Source: Rhizobium sp. PP-CC-3A-592 (GTDB taxonomy: Bacteria; Pseudomonadota; Alphaproteobacteria; Rhizobiales; Rhizobiaceae). From it: a stretch of 64,000 nt of DNA. Shown piece after piece: positions 1 to 64,000 of this stretch (positions within the stretch are counted from its first letter, which is position 1; every line of letters starts with the position of its first letter). A model generated the notes under the pieces. The model did not search any database. It was given only the letters and a program-made list of their open reading frames with translations, and was not told where the DNA came from. The stretch is taken from NCBI RefSeq assembly GCF_003217095.1, contig NZ_QJSR01000006.1, positions 75,377 to 139,376 of the forward strand. The letters run 5' to 3'. A program made the translations under genes and the position numbers.

Positions 1-1332
1 CTGGATGTAGGTGAACTGGATGTTGGGCGAGATCGCCTTCATCGACGCGTCGTAGCCGAGTTCGGTGAGGACGCTGGCGATATAGGTGCCGATGCCGCGG
101 GCGACCGCATTGTCCTCGGCAATGACCGTGACCTTCTGCCCTTTGGTGCCGCTCTCGTCCACCAGCGCCTGCGCCTTCTCCATGTCCGGCTCGGACCAGC
201 TTTCGCCGGGCGCCTTGGTATAGAGGCAGCTATCGACGTGGCCGGGGAAGTCCGGCGGCAGGATCTGGCAGACCGGCTGGGCGAGCACTTCGCCGCCGAA
301 GAGGCCGACGAGCGCATCACGATCCAGCGCATAGTTGACCGCCTGGCGCACCTTCACATTGTCGAAGGGGGCAAGGTTGGTGTTCATCGGGGCATACCAG
401 AAGGCGGCCAGCGGATCGATATGCACCTGGCTTGCATATTTCGCGCCGATTTCCGGCAGCCGGTCTGAGGGCGGCGTGTCGAACATCCAGTCGATCTGCC
501 CGTTGATGATGGCGTTGATCGCCGCTTCCTCGGTCAGACCAAACTTGTAGACGACCTCGTCGGCATAGCCGTCCGGCTGCGCGTCGACGCTCCATTCCTT
601 GAAGGAAGGGTTGCGCTTCAGCACCATCTCGGCGTTCGGGTCGTAGCTGGCGATCATGTAGGCGCCGGTTCCGGGGATGGGCGTGGTGCCGGCGTCGGTC
701 AGCGGTGCGTCGGCCGGCAGGATCGAGGCGTGGGGCACGGCGAGCTTCGAGAGGATTTCGGCGTCCGGCGCAACGAGGTTGATCGTCACCGTTCCAGCCG
801 TGTCGTCACCCGTCACGCCGCCTTCCAGCGTGCAGCTTTCCGGCGTCGCGATGCAGGCATCGGCCCCGACGATGCCATTGTAGAAGCTGCCCGTCGTCGG
901 CCCCTTGATCTTGAAGATGCGCTGGAACGAGGCGACGACGTCGGCGGGGGTGACGTCCTTACCGTTCGAGAACTTGATGCCCTTGCGGATCTTGAAAACA
1001 TAGGTCTTGCCGTCATTGGTGGGCTCCGGCAGGGCCTCGGCGATCGATGGCACGATGTCGAAGCCATCGGTGCCGGCCGCCTGCTTGAACTTCACGAGGC
1101 CATCATAGGTCATCTGGAAGATCTGCCAGAACTGGGCCGTGTAGTTGATCATCGGATCCACGGTGCCGGCGGCCGAGACGGCGGCGAGCGTGAGGGTACC
1201 GCCGCGATGCTCGGTCATGAGGGCCGCGCGATCCTGCGCCTGCGCGGTACCGCCAAGCGCCGTCTGGGCGAGAAGGCAGGTCGCGAGCATGGTGCCCGCG
1301 TGTCGTGTCAGCTGTTTCAGGCGAATGGTCAT
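1..1332 (-). CDS. Dpp/Opp-type ABC transporter substrate-binding protein (3' part cut by window edge)
   Basis: Periplasmic solute-binding protein of the SBP_bac_5 (peptide/nickel) family; 444 codons are present and the C-terminus lies outside the window. The N-terminus is a signal peptide (basic start, hydrophobic stretch, cleavage probably after AQA). Family signs are the stretch FKIRKGIKFSNGKDVTPADV near residue 115 and a VRQAVNYALDR motif near residue 340. The ATG at 1332 follows an AAGGGAA ribosome-binding site. It is the fourth gene of the leftward AmiC/AmiR operon, 66 bases after the hydrolase, so it probably imports the amide or peptide cleaved by that hydrolase. Permeases are expected just outside the window. 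Family is certain; the ligand is inferred. Confidence 0.9.
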   Translation of the reverse strand, partial: MTIRLKQLTRHAGTMLATCLLAQTALGGTAQAQDRAALMTEHRGGTLTLAAVSAAGTVDPMINYTAQFWQIFQMTYDGLVKFKQAAGTDGFDIVPSIAEALPEPTNDGKTYVFKIRKGIKFSNGKDVTPADVVASFQRIFKIKGPTTGSFYNGIVGADACIATPESCTLEGGVTGDDTAGTVTINLVAPDAEILSKLAVPHASILPADAPLTDAGTTPIPGTGAYMIASYDPNAEMVLKRNPSFKEWSVDAQPDGYADEVVYKFGLTEEAAINAIINGQIDWMFDTPPSDRLPEIGAKYASQVHIDPLAAFWYAPMNTNLAPFDNVKVRQAVNYALDRDALVGLFGGEVLAQPVCQILPPDFPGHVDSCLYTKAPGESWSEPDMEKAQALVDESGTKGQKVTVIAEDNAVARGIGTYIASVLTELGYDASMKAISPNIQFTYIQ

Positions 1333-1398
1333 GATCGTCGTTCCCTTGTTGTTATGGTTTTGGCGTTGTCATGCGTCTTTATGCTTGTGGCTGGACCG

Positions 1399-2292
1399 TC
1401 AGGGTGCCGTTTCCGCGAGGAAGGCTCCCACCACGGCCATGCAGTCTTCCCGTTCCTCCACATGCGGCATGTGGCTCGACTGCTCGAAGATGGTCCAGCG
1501 GACGTCCGGGATCTCATCGGCATAGGGCTGGACGCAGGCTTCCGTCGCCTCGTCGAAGCGACCGGATATCAGCAGCGTCGGCACGGAAATGGTCGAAAGA
1601 CGGCCGACGATCGACCAGTCCTTCATGGTGCCGATGACGTGGAACTCGTTGGGGCCGTTCATGGTGTGGTAGACGGTCGGGTCCGCAGCGATCGCATCGA
1701 ACGTGCGCTGGACCTCCGGCGGCATGGGCACGACGCGGCAGACATGACGCTGGTTGAAGACGTCGGTCGCCGCGGCATAATCCGCGCTGTCCGTCGTTTT
1801 CGCCTGCTCGTGCTCAAGAAGGGTTTCCTGCACGTCCTCCGGCAGCTCCCGGCGCAGCCGGTTGGCTTCCGAGATCCAGGTGTGCATGGAGGCCGGTGAA
1901 TTGGCGATGATCAGGGCCTTGAGGCCTTCCGGCCGGTCGACGGCGAATTCCGCACCCAGCATGCCGCCCCAGGACTGCCCGAGTAGGCAATAAGCCTGGC
2001 GGATGCCGAGATGGTCGATGAGGTTGTGGAGTTCAGCCTTGAAGAACGGAACGGTCCAAAAGTCCCCGCCCTTCTCCGGGAGATGCGTCGATTGCCCATT
2101 GCCCACCTGGTCGTAGTGGATGACGGCGCGGCCGGTGGCGGCGATGTCCTTGAAGCTGTCGACATAATCATGCGTGCAGCCCGGGCCGCCATGCGCGACG
2201 ATCAAAGGCGGCATGGGCGAGGACAGGTCACCGGTGACCCGATACCAGGTCTGGTATTCGCCATAGGGTGCAAAGCCTTCGATGATCTCCAT
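1399..2292 (-). CDS. Alpha/beta hydrolase, proline iminopeptidase / amino-acid amidase family
   Basis: A 297-residue cytoplasmic alpha/beta hydrolase. Visible motifs are the oxyanion loop HGGPG near residue 36, the nucleophile elbow GQSWGG near residue 105, an acidic residue in GRFDE and the late histidine in SSHMPHVEE, which together form a Ser-Asp-His triad. HGGPG is typical of proline iminopeptidases and related L-amino-acid amidases. The ATG at 2292 is chosen because AGGAGAGG sits just upstream and it clears the preceding gene by 22 bases; an in-frame codon at 2343 would run into that gene. Being third in an AmiC-AmiR operon, it probably hydrolyses an amide or small peptide amide. The exact substrate is unknown. 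Confidence 0.85.
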
Positions 2293-2314
2293 CGTATCCT
2301 CTCCTCGTCCATGT

Positions 2315-2905
2315 TCAGGCACCGCTGCGGGTGTGTTTGTCATTGCGGCAGATGGCCTCGGCCGCGTCCTCGATGGTCATGCCCCAGTCCATGGCAACGG
2401 AGCGCAGGCGCTTCCATGCCGCGGCCTCACCGCCGCCTTCGTTCTGGAGCAGGTGCAGGATGGCGCGCACGACGATCGGGCGCTGGCGCAGCCGGTCTTC
2501 CAGGACGCGAATATTGTCGGCCTGCGCTCGAACCTGCTCATAGGCATGGGCTGCGATCAGCAGCGCGCTGTAGGCGCCGGTAGAGCTGATGGGTTTGAGC
2601 AGATGTGCGTTCGAGCCCTGGTCCAGCGCCCATTCGATCCGTCCCGGCGCTTCCGAACCGATCAAGGCAATCATCGGCATAGGTGCAAATCCCCGCGGCC
2701 ATGGGAATTGACCGTCATGTCCCATGTCGGCGTCGAAGAAGATCACATCGGCTTGCACCAGGCTTTCGTCCAAGTGCGGCCAGCAGAGCGTCACGTGGAT
2801 CTGCAGGAGTTCGAGTTGCCGTCGCAGCGCATCGACAGACGGATGATCGCGATGCAGGATGACGGCGCGCCATTGCGCGAGAGGTGGTCTGTTCCGGCGC
2901 GTCAT
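2315..2905 (-). CDS. AmiR-like ANTAR-domain RNA-binding antiterminator (copy 1)
   Basis: A 196-residue protein, the same length as AmiR of Pseudomonas aeruginosa. The N-terminal part (about 1-120) resembles the degenerate receiver domain of AmiR (CWPHLDE, then [10 protein letters not shown]). A helical linker (about 125-150) leads to a C-terminal ANTAR three-helix region (about 150-190). In the family, AmiR is held by AmiC until an amide binds, then binds leader RNA and prevents termination. It overlaps the upstream AmiC-like gene by four bases, indicating translational coupling and stoichiometric production. The leader of this operon carries an intrinsic terminator at 4129-4168, fitting this role. 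Function is inferred from family and context. Confidence 0.85.
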
Positions 2906-4053
2906 TTGACCACCTTCAGCGTTACCGGATGGGGGGCAGTCACCCTCTTCATCAAGGAACGGACGAGATAGGGATCGGCCGTGATAACCTCGTTGGCACT
3001 CTGGAGCAGGGTAAAACCACCGTCTTCGTCTGATAGACCCAGATGCGGCCGGAATGCCGCGTGATGGGTGCGGGGATCGATCCCGATCGGCCCAACGGGC
3101 GTGTCAAACAGCCTGGATGTCGCGATGCTTCGTACGGCCTCTGGTGCATCCGAGCCGGCGTCGGCAATTGACCGAGCAAGGATCGACATCGCCATATACG
3201 CCGACATGAAGGGTGTTGAGACAATCCGGCCCCCACCCTGACGCGCAGCCATACGAGCCTTGAAAGCTTGATTCTCAGGCGTTTCCAGCCGATCGAAATA
3301 GATCGACGTCGTAACGTGGCCGCATCTTGCCTCAGGGCTTAGACCATGGAGATCGCTTTCCGACATATTACAGGCAACAATCAGTGGTGCATCAGGCTGG
3401 CGTTTGCGAAAGACGCCGTAAGCCTCGATAAAGGCCGTTGCCGACTGGCCGACCAGATTGCTGAAAATGAAATCCGGCTTCTTCTCTTGGATTTCCGTGA
3501 CGAGATGATCAACCTCTGTGGAGCCGAGCGGTACGTAGCGATCCGAAACGACCTGACCTCCGGAAGCCTCGGTGATTTCCCGGGCGATGCGACTGATCTC
3601 CCAACCCCAGATGTAGTTCGACCCAACGATAAATGGCCGGCGACCATGGCGCGGCAGGACATAATCAAACAAAGGCAGCAGGTGCTGGTTCGGACATGGG
3701 CCCAAATAGACAACGCTGTCGCTCGCCTCATAGCCTTCATAGGGAAAGGCGTACCACAGAAGCGCTCCGTTACGCTCCACGACCGGTAGCAGATCCTTGC
3801 GGCTCCACGACGTGAGGGTGCCGATGATGTGTCGACAACGGTAATCGCGGATCGCGGACTGGCCCAGACCGGCATATGCCTCCGCCCGACCGCAAGGATC
3901 GTCAATCTTGGCGGCAATTGTGAAGCCATAGGCGGGATCTGAATTGATCTCTGCGACCGCTGCCATTGCTCCGCTCACAGCTTCGCGGCCGACAGCCGCA
4001 TAAGGGCCTGTGGTCGAATAGAGGATGGATACCGGCACGGTATTCAGAGACAT
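2902..4053 (-). CDS. AmiC-like cytoplasmic amide sensor (copy 1)
   Basis: A 383-residue type I periplasmic-binding-protein fold, close to the 385 residues of P. aeruginosa AmiC, with no signal peptide: it begins MSLNTVPVSILYSTTGPY, so it should stay in the cytoplasm as a sensor rather than serve a transporter. Family-like motifs are PYEGYEASDSVVYLGPCPNQ near residue 105 and NYIWGWE near residue 146. The start at 4053 has AGGAGC about ten bases upstream. It is the first gene of the leftward operon and overlaps the AmiR-like gene. It shares ILYSTTGPY, CPNQHLLP and WGWE blocks with the divergent copy at 4700, so the two are paralogues. The ligand is probably a small amide; this is inference. Confidence 0.88.
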   Translation of the reverse strand: MSLNTVPVSILYSTTGPYAAVGREAVSGAMAAVAEINSDPAYGFTIAAKIDDPCGRAEAYAGLGQSAIRDYRCRHIIGTLTSWSRKDLLPVVERNGALLWYAFPYEGYEASDSVVYLGPCPNQHLLPLFDYVLPRHGRRPFIVGSNYIWGWEISRIAREITEASGGQVVSDRYVPLGSTEVDHLVTEIQEKKPDFIFSNLVGQSATAFIEAYGVFRKRQPDAPLIVACNMSESDLHGLSPEARCGHVTTSIYFDRLETPENQAFKARMAARQGGGRIVSTPFMSAYMAMSILARSIADAGSDAPEAVRSIATSRLFDTPVGPIGIDPRTHHAAFRPHLGLSDEDGGFTLLQSANEVITADPYLVRSLMKRVTAPHPVTLKVVK

Positions 4054-4128
4054 TTGCAGGAAGCTCCTATCTTGATCCGTCCGTGCTACGGTTTACGTCC
4101 CATTATTCGCATCGAGGCCGCTGAAAAC

Positions 4129-4168
4129 AAAAAAAGCCCCGGACCGCGTTGAGCGGTGTTCGGGGCTT
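4129..4168 (-). terminator. Intrinsic terminator in the leader of the leftward amiC operon (attenuator)
   Basis: On the minus strand, AAGCCCCG (4168-4161) pairs with CGGGGCTT (4141-4134), with an inner ACCGC/GCGGT stem and a five-base loop, followed by seven T (4135-4129). This is a strong rho-independent terminator. It lies between the likely promoter (4205-4233) and the amiC start (4053), so it acts in a 5' leader, where an AmiR-like protein would be expected to prevent termination. A short GGC/GCC hairpin with a six-base loop (4175-4164) shares GCC with the terminator's left arm and could be the competing structure; that part is speculative. Confidence 0.85.
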
Positions 4169-4204
4169 GATTGCCAGCGGCGTAAAACGCCATTTGTTGA
4201 AGCC

Positions 4205-4233
4205 ACGCTAAGGCAAGCATCGATTTCAGTCAA
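4205..4233 (-). promoter_or_regulatory. Probable sigma-70-type promoter of the leftward amiC operon
   Basis: Reading leftward, TTGACT (4233-4228) and TAGCGT (4210-4205) are separated by 17 bases, an acceptable housekeeping promoter with a weak -10 element. Transcription would start near 4198 and run through the terminator at 4168-4129 before reaching amiC at 4053, giving a leader of about 145 bases. The match is by eye only. Confidence 0.6.
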
Positions 4234-4545
4234 ATCTATTTTCTGCTCATTTTTTACCCAGCCGCCTATCACTTTATGGCATTACGATGGGATGGTCGCG
4301 GCCGAAGCTCTGGAGTAGCGGCACGCGCGCCGTCGGCCTCCGATCCGACATGCAGCTGTACGGCTATGGAATGCAAAGGTTGCCGAAACGCGATTGGAAG
4401 CGCAGGCTAAGACAACGGAGACGCACTCTAAGTCCCGTCCACCATAATCAGAAACCTATTGTGCTTCAACAGCTTAAGGCGACGTTTCTCCTTCCGTAGG
4501 AAATATCACCGCGTTATCACGGACGGACATTTCCACTTAACGCCC
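4234..4545. other. Intergenic region between the two divergent ami promoters
   Basis: About 310 bases between the leftward and rightward promoters. I see no credible gene: a short open frame at 4287-4499 has no ribosome-binding site, no recognisable protein and an arginine-rich composition typical of chance frames. It may hold activator or catabolite-control sites, but no clear palindrome stands out. Confidence 0.6.
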
Positions 4546-4574
4546 TTGACAAAGGGGCGTGCCCGTATTTTAAT
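4546..4574 (+). promoter_or_regulatory. Strong sigma-70-type promoter of the rightward amiC operon
   Basis: TTGACA (4546-4551) and TTTAAT (4569-4574) are separated by exactly 17 bases, a near-consensus housekeeping promoter. Transcription should begin near 4581, giving a leader of about 120 bases that contains the terminator at 4638-4685 before the amiC start at 4700. Strong constitutive initiation combined with leader termination is the expected layout for antitermination control. Confidence 0.75.
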
Positions 4575-4580
4575 CATGCA

Positions 4581-4640
4581 ATACGATTAAGCAGTTAGCG
4601 TATTTCACATGGCCTTTCATGGCCACTGGGCAGTTTGGCC
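4581..4640 (+). promoter_or_regulatory. Leader RNA hairpins upstream of the rightward attenuator (candidate ANTAR target)
   Basis: Three hairpins can be drawn. The first is 4581-4603 (ATACG pairs with CGTAT). The second is 4610-4625, TGGCC and GGCCA around a six-base loop. The third is 4621-4640, GGCCA pairing with TGGCC. The second and third share GGCCA and so exclude each other, and the third shares GCC (4638-4640) with the base of the terminator stem. Known ANTAR targets are paired small hairpins with six-base loops, the second overlapping a terminator. The loop here (TTTCAT) does not show the usual A at position 1 and G at position 4, so the assignment is tentative. Confidence 0.5.
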
Positions 4641-4685
4641 TCATGACGTCCCGTCTTCGACGGGAAACACGTCATGGGGCTTTTT
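4638..4685 (+). terminator. Intrinsic terminator in the leader of the rightward amiC operon (attenuator)
   Basis: A twelve-pair stem, GCCTCATGACGT (4638-4649) with ACGTCATGGGGC (4669-4680), containing one G-T pair, encloses a second stem CCCGTC/GACGGG (4650-4664) and is followed by five T (4681-4685). It sits between the promoter at 4546-4574 and the amiC start at 4700, so without antitermination few transcripts should enter the operon. It is the counterpart of the terminator in the divergent leader. Confidence 0.9.
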
Positions 4686-4699
4686 CGTTTGGGCTTATC

Positions 4700-5836
4700 A
4701 TGCGTGACGCGGTGAAAATTGGCATCCTGTATTCCACAACCGGTCCGTACGGATCGATGGGGCGGGACGCCTGGGACGGTGCGGAACTGGCGATCGACGA
4801 ACTGCAAGATGCGTATGCGGGCCGCATCGTGCCGGTGTTCATCGATCCGAAGGCAAACATCCCGGACTATCTGGACGGTGCACGCAGCATGTTACGCGAC
4901 CATGGTTGCCGGCATATCGTTGGCACCATTACCTCGCTTGCACGAAAGGAAGTGCTGCCTCTCGTTGAAAAGCACGACGGTCTCTTGTGGTACATGTGCC
5001 CTTACGAAGGCTTCGAGGCCAACGAGAACGTCGTCTATATCGGTGGCTGCCCGAACCAGCATCTGCTGCCGGTTTTCGACTACCTCATCCCGCGTTATGG
5101 CAACCGACCCTATCTCGTCGGTGCAAATTACGTCTGGGGTTGGGAAATGAACCGGTTGGCACGGGAGCTGATTGCCGCTGCGGGCGGCGAGGTTCTCGGC
5201 GAGCGGTATCTCCCGTTCGAGGAAACCGCGGTCGAGCGCATCGTCGCCGACATCGAACTCCGGCGGCCCAGCTTCATTCTCAACAATCTGATCGGCCCGT
5301 CGAGCTACGCCTTTCTCGCCGCGATCAAGGCGCTCGGCGCCCGAGACCCGGCCTTCAGGCCGGACAACTGCCCCGTTGTCAGCTGCGATCTCACGGAATG
5401 TGAACTTCCCGACATCGGGATCGGCGTTGCCACAGGACAACTCAGTGCCGCAGCGTACTTCGACAGCATACCAACCGCAGAAAATCTTGACTTCAAGCGA
5501 CGCGTGGCGGCCCGTTTCGGCGCCAGCCGGCGGATTTCCAGCGTCTTCGCCTGCGCCTACACATCCTTGAAATTATGTGCCGAGGCAATCATCGCTGCCG
5601 GCACGGACGATCCGGTCGCGGTACGGCGGCTCCTGTCGGCTAAGCCTGCGCGGTCCATTCTCGGGCCGATCCTCATCGATCCGGAGACCCATCATGCGGC
5701 ACTTCCGTTTCATCTCGGACGCATCAACGATGACAACGTTTTCGAGATCGTGACATCTCAGGCGGCGATTGCAGCCGATCCTTATCTGACTGGACGCAAC
5801 CGTCGATCTGTGCCGCAATTGCGGGTCGTTTCATGA
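4700..5836 (+). CDS. AmiC-like cytoplasmic amide sensor (copy 2)
   Basis: A 378-residue type I binding-protein fold without a signal peptide; it begins MRDAVKIGILYSTTGPYG. Shared blocks with the copy at 2902-4053 include the STTGPY start, PYEGFEAN, CPNQHLLPVFDY and NYVWGWEM, so they are paralogues. By analogy with P. aeruginosa AmiC it should bind an amide and release the AmiR-like partner. The ATG at 4700 is preferred: an in-frame start at 4619 would lie inside the leader hairpins and add residues absent from the other copy. The ribosome-binding site is weak (GGG about eight bases upstream), and the start lies only 15 bases after the terminator's T-run. The next gene overlaps by four bases. 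Confidence 0.88.
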   Translation: MRDAVKIGILYSTTGPYGSMGRDAWDGAELAIDELQDAYAGRIVPVFIDPKANIPDYLDGARSMLRDHGCRHIVGTITSLARKEVLPLVEKHDGLLWYMCPYEGFEANENVVYIGGCPNQHLLPVFDYLIPRYGNRPYLVGANYVWGWEMNRLARELIAAAGGEVLGERYLPFEETAVERIVADIELRRPSFILNNLIGPSSYAFLAAIKALGARDPAFRPDNCPVVSCDLTECELPDIGIGVATGQLSAAAYFDSIPTAENLDFKRRVAARFGASRRISSVFACAYTSLKLCAEAIIAAGTDDPVAVRRLLSAKPARSILGPILIDPETHHAALPFHLGRINDDNVFEIVTSQAAIAADPYLTGRNRRSVPQLRVVS

Positions 5837-6414
5837 AGGAAACGCCAAACTTTTCAGGCTGGCACGCAGCGCTTCTGCACCGCGAGGACAGCATGACGGA
5901 CCGCCTTGTCCGCCAGCTCAAACTATTGGGTTGCTCCGTGACGCAGCAATGGCAGCCGCTCGCCGCAGACGCGCTGCCCGACATCGTGCTGGTTGATGCG
6001 GATCAGGGCTGGGACGGGCTTCTGCCTTGGGCCGGCGGAACCGCACCCCGCCCGCTGGTCGCGCTTCTCGGTTCGGAAGCCCCCGGGCGCATCGCATGGG
6101 CAATCCAGCAGGGAGCAGGTGCGGTCATCGCTAAACCGCTTTCCGTATCCGCGGTCTACCCGGCGCTCGTCATGGCGCTCGGCATCCACCGCGAGCGCAT
6201 CGCGATCTCCCAGAAGATCGAGCACCTAGAGGAGCGGGTCCGGCTGAGACCGCTCGTACATGCTGCCGTTCAGCAGATCATGGCCGCACGAAAGGTCGAC
6301 GAGCACCATGCCTACAACACCTTGCGCAACTGTGCCATGAAACGGCGAATGGCCATGGAGCAGATGGCAGCCTCGATCGTCGGTGGCGCGGAGCCGATGC
6401 CGGAGGCCGTTTGA
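5833..6414 (+). CDS. AmiR-like ANTAR-domain RNA-binding antiterminator (copy 2)
   Basis: A 193-residue AmiR homologue. A receiver-like domain (about 1-120; LKLLGCSVTQQWQPL, then DIVLVDADQGWDG) is followed by a coiled linker with KIEHLEERVRLRP and a C-terminal ANTAR domain whose HAYNTLRNCAMKRRMAMEQ stretch closely resembles the equivalent part of Pseudomonas AmiR (AHQHLSREAMKRR). It overlaps the AmiC-like gene by four bases and the DppC gene by one base. It probably relieves termination in its own leader at 4638-4685 and may also act on the divergent leader. Which leader each of the two AmiR proteins recognises is unknown. Confidence 0.88.
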   Translation: MKETPNFSGWHAALLHREDSMTDRLVRQLKLLGCSVTQQWQPLAADALPDIVLVDADQGWDGLLPWAGGTAPRPLVALLGSEAPGRIAWAIQQGAGAVIAKPLSVSAVYPALVMALGIHRERIAISQKIEHLEERVRLRPLVHAAVQQIMAARKVDEHHAYNTLRNCAMKRRMAMEQMAASIVGGAEPMPEAV

Positions 6415-7262
6415 TGCGTGTCCTCAAAACGATGATCCGCCAGCCTTCGGCGCTTTTCGGTCTGTTGATCGTCCTGCTCGTCATAGCGCTGGCCATCGCA
6501 GCACCTCTGATCGCGCCCTACAGCCCCGACGAACAAATGTTCGACGGCCTGACCCTCGAGGGCGCCCCGATGCCGCCGGGCGCGCAGTTTCTTCTCGGGA
6601 CAGACACGCTCGGCCGCGACCTTTTTTCGCGGCTCCTCTACGGCGCCCGAACCTCCCTCGTGATCGGTCTCGTGGCCAACGGGGTCGCTGTGTCCATCGG
6701 CCTTCTCATCGGCATCCTTGCCGGTTACGTGCGCGGCCTCCTCGGCAATCTGCTCATGCGGTTCACGGATCTGATGATGGCCTTTCCGGCCTTGCTGCTC
6801 GCTATCGTGCTGGCGGCAGTGCTGCGGCCAAGCCTCTGGATCGTGGCGATGGTGATCGCGCTGGTGAACTGGGTTCAGGTTGCGCGGATCGTCTACACGG
6901 AAACGCGCGGCCTCGTGGAGCGCGACTTCATACTGGCGGAGCGCGCGCTCGGGGCAGGCCATCTCCGTATTCTCTTCCATCACATCCTGCCGCATCTGAT
7001 GCCGACAGCGATCGTCTGGGGAACGCTCGGCATCGCAACCACCGTGCTTCTCGAAGCGACCCTGTCCTTCCTCGGCATCGGCGTTCAGCCGCCGCAGCCG
7101 TCCTGGGGCAATATCATTTTCGAGAGCCAGAGTTATTTCCAGGCCGCTCCCTGGCTGGTCTTCATTCCCGGCGCCGTGATCCTCCTGACGGCCCTGTCGT
7201 TCAATCTCGTCGGGGATGCGCTGCGCGACATCCTTGATCCGACACAGCGCGGGAGAGGTTGA
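6414..7262 (+). CDS. ABC transporter permease, DppC type
   Basis: A 282-residue inner-membrane permease of the dipeptide/nickel (BPD_transp_1, OppC) family. It has an N-terminal membrane segment (LLIVLLVIALAIAAPLIAPY), a conserved FLLGTDTLGRDLFSRLLYGAR block near residue 60, and a cytoplasmic coupling loop containing ERDFILAERALGAG. The ATG at 6414 overlaps the stop of the AmiR-like gene (TGATG); a TTG one codon earlier is less likely. It pairs with the DppB-type permease that follows, the binding protein at 8223 and the fused ATPase at 10868. DppC preceding DppB is the reverse of the usual order. Confidence 0.9.
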   Translation: MRVLKTMIRQPSALFGLLIVLLVIALAIAAPLIAPYSPDEQMFDGLTLEGAPMPPGAQFLLGTDTLGRDLFSRLLYGARTSLVIGLVANGVAVSIGLLIGILAGYVRGLLGNLLMRFTDLMMAFPALLLAIVLAAVLRPSLWIVAMVIALVNWVQVARIVYTETRGLVERDFILAERALGAGHLRILFHHILPHLMPTAIVWGTLGIATTVLLEATLSFLGIGVQPPQPSWGNIIFESQSYFQAAPWLVFIPGAVILLTALSFNLVGDALRDILDPTQRGRG

Positions 7263-7263
7263 G

Positions 7264-8184
7264 ATGGTCCTGCTGCTTGCCCGCCGCTTCATTCAAACGG
7301 CTTTGATCCTGCTTGGCGTCGCTGCGATCACGTTTCTGCTGCTCTACGCGCTGCCTGCCGATCCCGCCCGCATGATCGCCGGCCGCAGCGCAACAGCGCA
7401 GACCGTCGCCAACATTCGGCATGAACTCGGACTCGACAAGCCGCTACCGGTCCAGTTCTGGGCCTATCTCCAGGGCATCGTCACGGGAGACCTCGGGCGG
7501 TCCTATGCGCAGAAGACGGATGTCGGTACGCTCATCGCTGCCCGGCTTCCCGCAACGCTCGTGCTGATGGCGGCCGGTATCTTCATAGAGGTGCTGCTCG
7601 GCGTCACCTTCGGCGTGGTCGCGGCCATCCGTCGCGGCGGCGCGGTCGACCGGGTCGTGATGATGGCATCTTTTGTCGGAGTCTCCGCGCCGCAATTCGT
7701 GGTTGCCCTGCTGCTGCTCTATCTCTTCGCCGTCACGCTTGGCTGGTTTCCGATGAGCGGCTTCGGCACCTTCGCCCATGTCGTCCTTCCGGCGACCACG
7801 CTCGGCATTCTCGGTGCCGGCTGGTACGCGCGCATGGTGCGCTCGGCGATGATCGAGGTGCTTAACCAGGATTATGTCCGCACCGCGCGGGCCAAGGGCC
7901 TGTCCTCCGCCCGCATCGTGCTCCGCCATGCTTTGCCGAACGCGTTTCTACCGATCATCGCCATGGTCGGTATCGACATCGGCCAGTTCATGGGCGGCGT
8001 CGTGGTGGTCGAAGCCGTCTACGGATGGCCGGGTATCGGGCAGCTTGCCTGGCAGGCCATCCAGCAGGTCGACATTCCCATCATCATGGGCGTGACACTG
8101 GTGTCGGCACTTGCCATCGTTCTCGGCAATCTTCTTGCCGACATCGTCGCGCCACTCATCGATCCGCGCATTCGAGCGCGCTGA
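7264..8184 (+). CDS. ABC transporter permease, DppB type
   Basis: A 306-residue inner-membrane permease of the OppB/DppB family, with an N-terminal segment (FIQTALILLGVAAITFLLLYALP), the ADPARMIAGRSAT loop typical of the family, and the coupling-loop motif DYVRTARAKGLSSARI near residue 205. The C-terminal block YGWPGIGQLAWQA and the ending DPRIRAR are characteristic. The ATG at 7264 directly follows the stop of the DppC gene (7262). It works with DppC and the fused ATPase as an importer for the binding protein encoded next. Confidence 0.92.
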   Translation: MVLLLARRFIQTALILLGVAAITFLLLYALPADPARMIAGRSATAQTVANIRHELGLDKPLPVQFWAYLQGIVTGDLGRSYAQKTDVGTLIAARLPATLVLMAAGIFIEVLLGVTFGVVAAIRRGGAVDRVVMMASFVGVSAPQFVVALLLLYLFAVTLGWFPMSGFGTFAHVVLPATTLGILGAGWYARMVRSAMIEVLNQDYVRTARAKGLSSARIVLRHALPNAFLPIIAMVGIDIGQFMGGVVVVEAVYGWPGIGQLAWQAIQQVDIPIIMGVTLVSALAIVLGNLLADIVAPLIDPRIRAR

Positions 8185-8222
8185 TAGCAAACCACAGCCA
8201 AAACCAAAAAGGGGAACTCGAA

Positions 8223-9842
8223 ATGTTCAAACGCTGGCTTCGACAGACAACCGTAGCCGTGGCGCTCGCCGTCACGCCGGTGTGCACCTTCGCTCAGGAT
8301 ACCCCCGCACAGGGCGGCGACATCGTCATCACCTACAAGGACGATATCGCCACACTCGATCCCGCGATCGGCTATGACTGGGTCAACTGGTCGATGATCA
8401 AGAGCCTCTACTCCCGCCTGATGGACTACAAGCCGGGAACGCCGGAGCTCGTTCCGTCGCTGGCCGAGACCTTTGAGGTTTCGCCGGACGGCCTCACCTA
8501 CACCTTCAAGCTTCGCAAGGGCGTGAAGTTCTCGAATGGCCGCGATGTCGTCGCATCGGACGTGAAATATTCGATCGAACGTGCCGTGAACCCGAAGACG
8601 CAGGGGCCGGGTGCCGGCTTCTTCGGTGCCATCAAGGGCTTCGACACGCTATCGGGCGGAACATCCGAGACGCTGGAGGGCATCGAGGTGCCTGACGACG
8701 CAACCGTCGTTTTCCACCTGTCGCGTCCCGATGCGACCTTCCTGCACGTCCTCGCCATCAACTTCGCGTCCGTGGTTCCGAAGGAAGCCGTCGAGGCCGC
8801 CGCCGGCGATTTCGGAAAGAACCCGGTCGGCTCCGGCACGTTCGTCCTGAAAGAATGGGTCATCGGGCAGCGTCTCGTCTTCGAACGCAATCCGACCTAC
8901 TTCGTGAAGAACATGCCGCATATCGACAGCTTCACCGTCGAAGTGGGCCAGGAACCGCTGGTCGCGCTGCTGCGCCTGCAGAAGGGCGAGGTCGATATCG
9001 CGGGGGACGGCATCCCGCCGGCGAAATTCCTCGAGATCCGGAACGCGCCGGAAGGCGCCGACATGATCGTCGACGGCGAGCAACTGCATACGGGCTACGT
9101 CACGCTGAACACCAAGGTGAAGCCGTTCGACGATCTAAAGGTTCGCCAGGCCGTCAACATGGCGATCAACAAGGAGCGCATCACCCGCATTCTCAACGGC
9201 CGCGCGACGCCCGCCAATCAAGTGCTGCCGCCGCTGATGCCCGGATACGACAAGAACTACACTGGCTTTGGCTACGATGTCGTGAAGGCGAAGGTGCTGC
9301 TGGCGGAAGCCGGACTTGCCGATGGCTTCGAGACGATCCTCTACTCGACCAATACCGATCCGCAGCCGCGCATCGCCCAGGCGATCCAGCAGGATCTCGC
9401 CGCCATTGGCGTCAAGGCCGAGGTGCGGGCACTGGCGCAGTCGAACGTGATTGCCGCGGGCGGCACCGAAGGCGAGGCGCCGATGATCTGGTCCGGCGGC
9501 ATGGCCTGGATCGCCGACTTCCCGGATCCGTCGAACTTCTACGGACCGATCCTCGGCTGCGCGGGTGCGGTGCCGGGCGGGTGGAACTGGTCGTGGTATT
9601 GCAATGCGGATCTGGACAAGCGCGCGATCGCCGCGGACGCGATGTCCGATCCCGCCAAAGCGTCCGAGCGCACCGCCGCTTGGCAAAAGATCTTCACCGA
9701 TATCATGGCCGATGCGCCGTGGATTCCGGTAACGAACGAACGCCGTGTGGTCGCCAAGTCGCCACGCATGGGTGGCGAAGACAATATCTACATCGATCCG
9801 ACCCGGGTGATCAACTACGACGCGATCTTCGTGAAACCGTAG
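8223..9842 (+). CDS. Dpp/Opp-type ABC transporter substrate-binding protein
   Basis: A 539-residue periplasmic protein of the SBP_bac_5 family. A signal peptide is clear (MFKRWLRQTTVAVALAVTP, cleavage probably after TFA). Family blocks include YTFKLRKGVKFSNGRDV near residue 95 and VRQAVNMAINKERI near residue 310. The ATG at 8223 follows AGGGGA. The gene sits between its permeases and the acetamidase/formamidase, which suggests the ligand is an amide or a compound from which an amide is formed. A stem-loop follows the stop codon (9854-9887). Confidence 0.92.
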   Translation: MFKRWLRQTTVAVALAVTPVCTFAQDTPAQGGDIVITYKDDIATLDPAIGYDWVNWSMIKSLYSRLMDYKPGTPELVPSLAETFEVSPDGLTYTFKLRKGVKFSNGRDVVASDVKYSIERAVNPKTQGPGAGFFGAIKGFDTLSGGTSETLEGIEVPDDATVVFHLSRPDATFLHVLAINFASVVPKEAVEAAAGDFGKNPVGSGTFVLKEWVIGQRLVFERNPTYFVKNMPHIDSFTVEVGQEPLVALLRLQKGEVDIAGDGIPPAKFLEIRNAPEGADMIVDGEQLHTGYVTLNTKVKPFDDLKVRQAVNMAINKERITRILNGRATPANQVLPPLMPGYDKNYTGFGYDVVKAKVLLAEAGLADGFETILYSTNTDPQPRIAQAIQQDLAAIGVKAEVRALAQSNVIAAGGTEGEAPMIWSGGMAWIADFPDPSNFYGPILGCAGAVPGGWNWSWYCNADLDKRAIAADAMSDPAKASERTAAWQKIFTDIMADAPWIPVTNERRVVAKSPRMGGEDNIYIDPTRVINYDAIFVKP

Positions 9843-9853
9843 ACATCTTAGGA

Positions 9854-9887
9854 TGCATCCTCTTCTCGTACCCGGGGAGAGGATGCA
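9854..9887 (+). other. Intercistronic stem-loop after the binding-protein gene
   Basis: TGCATCCTCT (9854-9863) is perfectly repeated in inverted form as AGAGGATGCA (9878-9887) around a 14-base loop. No T-run follows, so it is not a classical terminator. Stem-loops in this position often protect the upstream binding-protein message or reduce transcription of downstream genes, giving an excess of binding protein; that role is inferred. Confidence 0.65.
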
Positions 9888-9923
9888 CAGAGAACAACAA
9901 GTAAACCAATCGAGGGGAACACC

Positions 9924-10868
9924 ATGTGTGTCGCCTGCACCTATACCATTCACCGCGCCCAGCATAATTTCGGCTGGAACAAGGACTTCGAACCGGCCGT
10001 CGTCACCAAGCCGGGAGAGACCATCCACTTCGAATGCCTGGACTCGTCGGGCGGCCAGCTCGGTGCCGACTCGACGCTCGAAAGCCTTGCAGCGCTTGAT
10101 TTCGGGAAGATCAACCCTGTCACCGGGCCGGTCTATGTGGAGGGTGCTGTCCCCGGCGATGCGCTCAAGGTCACCATCCGTCGCTTCATTCCTTCGGGCG
10201 TCGGCTGGACGGCCAACATTCCCGGCTTCGGGCTGCTTGCGGATCAATTCAAGGACCCTGCCCTGCATGTTTGGACCTATGATGCCAACACCATGGCGCC
10301 GTCGCTCTTCGGGCCTGGCGGCAAAGTGCCGCTGAAACCCTTCGCCGGGACGATCGGGGTCGCACCGGCCGAACCGGGACTTCATTCCGTCGTGCCACCC
10401 CGTCGCGTCGGCGGCAATCTCGACATTCGTGACCTGACGTCGGGCGTCACACTCTACTTGCCGGTCGAAGTCGAGGGCGCGCTTTTCTCGATCGGCGACA
10501 CGCATGCAGCCCAAGGGGATGGCGAAGTCTGCGGCACGGCCATCGAGAGCCAGATGGAAGTCGAAGCGAAGATCGAACTTGTCAAGGACGCGCGGTTGCA
10601 GAGCCCACGCTTCACCACGACCGAGCCGGTGACACGTCATCTCGACGGCATGGGCTATGAGGTCACCACCGGGATCGGCCCCGACCTGATGACGGGCGCC
10701 CGCGAAAGCGTCATGCGAATGATCGATCTGCTGGTCGCCGAACATGGCATGAACCCAGTCGATGCCTACATGCTCTGCTCCGTCTGCGGGGATCTCCGGA
10801 TCAGCGAGATCGTCGATATGCCCAACTGGGTCGTATCCTTCTATTTCCCAAGGATCGTGTTTTCGTGA
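9924..10868 (+). CDS. Acetamidase/formamidase family amidohydrolase
   Basis: A 314-residue member of the FmdA/AmdA family, which hydrolyses formamide, acetamide or other short amides to the acid and ammonia. Visible family features are the GQLGADST block near residue 45, VYVEGAVPGDALKV near residue 75, a GTIGVAPAEPG block, and GDTHAAQGDGEVCGTAIE near residue 195, which is highly characteristic. No signal peptide is present, so it acts in the cytoplasm. It lies in the rightward AmiC/AmiR operon between the transporter genes, giving the operon a direct amide-hydrolysing enzyme and supporting an amide as inducer. Substrate chain length cannot be read from the sequence. Confidence 0.92.
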   Translation: MCVACTYTIHRAQHNFGWNKDFEPAVVTKPGETIHFECLDSSGGQLGADSTLESLAALDFGKINPVTGPVYVEGAVPGDALKVTIRRFIPSGVGWTANIPGFGLLADQFKDPALHVWTYDANTMAPSLFGPGGKVPLKPFAGTIGVAPAEPGLHSVVPPRRVGGNLDIRDLTSGVTLYLPVEVEGALFSIGDTHAAQGDGEVCGTAIESQMEVEAKIELVKDARLQSPRFTTTEPVTRHLDGMGYEVTTGIGPDLMTGARESVMRMIDLLVAEHGMNPVDAYMLCSVCGDLRISEIVDMPNWVVSFYFPRIVFS

Positions 10869-12547
10869 TGGTTCAGGCTTCAGCTTCCGCGCCGGTTCTC
10901 GCCGTAGATAAGCTGTGCGTCGATGCGCGCACGCCGGAAGGCCTGCGGCGCGTGATCGACGACGTCAGCTTCACGTTGACGACCGGGGAGACGCTGTGCA
11001 TCGCCGGAGAGAGCGGATCGGGCAAGTCCGTGACATCGCTCGCCGTCATGGGGCTTCTGCCGAAGGCGTCGCTGCAGATCGCCTCCGGCAGCATTGCGCT
11101 TGAGGGGCGGGAACTTTCGCGGCTCTCCAACAGGGCCATGCGAAGCGTGCGCGGCGGCAATATTGCCATGGTGTTCCAGGAGCCGATGACATCGCTCAAC
11201 CCGGTCATGTCCATCGGCGCGCAGCTCGCCGAGGCCATCCGGGAGCATCAGGGCTCGGACGGGAAGAGTGCGGACGCCGTAGCGCTGCGCATGCTCGATG
11301 CTGTTCAAATCACCGAGCCTGCCAAGCGGCTGAAGCAGTATCCGCACGAACTCTCCGGCGGTATGCGCCAGCGGGTGATGATCGCGATGGCGCTGTCGTG
11401 CCGGCCGAAGGTGCTGATCGCCGACGAACCCACGACGGCGCTCGACGTCACGGTCCAAGCGGAGATACTCAGGTTGGTCAACGAACTGAAGCGCGAGTTC
11501 GGCGCGTCGGTTATTCTTATTACCCACGACATGGGCGTCGTCGCCCAGATGGCCGACCGCGTTATCATCATGCAGGCTGGCCGCATCATCGAGCAGGGCG
11601 AAGCCGTGCCGCTCTTCGGTGCACCGCAAGAGCCTTACACCCGCGAGCTTCTGGCGGCCGTGCCACGGCTCGGCTCCTACGCCGGCACAGAAGGCCCACC
11701 GCACAGAAGTCCGCAGCCTGCGCAACCGCAGGGCTCCGATCGGCAGCCGGTTCTGACAGTCCAGAAGCTCGACGTCGCCTATGGCAAGGCAACAGGCTGG
11801 CTGTTCGGCAAGACCCCGCCGTTGCCCGTCGTCAGCGATGTGTCCTTCGAGATCCTGCCCGGCCAGACACTCGGTCTCGTGGGCGAGAGCGGTTCGGGAA
11901 AGTCCACGACCGGCAAAGCGGTCCTCGGCCTCATTCCGTTCAAGGGCGACATCGTCATCGACGACAGAAATATCGGCGTATTGAGCCAGCGCCAGATGCG
12001 CCCGGTGCGCCGTTGTGTACAGATGATCTTCCAAGATCCCTACGCCTCCCTCGACCCCCGCATGGCGGTCGGTGCGGCGATTGCCGAACCCCTTGTCATC
12101 CACGGGCTTGCAAACAAGGGTGAGCGCGAGGATCGGGTGGCCGACCTCCTCCGCCGGGTCGGTCTCGCGCCGGAATCCGCAAGCCGCTATCCGCACGAGT
12201 TTTCCGGCGGCCAGCGCCAGAGGATCTGCATTGCGCGCGCCTTGGCGCTTGGTCCGAAGCTGATTGTCGCGGACGAAAGCGTGGCAGCACTCGACGTTTC
12301 CGTGCGGGCGCGCGTGCTCGATCTAATGCTGGAACTCCAGGAAACGATGGGGCTCGCCTATCTGCTGATCTCGCATGACATGGCGGTGATCGAGCAAATG
12401 TCCCATAACGTCGCCGTGATGCGGTCAGGCCGTATCGTTGAGATGGGGTCGCGCCGGTCTGTGTTCGAAAACCCGCGAAATGCCTATACGCAGGCATTGA
12501 TCGAAGCGGTCCCTGTTCCCGATCCGAAACGCCGCCGCATTGCGTAA
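10868..12547 (+). CDS. Fused DppD-DppF ABC transporter ATPase
   Basis: A 559-residue protein with two complete ATPase domains. Domain 1 (about 8-265) has GESGSGKSV, the signature LSGGMRQR and IADEPTTALD. Domain 2 (about 295-550) has GESGSGKSTTG, FSGGQRQR and VADESVAALD. The fusion is common in this bacterial group and means one polypeptide supplies both nucleotide-binding domains. Walker B of the second domain reads ADES rather than ADEP. The ATG at 10868 overlaps the amidase stop by one base, with a GTG one codon earlier as the alternative. It is the last gene of the rightward AmiC/AmiR operon and energises the DppB/DppC importer. Confidence 0.92.
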   Translation: MVQASASAPVLAVDKLCVDARTPEGLRRVIDDVSFTLTTGETLCIAGESGSGKSVTSLAVMGLLPKASLQIASGSIALEGRELSRLSNRAMRSVRGGNIAMVFQEPMTSLNPVMSIGAQLAEAIREHQGSDGKSADAVALRMLDAVQITEPAKRLKQYPHELSGGMRQRVMIAMALSCRPKVLIADEPTTALDVTVQAEILRLVNELKREFGASVILITHDMGVVAQMADRVIIMQAGRIIEQGEAVPLFGAPQEPYTRELLAAVPRLGSYAGTEGPPHRSPQPAQPQGSDRQPVLTVQKLDVAYGKATGWLFGKTPPLPVVSDVSFEILPGQTLGLVGESGSGKSTTGKAVLGLIPFKGDIVIDDRNIGVLSQRQMRPVRRCVQMIFQDPYASLDPRMAVGAAIAEPLVIHGLANKGEREDRVADLLRRVGLAPESASRYPHEFSGGQRQRICIARALALGPKLIVADESVAALDVSVRARVLDLMLELQETMGLAYLLISHDMAVIEQMSHNVAVMRSGRIVEMGSRRSVFENPRNAYTQALIEAVPVPDPKRRRIA

Positions 12548-12586
12548 AGCAGCCTCGCTCCCACGTGGCACGAAATATGCGTCTCG

Positions 12587-12620
12587 ATGGCATGTCCCTC
12601 CAATGAAAGCGACATGCCAT
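12587..12620. promoter_or_regulatory. Perfect inverted repeat overlapping the LysR start codon
   Basis: ATGGCATGTC (12587-12596) and GACATGCCAT (12611-12620) form a ten-base perfect inverted repeat with a 14-base spacer. The right arm includes the first two bases of the LysR ATG (12619). As DNA it could be an autoregulatory operator; as RNA it would hide the start codon in a hairpin. No T-run follows, so it is not an obvious terminator for the preceding operon. Confidence 0.55.
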
Positions 12621-13593
12621 GACGACACAGGCAAGTGGATCGCTCGATGTCCGGCTGATGCGGACTTTGCTGCTGCTCCTGACGGAATGCAGCGTTTCCA
12701 AGACGGCGGAGCTTTTGGGGCAGGCGCAACCGACCGTCAGCCTTACCTTGCGCAAACTGCGCGAGCTTCTCGATGACCCTCTTCTCGTGCGCTCGGGCAG
12801 CACGCTCGTGCCGACGGAGCGCGGACTTGCGATGCGGGACGCCATCCGTGAGATTCTGGGGACGATCGATGCGCAGCTCGCGCCGCACCCCACCTTCGAT
12901 CCCGCAACGTCGAAGCGGACCTTCCGTATCGTTGCTGCCAACTGCCTCGGCACCGTCTTTTTGCCGCCGCTCGTGGGACGCATCGCGCGCGTCGCTCCTT
13001 CGGTCAATATCGATGTCTGCCCGCTGCCCAGCTATGAGGATTTCCTTGCACAGCTGGCCGACGGCACCATCGATGCCGTAATCGGTAACTGGCCGCATCC
13101 GCCTGAACACCTGAGAATGTCGACGCTTCTGACGACCGACATCGTCTGCGTCGTGCGGTCGAGCCACCGTTTCGCCGGTCGGCGCGACCGCATCGGGATG
13201 GAGGAATTTCTTCGGGAAAACCATCTTTCGCCGACCTCCGACAAGCGCGCGCATCTCAGCCCCATCGACGGGCGGCTGATCGAGCTGGGACTGAAGCGGC
13301 GGATCGGCGTGACCGTGCCCGAATACGCCATCGCGCCTTATGTCGTCGCCCAGTCCGACCTCGTGTTCACCACGGGCCGGCATTTCGCCGAGCAGATCGC
13401 CCAGGCTTTCCCCTTTGCGGTGCTGGACGCGCCAACAGAGCTCGGGCAGATGACGTTCTACATGCTCTGGCACGATTGCAAGCACCATTCGCCGGACCAT
13501 GCCTGGCTGCGCCAGATGATCAAGTCGGTGGCAGCCGACGTTCGCGCGTTGGATCGCGCGGCAACGACGGAGACATGCCTCGTCCCCACCTGA
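12619..13593 (+). CDS. LysR-family transcriptional regulator
   Basis: A 324-residue LysR-type DNA-binding regulator. The winged-helix domain occupies about residues 8-70, with helix-turn-helix SVSKTAELLGQAQPTVSLTL and the family LVRSGSTLVPTERG block; the remainder is a type II effector-binding domain. It resembles the NodD/SyrM/PcpR-like subgroup in its HTH style, but this is not certain. It is transcribed in the same direction as, and 111 bases before, the Pot-type operon, so it probably controls that operon from the inverted repeat at 13611-13629. The effector is unknown. The start codon lies inside an inverted repeat and has only a poor ribosome-binding site. Confidence 0.88.
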   Translation: MTTQASGSLDVRLMRTLLLLLTECSVSKTAELLGQAQPTVSLTLRKLRELLDDPLLVRSGSTLVPTERGLAMRDAIREILGTIDAQLAPHPTFDPATSKRTFRIVAANCLGTVFLPPLVGRIARVAPSVNIDVCPLPSYEDFLAQLADGTIDAVIGNWPHPPEHLRMSTLLTTDIVCVVRSSHRFAGRRDRIGMEEFLRENHLSPTSDKRAHLSPIDGRLIELGLKRRIGVTVPEYAIAPYVVAQSDLVFTTGRHFAEQIAQAFPFAVLDAPTELGQMTFYMLWHDCKHHSPDHAWLRQMIKSVAADVRALDRAATTETCLVPT

Positions 13594-13610
13594 CACCATG
13601 TTCGCAAAGC

Positions 13611-13629
13611 CGCAATAGTGTCTATTGCG
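13611..13629. promoter_or_regulatory. Short palindrome upstream of the Pot-type operon (candidate LysR site)
   Basis: CGCAATAG (13611-13618) and CTATTGCG (13622-13629) form a perfect eight-base inverted repeat around TGT, 75 bases upstream of the binding-protein start at 13705. A symmetric AT-centred element in this position is a plausible binding site for the adjacent LysR protein. No strong promoter is evident beside it. Confidence 0.5.
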
Positions 13630-13704
13630 ATCTGGTTATAGGCGTTCGTGCTCAAAAAACGCACACTTGCTGCAGTGCAAAAGAAACCGGCAAGAGGTGA
13701 GACC

Positions 13705-14784
13705 ATGCGGCAGGGACTGACACGACGGGAAATACTGGCGGGCTTTGCTGCGGGAACGGCCGCCGGCATTCTGGGATCAACAAGTGCTGCGCGCGCCGCC
13801 GTTTCCGAACTCGTCTGGGCGACGTGGGAATCCAATGGTCATCCGGAATATGTCGCCGCTTTCGAGAAGGAGACCGGCGCCCGGATCAAGCTCTCCTTCC
13901 TCTCCAGCGAGGATGCGCAGTTCGCAGCCCTGAAGACGGGCTCGGCCTCGGACTGGGACATGATCAACCCGTCGCTTAACGGTAGCTGGCGCTACATCAA
14001 GGCCGGCCTCCTCAAGGAGATCGATCTTTCCAAGCTTCCCAATGCCGCCCACATGTACGATGTCTTCAAGACGACGCCGAAGGTGCTGGACGACAGCGGC
14101 AAGCTCTTCGCCGTCCCCTATCTCTGGGGCCTCAATCCGCTCGTCTATCGCACCGACAAGTTCGACAAGGAGCCGGACTATACGACGCTGTTCGACCCGA
14201 AATATTCCGGCCAGCTCGCCATGCGCGACTATGCGCTGGAATCCATCGCGATTGCCGGGCTGGTGGCCGGCGTGCCGCGCGACAAGGTGTTCGTGATGGA
14301 TGCGAAGGAACTGGCTGAGGCCAAGAAGCTGCTCGTCGCGCAAAAGCCGCTGCTGCGGACCTACTGGCAGACGATCGGCGACCTCACCAACCTCTTTGCG
14401 ACGGGCGAGGTGTCCTGCGCCTTCTCCTGGCGCGTGCCCTATGACGAGCTGAAGGGAAAGCTTCCCATGGGAATGGCCAAGCCAAAGGCCGGCATCATGG
14501 GCTGGTGCGACTGCTTCGGGATGCCCGCCTCGCTTTCGCCCGAAAAGACCGAGCTTGCCCTGAAGTTCGCCGACTACCTGCTCGGCGCACAATATGCGAC
14601 CGAGATCGCCCGGATCGGCAATTACGCGACGACGTCCTCGATCATCCGCGACGATCTGACGAAGGAGCAGCAGGCCGCGATCTTCGTGGATGACATGGAG
14701 GTGATGAAGTCCTTCATGTGGCCGGTCGCGCCCGACAACTACTCGGACTGGCTGAAGATCTGGAACGAGGTCAAGGCAAGCTGA
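13705..14784 (+). CDS. Pot-type ABC transporter substrate-binding protein with Tat signal
   Basis: A 359-residue periplasmic binding protein of the polyamine/opine-like (SBP_bac_8, PotD) class. The N-terminus carries a twin-arginine signal (LTRREILAGFAAG, then a hydrophobic run ending ARAA), so it is probably exported folded by Tat. The mature protein begins SELVWATWESNGHPEYVAAFEKETG. The ATG at 13705 follows AGAGGTGAG; an in-frame upstream start would add residues before the Tat motif. It heads a tightly linked operon (next ATG three bases after its stop). The ligand may be a small cationic nitrogen compound given the downstream creatininase-family and deaminase-like genes; that is inference. 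Confidence 0.88.
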   Translation: MRQGLTRREILAGFAAGTAAGILGSTSAARAAVSELVWATWESNGHPEYVAAFEKETGARIKLSFLSSEDAQFAALKTGSASDWDMINPSLNGSWRYIKAGLLKEIDLSKLPNAAHMYDVFKTTPKVLDDSGKLFAVPYLWGLNPLVYRTDKFDKEPDYTTLFDPKYSGQLAMRDYALESIAIAGLVAGVPRDKVFVMDAKELAEAKKLLVAQKPLLRTYWQTIGDLTNLFATGEVSCAFSWRVPYDELKGKLPMGMAKPKAGIMGWCDCFGMPASLSPEKTELALKFADYLLGAQYATEIARIGNYATTSSIIRDDLTKEQQAAIFVDDMEVMKSFMWPVAPDNYSDWLKIWNEVKAS

Positions 14785-14786
14785 TA

Positions 14787-15875
14787 ATGCCGGAGCATGC
14801 TGCTATTGCGTCCGGTGCAGGCCTGATCCTGTCGGCCCGCGGCCTCGTCAAATCCTACGGCAAAGGCCGCGCCGTCGATGGGGTCGATCTCGACATTCCG
14901 GAGCGGGCCTTCACCACGCTGCTCGGGCCATCGGGATGTGGCAAGACGACGATCCTGCGGATGATCGCCGGATTCGAGACACCGGACGCGGGATCGCTCG
15001 TCCTCGACGGGCGCCCTCTCAAGGGCGTGCCGCCGGAGCGCCGACCCGTCAACACGGTCTTCCAGAGCTATGCCCTGTTCCCGCACCTGACGGTGTTTCA
15101 GAACGTCGCCTTCTCGCTCACCTTGCGGCGCGGGTCGGGCGATCCGTCCTCGCGGGTGAAACGCGCGCTTGATGCCGTTCACATGGGGGATTTCGGTGCA
15201 CGATACCCCCACCAGCTGTCCGGCGGGCAGCAGCAGCGCGTGGCCGTGGCCCGCGCCATCATCGGGGAGCCGCACATGCTTCTCCTCGACGAGCCGTTGT
15301 CGGCGCTCGACCGGAAGATGCGCGGCCATCTGCAGATCGAGCTGAAGGACCTGCAACGCCGGCTCGGCATCGCCTTCGTCTACGTCACGCACGACCAGGA
15401 CGAGGCCTTCGCCCTGTCCGATATCGTCGTGGTCATGAACAAGGGCCGCATCGTCCAGAAAGCCGATCCGCTGACGCTTTACGCACGGCCGGCGAGCGCC
15501 TTCGTCGCCGACTTCATCGGCTCGGCAAGCCTCGTGCCGGGGAAGATCATCGCAACGAGCCGGGACGAAATGCTTGCGAATGCAACGCTCGATACGCCGC
15601 TCGGCATCGTGCAGGCGCCGGCAGTCGAGGGGCTGCAGACCGGGGCGGACGCCAAACTCGTCATCCGCCCGGAGCATCTGCAGGTGTCCACCGCCCCCTC
15701 GGCCCTGCGGGCTCAGGTGCAGCACGTGGTGTTCCGGGGCGACCGGTTCCTGATCGAAGCGGAAAGCCATGGCTGCCTGCTGCGCTTCATGAGCGACACG
15801 GCCCTTAATCCCGGCACCGACATCGGGCTCGAACACGATAGAGCCCGCGCATTCATCACGCACGCGGAGGGATGA
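14787..15875 (+). CDS. Pot-type ABC transporter ATPase
   Basis: A 362-residue ATPase of the PotA/FbpC class. The nucleotide-binding domain (about 12-250) has GPSGCGKTT (Walker A), QLSGGQQQRVAVARA (signature), LLLDEPLSALDRK (Walker B and D-loop) and the switch histidine in VTHDQDEA. The C-terminal part (about 265-355) is a TOBE regulatory domain. The ATG at 14787 lies two bases past the binding-protein stop, and the next gene overlaps by four bases. It energises import through the two following permeases. Confidence 0.92.
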   Translation: MPEHAAIASGAGLILSARGLVKSYGKGRAVDGVDLDIPERAFTTLLGPSGCGKTTILRMIAGFETPDAGSLVLDGRPLKGVPPERRPVNTVFQSYALFPHLTVFQNVAFSLTLRRGSGDPSSRVKRALDAVHMGDFGARYPHQLSGGQQQRVAVARAIIGEPHMLLLDEPLSALDRKMRGHLQIELKDLQRRLGIAFVYVTHDQDEAFALSDIVVVMNKGRIVQKADPLTLYARPASAFVADFIGSASLVPGKIIATSRDEMLANATLDTPLGIVQAPAVEGLQTGADAKLVIRPEHLQVSTAPSALRAQVQHVVFRGDRFLIEAESHGCLLRFMSDTALNPGTDIGLEHDRARAFITHAEG

Positions 15876-16750
15876 GCATGCCGTTCTCTCGCGTCCATCT
15901 CGCTTTCCCCGTAGTGCTCGCCCTCGTGCTCGGCTGCGTTCTGCCGCTCGGTCTGCTTCTCGTCTTCAGCGTTTTCACGGTGGACATGGACGCCTTCGAA
16001 ATGGTGCCCGACCTCTCCGGCCACAGCTGGGCGCAGATCCTGTCCAATCCGGTCTTCGCCTTCCTGATCGGCAAGGCGGTCGTGTCCGGCCTCGTCACAT
16101 CAGGGCTCGCGGCACTCGTCGGCTATCCCTTGGCGCTGGCCATGGCCCGCCTGCCGGTCGTCTGGAAAGGCGTCGCCAACATCGTCCTTCTCACGCCCCT
16201 CTACACCGGCGAGATCGTGCGCATCTATGCCTGGCGGATCGTGCTCGGCTCCGAAGGTCTCGTGAATGCCGTTCTCAAGGGTTTTGGCCTGATCGACGCG
16301 CCGCTGAAGTTCCTGCTGTTCTCGCCGTTCACCACGCATCTGGTGCTGCTCTACAACAACCTGCCCTTCATGGTTCTGGCGATCTGGATCTCGGTGGAGC
16401 TGGTGGATCACAGGCTGATCGAGGCGGCACGCGATCTTGGCGCCCGTCCGGTCGAGGCCTTTACCAAGGTGATCCTTCCGCTGACGACGCCGGGGCTTGC
16501 CGTCGGGCTCTTCGCCGTCTTCGCTCTTGCCGCCGGCGACATGCTGACGCCGAGCCTGCTTGGCGGCACCTCCGGCGCAACGCCCATGGCGATGATCGAC
16601 AACCTGTTCGGCACGGCCTTCGACTGGCCGCTCGCCTCGGCCCTCGCGCTCAGCCTTCTTATCGTGCTCTTCGGCTGCGCCACGCTGATGGCGGGGCTGC
16701 TCCTGCGCATGCGGGGTGCGCGGGCCGTCTTTGCGGGGCGCCTGCCATGA
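15872..16750 (+). CDS. Pot-type ABC transporter permease (PotB-like)
   Basis: A 292-residue inner-membrane permease. It starts with a hydrophobic segment (LAFPVVLALVLGCVLPLGLLLVFSVF), has further segments across its length, and carries the coupling-loop motif EAARDLGARPVEAFTKVILPLTTPG near residue 190, typical of PotB-like proteins. Four-base overlaps at both ends tie it to the ATPase and the second permease. Confidence 0.92.
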   Translation: MSMPFSRVHLAFPVVLALVLGCVLPLGLLLVFSVFTVDMDAFEMVPDLSGHSWAQILSNPVFAFLIGKAVVSGLVTSGLAALVGYPLALAMARLPVVWKGVANIVLLTPLYTGEIVRIYAWRIVLGSEGLVNAVLKGFGLIDAPLKFLLFSPFTTHLVLLYNNLPFMVLAIWISVELVDHRLIEAARDLGARPVEAFTKVILPLTTPGLAVGLFAVFALAAGDMLTPSLLGGTSGATPMAMIDNLFGTAFDWPLASALALSLLIVLFGCATLMAGLLLRMRGARAVFAGRLP

Positions 16751-17541
16751 GCCGAACCGTCTCCCTCGTGCTCGCGCTCGGCGTCGGCTTCTTCTACCTG
16801 CCGATCGTCGTGCTCGCGATCTTCTCGTTCAACGCGTCCAGCCTCATGGCCTTTCCCTTGAGCGGGTTCACGCTCTCCTGGTACGCAGACCTCTTCGGCA
16901 ACCGGGCGTTTCTCGAAGGGTTCCTGACCAGCTTCCTCATCGCGCAGCCCGTCGGCATCCTTGGCGCGTTCATCGGGCTGATGGCAGCGCTTGCGGTGAC
17001 GGCACCGGGCCTGCGGTTTCGCGCGGTCTTCGTCGTGCTCGTGATCCTTCCCTTTCTAGTACCGAAGACAGTGCTCTCCATCGCGCAGGCGATGCTGATG
17101 AACTGGGTGGGGCTCGGGCGCGGCGCGACCGCGCTGATTGCGGCGCAGACGCTGGTCGCGGTCCCTTTCGCCACCACGATCATCGCCGCGGTTCTCATCC
17201 GGCTCGATCCGCGACTGGAAGAGGCGGCGCGCGATCTCGGCGCCACGCCATGGCAGAGCTTCCGCCGCGTACTCCTGCCGCAGTTGAGCGGCGCGCTCGG
17301 GGCCGCCTATTCCATCAGCGTCATCCTCTCGCTCGCCGACCTCACGATCTCGATGTTTCTGGCGGGCCGAACGCAGCCGCTGTCTCTGGTGGTCGCGTCG
17401 GAATTTCGGCGGGAGCTCAAGCCCGACCTCAATGCCATGCAGGTCTCCGTCCTCGTGTTGACAGCCGTCATCGTTGCCCTGACCGAACTGAACCGCCGCC
17501 GCCTGCGCCGCCGTGCCTCTCCCATGCGAGACCCCGAATGA
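16747..17541 (+). CDS. Pot-type ABC transporter permease (PotC-like)
   Basis: A 264-residue permease with an N-terminal segment (LVLALGVGFFYLPIVVLAIFSFN) and the coupling-loop motif EEAARDLGATPWQSFRRVLLPQL near residue 160. It completes a four-gene importer with the genes at 13705-16750. It overlaps both neighbours by four bases, so the transporter and the catabolic genes after it are very likely one transcript. Confidence 0.92.
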   Translation: MSRTVSLVLALGVGFFYLPIVVLAIFSFNASSLMAFPLSGFTLSWYADLFGNRAFLEGFLTSFLIAQPVGILGAFIGLMAALAVTAPGLRFRAVFVVLVILPFLVPKTVLSIAQAMLMNWVGLGRGATALIAAQTLVAVPFATTIIAAVLIRLDPRLEEAARDLGATPWQSFRRVLLPQLSGALGAAYSISVILSLADLTISMFLAGRTQPLSLVVASEFRRELKPDLNAMQVSVLVLTAVIVALTELNRRRLRRRASPMRDPE

Positions 17542-19013
17542 TCATCTCCCCCATCACCGCCACACCTGCAACCCTTGATGACCTGGAGCGGGCCGCGCGC
17601 GCGGATCTCGCTGCCCTCGGATATCCGGCGCCCGGCTGGCTGGCGCCCCTCGACGGTCACGCGGCAGGCACCGTTGCCGATGTCATCATCGTCGGTGGCG
17701 GTCAGTCGGGGGTGACCCTGGCAGCCGGACTGAAGTGGGAGGGCCTTGCCGACGTGCGCGTCCTCGACAGCGCGCCCGCCGGCTCGGAAGGGCCGTGGCT
17801 GACGTTTGCCCGCATGGAAGAGCTGCGTACGCCGAAAACGCAGGTGGGCAACGAATTCAACGTGCCCAACCTCTCGGTGCGCCGCTGGTTCGAAACGCGG
17901 TACGGCGTCGCTGCCTGGGCGGACCTGCCGCGCATTCCGCGAACCGACTGGAAGGCCTATCTCGACTGGTATGCCGGCGTCTTCGACATCACGATCACCA
18001 GCGAAACGCAGGTCCTCGACGTCGCGGCAGACGGCGACCTGATCGTGGTGACCAGCCTCTGCCAGGGAACCGTCACCCGGACGCTGGCGCGCGCCGTCGT
18101 TCTGGCCACCGGGTTTGACGGTGCCGGCGCCTGGCGGGTTCCGGCCCTCGTCTCCGACAGCCTGGACAAGAGCCGCTACGATCACACCAACGGGCCGGTG
18201 GATTTCGCCCGCCTGAACGGCAAGCGGGTGGGCCTGCTCGGCCACGGCGCCTCCGCCTTCGACAATGCCATCAAGGCGCTCTCAGCCGGTGCTGCTTCCG
18301 TCGATCTGTGCTTCCGCCGTCCGCGGCTGCCGCGCACCAATCCGCACCGCGCCATTGAGACGCCGGGGATGATGACGCATTATCCCGACCTCTCCGACAC
18401 GACCCGCTGGCAGATCGCCCGGTTCTTCCGCAAGAACGACCAGCCGCCACCGGTGCGCAGCTTCGAGACCGCGATGGCCCTGCCCGGCTTCCGCCTTCGT
18501 CCGGCAACGCCCTGGCTCGACGTTCGGGAAACGCAGGACGCCATCCACGTGACCACGCCCGGTGGCGTGCTGGAATTCGATCACCTGCTTCTGGCGACCG
18601 GCATGGCGGTCGATCTGTCGGCGCGCCCCGAACTGAAGAGCCTGTCAGCCCGCATCGCGCTCTGGGGCGAACGCTACACGCCGCCGGACGAGGAGGCGGA
18701 CGAGCGCCTGGCACGCCTACCCTATCTCGATGCCTTCTATGGCTTCCTGCCGAAGCAGGCGGCCGACGCCTGGGTCGGCCGCGTCTTTGCCTTCAACAGC
18801 GCGAGCTTCGTCAGCCAGGGTCCGCATTCCACCTCGATCAGCGGACATCGCCACGCCGTTCCCCGGCTGGTGCGCGGCGTGCTCCGCCGCCTGCTTCTCG
18901 ATCAGGAACAGGCGATCCTGCCGGCGCTCGAGCGCTATGCCTCGGTCGATCTCCCGGTGGCAGACGACTTCGAGGCGCGTCTGGCGGTCCTTGAAACGGA
19001 GGCGGTGCGATGA
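17538..19013 (+). CDS. FAD/NAD(P)-binding oxidoreductase, flavin monooxygenase-like
   Basis: A 491-residue flavoprotein. The FAD-binding Rossmann motif VIIVGGGQSGVTLAAGL lies near residue 48, after a roughly 45-residue N-terminal extension, and a second nucleotide-binding motif, GKRVGLLGHGASAFDNA, near residue 230 suggests NAD(P)H binding, as in class B flavin monooxygenases and lysine/ornithine hydroxylases. The typical FxGxxxHxxxW Baeyer-Villiger signature is not evident, so the reaction is open. It overlaps the permease and creatininase genes by four bases each, which puts it in the catabolic half of the operon. It may hydroxylate or oxidise the imported compound. Confidence 0.8.
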   Translation: MIISPITATPATLDDLERAARADLAALGYPAPGWLAPLDGHAAGTVADVIIVGGGQSGVTLAAGLKWEGLADVRVLDSAPAGSEGPWLTFARMEELRTPKTQVGNEFNVPNLSVRRWFETRYGVAAWADLPRIPRTDWKAYLDWYAGVFDITITSETQVLDVAADGDLIVVTSLCQGTVTRTLARAVVLATGFDGAGAWRVPALVSDSLDKSRYDHTNGPVDFARLNGKRVGLLGHGASAFDNAIKALSAGAASVDLCFRRPRLPRTNPHRAIETPGMMTHYPDLSDTTRWQIARFFRKNDQPPPVRSFETAMALPGFRLRPATPWLDVRETQDAIHVTTPGGVLEFDHLLLATGMAVDLSARPELKSLSARIALWGERYTPPDEEADERLARLPYLDAFYGFLPKQAADAWVGRVFAFNSASFVSQGPHSTSISGHRHAVPRLVRGVLRRLLLDQEQAILPALERYASVDLPVADDFEARLAVLETEAVR

Positions 19014-19828
19014 CCCGTTCGTTTCTCTGGCAGGACCTGACGACGGCGGAGTTCGCCGAGCGCGATTTTGCAAATACCGTGGCGATCCTGCCGATCGCGG
19101 CGATCGAGCAGCATGGGCCGCATCTTCCCGTCCATGTCGATGCCGCCATCAACGCAGCGATCCTCAGCCGCTTCGCAGGCCTTCTGGATGACGACGCCGA
19201 CGTTCTGATCCTTCCGGCCGTGACCGTTGGCAAATCGGACGAGCACATCGCCTTTCCCGGAACGCTTGCCATTTCCGGCGAAACGCTGCGTCGGGTTTGG
19301 CTGGATCTGGCGGAAAGCGTGCACCGCGCCGGAGTTCGCCGGATCCTGTTTTTCAATTCGCATGGTGGCCAGATCGCGCTGATGGATATCGCCTGCCGGG
19401 ACATCCGCCGCGACCTCGGCATGCTGGCGGTCGGATGTTCGTGGTTCCGGATCACCGCCATCGACGACCTGTTCTCACCGGCCGAAATCGCCCACGGCAT
19501 TCACGGCGGCGATATCGAGACCAGCATGATGCTGGCGATCGCGCCCGAGCGGGTCGCGATGGACCTGAGCGAAGACTTCGTGCCGCTGACGGTGGAGATC
19601 GAGCGCTCCGGCAGCCCGCTGACGGCCGAGGGCGCGGTCGGCTTTGGCTGGCAGGCGCAGGACCTGCATGCGGCCGGCGTCTGCGGCAATGCGGCCAATG
19701 CCACGGCGGCAAAGGGCGAGACCGTGCTGCGCCGCGCAGCAGACGCCCTCGTCGGGCTCGTATCCGCCACCGCGGCGTTCGACCTCGCGCGCCTGACGCC
19801 CGACACACGTTTTTCGCAAAAGGCCTGA
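19010..19828 (+). CDS. Creatininase-family metalloamidohydrolase
   Basis: A 272-residue member of the creatininase family, which opens cyclic or linear amides using two metal ions. Family motifs are IAAIEQHGPHLPVHVDAAI near residue 27, FPGTLAISGET near residue 83, NSHGGQ near residue 117 and HGGDIETSMML near residue 165; these supply the usual Glu, His and Asp ligands. Besides creatinine hydrolysis the family includes enzymes acting on mycofactocin and riboflavin intermediates and other formamides, so creatinine should not be assumed. It overlaps the flavoprotein gene by four bases. Confidence 0.88.
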   Translation: MTRSFLWQDLTTAEFAERDFANTVAILPIAAIEQHGPHLPVHVDAAINAAILSRFAGLLDDDADVLILPAVTVGKSDEHIAFPGTLAISGETLRRVWLDLAESVHRAGVRRILFFNSHGGQIALMDIACRDIRRDLGMLAVGCSWFRITAIDDLFSPAEIAHGIHGGDIETSMMLAIAPERVAMDLSEDFVPLTVEIERSGSPLTAEGAVGFGWQAQDLHAAGVCGNAANATAAKGETVLRRAADALVGLVSATAAFDLARLTPDTRFSQKA

Positions 19829-19887
19829 GCGATGCCGCCGATCTTCACCGATAGGCCCACCGAGGCACCGATACCGGAGACAGAACG

Positions 19888-20934
19888 ATGACCCTGCAGG
19901 AAACCGCCGGGAACGAGATCGCCGCCCTGATGGCGGAGATGCCGCATTGGGGCTCGGAGTTCGACCGTACCTTCGCCAACCACGCACCCATGGTGCTGGT
20001 GGCGCTCGCCCGCATCGGCGGAAAACCGCATCAGTTGCGCCGGTTCTTCTCGTACTATCGCGACACGAAGAAGCTCCTGCCCTTTGCGCAGGCGCGATCG
20101 CATCTCACCGTGGGAACATGGACATCCCTTCTCGGCGAGCGGCAGTGCGAGCCGGAACTGCGTCTGTTCTTCGTGGGTGAAGTCTCGCGTCTCGGGCTCG
20201 ATGGCGCTTTGCGGCACTATCTCCCGCGGCTTGCCCCCGGCATCGCGGCAAGCGCTTTCCACGCGCTGATGCGCACGGCCTATGGCGTCTTGGAACAGGA
20301 CCCCGGTGCCGTCGCCATCGCGCTCGGCTACTGGGCCGCCACATACCTGCCGCTTCCTGCGGCGACCGGAGAGAAACCCCGCACCGACGACCCGGCGGAG
20401 GTGCTGGCGCTCACGGCGGAGATTGCGCCGCTGCATGGTCTGCCGCTGCACGACCTCCTCTGGCAGAACATGCGCGATGCGGCGGCCGTGCCCGCCTTCG
20501 GCCCGGTGGTCGACTGGCTGGAGATCGGGCCGGACACGATGGGGCGCATGGCGGGCACGGCGCTGGCACTCTTTGCCGGAACCCAGCATTTCGCAGCGCT
20601 GCACGCCCTCACCGGGCTGCACTGGATCCGCCTCGTTTCCGCACATTGCGATGCGGCAACGACGGACACGATGCTGCGCGTCTTCTGGCAGGGCATCGCC
20701 GCGCTGATGGGTGAGCTGGGCTTCCCCGTCCTGCCGGATGCGACGGCTCTCGACCGCTGGCGCCACCTGCCCGCCCCCGGTTGGGCCGACATCCACGCCG
20801 CTGCTGCCGGGAGCTATGACGAACACGATATCAGCCTTGCCTTTTCGGCTTTCGAAGAGATGGCTGCCTATGGCGATCCGCTCTACAGGGTGGTGGCCGC
20901 CCGACGTCTCGGGATGATCGGAGACTATCGATGA
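19888..20934 (+). CDS. Questin oxidase-family protein (DUF4243-like)
   Basis: A 348-residue, mainly alpha-helical protein that I place in the questin-oxidase-like family from blocks such as NHAPMVLVALARIGG near residue 31, FHALMRTAYGVLEQDPGAVAIALGYWA near residue 130, LTGLHWIRLVS near residue 245 and YDEHDISLAFSAFEEM near residue 310. Fungal members perform Baeyer-Villiger-type ring opening of anthraquinones; bacterial members are uncharacterised. Here it lies between a creatininase-family hydrolase and an amidohydrolase and overlaps the latter by four bases, suggesting an oxygenative or redox step on a ring compound. The family call rests on pattern recognition; the function is unknown. Confidence 0.65.
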   Translation: MTLQETAGNEIAALMAEMPHWGSEFDRTFANHAPMVLVALARIGGKPHQLRRFFSYYRDTKKLLPFAQARSHLTVGTWTSLLGERQCEPELRLFFVGEVSRLGLDGALRHYLPRLAPGIAASAFHALMRTAYGVLEQDPGAVAIALGYWAATYLPLPAATGEKPRTDDPAEVLALTAEIAPLHGLPLHDLLWQNMRDAAAVPAFGPVVDWLEIGPDTMGRMAGTALALFAGTQHFAALHALTGLHWIRLVSAHCDAATTDTMLRVFWQGIAALMGELGFPVLPDATALDRWRHLPAPGWADIHAAAAGSYDEHDISLAFSAFEEMAAYGDPLYRVVAARRLGMIGDYR

Positions 20935-22505
20935 CCATGCCTGCGAGATCGCCTGTTTCCGACTGCATCATCGAGGCCGGCACCGTGCTGACCGGGCTCG
21001 ATGCGGACGGCGGGATGCAGATGCGCCACGATGTCGGCATTCGCGTCGATCGCGGCGTGATTGCCCAAATCGGGCCGCTGGAAGCCGTCGGCTACGGCCA
21101 GGACCACCTGCCGCGCTACGGCTCGCGCGACATGATCGCCATGCCGGGCCTCGTCAACGCCCATCATCATTTCGGCGTGACGCCGCTGATGCAGGGCATT
21201 CCGTTCGCGCCGCTCGAACTCTGGCTGCCGCAATTCCGCGCCATGCGGCCTGTCGATACCCGGCTCGATACGCTTTATTCGGCGATCGAGATGCTGGAAA
21301 GCGGCACGACGACCGTGCAGCACATCAACAGCGGCCTTTCCGGCACGCCGGACGGCTGGATGGCAACGGCCGACGCCACGCTGTCCGCCTATGGCGAGAT
21401 CGGGATGCGGGCCGGTTTCTGCTTCATGATCCGCGACCGCAACATCCTCGGCTATGACGACGATGCCGAGGTGCTGGCCGGGCTTCCCACAGATGTCCGC
21501 GACTGGATCGCCCCGAAGCTCGCAGCCGCCACGGTTCCCATTTCCGACCTCATGGCGTTCTACAAGGCGCTGCGCGACCGCTGGCTGCCCGCCAACGGCG
21601 ACCATGTCCGCATCAACCTTGCACCCGCCAACCTGCACTGGTGCAGCGATCCGTGCCTACAGGCCATCATGGAAACGGCACGTGCGACCGGTGGCAGCGT
21701 GCACATGCACCTGCTGGAGACCGAGCGTCAGCGGGACTTTGCGCTTAAGCGCTACGGCCACAGCGCCGTCGAGCACCTCAAGGCGATCGAATGCCTCAGG
21801 CCGGAACTGACGCTTGGCCATGGCAACTGGATGAGCCGCGGAGATCTCGACCTGATCGCGGACTGCGGCTGCACCCTGTGCCATAACGCCTCGTCGGGCC
21901 TGCGGCTCGGCAGCGGCATCGCCCCTGTTAACGAGATGCGCCGCCGCGGCATTCCCGTTTCGCTCGGTATCGACCAGTCGAACATCGCGGATGATCGCGA
22001 CATGACGCTGGAAATGAAGCTGGTCTGGGCGCTGCACCGCGAGACCGGTCTCTTCAACGAACGACCGGATGCAGCCGCCGTCCTCCAGATGGCGACCGAG
22101 CACGGCGCCCGGTCCGTCGGCTTCGGCGGCTTCACAGGCCGGCTCGTGCCCGGGCAGCAGGCCGATATCGTGCTGATGGACCGCCGAAAGATTTCCCGGC
22201 CTGCGATACATCCCCACACGCCGATCGTCGAAGCGCTCCTCCACCGCGGCGGCCGCCATGCCATCCACCAGGTCTTCGTCGGCGGCCGCCTCGTCGTCGA
22301 TGACGGCAAGGTCGTCACGATCGATCGCGACGCCGTCCTTACCGAGATCGCCGCCATCCTCGAACGCCAGGATAGCCCGGCGGAAGCTACGGCCCGCACT
22401 GCTTTGGAGACGTTGATGCCGCATCTGGAAGCCCGGCTGCGGGCGTCCGGCCTTGGCGAGGGGCAAAAATCCTATCGCTATAATGCGATGGCGGATGGGA
22501 CATGA
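20931..22505 (+). CDS. Metal-dependent amidohydrolase, cytosine deaminase / SsnA-TrzN-like
   Basis: A 524-residue amidohydrolase-superfamily enzyme. Metal ligands are visible: NAHHHFG near residue 76, HMHLLETERQ near residue 258, GHGNWMS near residue 295 and the catalytic Asp in GIDQSNIADD near residue 345. An N-terminal and C-terminal beta-sandwich flank the barrel (ending VFVGGRLVVDDGKVV). Such enzymes deaminate or dechlorinate N-heterocycles, and the close superfamily includes guanine, cytosine and triazine hydrolases. It is slightly longer than usual because of an extended C-terminus. It is the last gene of the operon, and no obvious terminator separates it from the convergent gene at 22572. 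Confidence 0.85.
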   Translation: MTMPARSPVSDCIIEAGTVLTGLDADGGMQMRHDVGIRVDRGVIAQIGPLEAVGYGQDHLPRYGSRDMIAMPGLVNAHHHFGVTPLMQGIPFAPLELWLPQFRAMRPVDTRLDTLYSAIEMLESGTTTVQHINSGLSGTPDGWMATADATLSAYGEIGMRAGFCFMIRDRNILGYDDDAEVLAGLPTDVRDWIAPKLAAATVPISDLMAFYKALRDRWLPANGDHVRINLAPANLHWCSDPCLQAIMETARATGGSVHMHLLETERQRDFALKRYGHSAVEHLKAIECLRPELTLGHGNWMSRGDLDLIADCGCTLCHNASSGLRLGSGIAPVNEMRRRGIPVSLGIDQSNIADDRDMTLEMKLVWALHRETGLFNERPDAAAVLQMATEHGARSVGFGGFTGRLVPGQQADIVLMDRRKISRPAIHPHTPIVEALLHRGGRHAIHQVFVGGRLVVDDGKVVTIDRDAVLTEIAAILERQDSPAEATARTALETLMPHLEARLRASGLGEGQKSYRYNAMADGT

Positions 22506-22571
22506 TGTGCTTTGGAGGCATCATCCCCGAAACCCGGCGCGGTTCGACAATCCGTTCCGAGATGCCGCGTT

Positions 22572-23564
22572 CTACGACATGCCCTGTTCCGACGGGTACA
22601 CCAAGACAATCTGACGCCTGACCTCATCCAGCGTCTCCATGATGGCAATAGTTTCTTCAGGTCTCATCACCTTGGAGGCTGAACCGGACCGGACAAGCCG
22701 TTCCATCTCGAATGCCTGGAACTGCATTCCACGCCCGGTGACCGTTTCCGTGAACTCTTCCAGAATGGCGCCTTCATGGTCGATAACGCGAAAGGACGTC
22801 GGCGAATACCAGACGGATGCTATCTCGATGCGGGCCTTCGAGCCGTAGATGACGGCAGTGTTGGGCCCGGCGCAGTCCAGAGCGGACGTTGTCACGGAGA
22901 TCGCGGCGTTAGCATGTTGCATGACCGTCGCTACCTCCGCGTCGACACCCGTATCTTTGAACCGTGCCGTCGCCCTGACCTCCGTTGGAAGACCCAGAAT
23001 GTCGAATGCAAAAGAGATCGGGTAGATTCCAAGGTCGAGCAGAGCACCACCTCCCAGTTCCAGCGCGTTCAGGCGATGGTGCGGATCGGTCGGCAGCGAC
23101 TGCTTGTGCTCCGCGGTCAAGGAGCGAAGCGTTCCCAGCGTCCCGGCATCGATGACCTCGTGAATCCGCTGCATGTGCGGCAGAAACCGTGTCCACATCG
23201 CCTCCAGGACGACGAGGCTTTTCGATGCGGCGCGCTCAACGATCTGCCGGGCTTCCGGAGCATTCAAAGTGAACGGCTTCTCGATCAGGATGTGCTTACC
23301 GGCATCGAGTGCCAGCAGTGCTGCAGCGACGTGCTGAGGATGGGGCGTAGCGACATAGATGATATCGACGTCAGGGTCGGCAACCAGATCTTCGTAGCTC
23401 CCGTGAGCATTGGATATACCAAAGCGTTGAGCGAAAGCGGCCGCCTTTTCCGGGCTTCGCGAGCCCACTGCGGCAACAGTGAGCCCCGCATCGATCAAGT
23501 CCTGCGTGAACAGTTCAGCAATCCATCCCGTTGCCAGAATGCCCCACCCCAGTGCCTTTTCCAT
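22572..23564 (-). CDS. Gfo/Idh/MocA-family NAD(P)-dependent oxidoreductase
   Basis: A 330-residue sugar or polyol dehydrogenase-like protein. The N-terminal Rossmann domain begins with GWGILATGWIAELF (family GxxGxxG variant), the ATPHPQH and IEKPFTLN blocks (about 72-100) include the EKP motif with the conserved lysine, and GGGALLDLGIYPI near residue 168 matches the C-terminal domain. The ATG at 23564 follows GGAGGATGAT at good spacing. It is the last gene of the GntR/NanEK cluster, 144 bases after the permease, and probably oxidises or epimerises the imported sugar. Confidence 0.88.
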   Translation of the reverse strand: MEKALGWGILATGWIAELFTQDLIDAGLTVAAVGSRSPEKAAAFAQRFGISNAHGSYEDLVADPDVDIIYVATPHPQHVAAALLALDAGKHILIEKPFTLNAPEARQIVERAASKSLVVLEAMWTRFLPHMQRIHEVIDAGTLGTLRSLTAEHKQSLPTDPHHRLNALELGGGALLDLGIYPISFAFDILGLPTEVRATARFKDTGVDAEVATVMQHANAAISVTTSALDCAGPNTAVIYGSKARIEIASVWYSPTSFRVIDHEGAILEEFTETVTGRGMQFQAFEMERLVRSGSASKVMRPEETIAIMETLDEVRRQIVLVYPSEQGMS

Positions 23565-23708
23565 ATCATCCTCCATGACAGCGTCCATTCCGACCTTTGG
23601 AGCATAAGTGGAGGCTCCTCGCCATGGGTGGGAAGGCGCTATTTACCGTTGCTCGTTTCTGAACGCGTGATGCTCTTTCCACCTGGTTCCAAACGGTTGT
23701 ATCCGCCG

Positions 23709-24530
23709 TCAGCCCTTCACCGCGCCCGCCATCATCGAGCCTGAGATTTGGCGGTACATAACGAGGCCGAGGAGAACCGGTGGCAAGGCGCCGAGGACCA
23801 TGACGGCGGAGGCTGTTCCCCATTGGACGCCGCCACCGCTGGCGGCGAAGAAGAACGAGGCGCCGACGGTTGCGGGGACGGCGCGGCTGGTGGTCAGCAT
23901 CAACCCGAAGAGAAACTCGTTCCAGGCCGTGATGAAACCGAAAATGAAGGTCGTCACCAGCGCCGGACGGACGACGGGACGAATGATCCGCGTCATGATC
24001 TGCCAGGAACTCGCGCCGTCCATCCTTGCCGCCTCGTCAAGCTCGAGCGGAACGTCGGAAATGGCATCGACGAGGATCACGAGCGCCAGCGGTATGTTGA
24101 CGATGGTGAGGATCAGCCCGAGGCCGAGCTGGGTGTCGAGCAGGCCAAGCCACTGATACATCATATAGAGCGGGATCGCGAAGATGATCAACGGTACGGC
24201 GCGCAGGTTGATGACGATTGGCAGGAGCGTCCGCCGTCCGACATCGCTCTTGGCAATGGCATAGGCGGCGGGAAACGCGAGCAGGATCGCGAGGCCCGTC
24301 CCGATCAGCGCGGCGACGGTGCTGTTCCACAGATAAGCGTAGATGTTGAACCGGTCTGTCTGCGTGAGGATCCGCAGATAGTTCTCGATCGTCGGCTGGC
24401 CGATCCAGAGGCCGGGATTGACGGACAGCTCGCGCGCGCTTTTGAACGACGTGACGAGTGTGACGATGATGGGGAAATTCATCGCGAGAACGGCGACGAC
24501 AAAGACGATCCAGCGCAACGTTTTCATCAT
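23709..24530 (-). CDS. Carbohydrate ABC transporter permease (MalG type)
   Basis: A 273-residue inner-membrane permease of the MalG/CUT1 class. It has a hydrophobic N-terminus (VFVVAVLAMNFPIIVTLVTSFK), several further segments, and the coupling motif DEAARMDGASSWQIMTRIIRPVVRPAL near residue 165. It ends with SGSMMAGAVKG, typical of MalG proteins. It follows the MalF-type gene with three bases between them. No ATPase gene accompanies this transporter in the cluster. Confidence 0.92.
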   Translation of the reverse strand: MMKTLRWIVFVVAVLAMNFPIIVTLVTSFKSARELSVNPGLWIGQPTIENYLRILTQTDRFNIYAYLWNSTVAALIGTGLAILLAFPAAYAIAKSDVGRRTLLPIVINLRAVPLIIFAIPLYMMYQWLGLLDTQLGLGLILTIVNIPLALVILVDAISDVPLELDEAARMDGASSWQIMTRIIRPVVRPALVTTFIFGFITAWNEFLFGLMLTTSRAVPATVGASFFFAASGGGVQWGTASAVMVLGALPPVLLGLVMYRQISGSMMAGAVKG

Positions 24531-24533
24531 GGT

Positions 24534-25403
24534 CTATCTCCTGCGCCGCCGGCCTGCCAGCCAGTTCAGCATGTAGAGGACGGCAAGCGAGGCCAGAAAC
24601 AGCACCACGGATGCAGCCACGGCCTTGCCGATCGCCCCTTGCTTGAAGAAGGCCTGATAGATGTAGATCGAAAGCGACATCGTGGAGCCACCGGCGCCGC
24701 TGCCGGTCAGGGCGTAGACATTGTCGAACACGCGAAAGCCGTCGATGAACCGGATGAAGAAGGCGATGACGAGCGTCGGCAGCATCAGCGGCAGTTCGAT
24801 GAGCCAGAGCACCTTCCAGCCCGAAGCGCCGTCGAGGGCGGCGGCCTCGCGGATATCGTTGGGTACGGCGACATAGGCCATGTAGAACAGCAGGAAGGCG
24901 AACGGCGTCCATTGCAGGATTTCCACGACACTCAGCGTCCAGAAGGCGTTGTTGATGTCGAGAAAGGCCGGACTGTCTCCGAACCATTCGTAGAGATAGT
25001 AGGGCACCGGGCCCGCGAACTCGTGCAGCACCAGCCGGTACATCAGGCCGACCATCGCCGGCGCCACCATCAATGGCAACATCAACGGCGCCATCAGCAC
25101 GGGACGCTTCGTTAGAAGCGGGGCGAGGAACACCGCCAGGAACAGGCCAAGCAGGCATTCGGCAACGGCCGTCATCAGGCCGAAGCGGAGAGAGAAGGAC
25201 GTTGCCCGCCAGAAATCCCTGTCTGCAAGCACGGCAAGATAGTTGCCAAAGCCGCTTATCGTCGGCGCGCGCAGCGTCTCGAACGTCACGGTCGAGACGG
25301 AATAGACCAGGTTGATGATGGCAGGAAAGCCGAGGAACAGCAGGAGAAAGCCGACCAGCGGCGTCAGAAAGCCAAGTCCCTCGGAGCGTCGTACAATGGT
25401 CAT
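24534..25403 (-). CDS. Carbohydrate ABC transporter permease (MalF type)
   Basis: A 289-residue permease of the MalF/CUT1 class with about six membrane segments (first FLTPLVGFLLLFLGFPAIINLVYS) and the coupling motif REAAALDGASGWKVLWLIELPLMLPT near residue 190. It partners the MalG-type permease and the binding protein encoded upstream (25459-26790), and lies in the GntR/NanEK cluster. Confidence 0.92.
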   Translation of the reverse strand: MTIVRRSEGLGFLTPLVGFLLLFLGFPAIINLVYSVSTVTFETLRAPTISGFGNYLAVLADRDFWRATSFSLRFGLMTAVAECLLGLFLAVFLAPLLTKRPVLMAPLMLPLMVAPAMVGLMYRLVLHEFAGPVPYYLYEWFGDSPAFLDINNAFWTLSVVEILQWTPFAFLLFYMAYVAVPNDIREAAALDGASGWKVLWLIELPLMLPTLVIAFFIRFIDGFRVFDNVYALTGSGAGGSTMSLSIYIYQAFFKQGAIGKAVAASVVLFLASLAVLYMLNWLAGRRRRR

Positions 25404-25458
25404 GTCGATCCATGGACGGTCCGGGCGTCGCGATGAATGCGCCGCCCGGGGAATGCCG

Positions 25459-26790
25459 TCACTTCTTGAGGAGGGTCTGCATTCCGGACTTGGTGTTTGC
25501 CAAGGCCTCGTCGAGGCTTTGCTGACCGGCCCAGTAGCCGGTGAATTCCTTCGCCTGAAGCTCGTAGATCGAAAGCGCGTTCGCCGACGTCGCGCCGTTC
25601 ATGACGTAGCCGTATTTGCTGGCGAATTCGCCCAGCTTGACGAGATCGGGGCGTGCCTCGGCAACCTTGGCGACCACCTCCGGCACGAGGGCGGGAGAAC
25701 CGCCACTGCGGGCATAAGCGAGCGCCGCCTCCTCCGTCGCCAGCCATTTCAGGAACCGGGTGGCGCCCTCCTTGTTCTTGGCATTCTTGTTCAGGCCGAG
25801 ACCGAGGCCGTGAATATGGTCGGCGCGGCCGTTCGGGCCTGCGGGCGGCGCGACGATGCCGGTAACCCCGGCCACGGCTGGAGAGGTTTCCGGGTTCGTC
25901 AAATCGGCAGCGGCAGCGTTCCACTGAAGAGCGGTTGCCGCCTGGCCCGAACTGAAGGCCGCATTGGTTTCCGGATACTCGTAGCTGAGCGAGTCCTTCG
26001 GCGATGCGCCAGCGTCGTAGAGCGTCTTGTAAAGTTCGAGCCCGGTCCGGTAGGCATCGCTATCCACCGTCACGCTCCCGTCCTTGTCCGACCAGTCGCC
26101 GCCATAGGCGCGCGGGAGGGATTGGAACACCATCATGTTGAACAGCAGGTTCTTCATCTGAAGCACCGTACCGTAGCGCACCGGGCTTTCGGAATTGACC
26201 TGCTTGGAGAAATAGAGAGAGGTCGCCGCCCAGTCGTCCCAGATCCAGCTATCGGGGTCTTTCGGTTGCAGCGCCTTGCCGAGAAATTGCTGCGAAATCT
26301 CGGCGTATTTTTTCTTGCCCGCCTCGTCCTGCATCAGGGCGTCCATCAGGTCCTTGCGGTAGTACATGAAGTGCAGCGACAGATCGGTCGGCACGCCATA
26401 TTGCTTGCCCTCGAACTGCATGGTCTTCAGCACGGCATCGCCGAACGTCTTTTCGGCCTCGCTGCCGAGATCGATCGGCTCCATGTAGGGCGCATAGCGC
26501 CCAATCGAGTAGGTGGCGACGAGATTGATGTCGAAAGCGGTCGAGCCCGCTGCCATGTCGGCCTGCAGCTTGTCGTAGAAACCCTCGCGGTTGAAGAACA
26601 GCAGCTCCACCTTGTCGGCATCCGCAAGGCCGGACGTGCCGTTATAGGTTTCGACCGCAGCGCGCAGGGCTGTTTCCTCCGATCCACCCGGCCAACCGAG
26701 CACCGTCACCGTTGCGTTCGAGGTGGCGGGCAGCGAGACGCTCGCGAGAAGCATGGCAAGCGCCGATAGGCATGTTCTGTTCGATGTCAT
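25459..26790 (-). CDS. Sugar ABC transporter substrate-binding protein (CUT1 type)
   Basis: A 443-residue periplasmic binding protein of the SBP_bac_1 family. The N-terminus is a signal peptide (CLSALAMLLASVSLPATSNA), followed by TVTVLGWPGGSEET. Aromatic-rich stretches (WIWDDWAATSLYF, ALQWNAAAADL) are consistent with sugar stacking. It is encoded directly after NanEK with 36 bases between, so the ligand may be an N-acylated hexosamine, a sialic-acid derivative or a related sugar; that is an inference from context. Confidence 0.9.
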   Translation of the reverse strand: MTSNRTCLSALAMLLASVSLPATSNATVTVLGWPGGSEETALRAAVETYNGTSGLADADKVELLFFNREGFYDKLQADMAAGSTAFDINLVATYSIGRYAPYMEPIDLGSEAEKTFGDAVLKTMQFEGKQYGVPTDLSLHFMYYRKDLMDALMQDEAGKKKYAEISQQFLGKALQPKDPDSWIWDDWAATSLYFSKQVNSESPVRYGTVLQMKNLLFNMMVFQSLPRAYGGDWSDKDGSVTVDSDAYRTGLELYKTLYDAGASPKDSLSYEYPETNAAFSSGQAATALQWNAAAADLTNPETSPAVAGVTGIVAPPAGPNGRADHIHGLGLGLNKNAKNKEGATRFLKWLATEEAALAYARSGGSPALVPEVVAKVAEARPDLVKLGEFASKYGYVMNGATSANALSIYELQAKEFTGYWAGQQSLDEALANTKSGMQTLLKK

Positions 26791-26826
26791 CTACGTTCCC
26801 TTTGTTATCGTTGATGAAAGTTACTG

Positions 26827-28398
26827 TCAGGTCTGTCTCTGAGGCATTTCCGCGGCAAGGCTTGCGACGCCGACGACGCCTGCACGGCTGCCGAGCAGCG
26901 CCGGCACCAGCCGGGGCGTCACGCGGGCATCCATCCCGTCGAAGGTACGGCGCATGCGCTCGATGTAGCCATCGGCAAGCCCGATGCCGCCGCCGATCAC
27001 GATCACGCCGGGGTCCAGCATCATCTGGATATCGCGGCAGAGCGTCGCGGCGCGGAATGCGGATTGCGCGACGATCTCCTTCGCCCAGGGTGCCCCCTCG
27101 CCTGCCCATGTGAAAATCTCCGCCGCCGTTGCCGCATGGCCGAGCCTCGCGGCCTCTGCGGCCATCCACCGGCCCGAGGTCAGGTCTTCCAGCGGCGATC
27201 TCCCGGCAGACGGGCCGCGGATGAGCCCGAAGTGGCCGGCGAGCCCGTCAAGCGGCCGGCCGTTGATCACGATGCCGCCGCCAATGCCGGTCGAGATCGT
27301 GACAAACACCAGGTTGCCGCCCCTATCGCCCCTGCCGCGCGGTGCCGAAGCCGCGGCGCCGAACCTGAACTCTCCCCAAGCCGCCGCCTGCGCATCGTTA
27401 ACGGCAAGAACCGGCACGGCGAACAGGGCCGCCGCTCGGCTCAGCAGCGGATATCGATGAGGAATATTCAGCGTTGCCGGATTCAAGGCCGACCAATGTC
27501 CATCCTCGATGAAGCCGGTGACCGCGATACCAACGCGCGTGTAACGTCCCGTCCAGGATCGTGTGGCCTCCGCGATGCCCGCCAGCCATGCATCGGGGCC
27601 GTCTTCTCTTCGGGTGGGAACCGTGATGTCCTCGACCACCTCGCCTCCGACGACCAGGGCCGCCATCGTTTTCGTGCCGCCGATGTCGATGGCAAGCACC
27701 GCATTTTCCTGATCGGTCCTGCTCCCATAGGCCGAAGTGACAGCATCTCGGAACCAGGCCGTGACATGCTCCGTCCGAGTGATGGCGGAACCAACGACGA
27801 CGGCATAAGCCCCTGCCCGTGCCGCCGCTGCCGCCTGTTCGGTCGTGCGGATGCGCCCCTCGGCGATCACGAAGGGGGTCAGCCTGCGCATGGCCGCAAT
27901 CAGGTCGAGATCGGGATCGACCGGCTCCGGGCCGCCGACATAGCCCGACAGTGTGGTGCCGACGACATCGGCGCCGGCGGCCAGCGCCCGTCTTGCATCT
28001 TCGAGGCTCGAGCAGTCCGCCATCGTCAGCTTGCCCCGCGCCTTGACGGCCTGCACGAGCGCCTCCACGGAGGCCGGACGGGGACGGTCGGTGGCGTCGA
28101 AAGCGACGATGTCGGCACCTGCCGCCATCAGCGCCTCCGCATCTGCGACAAAGGGCGTGATGCGGACGGCGCTGTCGTCGAGGTCGCGCTTGACGATCCC
28201 GATGATCGGAACGGTGACCGCAGCCCGGACGGCCGCGACATAGGCCACGGACTCGATCCGCAAGGCCCGGGCGCCGGCATCGATGGCAGCTTTCGCAAAG
28301 CCGACCACAAAGTCGGCCGTGTCCGTCGGGCCATCGGGCACCGGCTGGCAGGAGACGATGAGGCTGTTCTTCAGGTCTTCGGCGAACACACGCGACAC
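26827..28398 (-). CDS. nanEK: NanE-NanK fusion: N-acylmannosamine-6-phosphate 2-epimerase with ROK kinase
   Basis: A 523-residue bifunctional protein. Residues about 1-228 form a NanE-type TIM barrel (LRIESVAYVAAVR, PIIGIVKRDLDD, VAFDATDRPRP, ADCSSLEDARRALAAGADVVGTTLSGY). Residues about 233-515 form a ROK sugar kinase with the ATP motif LAIDIGGTKTMAAL and STGIGGGIVING. Together the activities would phosphorylate ManNAc and convert it to GlcNAc-6-phosphate. The kinase half lacks the usual CxCGxxGCxE zinc-binding cysteines: after GLAGHFGLIRG comes PSAGRSPLEDLTSGRW. The start is a GTG at 28398 with a poor ribosome-binding site. Neither NanA nor NagA/NagB is nearby. Confidence 0.9.
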   Translation of the reverse strand: MSRVFAEDLKNSLIVSCQPVPDGPTDTADFVVGFAKAAIDAGARALRIESVAYVAAVRAAVTVPIIGIVKRDLDDSAVRITPFVADAEALMAAGADIVAFDATDRPRPASVEALVQAVKARGKLTMADCSSLEDARRALAAGADVVGTTLSGYVGGPEPVDPDLDLIAAMRRLTPFVIAEGRIRTTEQAAAAARAGAYAVVVGSAITRTEHVTAWFRDAVTSAYGSRTDQENAVLAIDIGGTKTMAALVVGGEVVEDITVPTRREDGPDAWLAGIAEATRSWTGRYTRVGIAVTGFIEDGHWSALNPATLNIPHRYPLLSRAAALFAVPVLAVNDAQAAAWGEFRFGAAASAPRGRGDRGGNLVFVTISTGIGGGIVINGRPLDGLAGHFGLIRGPSAGRSPLEDLTSGRWMAAEAARLGHAATAAEIFTWAGEGAPWAKEIVAQSAFRAATLCRDIQMMLDPGVIVIGGGIGLADGYIERMRRTFDGMDARVTPRLVPALLGSRAGVVGVASLAAEMPQRQT

Positions 28399-28425
28399 TC
28401 CGGTTCGGCATCACGATAATCGGAA

Positions 28426-28459
28426 AATACCAGATGGCAACCAGCCACAAACTGGTATT
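28426..28459. promoter_or_regulatory. Inverted repeat between gntR and nanEK (candidate GntR operator)
   Basis: AATACCAG (28426-28433) and CTGGTATT (28452-28459) form a perfect eight-base inverted repeat with an 18-base spacer. The same ATACCAG/CTGGTAT element occurs at the promoter of the GntR gene (29264-29273), as expected of a local regulator's operator. A modest promoter for nanEK (leftward TTGCCA then TATCGT at 16-base spacing) would overlap it. Confidence 0.6.
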
Positions 28460-29204
28460 ATCTCTGCAGTTCGAACACGAAGTCGTAGACCTCGCCCTTG
28501 TAGCGGGTCTCGCAAAACTCGACGATCTGACCGTCGGCCAGGAAGCACCGGCGCTCCGTCATCAGCAGCGGCGCGCCCACCTCGCAGTGAAGGTGTACGG
28601 CATCCTGCGCGGATGCGCCGCGCGAGCGCATGCGTTGAACCGCGCGTTGCGGCAGGAAGCCACGGGCTTCCAGCGTCTCGTACAGCGACGCGCCGACCAT
28701 GTCGCCCGAGGGAATGAAGCGAACGGGAACCGTCGAGGTCTCCACCGCGATCGCGACGTCGTCAGCCGTCCTGATGCGCTTCATGCGCAGGATCTGGCTG
28801 TTGCCCGCAACGCCCAGCGCCATCATCTCGGCGGGAGACGGGCGGCCTATCTCCTTGGAAAGCCATATGCAACCGGGCACCAGTCCCCGCGCAACGATAT
28901 CCTCCGAGAAGCTGGTCAAGGTGGAGAGAGATTTCTCGACGCGCGATCCGATCTCCGTCCGGAAGCCGTGCCGGCGATTGAGCAACCGCTCCTCCTCCAG
29001 AAGCGCGAGCGCCTTGCGGACCGTGACGCGGGAAAGCGACAGAGCGTCCGCGAGCGTTCGCTCGCCCGGCAGGACAGCGCCGGCCCTGACCGTATTCGAG
29101 CGGATGACGGTCTCGATCGCCGTCTTCAGCCGCTTGTAGAGCGGCTGTCCCTGAGGCGCAGCCTTCAGCTCCCTCCCGATCGATGCGAGCAGATCCTCCC
29201 CCAT
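28458..29204 (-). CDS. GntR-family transcriptional regulator (HutC/UTRA type)
   Basis: A 248-residue regulator. An N-terminal winged helix (about 15-80) contains the family stretch LPGERTLADALSLSRVTVRKALALLEEERLL, and a C-terminal UTRA ligand-binding domain (about 100-240) includes ILRMKRIRTADDVAIAVETSTVP. HutC-type members usually respond to sugar phosphates or amino acids. The start at 29204 follows AGGGAACAGG. It is the first gene of the nanEK cluster, and its own promoter overlaps the ATACCAG-type element, so autoregulation is likely. The effector is probably a sugar phosphate made by the cluster. Confidence 0.9.
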   Translation of the reverse strand: MGEDLLASIGRELKAAPQGQPLYKRLKTAIETVIRSNTVRAGAVLPGERTLADALSLSRVTVRKALALLEEERLLNRRHGFRTEIGSRVEKSLSTLTSFSEDIVARGLVPGCIWLSKEIGRPSPAEMMALGVAGNSQILRMKRIRTADDVAIAVETSTVPVRFIPSGDMVGASLYETLEARGFLPQRAVQRMRSRGASAQDAVHLHCEVGAPLLMTERRCFLADGQIVEFCETRYKGEVYDFVFELQR

Positions 29205-29656
29205 CCTGTTCCCTCACCTGTGCACGTGGCCGATACCTGGCCTCAAAAAAAATTTCTGGATCTATACTGGTATTAGAATTGCACGACAATACCCACACGG
29301 TCATCGCCTCGGCGCGCAGATCGGGCCGTGACCCGAGGAATATTTGAGCCAAGCCTAAAGGCTACGAGACACGGTCAAGCATATTGGCACGGCGTGGAAA
29401 TTCGACCGAGTGGGGAACTGTTTCCGCCAGGAATTCGGCATAAGTCATCCCCCAGACCGGCAGGCTTGAGCAGAGACTCCAGCGCAGCCATTGCGGCATG
29501 ATGTGCCTGCGCCGCGCTTAGTAGGGACACGCGACCATAAAGCGCTCGCGAAAAGAAAATTCTCTCAAGTTTCGTTCAGATTCCGGTTGTAAATTCATTC
29601 ATATTTTATGAGTTTCGTTCATCCTTGCTTACATTATTCACGTTGCCGAGGATCTC
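29205..29656. other. Divergent intergenic region between gntR and the chemoreceptor gene
   Basis: About 450 bases. The left part holds the gntR promoter and operator (29261-29289). The rest (about 29300-29656) contains no gene I can support and no strong -35/-10 pair for the chemoreceptor. An AT-richer stretch at about 29560-29640 is the likeliest place for that promoter. Confidence 0.6.
29261..29289 (-). promoter_or_regulatory. gntR promoter overlapped by an ATAC-TG-GTAT operator-like element
   Basis: Leftward, TTGTCG (29289-29284) and TATAGA (29266-29261) are separated by 17 bases. The near-palindrome ATACTGGTAT (29264-29273) covers the -10 region, so a bound repressor would block RNA polymerase. 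The ten-base string ACTGGTATTA also occurs at 28451-28460 beside nanEK. Confidence 0.65.
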
Positions 29657-31900
29657 GTGGCTCATTCCGTCGTAAAACGTCCGCTTTGGATCAAAATCAC
29701 CGCCTACGGTTTCGCAGCCGTGCTCTTTTCCGCTGTTGCGATCGGCGGCAGCGCGTCGTACCGGCAATCGGCCTCGACAGCGGATACGCTGGCACACGAG
29801 GTGAGTGCAGACCGTGCTCTTGTCGAGATGGATATGGCAGCGCAGCGGAAGACGGCTTCGGCGATCGCTCTTGCCCTTGCCGGCGAGCCGGAAATGGCGG
29901 GGCTGATTGCGTCCAACGCGCGGGAAGCGATCATCGCGCGCTATGCCGGTGCGATGTCCTCCATCGTCAAGGAAGGCGGAATTACGCTCCTCACGGTGAC
30001 CAATGCGAACGGTGAAGCCGTTGCCCGCATTCACACGCCGGACAAGTTCGGCGACGACATGAAGGGACGCCGCAAGACCATCGTCCAGGCGCTGCAGTCC
30101 GGCAGTCTGGTTGCGGGTATCGAACCCGGACGGACAGCCGTCAGCATGTTCGCATCGGCTCCGATCAAGAAGGACGGCGGCGTCGTCGGTGTCGTCGATG
30201 CGGGCACGAGCCTGACGAACGACTATTTCTCGTCCGTCGCTCAGCGTATCGGTGGTGAGATCGCCGTCTACGTCCAAGCCGATGGCAAGCTGGTCAAGCA
30301 GGCGTCGACCTTCGAAGGCGACCTGTTGCCGGAGGCAAGCCTCACGTCCGTACTGGCCGGAGAGACGATGCAAGCCAACGTTACCATCGCCGACAGGCAC
30401 TATATCGTCGAGGCTCGACCGCTGACCAATTTCTCGGGCGCAACAATCGGCGTTCTCCAGATCGCGTCGGACGTCACCACGGTGGTGGATGAGGCCTCGG
30501 AAGCCTTATGGATGACGATCATGGGCACGGTGGTCGTCTCGATCCTATCGCTGCTCGGCTTCCTGATCTTTGCCCGCTCGCTTGCCTCGCTCATCGGCAG
30601 GATCACGACGACCATGACGCGTCTTGCCAAGGGTGACCTGGACGCCGACATCGACGGCGGAGAGCGGCCCGACGAGGTTGGTGCCATGGCGCGCGCCGTT
30701 CAGGTGTTCAAAGACAATGCCATCAAGACACGGGATCTCGAAGAACAGGCAGACCGCCAGCGCAGCCAGTCCGAGGACGAGCGGCGCCGCGCCACCGAGA
30801 CGGAGAGCGCCCGTGCCGCAGCCATGACCCAGGCGACGAGGGGACTTGCCGACGGCCTCAAGCATCTGGCCGAGGGAGACCTGAGCTTTCACATTTCCGA
30901 AACCTTCCACCATGACTTCGAGAGCCTGCGAACCGACTTCAACCAGGCCGTCGAACAGCTCCGCACGACCCTTTCCTCCGTGTCGGAAGCAACCGCGTCC
31001 ATCGACAGCGGATCACGGGAAATCAGCCAGAGCGCCGACGACCTTTCGCGCCGGACCGAGCAACAGGCAGCATCCCTGGAGGAAACGGCCGCGGCGCTCG
31101 ATGAAATCACGGTCAATGTCTCGAATTCCTCGAAGCGCGCCGAGGAAGCGCGTGCGGTTGCCGTCCAGGCCAATGACAGCGCACGCCGCTCCGGTACGGT
31201 GGTGGGCGATGCCGTCAATGCCATGAGCAAGATCGAACAGTCCTCCAGCCAGATCTCGAACATCATCGGCGTCATCGACGAAATCGCGTTCCAGACCAAT
31301 CTTCTGGCCTTGAATGCGGGCGTCGAGGCGGCACGCGCCGGCGAGGCCGGCCGCGGGTTCGCCGTCGTGGCGCAGGAAGTGCGCGAACTGGCACAGCGTT
31401 CCGCAAAGGCCGCAAAGGAGATCAAGGATCTCATCCGGAACTCCTCCGGCGAGGTCCAGAGCGGGGTTCACCTCGTCCAGCAGACCGGAGATGCGTTGCG
31501 GACGATCGAGGCCTACATCGTCACGATCAACCAGCACATGGATTCCATCGCGACCTCTTCGCGGGAGCAGTCCGTGGGCCTCGCGGAGGTCAACACCGCC
31601 GTCAATCAGATGGATCAGGTCACGCAGCAGAACGCCGCCATGGTTGAGGAAGCCAATGCCGCCGGCGCGACGCTGGCGATGGAAGCTGCAAGGCTCAAGG
31701 AACTGGTCGCACGGTTCCAGTTCGCTTCGGCGAGCGGGGCGTCGATGCGGCCCCGACAGGCACCCGTTGAAAGAGCACCGTCCTCTCCTCCGGCATCTCC
31801 ACCGCGCGCGATGATCAAGACGATCAGCAAGGCCTTTTCAGGACGGTCCTCGGCGGCCGTGGCGCTCCAACCCTCCACAGACAGCTGGGAAGAGTTCTGA
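29657..31900 (+). CDS. Methyl-accepting chemotaxis protein
   Basis: A 747-residue transmembrane chemoreceptor. A first membrane helix (about 9-32) and a second (about 284-308) flank a roughly 250-residue periplasmic sensor that looks like a Cache domain. Two HAMP-like stretches follow (about 310-365 and 395-450), then a signalling domain with the conserved hairpin tip EIAFQTNLLALNAGVEAARAGEAGRGFAVVAQEVREL near residue 540. The protein ends in SWEEF, resembling the C-terminal pentapeptide that tethers CheR/CheB in some receptors. The start is a GTG at 29657 after CGAGGA. The ligand is unknown, but its location among uptake clusters suggests a nutrient. Confidence 0.93.
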   Translation: MAHSVVKRPLWIKITAYGFAAVLFSAVAIGGSASYRQSASTADTLAHEVSADRALVEMDMAAQRKTASAIALALAGEPEMAGLIASNAREAIIARYAGAMSSIVKEGGITLLTVTNANGEAVARIHTPDKFGDDMKGRRKTIVQALQSGSLVAGIEPGRTAVSMFASAPIKKDGGVVGVVDAGTSLTNDYFSSVAQRIGGEIAVYVQADGKLVKQASTFEGDLLPEASLTSVLAGETMQANVTIADRHYIVEARPLTNFSGATIGVLQIASDVTTVVDEASEALWMTIMGTVVVSILSLLGFLIFARSLASLIGRITTTMTRLAKGDLDADIDGGERPDEVGAMARAVQVFKDNAIKTRDLEEQADRQRSQSEDERRRATETESARAAAMTQATRGLADGLKHLAEGDLSFHISETFHHDFESLRTDFNQAVEQLRTTLSSVSEATASIDSGSREISQSADDLSRRTEQQAASLEETAAALDEITVNVSNSSKRAEEARAVAVQANDSARRSGTVVGDAVNAMSKIEQSSSQISNIIGVIDEIAFQTNLLALNAGVEAARAGEAGRGFAVVAQEVRELAQRSAKAAKEIKDLIRNSSGEVQSGVHLVQQTGDALRTIEAYIVTINQHMDSIATSSREQSVGLAEVNTAVNQMDQVTQQNAAMVEEANAAGATLAMEAARLKELVARFQFASASGASMRPRQAPVERAPSSPPASPPRAMIKTISKAFSGRSSAAVALQPSTDSWEEF

Positions 31901-31966
31901 GATCCGTGGACGTCGCAAATCGTTGCCGGCGTCCGTGCGCGCTCAAGTGAACACGGACAGCTCGCT

Positions 31967-33814
31967 CTAAATGGCGACGAGGTGCCCCTCGGAAACGACG
32001 CGGAATTCCCGCTGCACCGGCACGTAATCTGCCGGGCGGATCTGGCTCCTCAGTTCCTCGGCAGCGGCCATCGGCGTTTCACGCCGGCGGTCAGGATCCG
32101 GCACCGGCACGGCAGACATCAGTTTTTTCGTATAGGCATGCTGAGGATTGCCGAAGACGGCGCTCCGCGGCCCGATCTCCACGATCTCTCCCAGATACAT
32201 GACGGCGACACGATGGCTGACGCGCTCGACGACGGCCATGTCATGGCTGATGAACAGAAAGGCAAGGTTGAGGCTCTGCTGCAGGTCGAGCATCAGGTTG
32301 ATGACCTGCGCCTTGATCGAGACATCGAGTGCCGAAACGCTCTCATCCGCCACGATGATCTTGGGAGAGAGGGCGAGCGCACGCGCGATCGAGATCCGCT
32401 GGCGCTGACCGCCGGAGAACGCGTGCGGATAACGCGACGCCATGTCCGGGGTAAGGCCGACCTTCTCCAGGAGATCGGCGACCATCGTTTTTGCCTCCTT
32501 CGAACTGCCCAACCGGTGCTCGAGATACGGTTCGGCAATCGCGGCTCCCACCGTCATGCGCGGATTGAGCGAGGCGAACGGATCTTGAAAGATCATCTGC
32601 ACGGATTTGCGCATCTCGCGCAGGTCGCGCCTCGGAAGGCTCAGAACCTCGCGGCCCTCGACGAGAACCGAACCGCTGCTTGGCTCGATCAGGCGGAGAA
32701 TGGCACGTCCCGTCGTAGACTTGCCGCATCCGGATTCGCCGACCAGCGACAGGGTTTCACCAGCGCGCAGGTCGAAGGAGACATTTTCGACCGCATGTAC
32801 ACGCCCGCTCACCTTGCCGAGAAGACCGGTATGGATGTCGAAGCGCTTGGTGAGATTGCGGACCTGCAGGATCGGCTCGCCTGAGGCAATGACGGTATCA
32901 GCGACTTCGACCGGGACGTCGGACAGTCCGGTCGCCGGATCGACCATTGGAAAACGCAAGGGCCGGAGATAGGCCTGCATGGCACCGAGCACGGGCACGG
33001 CGGACAGAAGCGCGCGGGTGTAGGGATGCTGGCCTCGGTGAAAGATGTCGGTCGTGCGTCCCGTTTCCACCTGCTCGCCGCGATACATGACGACGGTCCG
33101 GTCGGCAATCTCGGCGACCACGCCCATGTCATGCGTGATGAACAGGACGGAGGTGCCCTCCTCGTCCTGCAACATCCGAATGAGATCGAGGATCTGACCC
33201 TGGATCGTCACGTCGAGCGCGGTCGTCGGCTCGTCGGCGATCAGCAGCTTGGGCTTGGTGGCGAGCGCCATTGCGATCATCACGCGCTGCCGCATGCCGC
33301 CGGAGAAGCGGTGCGGATATTCGTCGAAGCGCGAGGCTGCCGAGGGAATACGAACCTTCTCAAGGATGCGCACGGTTTCGGCGCGCGCGTCCGCTTTGCT
33401 CATCGCCGTGTGGCAAAGGATCGCCTCCGAGATCTGGTCGCCGATCGTGAACAGCGGATTGAGGCTGGTCATCGGCTCCTGGAAAATCATCGCGACATCG
33501 TTGCCGCGCACCTTGCGCATCTCCGGCTCGGGCAAGGACAGGAGATCGCGGCCCCCCAGCATGACCCGCCCCTCGATCCGGCTCGTATCGGGCTGTAGAA
33601 GCCGCATGATCGACAGCGACGTAACGCTCTTGCCGGACCCCGACTCGCCGACGATCGCCACGGTCTCAGCGGGCGCGATGGTGAAGGAGATATCGCGGAC
33701 CACAGGTTTCCACGCGCCATCGACACGGAACGACGTTCGCAGCGCCTCCACGGAGAGCACCGGTTGCGCCTCTGCCGGCGTGGTCTGACGGGTGTGGGCC
33801 TGTTGCGTCGTCAT
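31967..33814 (-). CDS. Fused DppD-DppF ABC transporter ATPase
   Basis: A 615-residue protein with two ATPase domains. Domain 1 has GESGSGKSV, FSGGMRQRVM and IADEPTTALD; domain 2 has GESGCGKSTTG, FSGGQRQRIS and VADESVSALD. A linker of about 40 residues separates them. The ATG at 33814 follows GGGAATGATC, and longer in-frame starts would overlap the preceding PLP-enzyme gene. It is the only ATPase near the Dpp-type permeases at 37751-39567 and presumably serves them, although it is transcribed from the other operon of the IclR cluster, after the PLP enzyme. Confidence 0.9.
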   Translation of the reverse strand: MTTQQAHTRQTTPAEAQPVLSVEALRTSFRVDGAWKPVVRDISFTIAPAETVAIVGESGSGKSVTSLSIMRLLQPDTSRIEGRVMLGGRDLLSLPEPEMRKVRGNDVAMIFQEPMTSLNPLFTIGDQISEAILCHTAMSKADARAETVRILEKVRIPSAASRFDEYPHRFSGGMRQRVMIAMALATKPKLLIADEPTTALDVTIQGQILDLIRMLQDEEGTSVLFITHDMGVVAEIADRTVVMYRGEQVETGRTTDIFHRGQHPYTRALLSAVPVLGAMQAYLRPLRFPMVDPATGLSDVPVEVADTVIASGEPILQVRNLTKRFDIHTGLLGKVSGRVHAVENVSFDLRAGETLSLVGESGCGKSTTGRAILRLIEPSSGSVLVEGREVLSLPRRDLREMRKSVQMIFQDPFASLNPRMTVGAAIAEPYLEHRLGSSKEAKTMVADLLEKVGLTPDMASRYPHAFSGGQRQRISIARALALSPKIIVADESVSALDVSIKAQVINLMLDLQQSLNLAFLFISHDMAVVERVSHRVAVMYLGEIVEIGPRSAVFGNPQHAYTKKLMSAVPVPDPDRRRETPMAAAEELRSQIRPADYVPVQREFRVVSEGHLVAI

Positions 33815-33858
33815 GATCATTCCCATCGTTTCTGTCTTCCACGTGTCGCGCTGATGCT

Positions 33859-35055
33859 CTAGTCCGGCCAACGCAGCATACCGTCGAAGCGGTGACGGCT
33901 AAGGTCTTCGATCGGGGTTGCGATCATCGCGTTGGAGGCACGCGCCTTGTCGAGTTCCTCGGCGAGACGGGTGGCGACGATATGCTCCTGACCCGGATGC
34001 AGATTGCATGGATCGAGGTAGAAATAGCGGTGCTCGACCTCGTGATCCCGGACGATGATCGGCTGGTCGCCCGATCGGAGCGCTGCCGCAAGATCCCAGG
34101 CCGTAATATGCGCCTCCTGTGCATCGATGATCACACGCATGCGGTCGAGCGGGTTGTCCGTCGGATCGGGTTCGATCAGCGCGGTGACCCCGGGGCGACC
34201 GTCGAGCGTTTCCTTCCAGAGCACGAGAGCGCCTGTTTCCCGAGCCCGGATACCCGCGTGATTGCGCGTCTCCCATGCCTCCAGCGCCGCCATTGCGCCG
34301 TAGATGCTCTCCTTACCGACCTTCATGCCGCGCCCGATGCCCATGTTCTGCAGAAAGGCGTTGCGGACCAGGTCTTTTCGACCGGCAACGATGCCGGAGG
34401 TGGGGCCCCCGAGGAATTTGTGACCCGAGTAGAGCGCGATATCGGCTCCTTGCGCGAGGAAGATTTTCAGATCGTATTCGGATGCCGCATCCACGATCAC
34501 CGGCACGCCTCTCGCATGGGCGATCTCGACGAATTCCTTCAGGTTCAGCAGACCATAATCGACGACATGATGCGACACGACGTAGACGGCCGCTGCGGTC
34601 CTTTCGGTGATGGCATTTTCCATGTGATAGCGATGCGTCGATGTCGCCTGGCCGATCATGACGACCTTGCCACCCGCGATGCGGATGGCCTGATCGACCG
34701 GAGCGCCGTAGCTGACGACATGCCCCATCTGCAGGAGCACCTCGTTTTTCTCAGTGTTTGTTTCCGGCAGCCGCTCGATCGCAAGGAGATCAGGCCCCGT
34801 AATGGTTCCGGCGACGGCAAGGCTCACGCCGGCGGAGCACGACGCCGTAATGAAGCCCGCCTCCCCGCCGGTCATGCGAGCGATCACGGCGCTTGCCTGA
34901 CGTTGCAGCGCGTTGATCTCCACGAAATGCGGCAGGATCGCCGCCATGGCGGCGATGGCTTCCGGCACGACGATCGACGCGCCAAGGCTCGTCATCGTTC
35001 CCGACACGTTGATCACGGGGCGAAGGCCGAGGGTCGTTCGGATATCAGCGGACAT
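33859..35055 (-). CDS. SelA/DgaE-like PLP-dependent ammonia lyase
   Basis: A 398-residue fold-type I PLP enzyme related to selenocysteine synthase-like proteins and D-glucosaminate-6-phosphate ammonia lyase (DgaE). The PLP lysine is in [14 protein letters not shown] near residue 200, preceded by the conserved Asp in [10 protein letters not shown] near residue 175. DgaE-type enzymes remove ammonia from amino sugar acids or beta-hydroxy amino acids. The ATG at 35055 follows GGAGAAC. It is the first gene leftward of the IclR regulator, followed by the transporter ATPase. Together with the amidohydrolase and RidA across the regulator, it probably deaminates the deacylated substrate. Confidence 0.82.
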
Positions 35056-35100
35056 GGTCGTTCTCCAGGCTGCGCGACGTCGTGACGGCGCGGGCATCTC

Positions 35101-35129
35101 TTGCTCTTTCAGAGCCTATGCCATAATAC
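35101..35129 (+). promoter_or_regulatory. Probable promoter of the IclR gene
   Basis: TTGCTC (35101-35106) and TAATAC (35124-35129) are separated by 17 bases, placing the transcription start about ten bases before the ATG at 35147. The short repeat GCTCT-TTC-AGAGC overlaps the -35 region and could be part of an autoregulatory site. Confidence 0.6.
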
Positions 35130-35146
35130 TGCAATAGACGGGACGG

Positions 35147-36001
35147 ATGTGCGGGACGATTGTTGTGAACAGGCAAGCCTCGGAACCGGTTTCCGAAACT
35201 ACGGAAAAAAGCGTGCGCCGCTCGCGCGTCAGCGGGATCGACCGGGCTCTTCAGGTCATCGATCATCTCTACGAGACGGGTGCCCCGGCCGGCGCCTATG
35301 CCATTGCCAAGGCTGTCGGCGCGCCGCTCTCCACGGTCTATGTCATCATCGACGACCTTGTGGAAAAGAGCATGCTTGCTCGGAATGGCGACGGCACGTT
35401 GTGGCTGGGGTCCAGGCTCTACCACTACGGCCTTGCCTATGCCCGTTCGCTGGATTTCATGAGCGTCGCCACGCAGGAAATGCACGACCTCTGCCGGGAC
35501 GCCGGCGAGACGGTGCAGGTCTGCGGTCGGGATGCAGAGCACATGCTGGTGCTCGCCATGGCTGACGGGCCGAGCCATTTCCAGGTCGCGTCGCGGGTCG
35601 GCACCCGTGTGCCGCTCAACTGGACGGCCTCCGGCCGGCTGCTCGTCGGGCATATGCCGGAAGCCGAGCGCGTCGAACTCTTCCGGCGTGGTGCCCGCAT
35701 GTCGCCGACCGGCCGAGCCGCGGTCGATGCCGAGACCCTGTCGGACGCTGCGCGAACGGCGTTCGAGGAGAGGCTCTCCATCCAGGCCGGCGAATCCGAC
35801 TATGCGGTCGCGTGCATTGCGTCGCCCATCGTCGATCGCAACGGCAATTGCGTTGCGACCATCTCCATCGTCCTTCCCGAACAGAAGGCCTTTGCCGACA
35901 AGGCCGGCTATGCCGACCGTGTGAAGGCTTCGGCGGCGCGGATCGAGGCACTGATGGGCTGGCGGCAGCACGGAACGTCTCCCCACGGCATCAATCCTTA
36001 A
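35147..36001 (+). CDS. IclR-family transcriptional regulator
   Basis: A 284-residue IclR regulator. The N-terminal winged helix (about 24-85) includes SGIDRALQVIDHLYETGAPAGAYAIAKAVGAPLSTVYVIIDDLVEK, and the rest is the IclR effector-binding domain (ASRVGTRVPLNWTASGRLLVGHMP). The start could be the ATG at 35147 or the GTG at 35165; the longer form is given. It sits between the two leftward halves of its cluster and reads in the opposite direction. Its last 11 bases overlap the end of the convergent RidA gene. It probably controls both flanking operons. Confidence 0.9.
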   Translation: MCGTIVVNRQASEPVSETTEKSVRRSRVSGIDRALQVIDHLYETGAPAGAYAIAKAVGAPLSTVYVIIDDLVEKSMLARNGDGTLWLGSRLYHYGLAYARSLDFMSVATQEMHDLCRDAGETVQVCGRDAEHMLVLAMADGPSHFQVASRVGTRVPLNWTASGRLLVGHMPEAERVELFRRGARMSPTGRAAVDAETLSDAARTAFEERLSIQAGESDYAVACIASPIVDRNGNCVATISIVLPEQKAFADKAGYADRVKASAARIEALMGWRQHGTSPHGINP

Positions 36002-36488
36002 GCGCCACGATGGCTTCGATTTCCACCGTGATGTTGCCGGGGAGCGAGCCGAAGCCCACGGCCGACCGGGCATGCCGACCGGCCTCCCCGAAGACAGCGT
36101 TGATGAGGTCCGAGCAGCCGTTGATAACCTTCGGGTGATCCCGGAACTCCGGTGCGGCGTTGACCATTCCGAGCAGCTTCACCACCTGCTTTACGCGAGA
36201 CAGGTCGCCAAGCGCCTCGTGCATCACGGCAATGAGGTTGATGCCGACCAGACGCGCATCGTCATAGGCAGCCTCGGTGCTGATCTCGGCGCCGACCTTG
36301 CCGGTGCGCATGCGCCCGTCCGCCTCGCGGGTCCCCTGCCCCGAGAGATAGAGCATGTTTCCCTCGATCACATGGGTCAGAAAATTGGCGATGGGTGGCG
36401 GTGCGGGCGGAAGCTCGATGCCGAGGTCGGCCAGCCGCTGATAGGGCGTGGTCGTCTTCGGATCGGCGAAGGTGGAAAGATGTGTCAC
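35991..36488 (-). CDS. RidA-family (YjgF) protein
   Basis: A 165-residue RidA-like protein. Family proteins hydrolyse reactive enamine or imine intermediates released by PLP enzymes. Recognisable parts are the N-terminal PYQRLADLGIELPPAPPP block, LSGQGTREADGRM near residue 60 and the C-terminal GFGSLPGNITVEIEAIVALKD. The start is taken as GTG at 36488, since CAGGAG lies just upstream and no in-frame ATG fits. It is 31 bases downstream of the amidohydrolase. Its stop overlaps the end of the convergent IclR gene by 11 bases. Together with the DgaE-like enzyme the role is chemically sensible. Confidence 0.85.
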   Translation of the reverse strand: MTHLSTFADPKTTTPYQRLADLGIELPPAPPPIANFLTHVIEGNMLYLSGQGTREADGRMRTGKVGAEISTEAAYDDARLVGINLIAVMHEALGDLSRVKQVVKLLGMVNAAPEFRDHPKVINGCSDLINAVFGEAGRHARSAVGFGSLPGNITVEIEAIVALKD

Positions 36489-36519
36489 GAGAACTCCTGT
36501 GTCATGCAGTTTGTCGGCC

Positions 36520-37749
36520 TCAGCGATACGCGTAACCGTGGCTGTGGCGCACGAGCCTGCGGGCTCTCGGAATGTATCGGCTGGCAGTGATCGCCTCGGC
36601 ACCGATGACGGCGAAACGCGGCTCGAACAGGCGGGTGAGGCGCGAGACGTCGCCATTGCTGTCGGTTGCCTCGAGGTCGGCATCGACGAGGTCGAAGATC
36701 GTGAAATCCGCCCGCGCGCCGACGGCAAGCCTGTCGTCCATAGAAAGCTTGATGACGTCGGCCGGCGCATGCGTGACGGCATTCACCACCTTGTCGAACG
36801 GCATGCCGACGGAGAGCAGCTTCGACATGGTGGTTGCGAGATCCCAGACGGGGAAGTTGAGCGAATGGCCGTGAAGGTCGGTCGAGATCGAATGCGGCAG
36901 CAACCCGCGCGCGATCGCCGCTTCCGCCACCTTGAAGGAGAAGGACGCCCCACCGTGGCCGATGTCGAGCCGCACGCCTTCGGAAGCGCAGCGCTCGGCG
37001 AGATCGAACAGGTCTTCGTCCTCCATGATGCTCGAGCCGGCCTTGCCGTTGAAGCAGTGCGTGACCACGTCGCCTGGGCCAAGGATTTCGAGCACCTCGT
37101 CGTAGAGAGCCGGCGGTTCGCCGACATGCACCATCATCGGGATCTTCAGGATCTTGGCGATCTTCTTGCCAAGCTTAACCGGGGTTACGCCCCACGACCC
37201 GGTGATGACGTGGCTTGCGCGCACCTTGATACCGACGATGTGCTCGCTGTTCTCGGCGTAGCACTCTATGATCCGGTCGAGGTCGATATCCCTGATATCG
37301 CGGAGTTCGGCGACACGGTTGCAGGCAACGAGCCCGATCGAACCCAGATTGAGAAACGCCTTGATGCGTTCCTTCGAGGGCTCGATGATATATTCCCGGA
37401 AGCCATGGAAGTTCGCTTCACCGGCAGATCCTGCATCCACCAGCGTGGTCACGCCGCGCTCGGCGCCGCACTCGGACGGACGGAGCGAGATGTCGGTGCC
37501 CCCGTGCCAGATATGAACGTGAAGATCGATCCAGCCGGGGGACATCCACGCGCCTTTTCCATCGACGCACTCAGTGCCGCCGGGCACCGCGAGCCCCTGG
37601 CCGATGGCCGCGATGCGTCCGTCTTCACCGATGAGAATGTCAGTCGTTTCATCGGCTCCAAGGGTGCCGGCAGGGCCGGATTTAGGCTGGCCGAAGGCCA
37701 TCGGCCTGACATTGGAAAGGAGGAGCGGCTTTTGGGTTTCGCCGGTCAT
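36520..37749 (-). CDS. Amidohydrolase/deacetylase of the cog3964 type
   Basis: A 409-residue amidohydrolase-superfamily enzyme often annotated as dihydroorotase-like or deacetylase. Metal ligands appear in GWIDLHVHIWHGG near residue 72, a lysine-containing GIKVRASHVI segment near residue 172 (possible carboxylated Lys), MMVHVGEPP near residue 203, VTHCFNG near residue 226 and DLHGHS near residue 290. Characterised relatives such as Atu3266 of Agrobacterium hydrolyse acetylated hydroxy acids rather than dihydroorotate. It follows the DppC gene closely (ATG at 37749, stop at 37751) and probably removes an acyl group from the imported compound before the DgaE-like lyase acts. Confidence 0.85.
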   Translation of the reverse strand: MTGETQKPLLLSNVRPMAFGQPKSGPAGTLGADETTDILIGEDGRIAAIGQGLAVPGGTECVDGKGAWMSPGWIDLHVHIWHGGTDISLRPSECGAERGVTTLVDAGSAGEANFHGFREYIIEPSKERIKAFLNLGSIGLVACNRVAELRDIRDIDLDRIIECYAENSEHIVGIKVRASHVITGSWGVTPVKLGKKIAKILKIPMMVHVGEPPALYDEVLEILGPGDVVTHCFNGKAGSSIMEDEDLFDLAERCASEGVRLDIGHGGASFSFKVAEAAIARGLLPHSISTDLHGHSLNFPVWDLATTMSKLLSVGMPFDKVVNAVTHAPADVIKLSMDDRLAVGARADFTIFDLVDADLEATDSNGDVSRLTRLFEPRFAVIGAEAITASRYIPRARRLVRHSHGYAYR

Positions 37750-37750
37750 G

Positions 37751-38626
37751 TCACAAGTCCTTCTGAAGTCTGGGGTCGAGCATGTCCCGCAATCCGTCGC
37801 CCACCATCTGCAGCGACAGGACGGAAAGAATGATGGCAAAGCCGGGGAAGTAGGTCATCCAGCCGGCCTGCCCGATATACTGGCGCCCGGCGGCAATCAT
37901 CGTGCCCCAGGTCGCGACATCGGGGCTGACGCCGAGCCCGAGGAACGACAGGCCGGCTTCGGCGAGCATGGCGCTGGCGAAGAGGAACGTTCCCTGTACC
38001 AGGATGGGGGACAGGAGATTGCGCAGCACGTGCCGCGTCATGATGTGGAAGGTGGAGATGCCGAGCGCTTGCGCCGCCTCGACATACGGCAGTTCGCGGA
38101 TGACGAGCGTCGAGGCGCGGACGATGCGGGCGAGCCGTGGCGCATACACAATCGACAGCGCCACGATCACCGTCGTCAACGAGGGTCCGAGCGCCGCGAC
38201 CAGCGCGATCGCCAGCAGGATGTCCGGAAAGGCCATCATCGCATCGATCAGTCGGGCGATCGGCGTGTCCAGGCGCTGAAAGAACCCGGCGAGCAGCCCG
38301 AGCGTGATGCCGATTACCGCCGACAGAACCACGACGGCCGCGCCGACGAGAAGCGAAAGCCGTGCCGCATAGATCGTGCGGGAGAAGACGTCGCGGCCGA
38401 ACTCGTCCGTGCCGAACCAGAACATCTCGCTCGGCGGCTTCAGCCGGTTGACGATCGACAGCTTCGAGGGCGAATACGGCGCGATCCATGGTGCGAGCGC
38501 CGCCAGAAGGACGAAGAGAACGAGGATGCCAAGCCCGACGACGACCGTCTTGCGCCGCAGAAAGCGGCGGATGAACCTCGCAGCGCCGCTGGCAGGTGGC
38601 TTTGTCGTGAGAGATACATCTGTCAT
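37751..38626 (-). CDS. ABC transporter permease, DppC type
   Basis: A 291-residue permease of the dipeptide/nickel family with an N-terminal membrane segment (VVVGLGILVLFVLLAALAPWIAPY), the FWFGTDEFGRDVFSRTIYAAR block near residue 68 and the coupling-loop motif ELPYVEAAQALGISTFHI near residue 185. The ATG at 38626 overlaps the DppB stop by one base. It is part of the IclR-controlled importer. Confidence 0.93.
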   Translation of the reverse strand: MTDVSLTTKPPASGAARFIRRFLRRKTVVVGLGILVLFVLLAALAPWIAPYSPSKLSIVNRLKPPSEMFWFGTDEFGRDVFSRTIYAARLSLLVGAAVVVLSAVIGITLGLLAGFFQRLDTPIARLIDAMMAFPDILLAIALVAALGPSLTTVIVALSIVYAPRLARIVRASTLVIRELPYVEAAQALGISTFHIMTRHVLRNLLSPILVQGTFLFASAMLAEAGLSFLGLGVSPDVATWGTMIAAGRQYIGQAGWMTYFPGFAIILSVLSLQMVGDGLRDMLDPRLQKDL

Positions 38627-39567
38627 CAGTAGCGTACCCTCGGATCGATCAGCAGGTAAAGCATGTCGATGGCAAAGTTGATGAGGACGTAGAGTCCGGC
38701 GATCACCAGCAGCGCACCTTGGATAACCGGGTAGTCCCGCCGCAGCACGGCGGAGACGACGAGGCTTCCGACGCCGGGCAGGCCGAACACGGTTTCGGTG
38801 ACGACCGCGCCGGAAATGAGAACCGCGGCGGTCAGGCCGATCACGGTGAGGATCGGGATCAGCGCGTTCTTCAATGCATGCTTCAGTACGACCTTCCGCT
38901 CGATCAGGCCCTTTGCGCGCGCCGTGCGAATATAGTCGTCGCCAAGCACGTCGAGCATCGAGGCGCGCGTGAAGCGCAGGATCAGCGCCGAGGAAACGAG
39001 CCCAAGCGCAAAGGCCGGCAGAGTCAGGTGATACATGCGGTCGAGAAAGGTCGAGCCAGGCCCGCCATAGCCGGAAACGGGAAACATGTTCAGATTGACA
39101 GCGAAGACCTGCATCAGGATGAGGCCAAGCCAGAAGCTCGGAATACTCGCCGCCAGCATCGCGATGGTCGTTGCCGCCTGATCGACGAGGGACCCTCGCC
39201 GATAGGCGGCATAGATGCCGATCGGCAGCGCGATGACGCAGGCGATCGCCAGCGAAAACAGCGTCAGGAAGAATGTGGGCTCGGCGCGGTCGAGGAGGGC
39301 CGACGTCACGGGCATGTTCAGGAAGATCGACTGGCCGAGGTCCCCTTTGATCATCTGCCCGAGATAGAAAACATATTGCACGAGAAGCGACTGGTCGAGG
39401 CCGAGCCGCGTGCGCAGATCGGCGATATCCTGTGCCGAGGCATCGGGCCCGAGCATCACCGCAGCCGGGTCTCCCGGCGTGACGCGGACGATGACGAACA
39501 CGATGGTCACGACCAGGAACATGACGACGATCATGCCGGCCAGTCGCTGGAGGATGTAACGGATCAT
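38626..39567 (-). CDS. ABC transporter permease, DppB type
   Basis: A 313-residue permease of the OppB/DppB family with N-terminal LAGMIVVMFLVVTIVFVIVRVTPGDPA, the coupling-loop motif DYIRTARAKGLIERKV near residue 210 and the VFGLPGVGSLVVSA block near residue 265. It partners the DppC gene next to it and the binding protein upstream, from which it is separated by 96 bases containing a GC-rich stem-loop. Confidence 0.93.
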   Translation of the reverse strand: MIRYILQRLAGMIVVMFLVVTIVFVIVRVTPGDPAAVMLGPDASAQDIADLRTRLGLDQSLLVQYVFYLGQMIKGDLGQSIFLNMPVTSALLDRAEPTFFLTLFSLAIACVIALPIGIYAAYRRGSLVDQAATTIAMLAASIPSFWLGLILMQVFAVNLNMFPVSGYGGPGSTFLDRMYHLTLPAFALGLVSSALILRFTRASMLDVLGDDYIRTARAKGLIERKVVLKHALKNALIPILTVIGLTAAVLISGAVVTETVFGLPGVGSLVVSAVLRRDYPVIQGALLVIAGLYVLINFAIDMLYLLIDPRVRY

Positions 39568-39624
39568 GTCTTTGGCTCTCCGGTCCCACGAGGGACACAG
39601 GGGTGACGAACGCTTGCTGAGAGA

Positions 39625-39644
39625 ACGCCGCCCCGCGGCGGCGT
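39625..39644 (-). other. GC-rich stem-loop between binding-protein and permease genes
   Basis: ACGCCGCC (39625-39632) is followed, after a four-base loop, by its perfect inverse GGCGGCGT (39637-39644). No T-run follows in the leftward direction. It sits 20 bases after the binding-protein stop and probably stabilises that part of the message or dampens downstream expression. Confidence 0.6.
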
Positions 39645-39663
39645 CCGGGATGCCGGTTCCGGA

Positions 39664-41193
39664 TTACTTCTTGATCGATGCGTTCCAGAAATACGGCCAC
39701 GGAGCCGGCACGACGCCTTCGACCTTCGTGCTTTTCGCTGCAAGAGCGTTGAAGTCACCGATTTTTATGTAGGGAATCTCCGCGTACATGGCCTTTTGCA
39801 CATCGGCCCACAAAGCGAGCCTCTTCGTCTCGTCGGCCTCTGCGGAAAACGCCTCGACCGTCTGCTTGCGCAGCGGCGTGTCCCACCAGCCGGGCGAGCT
39901 CGGCGACAGGGATCCAATCAGCGCAGGCTCGGGAAGAAAAGGGCTGTGCGTGATGTAGATGTCCCAGAGGCCCTTGTCGGCCCGCCGCTGGGTGAGCGTC
40001 GCCCAGTCCACGACCTGCAGATCGACGGTGAACCCCGCGAGCTTCAGATACTCGGCGGCAACCTGCGCCATCTTGTAGTGGAACTCGTACTGGCGGCTCG
40101 TCAGGATGCGGATCGGCTTGCCGTCATAGCCGGCGGCCTTGGTGGCTTCTGCCGATCCTTCGGGATCGGCAAGATTGTAATGGCCCTCGACCCCGGCATC
40201 CGTGTTCCAGACGAAGCTCTTGGGATAGATATCGCCGTCGAGCGCGTAGAAATCGGTGCTGCCGAAGGCGGCGGCCAGCATGTCTTCCATGCTCAAAGCC
40301 TGGCGGATGGCCTTGCGGATGGCGACGTCCTTGGCAACACCCTCTGCCGTGTTGAAAACGAAGACCGGATAGCCGAACGGCTTCAAGACAAGCGGTTCCG
40401 ATGCCGTGGAGCCCTTCAGCCTGTCGAAGGATTCGACGGGAAGGCTGTCGATATAGTCGTACTGGCCGGAGATCGCCGCCTCGACGCGCGTGTTTGCATC
40501 GGGAACCGGCACGAAGCGGATTTCATCCAAATACTGGTGACGCGCGCCGCCGTAGCCATCGGCCTCGCCGGACCGCGGCGTATAGCCGTCGAAGCGGGTG
40601 AGCTGGATGTACTGGTCGGCCTTGCGCTCCTTCAGCATATAGGGGCCCGTTCCGACGAAGTCCTTCATGGGCTCGGCCTGTTTCTCGCTCGGCAGGACGA
40701 TCGCGGCGGAATTGTTGAAAGCGAGCAGCGAGACGAGCGGCGCGTAAGGTTGCTTCAACGTGATCGTTACCGTCAACGGATCGGTGGCCGTGATCTTGTC
40801 CAGGAATGCGGCTGCCTGCTTGCCGCGCGAGGCAACCTTGACCCAGCGCTCGAGCGAAGCGACGACGTCGTCCGATGCCATGTCCGAGCCATCGTGGAAC
40901 GTGATGCCGCTGCGCAGCCGGATCGTATAGGTTTTGCCATCCGCGCTGATCTCGGGCAGGCTCTTGGCCAGAAGCGGCGTCGGCTTCCAAGCCTTGTCGA
41001 AAGTGTAGAGGGTCTCGAACATATGCTGGGAAACGATACCCACGAGATCGGCCGTGGAGGCCATGGGGTCGAGTGTCGGCGGCTCGCCGATCGTCGCGAC
41101 ATTGATGACGCCGCCCTTTTCCTGGGCCGCAACCAAGGATGGAATAGCGACGAGCGCGCTTGCAAGGAAGAACGCAGTTTTCAGGCGCATCAT
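39664..41193 (-). CDS. Dpp/Opp-type ABC transporter substrate-binding protein
   Basis: A 509-residue periplasmic protein of the SBP_bac_5 family. The signal peptide is MMRLKTAFFLASALVAIPSLVAAQ, and the mature start EKGGVINVATIGEPPTLDPM is typical. Later blocks include YTIRLRSGITFHDGSDM near residue 92 and IRKAIRQALSMEDM near residue 300. The ATG at 41193 follows GGAGG at five bases. It is the first gene of the leftward IclR-cluster operon (binding protein, DppB, DppC, amidohydrolase, RidA) and presumably brings in the acylated substrate of the amidohydrolase. Confidence 0.92.
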   Translation of the reverse strand: MMRLKTAFFLASALVAIPSLVAAQEKGGVINVATIGEPPTLDPMASTADLVGIVSQHMFETLYTFDKAWKPTPLLAKSLPEISADGKTYTIRLRSGITFHDGSDMASDDVVASLERWVKVASRGKQAAAFLDKITATDPLTVTITLKQPYAPLVSLLAFNNSAAIVLPSEKQAEPMKDFVGTGPYMLKERKADQYIQLTRFDGYTPRSGEADGYGGARHQYLDEIRFVPVPDANTRVEAAISGQYDYIDSLPVESFDRLKGSTASEPLVLKPFGYPVFVFNTAEGVAKDVAIRKAIRQALSMEDMLAAAFGSTDFYALDGDIYPKSFVWNTDAGVEGHYNLADPEGSAEATKAAGYDGKPIRILTSRQYEFHYKMAQVAAEYLKLAGFTVDLQVVDWATLTQRRADKGLWDIYITHSPFLPEPALIGSLSPSSPGWWDTPLRKQTVEAFSAEADETKRLALWADVQKAMYAEIPYIKIGDFNALAAKSTKVEGVVPAPWPYFWNASIKK

Positions 41194-41540
41194 GAAGTCC
41201 TCCAATTTTGTTCCATTATTATGTTATTACGACTTTTATAACAGAATAGCGGAGAAGGAGGTGCTGTCAATGGGCTAGAGTTTGCCGTGCCGTCGGTGAC
41301 CGAACCGGCTCACATCCCTGCCCGCCTCATGCTTGACGCCCGGCGTTTCCATGGGTCACATAGCGACGGGATCTGCAGCCCAAACTATCGAGATCGTTAT
41401 GACGCAGGGACATCAAAACGACAGGCGACAGCGGATGACGATCCTCGGGGCGCCGGGCGCCGTGTCGCTCCTTTCCTGGATCCGTCGTCGTGCCGACGGT
41501 TCGGGCTATCCCAGGCGGTTTCAACAGGACGAGGTCTGAC
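41194..41540. other. Divergent intergenic region with an AT-rich inverted repeat
   Basis: About 350 bases between the binding-protein gene and the rightward deaminase-like gene. TGTTAT (41222-41227) and ATAACA (41238-41243) form an inverted repeat with a ten-base spacer in an AT-rich patch 29-50 bases upstream of the binding-protein start. It is a candidate promoter and IclR site for the leftward operon. No gene and no clear rightward promoter are visible in the remainder. Confidence 0.5.
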
Positions 41541-42920
41541 ATGGGTGGCACTCTCCTCAAAAACTGCGCGGCCGTCATCACCGACGAGGGCAAGGGCCCG
41601 ATCGTGCGCCGCAATGTCGATCTCTTGACCGAGGGGCCGTCGATCCGTGCCATCGGCGAACATCTCGAGGGGGAGGCTTTGCCTGAGGGCACAAGCGTGA
41701 TGGATGCCGCCGGCTGGTTCGTCTATCCCGGCCTCGTCAACACGCATCACCATTTCTTCCAGTGCTTCGTGCGCAACCGCGCCGATCTCGACTGGACGAA
41801 GCTCTCGGTGATCGAATGGCTCGACCGCATCTACCCTGTCTTCTCGCAGCTGAACGAAGCCTGCTTCTACCATTCCTCTGTCACCGCCATGGCCGAGCTG
41901 ATCAAGCATGGCTGCACCACGGCCTTCGACCACCAGTATAATTTTCCCCACCACGCCGGAAAGCGGCTGATCGACCGCCAGTTCGAGGCCGCGGATCTGT
42001 TGGGCATGCGGTTTCACGCCGGTCGCGGCGGCAACACCCTGCCGAAATCGGAGGGGTCGACGATCCCCGACGAAATGCTGGAAACGACGGACGAATTCAT
42101 TTCCGATTGCGCCCGCCTGATCGACACCTATCACGATGCAGGGCCGTTCAGCATGCGCCAGGTCGTCGTCGCGCCCTGCCAGCCCGTCAACGCCTACCGC
42201 GAAACCTTCGTGGAATCGGTGGCGCTGGCGCGCGACCGCGGCGTCATGCTGCACACGCATGTCGGCGAAGGCGAGAGCCCCGTGATGCAGGCGCGCCACG
42301 GCCTGCGCACCGTCGATTATCTGGAATCCATCGGCTTTGCCGGACCGGATACGTTCTACGCTCATTGCTGGGAACTGACCCATGACGAACTGCGGACGAT
42401 GGCCGCAAGCGGCACCGGCGTCTCCCACTGCCCGGAACCCGTCTATCTCGTCGGCGCCGAGGTCACCGACATCCCCGCCATGGCGGCCTTCGGCCTGCGC
42501 GTCGGGCTCGGCTGCGATGGTGCGGCCTCCAACGACAATTCCAACCTTATGCACAGCCTGCACTCGGCCTACATGCTGCAGTGCCTCGCATCCTCCACCC
42601 GCGCGCACCCCGTGCCGCCGCCGGTCGATTTTCTGCGCTACGGCACGAGCGGCGGCGCGAGCCTGCTCGGGCGCAGCGATATCGGCCGCCTTGCGCCCGG
42701 AATGGCCGCAGACCTCTTCGCCATCGACACCCGCCGCATGGATTATGTCGGCACACGGCACGATCCGCTGAGCCTCATTCCCCGCGTCGGCATCGGCATG
42801 GCGACGGATATGACCATGATCAACGGCCGGGTCGTGTGGGCGAACGGCGCATTTCCCGGTCTCGACGAGGCAAAGCTTGCAGCGGACGCCGAGGCGGCCC
42901 TTGCAACCATCAATGTCTGA
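41541..42920 (+). CDS. 8-oxoguanine deaminase-like amidohydrolase
   Basis: A 459-residue amidohydrolase-superfamily deaminase. Metal and catalytic residues appear in NTHHHFFQCF near residue 68, HTHVGEGESP near residue 240, AHCWEL near residue 274 and LGCDGAASNDNSNL near residue 325. The FFQ after the HxH motif and the CDGAASND block resemble proteins annotated as 8-oxoguanine or isoxanthopterin deaminase. The ATG at 41541 is used; a longer in-frame start adds residues unlike the family. It stands alone on the plus strand between a leftward operon and a convergent AhpD-like gene. Substrate could be an oxidised purine, pterin or a related heterocycle. Confidence 0.85.
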   Translation: MGGTLLKNCAAVITDEGKGPIVRRNVDLLTEGPSIRAIGEHLEGEALPEGTSVMDAAGWFVYPGLVNTHHHFFQCFVRNRADLDWTKLSVIEWLDRIYPVFSQLNEACFYHSSVTAMAELIKHGCTTAFDHQYNFPHHAGKRLIDRQFEAADLLGMRFHAGRGGNTLPKSEGSTIPDEMLETTDEFISDCARLIDTYHDAGPFSMRQVVVAPCQPVNAYRETFVESVALARDRGVMLHTHVGEGESPVMQARHGLRTVDYLESIGFAGPDTFYAHCWELTHDELRTMAASGTGVSHCPEPVYLVGAEVTDIPAMAAFGLRVGLGCDGAASNDNSNLMHSLHSAYMLQCLASSTRAHPVPPPVDFLRYGTSGGASLLGRSDIGRLAPGMAADLFAIDTRRMDYVGTRHDPLSLIPRVGIGMATDMTMINGRVVWANGAFPGLDEAKLAADAEAALATINV

Positions 42921-42977
42921 AGCTCGACGGCGTCGCTTCGCTTGGCGAACCGTTCGAGTGGTAGGGGCGCGAGAAGA

Positions 42978-43388
42978 TCAGCCGGTCACGTCGAATTCGG
43001 GATCGACGGGAATGCCGAGCGCCGTGACGAGGCGGTTGGTTTCCGACGCCATGCCGATCACGGCAAGGAGATCGCCATATTGCGCGTCCGTCAGGCCTTT
43101 TGCGCGCGCCGCCGCCGTATGGGAATGGATACAATAGCTGCAACCGCTGGCGACCGAGACGGCGATATAGATGAGCTCCTTCGTCAGCGGATCGAGCGCC
43201 GACGGAGCGACCATAACCTCCTTCAGGCTGTTCCATGTCCGCTCCAGCGTTGCCGGATCGTTGGCCAGGCCGCGCCAGAAATTGTTGATGAAATCCGAGC
43301 CGCGCACGGCGCGGATATCCGCAAACACCGCCTGCACCCGCGGCGCTGCTTCGGCCTCGGCATCCGTCAAAAGTCGTACCGTCGCCAT
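42978..43388 (-). CDS. AhpD-like / carboxymuconolactone decarboxylase-family protein
   Basis: A 136-residue all-helical protein of the CMD/AhpD-like family. It holds the redox motif SGCSYCIHSHTAAA near residue 88 (CxxC followed by HxxxA), as in alkylhydroperoxidase D-type proteins. The ATG at 43388 follows a strong AGGAGGTT ribosome-binding site. It lies downstream of a terminator (43451-43480) that separates it from the glycerate-kinase operon and is convergent with the deaminase-like gene. A peroxidase-like or thiol-redox role is probable; its partner is unknown. Confidence 0.88.
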   Translation of the reverse strand: MATVRLLTDAEAEAAPRVQAVFADIRAVRGSDFINNFWRGLANDPATLERTWNSLKEVMVAPSALDPLTKELIYIAVSVASGCSYCIHSHTAAARAKGLTDAQYGDLLAVIGMASETNRLVTALGIPVDPEFDVTG

Positions 43389-43450
43389 GCCAACCTCCTG
43401 ATGTAACCGTCGGGAAACGAAGTCGCCGCCCGCCTTAAGTGAAGTTACAT

Positions 43451-43480
43451 AAAAAAAGGGCCGCAGGGTGACCCACGGCC
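43451..43480 (-). terminator. Intrinsic terminator ending the leftward LacI-to-UPF0303 gene run
   Basis: On the minus strand GGCCGTGGGTC pairs with GACCCTGCGGCC-like sequence (43480-43458; GGCCG/CGGCC with inner GGG/CCC) and is followed by seven T (43457-43451). It lies about 200 bases beyond the UPF0303 stop and upstream of the AhpD-like gene, marking the boundary between these units. Confidence 0.8.
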
Positions 43481-43682
43481 TCAAGTCATGAAGGTTAAAC
43501 CTCCAGAGGGGAACGGCTGGCTGCGATCGATCCGGGAGGGGAATGAGAGGGCAGCCAACCAAGGTCAGAATGACCTGTTCTACCAGCGGATTCAAAGACG
43601 GGAGACGCTGTCGGAATGGGTGGATGTGATATTTCCATCTAACCCGCGCCCCTTCGGCGCTATTTCGTTCCAGCCGGGATGC

Positions 43683-44162
43683 TCATCTCCCTTGCGCCCG
43701 AAAGCGCTGGAGATGCTCGACCACGAAATCGTGGTCTTCGACATCAGGAAGGCCGCTGATCGTCGCCGTTCCGATGAGATTGCCGTCCGTCTGAAAGATT
43801 GGGACGGCGCCGCCGAAGGCCGCAAAGAGATCGGGCGACAGGCCGTAGCGGTGGTGGAAGTCGTAGCCCTCCTCCTGCGCGAGAAGCCGCATGTAGAGAG
43901 AACTGTGGTGGAACCGCTCGACCACGCGCCGCTTGCGCTCCGCCCAGTGCCGGTTGTCCTCAGTAGCGTTCGCAAGGCGCGTGAAGAACACCGGTTCGCG
44001 CGCGATCGTGATCTCGATCGCCACGGCCAGGCGGCCGGCCATGGCCGATTGCCGCATCAGGCTGCCAAGTGTCCAGGCATCCTGGGTCGTGAACCGGGTG
44101 ACGACCCCCTCGCGCTCGGCTAAAAGGAGGTCTGCGCATGTCCTGTTATCCGGCTGAGACAT
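43683..44162 (-). CDS. UPF0303 / heme-degrading-domain-like (GlcG/HbpS family) protein
   Basis: A 159-residue protein of the UPF0303 group within the GlcG/HbpS-like fold. Blocks such as FTTQDAWTLGSLMRQSA near residue 23, RKRRVVERFHHSSLYM near residue 75 and the FGGAVPIF ... GTATISGLPDVEDHDFVVEHL C-terminus are typical. GlcG-like proteins sit in glycolate and diol-oxidation operons, but their activity is poorly defined. It follows the glycerate kinase by 59 bases. The ATG at 44162 has AAGGATG upstream; an alternative ATG lies 9 bases earlier. Confidence 0.78.
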   Translation of the reverse strand: MSQPDNRTCADLLLAEREGVVTRFTTQDAWTLGSLMRQSAMAGRLAVAIEITIAREPVFFTRLANATEDNRHWAERKRRVVERFHHSSLYMRLLAQEEGYDFHHRYGLSPDLFAAFGGAVPIFQTDGNLIGTATISGLPDVEDHDFVVEHLQRFRAQGR

Positions 44163-44221
44163 GAAGGGCATCCTTGAAGGGTTGAGATTGCGCGACATCC
44201 CGAGAAACGGTCGTTGCGCGC

Positions 44222-45487
44222 CTACAGCAGCAGAAAAGCCCTGAAGTCGTTGACATTCGTGCCGGTCGGGCCGGTCTCGAACAGGTCGCCCGCAAGCGCG
44301 AAGGCGGACCATGCGTCGTGTCGCGCGAGGTGGGCGCGCGGCTCCCCGCCCGCTGCCCGGATGCGGGACGCGGTTTTGCCGTCGCAGAAGGCGCCGGCAT
44401 TGTCTTCGGAACCATCGATTCCGTCGGTATCGGCCGCAAGGGCGGTGATGCCGGTGGCCCCGTCGAGATCGATGGCGACGGCCAGCAGCAGTTCCGTGTT
44501 TCGCCCGCCTTTCTTTGCACCCTCGGGACCGATTGTGACGGTGGTTTCCCCGCCCGAGAGGAGAACCATCGGGCCTTGCCTCTCTCGATGGCGCTCCTGA
44601 AATTCCATCGCCAGCGCCGCATGCATGCGCCCGATATCGCGTGCTTCTCCCTCGATCCTGTCGGAGAGGATCAGAGGCGTTACGCCGGTCTCGCCGCTCA
44701 GACGCGCGGCCGCCTGCAGCGAGACACGGGCGGAGGCGATGACATGCGCCGCGTGGCCGGCAAAAGCCGGGTCGTCGGGGCGCGGGGTCTCCACTGTCGC
44801 GATATGATCAAGAATGTTTGAGGGAATGTTCATCCGGTAGTCCCGGATCGCCCGCAGTGCATCCTCGCGGCCGGCGGCATCGGGAATGGTCGGGCCGGAG
44901 GCGACGAAGGCCGGGTTGTCGCCGGGAACGTCGGAGACGACGAGGCTGACGACACGGGCCGGAGAAGCAAGCGCGGCAAGCCGCCCGCCTTTGATCATCG
45001 AGACATGCTTGCGCACCACGTTCATCGCGGAAATCGGCGCGCCGGAGGCGAGCAGCGCCTCGTTCAGGGCCACCTCGTCGGCAAGGGCAAAGCCCGGCGG
45101 CGGCGATGGCAGGAGGGCAGACCCGCCGCCCGAGATCAGCGCAATCACGAGATCGTCCGTCGTCAACCCGCGCACCGCCTCCATCAGCGCGCGTCCGCCG
45201 ACGATCCCCGCCTGGTCGGGAACCGGATGGGCGGATTGCAGCACCCTAATGCGTGCGCAGGCGGCAACCGGGCCGTGGCGCGCGACGACCACGCCCTCCA
45301 GCGGACCATCCCACAGGCTTTCAAGCCCCTGTGCCATCTGGCTTGCCGCCTTGCCGGCGCCAATGACGACCGTGCGGCCTTTCGGTCGCGCCGGCAGATG
45401 GGCGCGGATCGCCTCCAGCGGATCGGCCGCGCGAACGGCGGCGTGGAAGAGCGACGCGAGGAATGCGCGCGGGGTCTCGATGGGCAT
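44222..45487 (-). CDS. Glycerate 2-kinase family (GckA/TtuD, MOFRL domain)
   Basis: A 421-residue enzyme of the DUF4147/MOFRL family that phosphorylates D-glycerate, usually to 2-phosphoglycerate. Family signs are VVIGAGKAASQMAQGLE near residue 45, ISGGGSALLPSPPPG near residue 120 and the C-terminal MOFRL block LLSGGETTVTIGPEGAKKGGRNTELLLA near residue 320, with AADTDGIDGSEDNAGA. The ATG at 45487 is chosen for homology. It lies 78 bases after a GMC oxidoreductase and suggests that part of the carbon handled by the LacI cluster passes through glycerate. Confidence 0.9.
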   Translation of the reverse strand: MPIETPRAFLASLFHAAVRAADPLEAIRAHLPARPKGRTVVIGAGKAASQMAQGLESLWDGPLEGVVVARHGPVAACARIRVLQSAHPVPDQAGIVGGRALMEAVRGLTTDDLVIALISGGGSALLPSPPPGFALADEVALNEALLASGAPISAMNVVRKHVSMIKGGRLAALASPARVVSLVVSDVPGDNPAFVASGPTIPDAAGREDALRAIRDYRMNIPSNILDHIATVETPRPDDPAFAGHAAHVIASARVSLQAAARLSGETGVTPLILSDRIEGEARDIGRMHAALAMEFQERHRERQGPMVLLSGGETTVTIGPEGAKKGGRNTELLLAVAIDLDGATGITALAADTDGIDGSEDNAGAFCDGKTASRIRAAGGEPRAHLARHDAWSAFALAGDLFETGPTGTNVNDFRAFLLL

Positions 45488-45565
45488 CAGGGTCTGACCT
45501 TCCTGGGCGTGACGACACCTTTTTGTGGCAAAGCCGACGGCAGAATGCAAAGCCGCATCATCGGC

Positions 45566-47221
45566 TCAGCGAACATGCGTGCGCGCACGGGGGCGCTGGT
45601 CGTTGCGCTCGTCGGCAAAGATCGTCGCCGGCAACGGATCGAGCCCGCGAATGATGTCGGCACCTTTCTCTCCGACCATGATGGTCGGGGCATTGGTGTT
45701 GCATGAGGGCACGCGCGGCATGACGGAGCTATCGCAGACGCGTAAGCCCTGCAACCCTCGCACGCGCAGGTCGAGCCCCACAACCGCATCCGCGCCGGTG
45801 CCCATTCGGCAGGTGCCGACGGGATGGTGATCGGTCTTCGCGTTCGCGCAGCCATAATCGAAAAGCTCGGCCTCCGTGCGTACCTTCGGACCGGGCAAAC
45901 GCTCGGCCAGAATATAGGGCTTCAATGCCGCCTGCTGGAAGATCTCGCGGGCGATCCGCAAGCCTTCCAGCGACATCTTCCGATCATGCGGGTCCGACCA
46001 GTAGTTCGGGTCGATCAGCGGGGCTGCGGCCGGATCGGACGCGGAGAGCCGCACCGTGCCGCGCGATCGCGGATGCAGGTAGGCCGAATTCAGCGTCACC
46101 CCGGCATTTTTCAGCCTTTCCACGCCCGCCTCGATGCCCGAGCCGAGACCGAGATGGAACTGAATATCCGGGGATCGCGCGTCCGGATCCGCATACCAGA
46201 AGCCGCCGGTCTCAAAGAGCGAGGAGGCGACGGGGCCTGTGCGGAACAGCACGTATTCGAGGCCGGCCCAGAGCGTGCGATGCAGCTTCGCAACGCCGTC
46301 ATAGGTGTGGTCGCCGGTGCATTCGGCGATGACGAAGAGGTCCAGATGGTCCTGCAGATTGCCGCCGACGCCGGGCAGGTCATGCGCCACGGGAACCCCG
46401 ACGGACGTCAGATGATCGGCCGGACCGATGCCCGATTGCAGCAGCAGCTTCGGCGAACCGATGGCGCCCGACGTCACGAGCACCTCGCGCCCGCAGCGCA
46501 CGATCTCGCTGCCCCGGCTGGTGGCGATCTCGACGCCGACAGCCGTCGTGCCCTCCAGCACGATGCGCGACACGCGGGCGCCCATGCGGATCGTCAGGTT
46601 CTTCCGGTCCTTGATCGGCGAGAGGTAAGCGAGCGAGGCGGAAGAGCGGCGGCGGTTGCGCTGCGTCAGCTGGTAGAAGCCGACGCCCGCTTGCTGGCGC
46701 CCGTTAAAGTCGTGATTGTAGGGAATGCCGAGCTCCTGCCCCGCCCGGATATAGGCGTCGCAGATCGGCAGCGCGGACACAGGCATGGACACGCCGAGCG
46801 GCCCGCCATAGGCATGATAGTCGTCGGCAAAGCGCTGGTTGTCCTCGGCCCGCTTGAAATAGGGCAGCACGGAACGGTAGTCCCAGCCCTCGCAGCCGTC
46901 TTCGTTTGCCCAGAGATCGTAATCGGCGGCATTGCCCCGGGTGTAGAGCTGCGCGTTGATGGACGAGCCGCCGCCGATGACCTTGGCCTGTGTGTAGCGC
47001 AGGACACGACCGTTCATGTGCTTCTGCGGCACGGTCTCCCAGCCCCAGCTGGCCACGCCCTTCGTCATCTTGGCAAAGCCGGCCGGCATGTGAAAGAGAG
47101 GATTCCAGTCCCCGCCGCCCGCTTCCAGCAGCAGCACGGTGACATCGGGGTCCTCGCTCAGCCTGTTGGCGAGAACGCATCCGGCGGGCCCTGCCCCGGT
47201 GATGATATAGTCGAAGCGCAT
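45566..47221 (-). CDS. GMC-family FAD oxidoreductase (choline dehydrogenase-like), copy 1
   Basis: A 551-residue glucose-methanol-choline oxidoreductase. It has the FAD-binding start FDYIITGAGPAGCVLANRLS, the GGGSSINAQLYTRG block near residue 85, and the C-terminal HHPVGTCRMG and SCNTNAPTIMVGEKGAD motifs carrying the catalytic His and Asn. It oxidises an alcohol or sugar hydroxyl. The ATG at 47221 is preferred over one nine bases upstream because AGGA lies at proper distance only for the former. It follows the SDR gene by 14 bases. Confidence 0.9.
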   Translation of the reverse strand: MRFDYIITGAGPAGCVLANRLSEDPDVTVLLLEAGGGDWNPLFHMPAGFAKMTKGVASWGWETVPQKHMNGRVLRYTQAKVIGGGSSINAQLYTRGNAADYDLWANEDGCEGWDYRSVLPYFKRAEDNQRFADDYHAYGGPLGVSMPVSALPICDAYIRAGQELGIPYNHDFNGRQQAGVGFYQLTQRNRRRSSASLAYLSPIKDRKNLTIRMGARVSRIVLEGTTAVGVEIATSRGSEIVRCGREVLVTSGAIGSPKLLLQSGIGPADHLTSVGVPVAHDLPGVGGNLQDHLDLFVIAECTGDHTYDGVAKLHRTLWAGLEYVLFRTGPVASSLFETGGFWYADPDARSPDIQFHLGLGSGIEAGVERLKNAGVTLNSAYLHPRSRGTVRLSASDPAAAPLIDPNYWSDPHDRKMSLEGLRIAREIFQQAALKPYILAERLPGPKVRTEAELFDYGCANAKTDHHPVGTCRMGTGADAVVGLDLRVRGLQGLRVCDSSVMPRVPSCNTNAPTIMVGEKGADIIRGLDPLPATIFADERNDQRPRARTHVR

Positions 47222-47235
47222 GGTTTCCATTCCTG

Positions 47236-48018
47236 TCACAGACGCGGGATCGAAAGGCCGCCATCGGCATCGATCACGGTCCCTGTTGCAAAGGCGAAGC
47301 TGCCCGAGGCGAGCGCTGCGCAGATGGCGCCGATATCGCCGGCTTCCCCCCAGCGCCGCATGGGCACCAGGCCCCCGGCGATCAGGGCATCGTATTTCGG
47401 CGTGACGCCGGCGGTCATGTCGGTCCGCACGATGCCAGGCCGTACCTCGAAGACCGCGACGCCATCGGCGGCAAGCCGCAATGCCAGCCCTTGCGAAAAG
47501 GCCGCAAGCCCCGCTTTGCTGATGCAATAGTCGAGGCGCTCGGGGGAACTCGCCTGCGCCGAGACCGAGGTGATGTTGATGATCGACCGGGAATGGTCGG
47601 GCGCGGTCGCCAGCATCGCCTTCACCACGGCCTGGGTGAAGAACACCGTCCCTTTCAGGTTGGTGGCCATGATCAGGTCGTAATGGTCGGGCGAAAGGCC
47701 GAGGAAATCGCCGCGCACGACAGAAGCCATGCCCGCATTGTTGACGAGGCAGTCGATGCGGCCGAATCGGGCCATGACGTCGTCGACCGTCGCTGCGTGT
47801 CCGGCGACGTCGCAGATATCGGCCTTGATGTAGATGGCGTCCGCTTTGCCATCGGCGCGGAGCTCCGCCAGCGCGTCCTTTGCCGTTTCCGGACCGCCGA
47901 TGCCTGTCACGACGATGTCGTAGCCGGCAGCGGCAAGGCACGAGGCGATACTGAGGCCGATCCCCCGCCGTCCGCCGGTCACCACCGCCACCGGTCTTTG
48001 CCGCCGTTCGCTCATCAT
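47236..48018 (-). CDS. Short-chain dehydrogenase/reductase (FabG-like)
   Basis: A 260-residue SDR. It has the NAD(P) motif VVTGGRRGIGLSIA near residue 12, NNAGMAS near residue 91, the active-site serine in INITSVSAQAS, and the YCISK active-site motif near residue 163. It probably interconverts an alcohol and a ketone on the sugar or acid handled by this cluster. It overlaps the upstream GMC gene by four bases and is followed by a second GMC gene, so three oxidoreductases are contiguous. Confidence 0.9.
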   Translation of the reverse strand: MMSERRQRPVAVVTGGRRGIGLSIASCLAAAGYDIVVTGIGGPETAKDALAELRADGKADAIYIKADICDVAGHAATVDDVMARFGRIDCLVNNAGMASVVRGDFLGLSPDHYDLIMATNLKGTVFFTQAVVKAMLATAPDHSRSIINITSVSAQASSPERLDYCISKAGLAAFSQGLALRLAADGVAVFEVRPGIVRTDMTAGVTPKYDALIAGGLVPMRRWGEAGDIGAICAALASGSFAFATGTVIDADGGLSIPRL

Positions 48019-49538
48019 TGCAGGTCCTTCGAGACGATGTGATCTGCGACCCGCAAGGCTTGGGCCGCAACCGTTAGCGCCGGATTGACAGCGGCCGAGG
48101 TCGGCAGGCAGCTCGCATCGACGACGAACAGGTTGTCGTGGTCATAGGCGCGGCAGAAGGGATCGAGCGGCGCCGTTGCGGGATCGTTGCCGATGCGCAC
48201 CGTGCCGCACTGATGGGACGGCGTGCGTTTGTCGAACGGCCTCGACAGCACGAGCGGAAAGCCGATCGAGCGGAGAACGGCCTTGAGTTTTGCCACCAGC
48301 GACAGATGCGCGTTCCAGTTGGTGCGATGCCATTTGAGGACGATCCGCTCGCCATCGACCATGACCCGGCTTTCAAGGTGCGGAATATCCTCGCTCATGG
48401 CGTAGAAATCGATCGCATGCGCCGACATTCGGTCGAGCAGCCGCTCCGGGATGCGCGGCAGGCTGCTTTTGAGGATCGCGCCGGACACGCGGCCGAGAAG
48501 CTGGACATTGCCGAGTGGCGGCCCACCCTCGCCATCCGACAGGTAGTAGTCGTTGAAGGCGAAGGTCTTCTGATAGACCGACGTGTTCCGGTAACGCGGC
48601 GACAGAGCGAGCACGGCGGACGAATTGTGGTTCATGAAGTTGCGCCCGACCTGGTCTGAGCTGTTGGCAAGGCCATCGGGAAAGCGCGCATTGGCCGAGC
48701 GCAGCAGCAGGACGGCCGACTGGACCGCGCCGGCGGCGAGCACCACGAGCTTCGGCGAGACGCTGCTTGTGTCCCCGGCCACGGTATAGACGACGCGCTC
48801 GATTCGGTCGCCGGAGGCGCCCGTTTCGAGCCGTTTGACGATCGCGCCCGTTTGCAGCGTGACATTGGGATAGCCAAGCGCGACGGCGAGAGCGGCACTT
48901 TCGGCATCCATCTTGCCGTCGTCGGAATTCGGATGGGCATCCCACGGCGTGCGCCCCTTGGCGAGCCACCGGTCGATATCGACGCCGAGCGGCAGGGAGA
49001 ACGGGTGGAGCCCCTTCTGCTTCAGGCGCGCGCGGACGTCGGCAATCGACGGTTCGTCCGGCACCGGGGGAAAGGCGTAAGGCGTAGAATGTTCGGGCTC
49101 GGTCGGGTCGTCCCCCAGCGCGCCGCGCACCTGATACATCCGCTCGGCCGCCCCATACCAAGGCTCGAGCTCGTCATAAGCAAACGGCCAGGCGGGGGAG
49201 ACGCCCTCCTGATGCTGCATCTCGTCAAAATCCTCGCGCCGGTAGCGCGACAGTACCGCCCCGTAGAATTTCGAGTTGCCGCCGACATTGTAGTAATTGC
49301 CCGGGTTGAACCCCCTGTGCTCCCTCTGGCTCTGGCCCTGCCATTCGTACCAGGTCTCCTTCGGGCGGAAATGCCCCCGCTGGAAGATCGCGCGCTGGTC
49401 GCGGTTCACAGGCGTGTCGGCAATGTGCTGGCCGGCCTCCAGGATCAGGATCTCGCAGCCGGACGCGGCAAGGCCGGCGGCCAGCGTCGCCCCGCCGATA
49501 CCGGAGCCGATGATGACGATGTCGGGGGTTCTGCTCAT
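48015..49538 (-). CDS. GMC-family FAD oxidoreductase, copy 2
   Basis: A 507-residue GMC oxidoreductase of a different branch from copy 1, closer to sugar or gluconate dehydrogenase flavoprotein subunits. The FAD motif is DIVIIGSGIGGATLAAGLAASG; later blocks are YYNVGGNSKFYGAVLSRYR near residue 82, HQCGTVRIGND near residue 445 and DASCLPTSAAVNPALTVAAQALRVADHI at the C-terminus. No Tat or Sec signal is visible. The ATG at 49538 follows GGGGGGA. It starts 15 bases after the ATPase gene and overlaps the SDR gene by four bases. Confidence 0.88.
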   Translation of the reverse strand: MSRTPDIVIIGSGIGGATLAAGLAASGCEILILEAGQHIADTPVNRDQRAIFQRGHFRPKETWYEWQGQSQREHRGFNPGNYYNVGGNSKFYGAVLSRYRREDFDEMQHQEGVSPAWPFAYDELEPWYGAAERMYQVRGALGDDPTEPEHSTPYAFPPVPDEPSIADVRARLKQKGLHPFSLPLGVDIDRWLAKGRTPWDAHPNSDDGKMDAESAALAVALGYPNVTLQTGAIVKRLETGASGDRIERVVYTVAGDTSSVSPKLVVLAAGAVQSAVLLLRSANARFPDGLANSSDQVGRNFMNHNSSAVLALSPRYRNTSVYQKTFAFNDYYLSDGEGGPPLGNVQLLGRVSGAILKSSLPRIPERLLDRMSAHAIDFYAMSEDIPHLESRVMVDGERIVLKWHRTNWNAHLSLVAKLKAVLRSIGFPLVLSRPFDKRTPSHQCGTVRIGNDPATAPLDPFCRAYDHDNLFVVDASCLPTSAAVNPALTVAAQALRVADHIVSKDLQ

Positions 49539-49552
49539 CTCGGTCCCCCCGC

Positions 49553-50668
49553 TCACGCGATGCGCTGCTGGCTTTGCGGATCGAAATAAACGGCCTTGTC
49601 GAGGTTGAAGGCGAGCCTTGCCGTCTGTCCCGCATGGATACGGGCATCAGCCCGCAGGCGCGCGACCACTTCCTTGCCGCCGAGCCGGGTGACGGCGAAG
49701 GTGTCGGCACCGGCCGGCTCCACGACCTCGATCAGGCAATCGCCTTCCGCGATCGTGCGCGCATTGCGGTCCGCACCGTCGATGTCGGTCAGCGCCTCGG
49801 GCCGGATGCCGAAGACGATCTGGCGGCCGAGATGGCTCTCCAGTCGCTCCTGCCCTGCTGCTACCGGCAGTTTCACCAGCGCGCCGTTCGGGCGGGCAAG
49901 CGAGACGGAGAGCCCTGCCGCATCCTTTTCCACGGTTGCCGAGAGCAGGTTCATGGCGGGCGAGCCCATGAAGTCGGCCACGAACATGTTGGCCGGATTG
50001 TTGTAGATTTCCGCCGGCGAGCCGAACTGCTGCAGCACGCCGTCCTTCAACACCGCGATCTTGGTCGCCAGCGTCATCGCCTCGATCTGGTCGTGGGTGA
50101 CGTAGACGATGGTCGTCTTCAGACGCTGGTGCAGCCGCTTGATCTCGGTGCGCATATCGACACGTAGCTTTGCGTCCAGATTGGACAGCGGCTCGTCGAA
50201 CAGGAAGACCTGCGGATTGCGCACGAGCGCGCGGCCCATGGCGACACGCTGGCGCTGGCCGCCGGAAAGCTGGCTCGGCTTGCGGTCGAGCAGATGGCCG
50301 ATCTGGAGGATATCGGAGACCTCCTTGATCGCCTTCTCGCGCACGTCCTTCGGGACCTTGCGTATCTCCATGCCGAAGGCGATGTTGCCGGCCACCGTCA
50401 TGTTCGGATAGAGCGCATAGCTCTGGAACACCATGGCGATGTCGCGCTGCGACGGCGGCAGACCCGCAATCGAGCGGCCCTTGATGGCGATCTCGCCGGA
50501 CGTGATCGGCTCCAGCCCGGCAATGGTGTTCAGCAGCGTGGACTTGCCGCAGCCGGACGGGCCGACCAGCACGAGAAAGCCGCCTTCCTCGATTTCGATG
50601 TTGATGTCTTTCAGGATTTCCAGCGCGCCGTAGGATTTGCGCAGATGCGAGATTTTGAGAAACGACAT
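49553..50668 (-). CDS. Sugar ABC transporter ATPase (UgpC/MalK type)
   Basis: A 371-residue CUT1-class ATPase. It has GPSGCGKSTLLN (Walker A), QLSGGQRQRVAMGRAL (signature), FLFDEPLSNLDAKLR (Walker B and D-loop), VTHDQIEA (switch) and a C-terminal OB/TOBE domain (about 240-371; IVFGIRPEAL). The ATG at 50668 lies six bases after the MalG-type stop. It completes the importer with the genes at 50674-53838 and could also serve the ATPase-less importer of the NanEK cluster. Confidence 0.93.
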   Translation of the reverse strand: MSFLKISHLRKSYGALEILKDINIEIEEGGFLVLVGPSGCGKSTLLNTIAGLEPITSGEIAIKGRSIAGLPPSQRDIAMVFQSYALYPNMTVAGNIAFGMEIRKVPKDVREKAIKEVSDILQIGHLLDRKPSQLSGGQRQRVAMGRALVRNPQVFLFDEPLSNLDAKLRVDMRTEIKRLHQRLKTTIVYVTHDQIEAMTLATKIAVLKDGVLQQFGSPAEIYNNPANMFVADFMGSPAMNLLSATVEKDAAGLSVSLARPNGALVKLPVAAGQERLESHLGRQIVFGIRPEALTDIDGADRNARTIAEGDCLIEVVEPAGADTFAVTRLGGKEVVARLRADARIHAGQTARLAFNLDKAVYFDPQSQQRIA

Positions 50669-50673
50669 GATGA

Positions 50674-51558
50674 TCAGCCTTTCACGGCGCCGGACATCAG
50701 GCCGCGCACGAAGTAGCGACCCGAAACGATGTAGACGATGAGGGTGGGCAGGGCGGCGAGGATCGCGCCGGCAAAGTGGACGTTGTATTCCTTCACGCCC
50801 GTGGACGACTGCACAAGGTTGTTGAGCGCGACCGTCATCGGCGTCGAATTGGCGCCGGCAAATGAGGCGCCGAACAGAAAGTCGTTCCAGATATTGGTGA
50901 ACTGCCAGATGACCGAGACGACGATGATCGGACCGGACGAGGGCAGCAGGATGCGGCGGAAGATCTGGAAGAACGTCGCGCCGTCGATCTGCGCCGCCCG
51001 CACGAGTTCGGTCGGAAAGGCCTCGTAGTAATTGCGGAAGTAGAGTGTGGTGAAGCCGAGACCGTAGACGACATGCACCAGCACGAGCCCGGGAATGGAG
51101 CCGGCAAGGCCGAGCATGCCGAGGATGCGCGCCGTGGGAATGAGCACGATCTGGAACGGGATGAAGCAGGACAAGAGCAGCATGCCGAAGACGATGTTCG
51201 ACCCGCGGAAATGCCATTTCGTCAGCACATAGCCGTTGAGCGCACCGACCACGGTCGAGATGGCCACGGCGGGGATGACCATAATGATGGAGTTGATGAA
51301 GAAGGGCTTGAGGCCTGTCGGCTGGATGCCGATCTGCGCGGTCGACCAGGCCGACAGCCACGGCTCGATGGTCCAGACCTGCGGTAGATTGACCATGCCG
51401 CCCTGGCGGATTTCTTCCAGCGGCTTCAGCGAGTTCACCACCATGACGTAAAGCGGCATGAGGTAGAACATCGCAAAGGCGATTAGCGCGGTATAGATCA
51501 GGGCCCGGGTGAGAAGGCTGTGCGACATCGCGTTCTGCGGATTGGCGGCGCCGCTCAT
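50674..51558 (-). CDS. Sugar ABC transporter permease (MalG type)
   Basis: A 294-residue CUT1-class permease. It has an N-terminal segment (ALIYTALIAFAMFYLMPLYVMVVNS), several others, and the coupling motif ELVRAAQIDGATFFQIFRRILLP near residue 192, ending FVRGLMSGAVKG. The ATG at 51558 overlaps the MalF stop by one base. It belongs to the importer of the LacI cluster. Confidence 0.93.
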   Translation of the reverse strand: MSGAANPQNAMSHSLLTRALIYTALIAFAMFYLMPLYVMVVNSLKPLEEIRQGGMVNLPQVWTIEPWLSAWSTAQIGIQPTGLKPFFINSIIMVIPAVAISTVVGALNGYVLTKWHFRGSNIVFGMLLLSCFIPFQIVLIPTARILGMLGLAGSIPGLVLVHVVYGLGFTTLYFRNYYEAFPTELVRAAQIDGATFFQIFRRILLPSSGPIIVVSVIWQFTNIWNDFLFGASFAGANSTPMTVALNNLVQSSTGVKEYNVHFAGAILAALPTLIVYIVSGRYFVRGLMSGAVKG

Positions 51559-52436
51559 CAGCGTTTTCCTCCACGGATTTCGGAATAGAGATAGGGAACG
51601 ATGATCGAGAAGATCATGACCAGCATGATGATGGCGGAGGACGCGCCGATGCCCATCTGGTTGCGGGTAAAGGTGTAGGAATACATGAAGGTGGCCGGCA
51701 GTTCGGTCGCCTGCCCCGGGCCCCCGCCGGTCAGAGCGACGATTAGGTCGTAGGCCTTAATGGCGAGATGGGCGAGCACGACGAAGGCCGACAGGAAGAC
51801 CGGGCGCATCAGGGGAATGATGATCCGGCGGTAGATCGTCACGGTGCCCGCACCGTCGATCTGCGCGGCCTTGATCATCTCGTTGTCGACGCCGCGCAGG
51901 CCGGCGAGGAACATCGCCATGATGAAGCCCGAGGACTGCCAGACGGCGGCCAGCACGACGCAGTAGATCGCCATCTTGCTGTCCTTGATCCAGGTGAAGG
52001 CGAAGGTCTCCCAGCCCCAGAGATGCATGGTGTTCTCGATGCCGATGCCGGGATCGAGGATCCACTTCCAGGCGGTGCCCGTGACGATGAAGGAGAGCGC
52101 CATCGGATAGAGATAGATCGGGCGCAGAAAACCTTCGCCGCGGATCTTCTGGTCGAGCATGATCGCCAGGAACAGGCCGAGCACCGAGCAGATGAGGATG
52201 TAGAGCGAGGCGAAGATCGCCAGATTGGCGATGGCCCGCCACCAGTGCGGCAGGGCCCAGAGCTTGCTGTAGTTCGACAGGCCCACGATGTTGTAAGACG
52301 GCAGCATCTTGCTGTCGGTAATCGACAGGAACCCTGTATAGGCGATGAAGCCGTAGACGAAAATCACGATGACCAGGAAACTCGGCGCGAGCACGATTTT
52401 CGGCAACTGGTCCTGTAGGAAGCTGCGGCTCTGCAT
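51558..52436 (-). CDS. Sugar ABC transporter permease (MalF type)
   Basis: A 292-residue CUT1-class permease with N-terminal KIVLAPSFLVIVIFVYGFIAYTG and the coupling motif EMIKAAQIDGAGTVTIYRRIIIPLMRP near residue 185. The ATG at 52436 follows a GGGGAGGGG stretch. It partners the MalG-type permease and the binding protein encoded upstream, from which 160 bases with two stem-loops separate it. Confidence 0.93.
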   Translation of the reverse strand: MQSRSFLQDQLPKIVLAPSFLVIVIFVYGFIAYTGFLSITDSKMLPSYNIVGLSNYSKLWALPHWWRAIANLAIFASLYILICSVLGLFLAIMLDQKIRGEGFLRPIYLYPMALSFIVTGTAWKWILDPGIGIENTMHLWGWETFAFTWIKDSKMAIYCVVLAAVWQSSGFIMAMFLAGLRGVDNEMIKAAQIDGAGTVTIYRRIIIPLMRPVFLSAFVVLAHLAIKAYDLIVALTGGGPGQATELPATFMYSYTFTRNQMGIGASSAIIMLVMIFSIIVPYLYSEIRGGKR

Positions 52437-52485
52437 GGCTTCGTTCCCCTCCCCTCGCCCGGAATGCGGGTGCACGGCCTCAGGC

Positions 52486-52504
52486 GCCGGCCATCATGGC
52501 CGGC
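52486..52504 (-). other. GC-rich stem-loop upstream of malF-type gene
   Basis: GCCGGCCA (52486-52493) and TGGCCGGC (52497-52504) form a perfect eight-base stem around three bases. It is one of two hairpins between the binding-protein and permease genes, with no T-run; probably an expression-balancing structure. Confidence 0.6.
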
Positions 52505-52561
52505 CTTTCGGCGCACCCGGTATCCCCGGCAGTCTTGACGTATCGGATGGTGTGATGGCGG

Positions 52562-52589
52562 GAGCTGCGGGCGCAAAGACCCGCAGCTC
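52562..52589 (-). other. Stem-loop just after the binding-protein stop
   Basis: GAGCTGCGGG (52562-52571) pairs perfectly with CCCGCAGCTC (52580-52589) around an eight-base loop, only seven bases past the binding-protein stop at 52597. It is well placed to protect the upstream message from 3' degradation. Confidence 0.65.
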
Positions 52590-52596
52590 TCGGCCC

Positions 52597-53838
52597 TTAC
52601 TTTGCGGCTTCGACCGCGCTGACCAGCTCGGTCACCGCGTCGTCGGCCGTCAGGTCGCCGTTGAACTGACGGGTCACGACGTCGTAGATCGCGTTCTTCA
52701 CGGCTGCCGGATTGGCGTGGCCATGGGCCATGGAGCCGATGAGCTTGCCGCTCTTGTCGGCTTCGGCCGCATCCTTGATAGCCTTCTTGCCGCAATCGTC
52801 GAAGGCGGCGTCCGACACGTCGGTGCGCACGGGTGCCGAACCCTTGACCACGTTGAAAGCCGACTGGAATTCAGGGCTTTCGATAGCCGTGGCCATCTCC
52901 ATCTGTGCCGGCACCTTGGCGTCGGCGACCTTGAACATGACGAACTGGTCGGTGTTGAAGGTCACGGCACCCTGCGTGCCGGGGAAGCGCATGCAGACAT
53001 AGTCCTTGCCCGGCGTCTTGCCGGCCTTGGAGAATTCGCCCTTCGCCCAGTCGCCCATGAACTGCACGCCGGCCTTGCCGTCGATGACCATGGCGGAGGC
53101 GAGGTTCCAGTCGCGGCCCGAGAAGTTGGGATCGACATAGGAGCGCAGCGTCGTCATGCGGTTGAAGGCTTCCTTCATCTTGTCGCCGCCGAGCGCCTTC
53201 GGGTCGAGATCGATGAAGGCGGACGTGTAGAAATCGACGCCGAGCGACAGCACGACGGCGTCGAAGACGGTCGCGTCCTGCCAGGGCTGTCCGCCGGCGG
53301 CAACCGGGATGATGCCCTGCGCCTTGAAGTTGTCGAGAAGGGCGATCAGCTCTTCCCAGCTCTGCGGCTCCTTGCCGCCGGCCTTGTCGAGCACTGCCTT
53401 GTTGATCCACATCCAGTTGGTCGAATGCAGGTTGACGGGCGCCGCGATCCAGTGGCCGTCATATTTCGAGAACTTCTGAAGCGCCTTGGGGATGACGTTG
53501 TCCCAGTTCTCCTTGGCCGCGACCGCATCGAGGTTGCCGAGCGAACCTTCCTTGGCCCAGTCGAGAATGTCGAAGCCGAGCATCTGCACGGCGGTCGGCG
53601 CGTTGCCGGCCGTGACGCGGGCGCGCAGCACCGTCATGGCTTCCGTGCCGCCGCCGCCGGCGACCGGCATGTCCGTCCAGGAGATGTTCTTGGCTTCGAG
53701 GTCCTTCTTGAGCACTTCCAGCGCCGAGGCCTCGCCGCCGGATGTCCACCAGTGAAGCACCTCCACGTTTTCGGCAGCCTGCACGGCACCGGCCATCAAA
53801 GCGAGACCCAATGCAGTCGATGTCAGAAACTTGCGCAC
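52597..53838 (-). CDS. Sugar ABC transporter substrate-binding protein (CUT1 type)
   Basis: A 413-residue periplasmic sugar-binding protein of the SBP_bac_1 family. A signal peptide ([21 protein letters not shown]) leads into [18 protein letters not shown], the hallmark of glucose/mannose-like binding proteins (WWTSGGE). The start is a GTG at 53838 after GGGAGGAAAACATC. It begins the transporter section of the LacI cluster, 144 bases after the aldehyde dehydrogenase. The ligand is probably a monosaccharide or sugar derivative. Confidence 0.92.
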
Positions 53839-53982
53839 GATGTTTTCCTCCCATGAGCACAGTGAAGAGCGAAACCCATTTCCGCTCCCGTGCCGCCGCC
53901 CTCCTCGAGCGTCGGCGTCAGCCGGCTTGTTCAGCCGCATCCCGTCTTCCCGACCGCGTGTTGCGCGCCCGGGCGGGATGCT

Positions 53983-55503
53983 TCAGGCCAGCTTTTCCGT
54001 CTGCGGCATCCACCAGTTCGTGCGGCCGCCGATATGCATGTTGAGCGTCTTGGTCTCGGTATAGTCCTCCACAGCGTGGCGCCCGAGTTCGCGGCCGAGA
54101 CCCGACTGCTTGTAGCCACCGAAGGGCAGTTCGGAGGCGCCGTCCATGAAGGTGTTCATCCACACGGTCCCTGCCCGCACCTGCCTGCCGATCGTCAGGC
54201 ACGTGTCGAAATCCTTGCTCCACACCCCGGCAGAGAGCCCGTAATCGACAGCATTGGCGATCTCGATCGCCTGCGCCGTGGTCTCGAAGGTGAGCACGGA
54301 GAGAACCGGGCCGAACACCTCCTCGCGCGCGACCGGCATGTCCGGCGTCACATTGGCAAGAATCGTCGGCGCCATGAACTGGCCGCGGCCGAGATCGAGC
54401 GCCTTGCCGCCATGGGCCACGTCCGCGCCACCGTCTGCTGCCCCTGAAATATAGCCGGCGATCTTCTCCAGATGCTGCGGTGTGATGATTGCGCCGACCT
54501 GCGTCTGCGGATCGAGCGGATCGCCGACCCGCACCTTTTCCGAAAGGGCGGCCACCCGCTTCACCACGTCCTCGGCGATGCTCTTGTGGAGGATCAGCCG
54601 CGAGCCGGCATTGCAGCACTCGCCGGCGTTGAAATAGGCGCCGAACACGGCGGCATCGATGAAGCCGTCGAGATCGGCATTGGGAAAGACGATCTGCGGG
54701 TTCTTGCCGCCAAGCTCCAGCGACACCTTCTTCAGCGTCTGCGCGGCATTCGCCATGGTCAGCTTGCCGACGCCGGTAGAGCCCGTGAACGAGACCATGT
54801 CGACATCGGGATGCGACGTCATGACCGCACCCACCTCGGCGCCCGTGCCCGTGACGATGTTGACGACGCCCTTGGGAAGGCCGGCTTCCTCGAGGATCTC
54901 GCCGAGCACGACGGTCGAGCCAGACGAGAGTTCCGATGGCTTGACGACCGTGGTGCAGCCGGCGGCCAGCGCGAAGGGCAGCTTCTGCCCGACGATCAGG
55001 AAGGGGAAGTTCCACGGCGTGATGATCGAAACGACGCCGATCGCCTCGCGCAGGACCACGCCCAGCGTGCCGTCGCCCAGCGTATTGTAGCTCTCGCCAT
55101 GGAGATCGCGGGCAAGGGCCGCGGCATAGCGCCAGATATCGACCGAACCGGCGATTTCGCCGCGCACCTGGGAGATCGGCTTGCCGGCTTCCACCGCATC
55201 CAGAAAGGCGAGTTCCTCGGCACGCGCGGCGATAAGATCGGCGGCCTTCAGCAGGATGCCGGAGCGCTCCGACGCCGTCATCCGCGGCCAGGGTCCGGTG
55301 TCGAAGGCCTTGCGGGCTGCAGCGATGGCGCGCTCGGCATCCCCCCGCGTTCCCGCCTGGAACCGGCTGACGACGACGCCATGGCCGGGCGCGACCCGCT
55401 CGATCGGATCGGCCGCCCCCTCGCTCCACCGGCCGTCGATCAGCATCTTGAAGTCGCGCGGGACATGATCCACGAGTGCCTTCGGGTTTACCAGAACCGT
55501 CAT
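53983..55503 (-). CDS. Aldehyde dehydrogenase family protein
   Basis: A 506-residue NAD(P)-dependent aldehyde dehydrogenase. It shows ITPWNFPFLIVGQKLPFALAAGCTTVVKPSE (about 163-195), FTGSTGVGK near residue 240, the general base in LELGGKNPQIVF near residue 263 and the catalytic cysteine in FNAGECCNAGSR near residue 296. The ATG at 55503 shares one base with the stop of the enoyl-CoA hydratase gene and has GGGAGAA upstream. It oxidises an aldehyde intermediate of the LacI-controlled pathway. Confidence 0.93.
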   Translation of the reverse strand: MTVLVNPKALVDHVPRDFKMLIDGRWSEGAADPIERVAPGHGVVVSRFQAGTRGDAERAIAAARKAFDTGPWPRMTASERSGILLKAADLIAARAEELAFLDAVEAGKPISQVRGEIAGSVDIWRYAAALARDLHGESYNTLGDGTLGVVLREAIGVVSIITPWNFPFLIVGQKLPFALAAGCTTVVKPSELSSGSTVVLGEILEEAGLPKGVVNIVTGTGAEVGAVMTSHPDVDMVSFTGSTGVGKLTMANAAQTLKKVSLELGGKNPQIVFPNADLDGFIDAAVFGAYFNAGECCNAGSRLILHKSIAEDVVKRVAALSEKVRVGDPLDPQTQVGAIITPQHLEKIAGYISGAADGGADVAHGGKALDLGRGQFMAPTILANVTPDMPVAREEVFGPVLSVLTFETTAQAIEIANAVDYGLSAGVWSKDFDTCLTIGRQVRAGTVWMNTFMDGASELPFGGYKQSGLGRELGRHAVEDYTETKTLNMHIGGRTNWWMPQTEKLA

Positions 55504-56282
55504 TACCATTCTCCCTTGAACTGTGCGGCACGCTTCTCCTTGAAAGCGGAAACGCCCTCCTTGAGGTCGGCCGTCTTGGCAGCAAGAATCGACCCCAGCG
55601 CCTCCACGGCCGTCCCGTTGTCCTCCCCGTTGGCGCTTGCGATCATCAGCTTGACGATTTCCAGCGCCGCCGGCCCGCGCGCGGCGATGCCTGTTGCCAT
55701 GTCTTTTGCAGCGGCAAGCGCATGTCCGGTCGCGGTCACCCGGTCCACGAGCCCGAGTGACAGGGCCTCCTGCGCCGTAAAGATCTCGCCGCCAAGCGCC
55801 ATCCGGCGCACGGGCTGAGCGCCGAAGCGCTTGACCAGCCGCTGCGTGCCCGACCAGCCCGGCACCATGCCGAGGCCCGTTTCCGGCAGCCCGATCCGGA
55901 TGTGTTCCTCGGCGATGCGGATGTCGGCGATGCCGGCAAGCTCAAGACCGCCGCCGAGCGCGTGCCCGTTCAGCGCCGCGATCAGCGGCATGCGCAGCGT
56001 TGCAAGCCGCTCGAACACGCGGTGCCCGTAGCGCACCCAGCCATGGCCGAACGCGTCCGGCCGCATGCCGCCCCAGGCGGTGATATCGCCGCCGGCCGAA
56101 AACCCCGACCCCTCGCCGGTGAGGATCGCGACGCGAACGCGCGCGTCCGCTTCCGCCGTATCGGCCACGGACACCAGCGCCTTCAGCATGTCGAGATCGA
56201 GCGCATTGCGCTTTTCCGGCCGGGAAACGGTGAGGATGGCGATGGGGCCTTCGATGTCGAGGCGTACCTCTCCCTTAGACAT
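55503..56282 (-). CDS. Enoyl-CoA hydratase/isomerase family protein
   Basis: A 259-residue crotonase-fold protein. The oxyanion-hole blocks are GSGFSAGGDI near residue 62 and LNGHALGGGLELAGIADIRIA near residue 107, with GLPETGLGMVPGWSGTQRL near residue 132. The first catalytic Glu position (ALGGGLE) and the second (GLPETGLGM) are present, supporting true hydratase-type activity. It overlaps the CoA-transferase gene by eight bases. The role in a sugar-type cluster implies that a carbon chain passes through acyl-CoA intermediates. Confidence 0.9.
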   Translation of the reverse strand: MSKGEVRLDIEGPIAILTVSRPEKRNALDLDMLKALVSVADTAEADARVRVAILTGEGSGFSAGGDITAWGGMRPDAFGHGWVRYGHRVFERLATLRMPLIAALNGHALGGGLELAGIADIRIAEEHIRIGLPETGLGMVPGWSGTQRLVKRFGAQPVRRMALGGEIFTAQEALSLGLVDRVTATGHALAAAKDMATGIAARGPAALEIVKLMIASANGEDNGTAVEALGSILAAKTADLKEGVSAFKEKRAAQFKGEW

Positions 56283-57885
56283 GGGCACCCTCCAGAACGC
56301 GCGGCGCCTTGGTGGGCAACGAAAGGCCGATGCGCGCCTCGCCAAACAGCGCGGCATCCATCAGCTTCAGGTCCGGCGAGACGATCAGCGGGAATTCGGA
56401 CTGATCGAGCACCTGCGTCTGCAGATCGACACCGGGCGCGATTTCGGTCAGCACCAGCCCTTGCCGCGTCAGCTTGAGCACGCAACGCTCGGTAACATAG
56501 GTGATGTCCTGCCCCTGCGCGATGGCGCGGCTGCCGGAGAAGGTGACGTGCTCGACCGCCTCGACCAGCTTCTTCAGCTTGCCTTCCCTCTCGATCACCA
56601 GCTTGCCGTTGACGATCGACAGTCTGGCGCCGGCATTGAACATGCCGGAAAAGACGATCTTGCGGGCGCGGGCGGTGATATCGACGAAGCCGCCGGCACC
56701 GGCCGTCACATGCGGACGGAACGACAGACGGGAGACATTGACCGAGCCGTCGCGGCCGATTTCGAGGAAGGAGAGCAGCGAGGCATCGAAGCCGCCGCCT
56801 TGGAAGTAGGTGAACTGGTAGGGCGAGGGCATGTAGGCATCCGCATTGGACGCGCAGCCGAAGGCAAAATCGAGAAGCGGCACGCCGCCGACGGCCCCCT
56901 GCTCGATGACCCAGGTGACCGCGCCGTGCAGTCCCTCCTCCAAGAGGATACGCGGCACGTTGGCGGAGATGCCGAAGCCGAGATTAACGCAGCTGCCGGC
57001 TTGAAGCTCCTGTGCCACCCGGCGCGCGATGACCTTCTGGATGTTGAAATCCGGCACGGAGAAGCTTTCGAGCGGCCGGAAGATCTCGCCAGAAATGGCC
57101 GGATCGTAGTCCGTCAGCGTCGTCTGCTTCTGGTCGGGATCGACGATGACGTAATCGACCAGCATGCCGGGAACACGCACGTCGTGCGGCTTCAGCGCGC
57201 CCTGCTTGGTGATGCGCTTGACCTGCGCGATGACGATGCCGCCATTGTTGCGCGCCGCCAGCGCCTGGTCGAGCCCGCCGAGCGTCGCGCCTTCGTGCTC
57301 ATAGGTCAGGTTGCCGTGCTCGTCGGCCGTCGTTGCGCGGATGATGGCGACCTGCGGCACGATGGCCGGGAAATAGAGCCAGTCCTCGTTCTCGAACGAC
57401 ACCCGCTTGACCACCGGCGTCTCTGCTGCCAGCGCATTCATGGCGCAGCCCTGCCGCTCAGGGTCGACGAAGGTTTCGAGCCCGATCTTGGTGATGACGC
57501 CGGGACGCTTGGCCGCAGCCTCGCGGTGCATGTCGAAGAGGATGCCCGAGGGGATGTTGTAGGCCGGAATTTCGTTGGCCGTGATCATCTGCCAGATCAG
57601 CGGCGGCTCGGATGTCGAAGGGCCCGACGGATAGGAGCCGGCGAGGATCCGCTTGAGGAGGCCCTTCCTTGCAATATGATCCACACCCTTGATGCCGCTC
57701 ATGTCGCCGGCGGCGATCGGGTGCAGGGTGGTGATGTCGCTTGGATGACCCGTCGCCGCGAAGTGCTCGCCGATCGCCTTCAGCATGAGATCGGGGCAGC
57801 CGAGCCCGCTCGAGGAGGAGACGGAGACGACGGCGCCGTCGGGGATCATGGCGGCTGCTTCGGCCGGAGTGATGTGCTTGCCCAT
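56275..57885 (-). CDS. Acyl-CoA:carboxylate CoA-transferase, fused alpha-beta subunits (YdiF-like)
   Basis: A 536-residue type I CoA-transferase with both subunit domains in one chain. The N-terminal half has SSSGLGCPDLMLKAIGEHF near residue 26, and the C-terminal half contains VNLGFGISANVPRIL near residue 298 and the likely catalytic glutamate in VIEQGAVGGVP near residue 323. Such enzymes move CoA from acetyl-CoA or another acyl-CoA to a carboxylic acid. The ATG at 57885 fits the family; a TTG 12 bases upstream is less likely. It probably activates the acid formed in this pathway for the enoyl-CoA hydratase. Confidence 0.9.
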   Translation of the reverse strand: MGKHITPAEAAAMIPDGAVVSVSSSSGLGCPDLMLKAIGEHFAATGHPSDITTLHPIAAGDMSGIKGVDHIARKGLLKRILAGSYPSGPSTSEPPLIWQMITANEIPAYNIPSGILFDMHREAAAKRPGVITKIGLETFVDPERQGCAMNALAAETPVVKRVSFENEDWLYFPAIVPQVAIIRATTADEHGNLTYEHEGATLGGLDQALAARNNGGIVIAQVKRITKQGALKPHDVRVPGMLVDYVIVDPDQKQTTLTDYDPAISGEIFRPLESFSVPDFNIQKVIARRVAQELQAGSCVNLGFGISANVPRILLEEGLHGAVTWVIEQGAVGGVPLLDFAFGCASNADAYMPSPYQFTYFQGGGFDASLLSFLEIGRDGSVNVSRLSFRPHVTAGAGGFVDITARARKIVFSGMFNAGARLSIVNGKLVIEREGKLKKLVEAVEHVTFSGSRAIAQGQDITYVTERCVLKLTRQGLVLTEIAPGVDLQTQVLDQSEFPLIVSPDLKLMDAALFGEARIGLSLPTKAPRVLEGAHV

Positions 57886-57893
57886 GATCCGTC

Positions 57894-59941
<2,048 letters not shown>

Positions 59942-59975
59942 GAACTCTCATGCGCCTCCATCTTGACCCTCTCAA

Positions 59976-59995
59976 TATTTAGATCGTTCCAAAAT
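59976..59995. promoter_or_regulatory. Probable LacI operator upstream of lacI
   Basis: TTTAGATCGTTCCAAA (59978-59993) is an imperfect palindrome centred at 59985/59986, matching 14 of 16 positions of the operator-like TTTGGATCGATCCAAA at 60153-60168. It lies 35-54 bases upstream of the lacI start, a place where repressor would block its promoter. Confidence 0.7.
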
Positions 59996-60150
59996 ATCAA
60001 GGGCCATTTCCTGAGTGTTTGCAGATTCTTTGAAAGACCTGTCTCAAAGGCATATAGGCTCTATTTGATGCGCGTTGCAGCATTTACAGCACATTTCACC
60101 CGTCATTGGCTGCAATGTCGATGATCATCCATCGGAAAATAGAGACTTGC

Positions 60151-60170
60151 AATTTGGATCGATCCAAATT
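60151..60170. promoter_or_regulatory. Probable LacI operator upstream of the DUF993 gene
   Basis: AATTTGGATCGATCCAAATT is a perfect 20-base palindrome with the central CG of LacI-family operators. It lies 27 bases before the DUF993 start codon. With the related site at 59976-59995 it gives the divergent promoters a pair of operators about 175 bases apart, which could allow looping. Confidence 0.8.
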
Positions 60171-60197
60171 ATCCGGTTGACATTCCGAGGAGGCATC

Positions 60198-61364
60198 ATG
60201 ACCCAGGTTCTCAATCTGCCGACATCCGCAGGCGCGGTCGAAGCGTATCGCCTTGTGGGCACGCCGATCGCAAGGCCGGCAACGACCCCCGTCTTCAACC
60301 GCATCGCCTATGCCGCGGCGCATGTCGTTTCCGCGCCCGAGCGGGACGCCGATCCATGGAACCGCCCGGCCATCGACTGGGACACGACGCTTGCCTTCCG
60401 CCATCATCTTTGGAGCCTCGGCTTCAAGATCGCCGAGGCGATGGACACGTCGCAGCGCGGCATGGGTCTCGACTGGGCCGGTGCGCAGGAGCTCATCGCC
60501 CGCTCGCTCGCCGAAGCGCGCACGGTGGAGGGTGCCGATCTCGCCTGCGGCGCCGGCACGGATCATCTCGACCCGACCGATGCCCGCACGCTGGACGACG
60601 TGATCGGGGCTTACGGGACGCAGATCGAGCATATCGAAAAGCATGGCGGCCGCGCGATCCTGATGGCGAGCCGGGCGCTCGCCCGCATCGCACGCTCGGC
60701 CGACGATTACGCCAAGGTCTATGGCCGCATTCTCTCGCAAACAGAGGACAAGGTGGTGCTGCACTGGCTGGGCGACATGTTCGACCCGCAGCTACGCGGC
60801 TACTGGGGAAGCACCGACTTCGAGCCGGCGCTCGATTGCGCGCTGCGGATCATCTCAGAGAATGAGCGCAAGGTCGAAGGCATCAAGATCTCGCTGCTCG
60901 AACACGAAAAGGAAATCGCCCTGCGCGACCGGCTGCCGGAGACCGTGCTCTGCTTTACGGGCGACGATTTCAACTATGCCAGCCTCATCGAAGGCGATGG
61001 CCGACGCCACAGCCATGCCCTCCTCGGCATCTTCGACGCCGTCGCACCGGCTGCCTCGAAGGCGCTGGCAGCGCTTGCCGCGGGCGATAGCGCGACGTTC
61101 CGGGCGGTGATCGGCCCGACGGTTCCCCTCTCCCGCAAGATCTTCGAGGCGCCGACGCAATATTACAAGGCCGGCGTGGTCTTCCTCGCCTGGCTCAATG
61201 GACACCAATCGCATTTCAGCCTTCCGGCCGGCATGCAGTCGGCGCGCGGCATCAACCACTATGCCGATATCTTCCGCCTTGCCGATCAGGCCAATATTCT
61301 CGACAGGCCGGATCTGGCAACCGAGCGCATGCGCCACTTCGCCGGCGTCTACGGCATCGCCTGA
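60198..61364 (+). CDS. DUF993 family protein (dihydrodipicolinate synthase-like fold)
   Basis: A 388-residue protein that I recognise as DUF993, a group grouped with dihydrodipicolinate synthase-like TIM-barrel aldolases/lyases. Characteristic parts are DPWNRPAIDWDTTLAFRHHLWSLGFKIAEAMDTSQRG (about 52-88), LHWLGDMFDPQLRGYWG near residue 192, GIKISLLEHEKE near residue 230 with the lysine in the position expected of a Schiff-base residue, and LCFTGDDFNYASLI near residue 252. The ATG at 60198 follows GAGGAGG. It is divergent from lacI and sits under a perfect operator. It may cleave a keto-sugar acid made by the cluster's dehydrogenases; this is inference. Confidence 0.8.
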   Translation: MTQVLNLPTSAGAVEAYRLVGTPIARPATTPVFNRIAYAAAHVVSAPERDADPWNRPAIDWDTTLAFRHHLWSLGFKIAEAMDTSQRGMGLDWAGAQELIARSLAEARTVEGADLACGAGTDHLDPTDARTLDDVIGAYGTQIEHIEKHGGRAILMASRALARIARSADDYAKVYGRILSQTEDKVVLHWLGDMFDPQLRGYWGSTDFEPALDCALRIISENERKVEGIKISLLEHEKEIALRDRLPETVLCFTGDDFNYASLIEGDGRRHSHALLGIFDAVAPAASKALAALAAGDSATFRAVIGPTVPLSRKIFEAPTQYYKAGVVFLAWLNGHQSHFSLPAGMQSARGINHYADIFRLADQANILDRPDLATERMRHFAGVYGIA

Positions 61365-61388
61365 TGGCCGCAGGCTGCACGAGACGAC

Positions 61389-61421
61389 AAAAGGCCGTGC
61401 ATCCCGCAAGGACGCACGGCC
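61389..61421 (-). terminator. Probable terminator of the SfnB-like operon
   Basis: Leftward, GGCCGTGC (61421-61414) pairs with GCACGGCC (61400-61393), with partial pairing inside the loop, followed by TTTT (61392-61389). The T-run is short. It lies between the stops of convergent genes, about 60 bases beyond the SfnB-like stop, and could also act on the rightward DUF993 transcript. Confidence 0.6.
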
Positions 61422-61481
61422 ATCCACATCGTTCTCTCCCCTCCCGAAGCCGGTGCCGGCGTCAGGACGAGCGCAGGAGGC

Positions 61482-62729
61482 TCAGCTCCAGGCGTGGAGC
61501 GGTGGCTTTTCGCCGTTGAGAAAATACTTGCCGAGGATGGCGTATTTCCAACGCACCGGATCGTGCAGCGTGTGGGTGCGGGCGTTGCGCCAGTGGCGGT
61601 CGAGGCCGTGCTCGGCAAGCGTCGAGCGCGTTCCCGCCAGCTCGAAGAGCGTGTTGGTGGCGGCGATGGCGATCTCGGTGGAGAGGATCTTCGCCTCCGC
61701 CGTGACGATCTGCGCTTCGGCCACCGTCTCGGCGTTGGGGTCGAGGATCGCCCGGTCGATGGCGTATCCGGCCTTTTCCAGAAGCGCCTGCGCCGCATGC
61801 AGCCGCAGCGTCAGGTCGCCCACCGCCTGGATCGTGTAGGGATCGTCCCAGGCATTGTCGACGCCGGAATCCACCCAGGCGCGGCTCTTGGTGCGCACGA
61901 AGGACACGGTCTCGTCGATCGCAGCCTGGGCAATGCCCGAATCCACCGCCACCTGGATGATCTGGAAGATCGAGCCGTCGGCTGTGGGAACCTCGTAACC
62001 CTTGTAGCCGGGCACGAGATGGGTCTTCGGCACCTTCACATTGTCCAGCAGCACGGTGCCCGACAGGGTCGTGCGCTGCCCGAAGGATGACCAGTCGTCG
62101 ATGACGGTCAGGCCCGGCGCGTCCCGCTCGGCAATCGCATACCAGGCCCGGCCCTCGTCATCGAGCGCGACGATCGGCACGAGATGGGCGAGCAGAGCGC
62201 CCGAGGCGTAGAATTTCTGCCCGTTGACGACGACATGATCGCCGGCATCCACAAAGCGCGTCTCGAAATCCACCGCGCGCTTCGAGCCGAACTCGGAGAA
62301 GGCATTGCCGAAGCGGGTGCCGCGCAGCACCTCGCCAAACAGCAGCGCCTGTTGCGCCGGATCGGACACGGTGCGAATGGCGGCGACGACGCCCAGATGG
62401 TTCTGCGCGACCTGCCCGATGGAGGGGTCCGCCGCCGAGATGATCTCGATCACCCGGGCGAGCGTCGCATAGGACAGCTCCGGCCCGCCGAAGGCCTTGG
62501 GCACGTTGATCGACCAGAGGCCGCTCTGCGAGAAGGCATCCAGCTCCTTGACGGGCCAAATCCGCTCGCGGTCGCGCAGGGCCGCCTCCTTCACGAAGTC
62601 GGCGGCGAGCTGCTTGGCAATCGTGATCGCCTCGGCATCAGTCGAGATGATGTGGGCGGGCTCTGAGGGGCGCGGAACCGGTGGAACGGCTTTGGCGGCA
62701 TTCTCTGTCTTGATGTTGGAAATCGTCAT
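61482..62729 (-). CDS. SfnB-like acyl-CoA dehydrogenase-family oxidoreductase
   Basis: A 415-residue flavin-dependent protein of the acyl-CoA dehydrogenase fold, in the SfnB/DszC-like branch linked to sulfur acquisition or flavin monooxygenation. Recognisable blocks are LWSINVPKAFGGPELSYATLARVIEIISAADPSIGQVAQNHLG (about 72-115), FGNAFSEFGSKRA near residue 138 and ILGKYFLNGEKPPLHAWS at the C-terminus. The ATG at 62729 follows AAAGGAGA. It lies 23 bases after the LivF-type ATPase gene in a leftward operon. Substrates may be sulfonates, thiophene-like or other oxidised sulfur compounds; uncertain. Confidence 0.82.
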   Translation of the reverse strand: MTISNIKTENAAKAVPPVPRPSEPAHIISTDAEAITIAKQLAADFVKEAALRDRERIWPVKELDAFSQSGLWSINVPKAFGGPELSYATLARVIEIISAADPSIGQVAQNHLGVVAAIRTVSDPAQQALLFGEVLRGTRFGNAFSEFGSKRAVDFETRFVDAGDHVVVNGQKFYASGALLAHLVPIVALDDEGRAWYAIAERDAPGLTVIDDWSSFGQRTTLSGTVLLDNVKVPKTHLVPGYKGYEVPTADGSIFQIIQVAVDSGIAQAAIDETVSFVRTKSRAWVDSGVDNAWDDPYTIQAVGDLTLRLHAAQALLEKAGYAIDRAILDPNAETVAEAQIVTAEAKILSTEIAIAATNTLFELAGTRSTLAEHGLDRHWRNARTHTLHDPVRWKYAILGKYFLNGEKPPLHAWS

Positions 62730-62752
62730 GTCGATATCTCCTTTGACATCTT

Positions 62753-63550
62753 TTAGCCGGCGAAGGCCGGGGGTGAGGGCGCTACGGATGTGGACGGCCC
62801 TGGGGCCTTGTGGCCGAGGTAGAAGGCCTTGATGTCGTCGCGGGCCTTCAGGTCCGAGGCGGTACCGGAGAGAACCGTGACGCCGTTTTCGAGCACGATC
62901 GCCCGATGCGCGAAGCGCAGCGCCACGGCCGCGTTCTGCTCGGCCACCAGAATGGAAAGCCCCTCCTCGCGGTTGAGCCGGCGCAACGTCCGAAAAATGT
63001 CCTGGACGACGATCGGGGCGAGGCCCATGGAGGGTTCGTCGAGAACAAGGAGGCGCGGGCGCGACATCAGCGCCCGGCCGATAGCTGTCATCTGCTGCTC
63101 GCCGCCGGAGGTAAGGCCGCTCAAGGTCCGACGCTTCTCCGTCAACCGGGGAAAATGCGCATAGACCTTGTCGAGGTCGCTTGCGATCTCCCGTCGCGTG
63201 GCGCCGCGCCCGAGACCGCCGGAGACGAGATTTTCCTCCACCGTCAGGCTCGGGAAGCAATGGCGGCCTTCCAGCACCTGCACGAGACCCGCGCGAACGA
63301 GATCTGCGGGCCGTGTGCGGGTGACGTCGAGGCCGGCAAAGCGGATATGGCCACCCGTGATCTGCCCGCGCTCGGCGGGAAGCAGGTTCGACAGGGCCTT
63401 GAGCGTCGTCGTCTTGCCGGCCCCGTTGGCGCCGAGCAGCGCCAGGATCTCGCCGCGTGCAAGCGTGAAGCCGACGCCGTCGAGCGCCGTGATCGCGTTC
63501 ACATAGGTCGCCTTCAGGCCTTCGACGGCAAGGAGGGAGGGGTCAGACAT
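62753..63550 (-). CDS. Branched-chain amino acid-type ABC transporter ATPase (LivF type)
   Basis: A 265-residue ATPase of the LivF class. Walker A is GANGAGKTTTLKALSNLLP near residue 38, Walker B LLVLDEPSMGLAP near residue 165, and the signature is LTSGGEQQMTAIGRAL, where T replaces the usual S at the second position. The protein carries an extra proline-rich tail (APGPSTSVAPSPPAFAG). It lies between the partial binding protein and the SfnB-like gene; other transporter parts are presumably upstream outside the window. Confidence 0.92.
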   Translation of the reverse strand: MSDPSLLAVEGLKATYVNAITALDGVGFTLARGEILALLGANGAGKTTTLKALSNLLPAERGQITGGHIRFAGLDVTRTRPADLVRAGLVQVLEGRHCFPSLTVEENLVSGGLGRGATRREIASDLDKVYAHFPRLTEKRRTLSGLTSGGEQQMTAIGRALMSRPRLLVLDEPSMGLAPIVVQDIFRTLRRLNREEGLSILVAEQNAAVALRFAHRAIVLENGVTVLSGTASDLKARDDIKAFYLGHKAPGPSTSVAPSPPAFAG

Positions 63551-63633
63551 CGTGGGCGTTCCTCTGCCGCATGGTGCGGGCCGGATGGGCGGGAATGAAG
63601 GGTCCGCGCCGTTACCGGCGCGGAGGATGGCGA

Positions 63634-64000
63634 TCAGTTCAGCGCCGCTTCGGCCTCTTCCGCGGTGCGCAGTTTGATGCCCTTTTCCGCCGCATAGGCC
63701 TGCGAGGATTTCTCGATGATCGGCCGCAGCAGCGCCCAGTCCGGAGCGATCCAGTCGGAGACGACCTTCCATTTCGCGCCGTCCCACTGCTGGAAGGTCA
63801 CGTAGCCATTGCCCTCGTGATTGTCCCAGGTGACGTTGATCGAGTGGAACAGCCCCTTGGCGCCCAGCGCCTCGACACGCGCGGGGTCGAGCTGCAGGTG
63901 CTCGAAGCCCCAGCGCACCTCGTCGCCGGTCAGCGTGCGGTTGCCGAACTTCGCCTGCGCGATGCGGATCGCCTCGACGTTCAGGATGCCGTTGACGATG
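63634..64000 (-). CDS. Branched-chain amino acid-type ABC transporter substrate-binding protein (C-terminal part)
   Basis: The last 121 residues of a Liv/Urt-type periplasmic binding protein; its start lies beyond the right edge, since the frame stays open to base 64000. The stretch VRWGFEHLQLD, the VTWDNHEGNGYVTFQQWDGAKWKVVSDWIAPD segment and the final EKGIKLRTAEEAEAALN are typical of Livs handling aromatic or other small acids. A GTG at 63918 is internal and not a start. It is the binding protein of the importer whose ATPase follows after 83 bases. Confidence 0.85.
   Translation of the reverse strand, partial: IVNGILNVEAIRIAQAKFGNRTLTGDEVRWGFEHLQLDPARVEALGAKGLFHSINVTWDNHEGNGYVTFQQWDGAKWKVVSDWIAPDWALLRPIIEKSSQAYAAEKGIKLRTAEEAEAALN

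Follow-up and report, generated by a model that had tools for sequence, protein, structure and literature searches.

The window, the whole 64,000-nt stretch of DNA from a Rhizobium-family soil bacterium that was analysed and within which all positions are numbered, holds two back-to-back units, unit 1 on the minus strand and unit 2 on the plus strand, each with a predicted amide sensor and an ANTAR-domain regulator. The sensor genes amiC1 (2902–4053, minus strand) and amiC2 (4700–5836, plus strand) each overlap the regulator gene, amiR1 (2315–2905, minus strand) or amiR2 (5833–6414, plus strand), by four bases; the list of open reading frames, in which the plus-strand sensor is given from an upstream ATG at 4619, agrees with the earlier note on all four genes and on both overlaps. 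Both AmiC proteins exceed the Pfam cut-off for PF13433 and both AmiR proteins those for AmiR_N (PF21332) and ANTAR (PF03861), and AmiR2 matches the AmiR of 1qo0 with an E-value of 1.1e-17. The two AmiC sequences are 44% identical and the two AmiR sequences 39% identical.

In unit 1, amiR1 is followed on the minus strand by an alpha/beta hydrolase gene (1399–2343, with a likely start at 2292, close to the onset of homology) and by a gene for a Dpp-type (SBP_bac_5) binding protein that is cut by the window edge (1–1332; PF00496, 206 bits). This hydrolase and binding protein had been taken for the whole of unit 1; both are present, but the importer continues past the edge, where, in locus L065, the operon adds two permease and two ATPase genes (dppC, dppB, dppD and dppF), so that a full importer can be assigned to both units. 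On the plus strand, unit 2 continues with a DppC/OppC-type permease (6411–7262), a DppB-type permease (7216–8184, with a likely start at about 7264), a Dpp-type binding protein (8217–9842; PF00496, 336 bits), a short-form FmdA/AmdA-type acetamidase/formamidase (9924–10868; PF03069, 200.6 bits; related structures 2f4l, 2ii1 and 3tkk) and a two-domain DppDF-type ATPase with two ABC_tran stretches (10865–12547), Pfam domains thus bearing out its description as a Dpp-type importer with an acetamidase/formamidase. Collinearity of unit 2 with its relatives stops at about the end of the ATPase gene (12547). Judged by gene content, both units are amidase-plus-importer operons.

Each unit has, at the sequence level, a promoter followed by an intrinsic terminator ahead of the operon, as the earlier note had proposed; reading of the sequence and comparison with homologues support these elements in both leaders, and a simple consensus scan picked up neither leader promoter nor leader terminator. 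On the minus strand, leader 1 comprises a promoter-like site TTGACT-17-TAGCGT (4205–4233), a first hairpin, P1 (4179–4191), a second hairpin, P2, GGC(AATCAA)GCC (4164–4175), which is conserved in relatives, and the terminator (4129–4166). Leader 2, on the plus strand, comprises the promoter-like site TTGACA-17-TTTAAT (4546–4574), within the block shared with same-genus relatives, P1 (4610–4625), P2, GGC(AGTTTG)GCC (4629–4640), and the terminator (4638–4685). The −35 boxes, found by reading, are at 4233–4228 (minus strand) and 4546–4551 (plus strand); the hairpins are predicted by folding, with homologues also supporting P1 in both leaders. In both terminators a U run follows a GC-rich stem. 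The 3' arm of P2 in leader 1 doubles as the 5' base of the terminator and P2 of leader 2 likewise overlaps its terminator; as predicted, both leaders have the two-stem-loop layout in which the second hairpin overlaps the terminator. The 5' GGC of P2 takes no part in the base pairing of the terminator, which therefore does not explain the match between GGC and GCC. Constraining P2 gives a less stable fold than that of the terminator (−23.8 versus −32.1 and −34.3 versus −41.6 kcal/mol), and P2 would therefore need a protein.

In the available parts of two papers (PMC3369931, PMC8164766), ANTAR targets are described and searched for as having A1 and G4 in each of the two loops, and the same parts of the latter put the conservation of A1/G4 in actinobacteria at just "more than 50%"; some Mycobacterium tuberculosis targets depart from the classical dual motif, according to the accessible text of a third (PMC8934654). 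No canonical A1/G4 hexaloop with a stem of at least three pairs is found in either leader of the window. The P2 loops are hexaloops with A1 and without G4; P1 loops are mostly of other sizes among the leaders scored, and P1 of leader 2 can form the hexaloop TTTCAT. Neither leader has an Rfam match at the gathering threshold; raising the E-value limit to 10 gave six matches, none of which reaches gathering or is related. In a residue alignment in which same-genus orthologues (L075 and L077) stood in for AmiR2, the equivalents of the EutV residues R142, E160 and M172 are retained in AmiR1 and AmiR2, that of Y164 is W in AmiR1 and Y in AmiR2, and that of K149, the lysine that contacts G4, is I or V (I in AmiR1).

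The same combination recurs widely among related loci, which were picked by similarity, so that the frequencies are biased. AmiR lacks the lysine at the K149 position in 134 of 146 scorable related units. Of the 134 distinct units without K149, 123 have a second hexaloop hairpin that overlaps the terminator no more than 280 nt upstream of amiC, and 11 have none; the stem is GGC in 110 of these hairpins, and the loop has A1 in 113 and G4 in 16. Some of the automatic hairpin picks, such as those of L006, L061, L064 and L151, are doubtful. Among the units with K149, an amiC-adjacent hairpin is present in only 3 of 12, with G4 in two of the three. A strict rule by which G4 follows K149 was discarded, since G4 is retained in eight units that lack K149 but have A1 and the GGC stem (L043, L058, L059, L060, L118, L122, L128 and L132) and in an annotated Klebsiella plasmid cassette (L100). 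The link between G4 and K149 reflects a difference between clades rather than many separate events.

A covariance model built from a MAFFT alignment retained only three P2 pairs because the P1 stems were misaligned, and was dropped; P1 hairpins were counted by script instead. A P1-like hairpin was found in 80 of 108 selected leaders, compared with a mean of 18.7 and a maximum of 31 in 200 shuffles; the stems are of many kinds, and the loops (4 to 9 nt allowed in scoring) have 6 nt in only 6 of the 80. Promoter-like boxes occur in 79 of the 108 leaders versus none on the opposite strand. In the host genome the P2-terminator pattern matched both leaders and a single further site within a long reading frame, against none in the reversed control. 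Across 199 family genomes, 34 of 50 pattern matches lie 0.9–2.0 kb upstream of a same-strand amiR and 16 lie elsewhere, while the strict pattern is absent at 52 of 86 amiR places; 35 genomes have both pattern and amiR, 38 amiR only, 10 the pattern only and 116 neither (Fisher p 2e-10).

By homology, each unit encodes an amide hydrolase. The enzyme of unit 2 belongs to the FmdA/AmdA family; that of unit 1, previously labelled an iminopeptidase, matches TIGR01250 with 258 bits but has its nearest relative in 7a6g (463 bits, 68% identity over 294 columns), for which the PDB title gives the name L-proline amide hydrolase, and it is likely by homology an L-proline amide hydrolase-like enzyme. Its S124 (in GQSWGG) and H291 are invariant in the hydrolase alignment (A4); from general knowledge of the fold we take them to be the catalytic Ser and His. 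An open-access search returned no literature on L-proline amide hydrolase. Of the 109 units whose loci span at least 9 kb, 93 come with an amidase and a binding protein. The compounds most likely to be used through unit 1 are amino-acid amides, for instance L-prolinamide; for unit 2 they are formamide, acetamide or a related amide.

Since the closest fold match of AmiC1 is the urea-binding protein 8tg1, and the nearest NCBIfam models, below cut-off, are UrtA, the ligand of the sensors might be urea or some other small polar molecule and not an amide, with the hydrolases only loosely linked. Where Pseudomonas aeruginosa AmiC has T106, a residue involved in binding acetamide, AmiC1 has F and AmiC2 has C in the alignment as read, which also favours this view. 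However, the AlphaFold model of AmiC1 (pLDDT 91.5) fits AmiC with acetamide or butyramide nearly as well (TM 0.88, 30% identity), and the operon link is conserved with two unrelated amidase families, both of which occur within one operon in two relatives; we therefore consider a non-amide ligand unlikely. The earlier note had further proposed a duplicated twin system able to sense two amides, with possible cross-talk. The AmiC/AmiR pairs are indeed adjacent, divergent and paralogous, and their leaders share the P1/P2 layout. Yet the AmiC tree puts the two sensors in separate clades, AmiC1 in one of 30 rows (99*) that goes with the prolinamide-hydrolase operon and AmiC2 in one that goes with fmdA, and each module is collinear with relatives that have a single unit; the blocks shared with relatives extend to 4326 in unit 1 and start at 4543 (4543–4545) in unit 2, and the 216 bp between them have no match in the other DNA fetched. 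Among seven genus genomes, both units occur in two, adjacent in one, and a single unit in five; among the 182 units found in 181 loci with an AmiR profile built from trimmed rows, only the window has a divergent pair, although the short loci could not show a full neighbour. A local duplication was thus rejected, a conserved twin is not supported, and a common origin as one twin switch is quite improbable; as we read these comparisons, the units are two old operon types, present singly elsewhere, separately inherited and back to back by chance. The divergent loops (AATCAA versus AGTTTG) and RNA-contact residues would argue against cross-talk as well.

It might also be supposed, given their strong folds, that the terminators simply insulate the divergent genes from each other and that AmiR has another site of action or none. 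The recurrence, upstream of amiC in many relatives, of promoter-like site, P1, P2 and terminator in the same order, and the association of the pattern with amiR across genomes, make this highly improbable. Gene content, leader anatomy, conservation, pattern specificity and fold, which the analysis itself shows, point instead to two separate amide-use operons that are quite probably controlled by AmiC/AmiR antitermination through a variant ANTAR target, with ligands, AmiR release, RNA binding and read-through as the inferred parts. In each unit, cytoplasmic AmiC, at whose N terminus no export signal was seen by eye in either protein, would hold AmiR until an imported amide frees it; the freed AmiR would bind the P1 and P2 hairpins of its own nascent leader, and P2, held closed, would remove the 5' base of the terminator, so that RNA polymerase would read on into amiC-amiR, the Dpp-type importer and the amidase. 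The variant code would combine a P2 hexaloop with A1 and without G4, a P1 stem without an A1/G4 hexaloop, and an AmiR without the G4-contact lysine. What survives of the earlier interpretation is the pair of predicted antitermination switches tied to import and amide hydrolysis.

A close comparison is AmiC/AmiR of P. aeruginosa (1pea, 1qnl, 1qo0), with which the host units share the AmiC fold, the AmiR_N and ANTAR domains and a leader terminator before the regulated genes. Unlike that system, they control Dpp-type importers with FmdA-type or prolinamide-type amidases, and their leaders lie directly upstream of amiC; the AmiR of P. aeruginosa keeps the lysine, whereas host AmiR lacks it and the loops lack G4. 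A dual hexaloop was placed in the P. aeruginosa amiE leader by Ramesh 2012, in the available part of that paper (PMC3369931). The combination of AmiC/AmiR with a Dpp-type transporter, which the earlier note, speaking of a twin system, took to be undescribed, is widespread and was published in 2026, the available text reporting an acetamidase operon on a plasmid of Klebsiella sp. KOS9 with amiC, amiR, an amidase and four cluster-5 ABC transporter genes (PMC13209695), as a single unit versus the two here. The cassette L100, from another Klebsiella plasmid, has the unit 2 gene order up to fmdA, followed by an IS26 transposase gene, with no ATPase gene listed; its AmiC is 37% identical to AmiC2, and the G4 of its leader hairpin was read by eye. 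In the accessible parts of the papers on the type case of ANTAR targets, the eutP leader bound by EutV (PMC3369931, PMC8934654), there are likewise two hairpins, the second overlapping the terminator, and hexaloops with A1; the host units differ in lacking G4, the K149 residue and an A1/G4 hexaloop in P1, and the partner is AmiC instead of the kinase of EutV. As in NasS/NasT, a sensor protein would release an RNA-binding ANTAR protein, but there, in the available text, the signal is nitrate or nitrite and the targets are nitrate assimilation genes (PMC3795266). Activity of the unit 1 hydrolase is predicted from the L-proline amide hydrolase of Pseudomonas syringae (7a6g); another family member, VinJ (3wmr), is 56% identical.

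We read the locus as a probable case of ordinary amide-use operons with a conserved variant of the ANTAR code; in the portions of the open-access literature available, no earlier announcement of a non-G4 ANTAR code or of a rhizobial AmiC/AmiR was found. More tentatively, and at slightly less than an even chance, a large alphaproteobacterial AmiR branch may use a second code, an A1 hexaloop without G4 together with a relaxed P1, that followed the loss of the lysine, the host paralogues being insulated switches that diverged at loop position 2 (AA.... versus AG....) and in the residues facing it. If this branch does read loops without G4, searches based on A1/G4 would miss many alphaproteobacterial amide operons and perhaps others. 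The natural pairs of loop and ANTAR-residue variants would make the recognition code directly testable, and the operon link points to a class of substrates, amino-acid amides, that could be tested on a hydrolase called an iminopeptidase by family models.

The window (C6:75377-139376 of a 5.12-Mb host genome in 27 contigs) opens with two divergent gene sets at 1-12547. Unit 1, on the minus strand, comprises amiC1 (2902-4053), amiR1 (2315-2905), an alpha/beta hydrolase gene (1399-2343) and a Dpp-type binding protein gene cut at the window edge. Unit 2, on the plus strand, comprises amiC2 (4700-5836) and amiR2 (5833-6414), the rest of the set encoding two permeases, a binding protein, an FmdA-type amidase and a two-domain ATPase. 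The paralogous AmiC/AmiR pairs reported in the earlier note are present, with 44% identity between the AmiC and 39% between the AmiR proteins. The hydrolase and binding protein ascribed to unit 1 are also there, but the unit extends beyond the window edge: on the adjoining upstream stretch of the contig (L065), dppC, dppB, dppD and dppF follow the binding protein gene on the same strand, so that each unit possesses a complete importer together with a single hydrolase. The unit 1 hydrolase is indeed named an iminopeptidase by family models, but its best solved match (7a6g, 463 bits, 68% identity) is entitled 'Structural characterization of L-proline amide hydrolase from Pseudomonas syringae'; the AlphaFold model used in this search was middling (pLDDT 73.5), the sequence match being strong on its own. 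The model of AmiC1 is good (pLDDT 91.5) and is about equally similar to urea-binding proteins and to AmiC with acetamide or butyramide.

The proposal that these units form a duplicated twin switch is not supported by their affinities. In a quick-method AmiC tree (152 rows, 148 different), AmiC1 belongs to a 30-row clade that holds all 21 rows labelled as prolinamide-hydrolase operons and AmiC2 to a separate 38-row clade of fmdA operons, both at 99*. At least one AmiC/AmiR unit is encoded in all seven genus genomes, with the two types adjacent only in the host, on separate contigs in one other (G094), and occurring singly in the rest (unit-1 type in three, unit-2 type in two). Unit 1 is collinear with same-genus relatives L189 and L190 from window position 1 to 4326 or 4304 (94% identity), and unit 2 with L067 and L068 from 4543 or 4545 to 12534-12553; the 216 bp between these blocks (4327-4542) matched nothing in the fetched sequences except the host's own loci. 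Among 182 units in 181 loci, many of them genome-search loci of just 3-4 kb in which at best part of a neighbour is visible, a divergent AmiC-AmiR pair was found in the window only. Their adjacency appears to be a local accident.

Each leader contains a promoter-like box pair (TTGACT-17-TAGCGT, 4233-4205, minus strand, in leader 1; TTGACA-17-TTTAAT, 4546-4574, plus strand, in leader 2), a first hairpin, P1 (4191-4179 and 4610-4625), a second hairpin, P2, with the sequence GGC(AATCAA)GCC (4175-4164) or GGC(AGTTTG)GCC (4629-4640), and a terminator (4166-4129 and 4638-4685). Because the sequence of P2's 3' arm also forms the 5' base of the terminator, the two structures are mutually exclusive. 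Predicted folding of leaders 1 and 2 favours the terminator (-32.1 and -41.6 kcal/mol) over P2 (-23.8 and -34.3), as expected for a switch that would require a protein.

In EutV, the fourth hexaloop base, G4, is stacked on Tyr164 and held by Arg142, Lys149 and Glu160, according to PMC8934654. Alignment places a lysine at the K149 position in Pseudomonas aeruginosa AmiR; the window has isoleucine in AmiR1 and valine in AmiR2, the latter aligned via orthologues. Across 150 units the position is V in 84, I in 26, T in 15, K in 12, M in 6 and L in 3, with four unscored, two of these being truncated copies of units from the host itself. For the 134 distinct units without the lysine equivalent in AmiR, a scan with free loop letters for hexaloop hairpins overlapping a terminator, at most 280 nt upstream of amiC, recovered P2 in 123 and no such hairpin in the other 11. 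These hairpins have a GGC stem in 110 cases and A at the first loop position (A1) in 113, with G4 in 16 and A1 and G4 together in 11; an earlier scan, of 55 leaders including a few duplicates, counted A1 in 46 and G4 in 12. Because the terminator leaves GGC unpaired, its match with GCC argues for P2, and the pairing is kept with other letters (AGC/GCT in L038, GGT/ACC in K149-type leaders, those whose AmiR retains the lysine). Among 108 leaders having an A1 P2 with a GGC or AGC stem and sufficient upstream sequence, P1 exceeded the threshold in 80, with many different stems (200 shuffles: mean 18.7, maximum 31), ACAT lay within 32 nt before P2 in 73 (vs 11.7), and a promoter-like box pair occurred in 79 (vs 0 on the opposite strand).

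The pattern GGCANNNNNGCCYCN{20,50}GRGGYTTTT matched the host genome three times, at leaders 1 and 2 and on another contig within a long open frame, where it looks like chance; the reversed control pattern had no match in that genome. Searching 199 family genomes gave 50 matches, distributed over 45 genomes; 34 of the matches lie 0.9-2.0 kb upstream of a same-strand amiR. AmiR_N and pattern co-occurred in 35 genomes, with AmiR alone in 38, pattern alone in 10 and neither in 116 (Fisher p 2e-10, uncorrected for relatedness); the pattern is strict, missing 52 of 86 AmiR places.

In loci longer than 10 kb, some of them one place fetched twice, dual A1/G4 hexaloops with a terminator occurred in 4 of 11 K149-type loci versus 2 of 95 others, where the two matches are chance-like, and a non-G4 P2 in 2 of 11 versus 79 of 95. 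One-strand shuffles gave 0 and 0 in 44 for the K149-type loci, and 1 and 1 in 100 for 25 of the 95 others. In three of these four K149-type loci, L085, L086 and L090, which have a lysine-keeping AmiR and share one layout, textbook dual A1/G4 hexaloops precede terminators immediately downstream of the amiR frame, not upstream of amiC. The hexaloop hairpin adjoins amiC in only three of 12 K149-type units, two of these with G4. A strict rule that G4 follows K149 was rejected: eight non-K149 units with A1 and a GGC stem (L043, L058, L059, L060, L118, L122, L128, L132) retain G4, as does the Klebsiella plasmid amide cassette L100, despite leucine at the lysine position. The L100 hairpin, GGT(AATGAA)GCC over a terminator at ~7430-7475, was read by eye, the scan having missed it because of a G-U pair. 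The association of G4 with K149 separates clades; it does not amount to repeated covariation. In the unit-1 clade, 24 of 27 rows listed by hand have loops starting with AA, the commonest loops elsewhere being AGTTTC (24), AGCATG (8) and AGTTTG (7). EutV positions 173 and 175 are D and G in 20 of the 27 unit-1 rows; in 40 of 47 AG-loop units the first is Q, R or K and the second R. Judging from sequence, we read these differences as probable insulation of unit 1 from unit 2, rather than the cross-talk earlier suggested.

Among 109 units (loci of at least 9 kb, repeats not removed), 69 have fmdA only, 23 the unit 1 hydrolase only, one both and 16 neither, and 93 have amidase and binding protein together; the loci were selected by AmiC similarity, and these shares are not natural frequencies. 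In that hybrid operon, from Oryzibacter (L120, 8783-10633; also L187), and in a second one, L183 (G281), fmdA and a prolinamide-hydrolase-like gene lie side by side under one AmiC-AmiR, an arrangement that links the two hydrolases with a common type of signal; in the AmiC tree L120/L187 and L183 are a pair branching off first inside the unit-1 clade. Further import genes abound at 12619-64000, including a LysR regulator (12619), SBP_bac_8 (13648) and, on the minus strand, SBP_bac_1 (25459), a Dpp-type ATPase (31967), an OppC-like gene (37751) and a MalK-like gene (49553). An amidohydrolase-family enzyme (PF01979, 121.6 bits) is encoded at 20931-22505, ~8 kb past unit 2, and the alphaproteobacterial small RNA ar15 (Rfam RF02345, 57.7 bits) lies at 43453-43560 on the minus strand, presumably related to AbcR-type control of transporters.

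Amide-triggered antitermination by AmiC/AmiR is textbook knowledge in P. aeruginosa (PMC3369931). The earlier note believed a twin system coupled to peptide-type transporters undescribed; for a single unit such coupling is in print, PMC13209695 describing a Klebsiella plasmid on which AmiC/AmiR accompany an amidase and a cluster-5 transporter. The amiC/amiR region of the window has partial DNA matches in 857 plasmid records (Klebsiella in 715) at 60-80% identity, none covering more than 80% of the query. A search of the openly accessible literature turned up no description of this type of leader in alphaproteobacteria, no ANTAR target branch lacking G4 and no AmiC/AmiR operon that includes a prolinamide-type hydrolase. 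As far as sequence can tell, the locus represents genuine and well-conserved control of ordinary amide use; its point of interest is the putative variant RNA code and the testable protein counterpart of that code.
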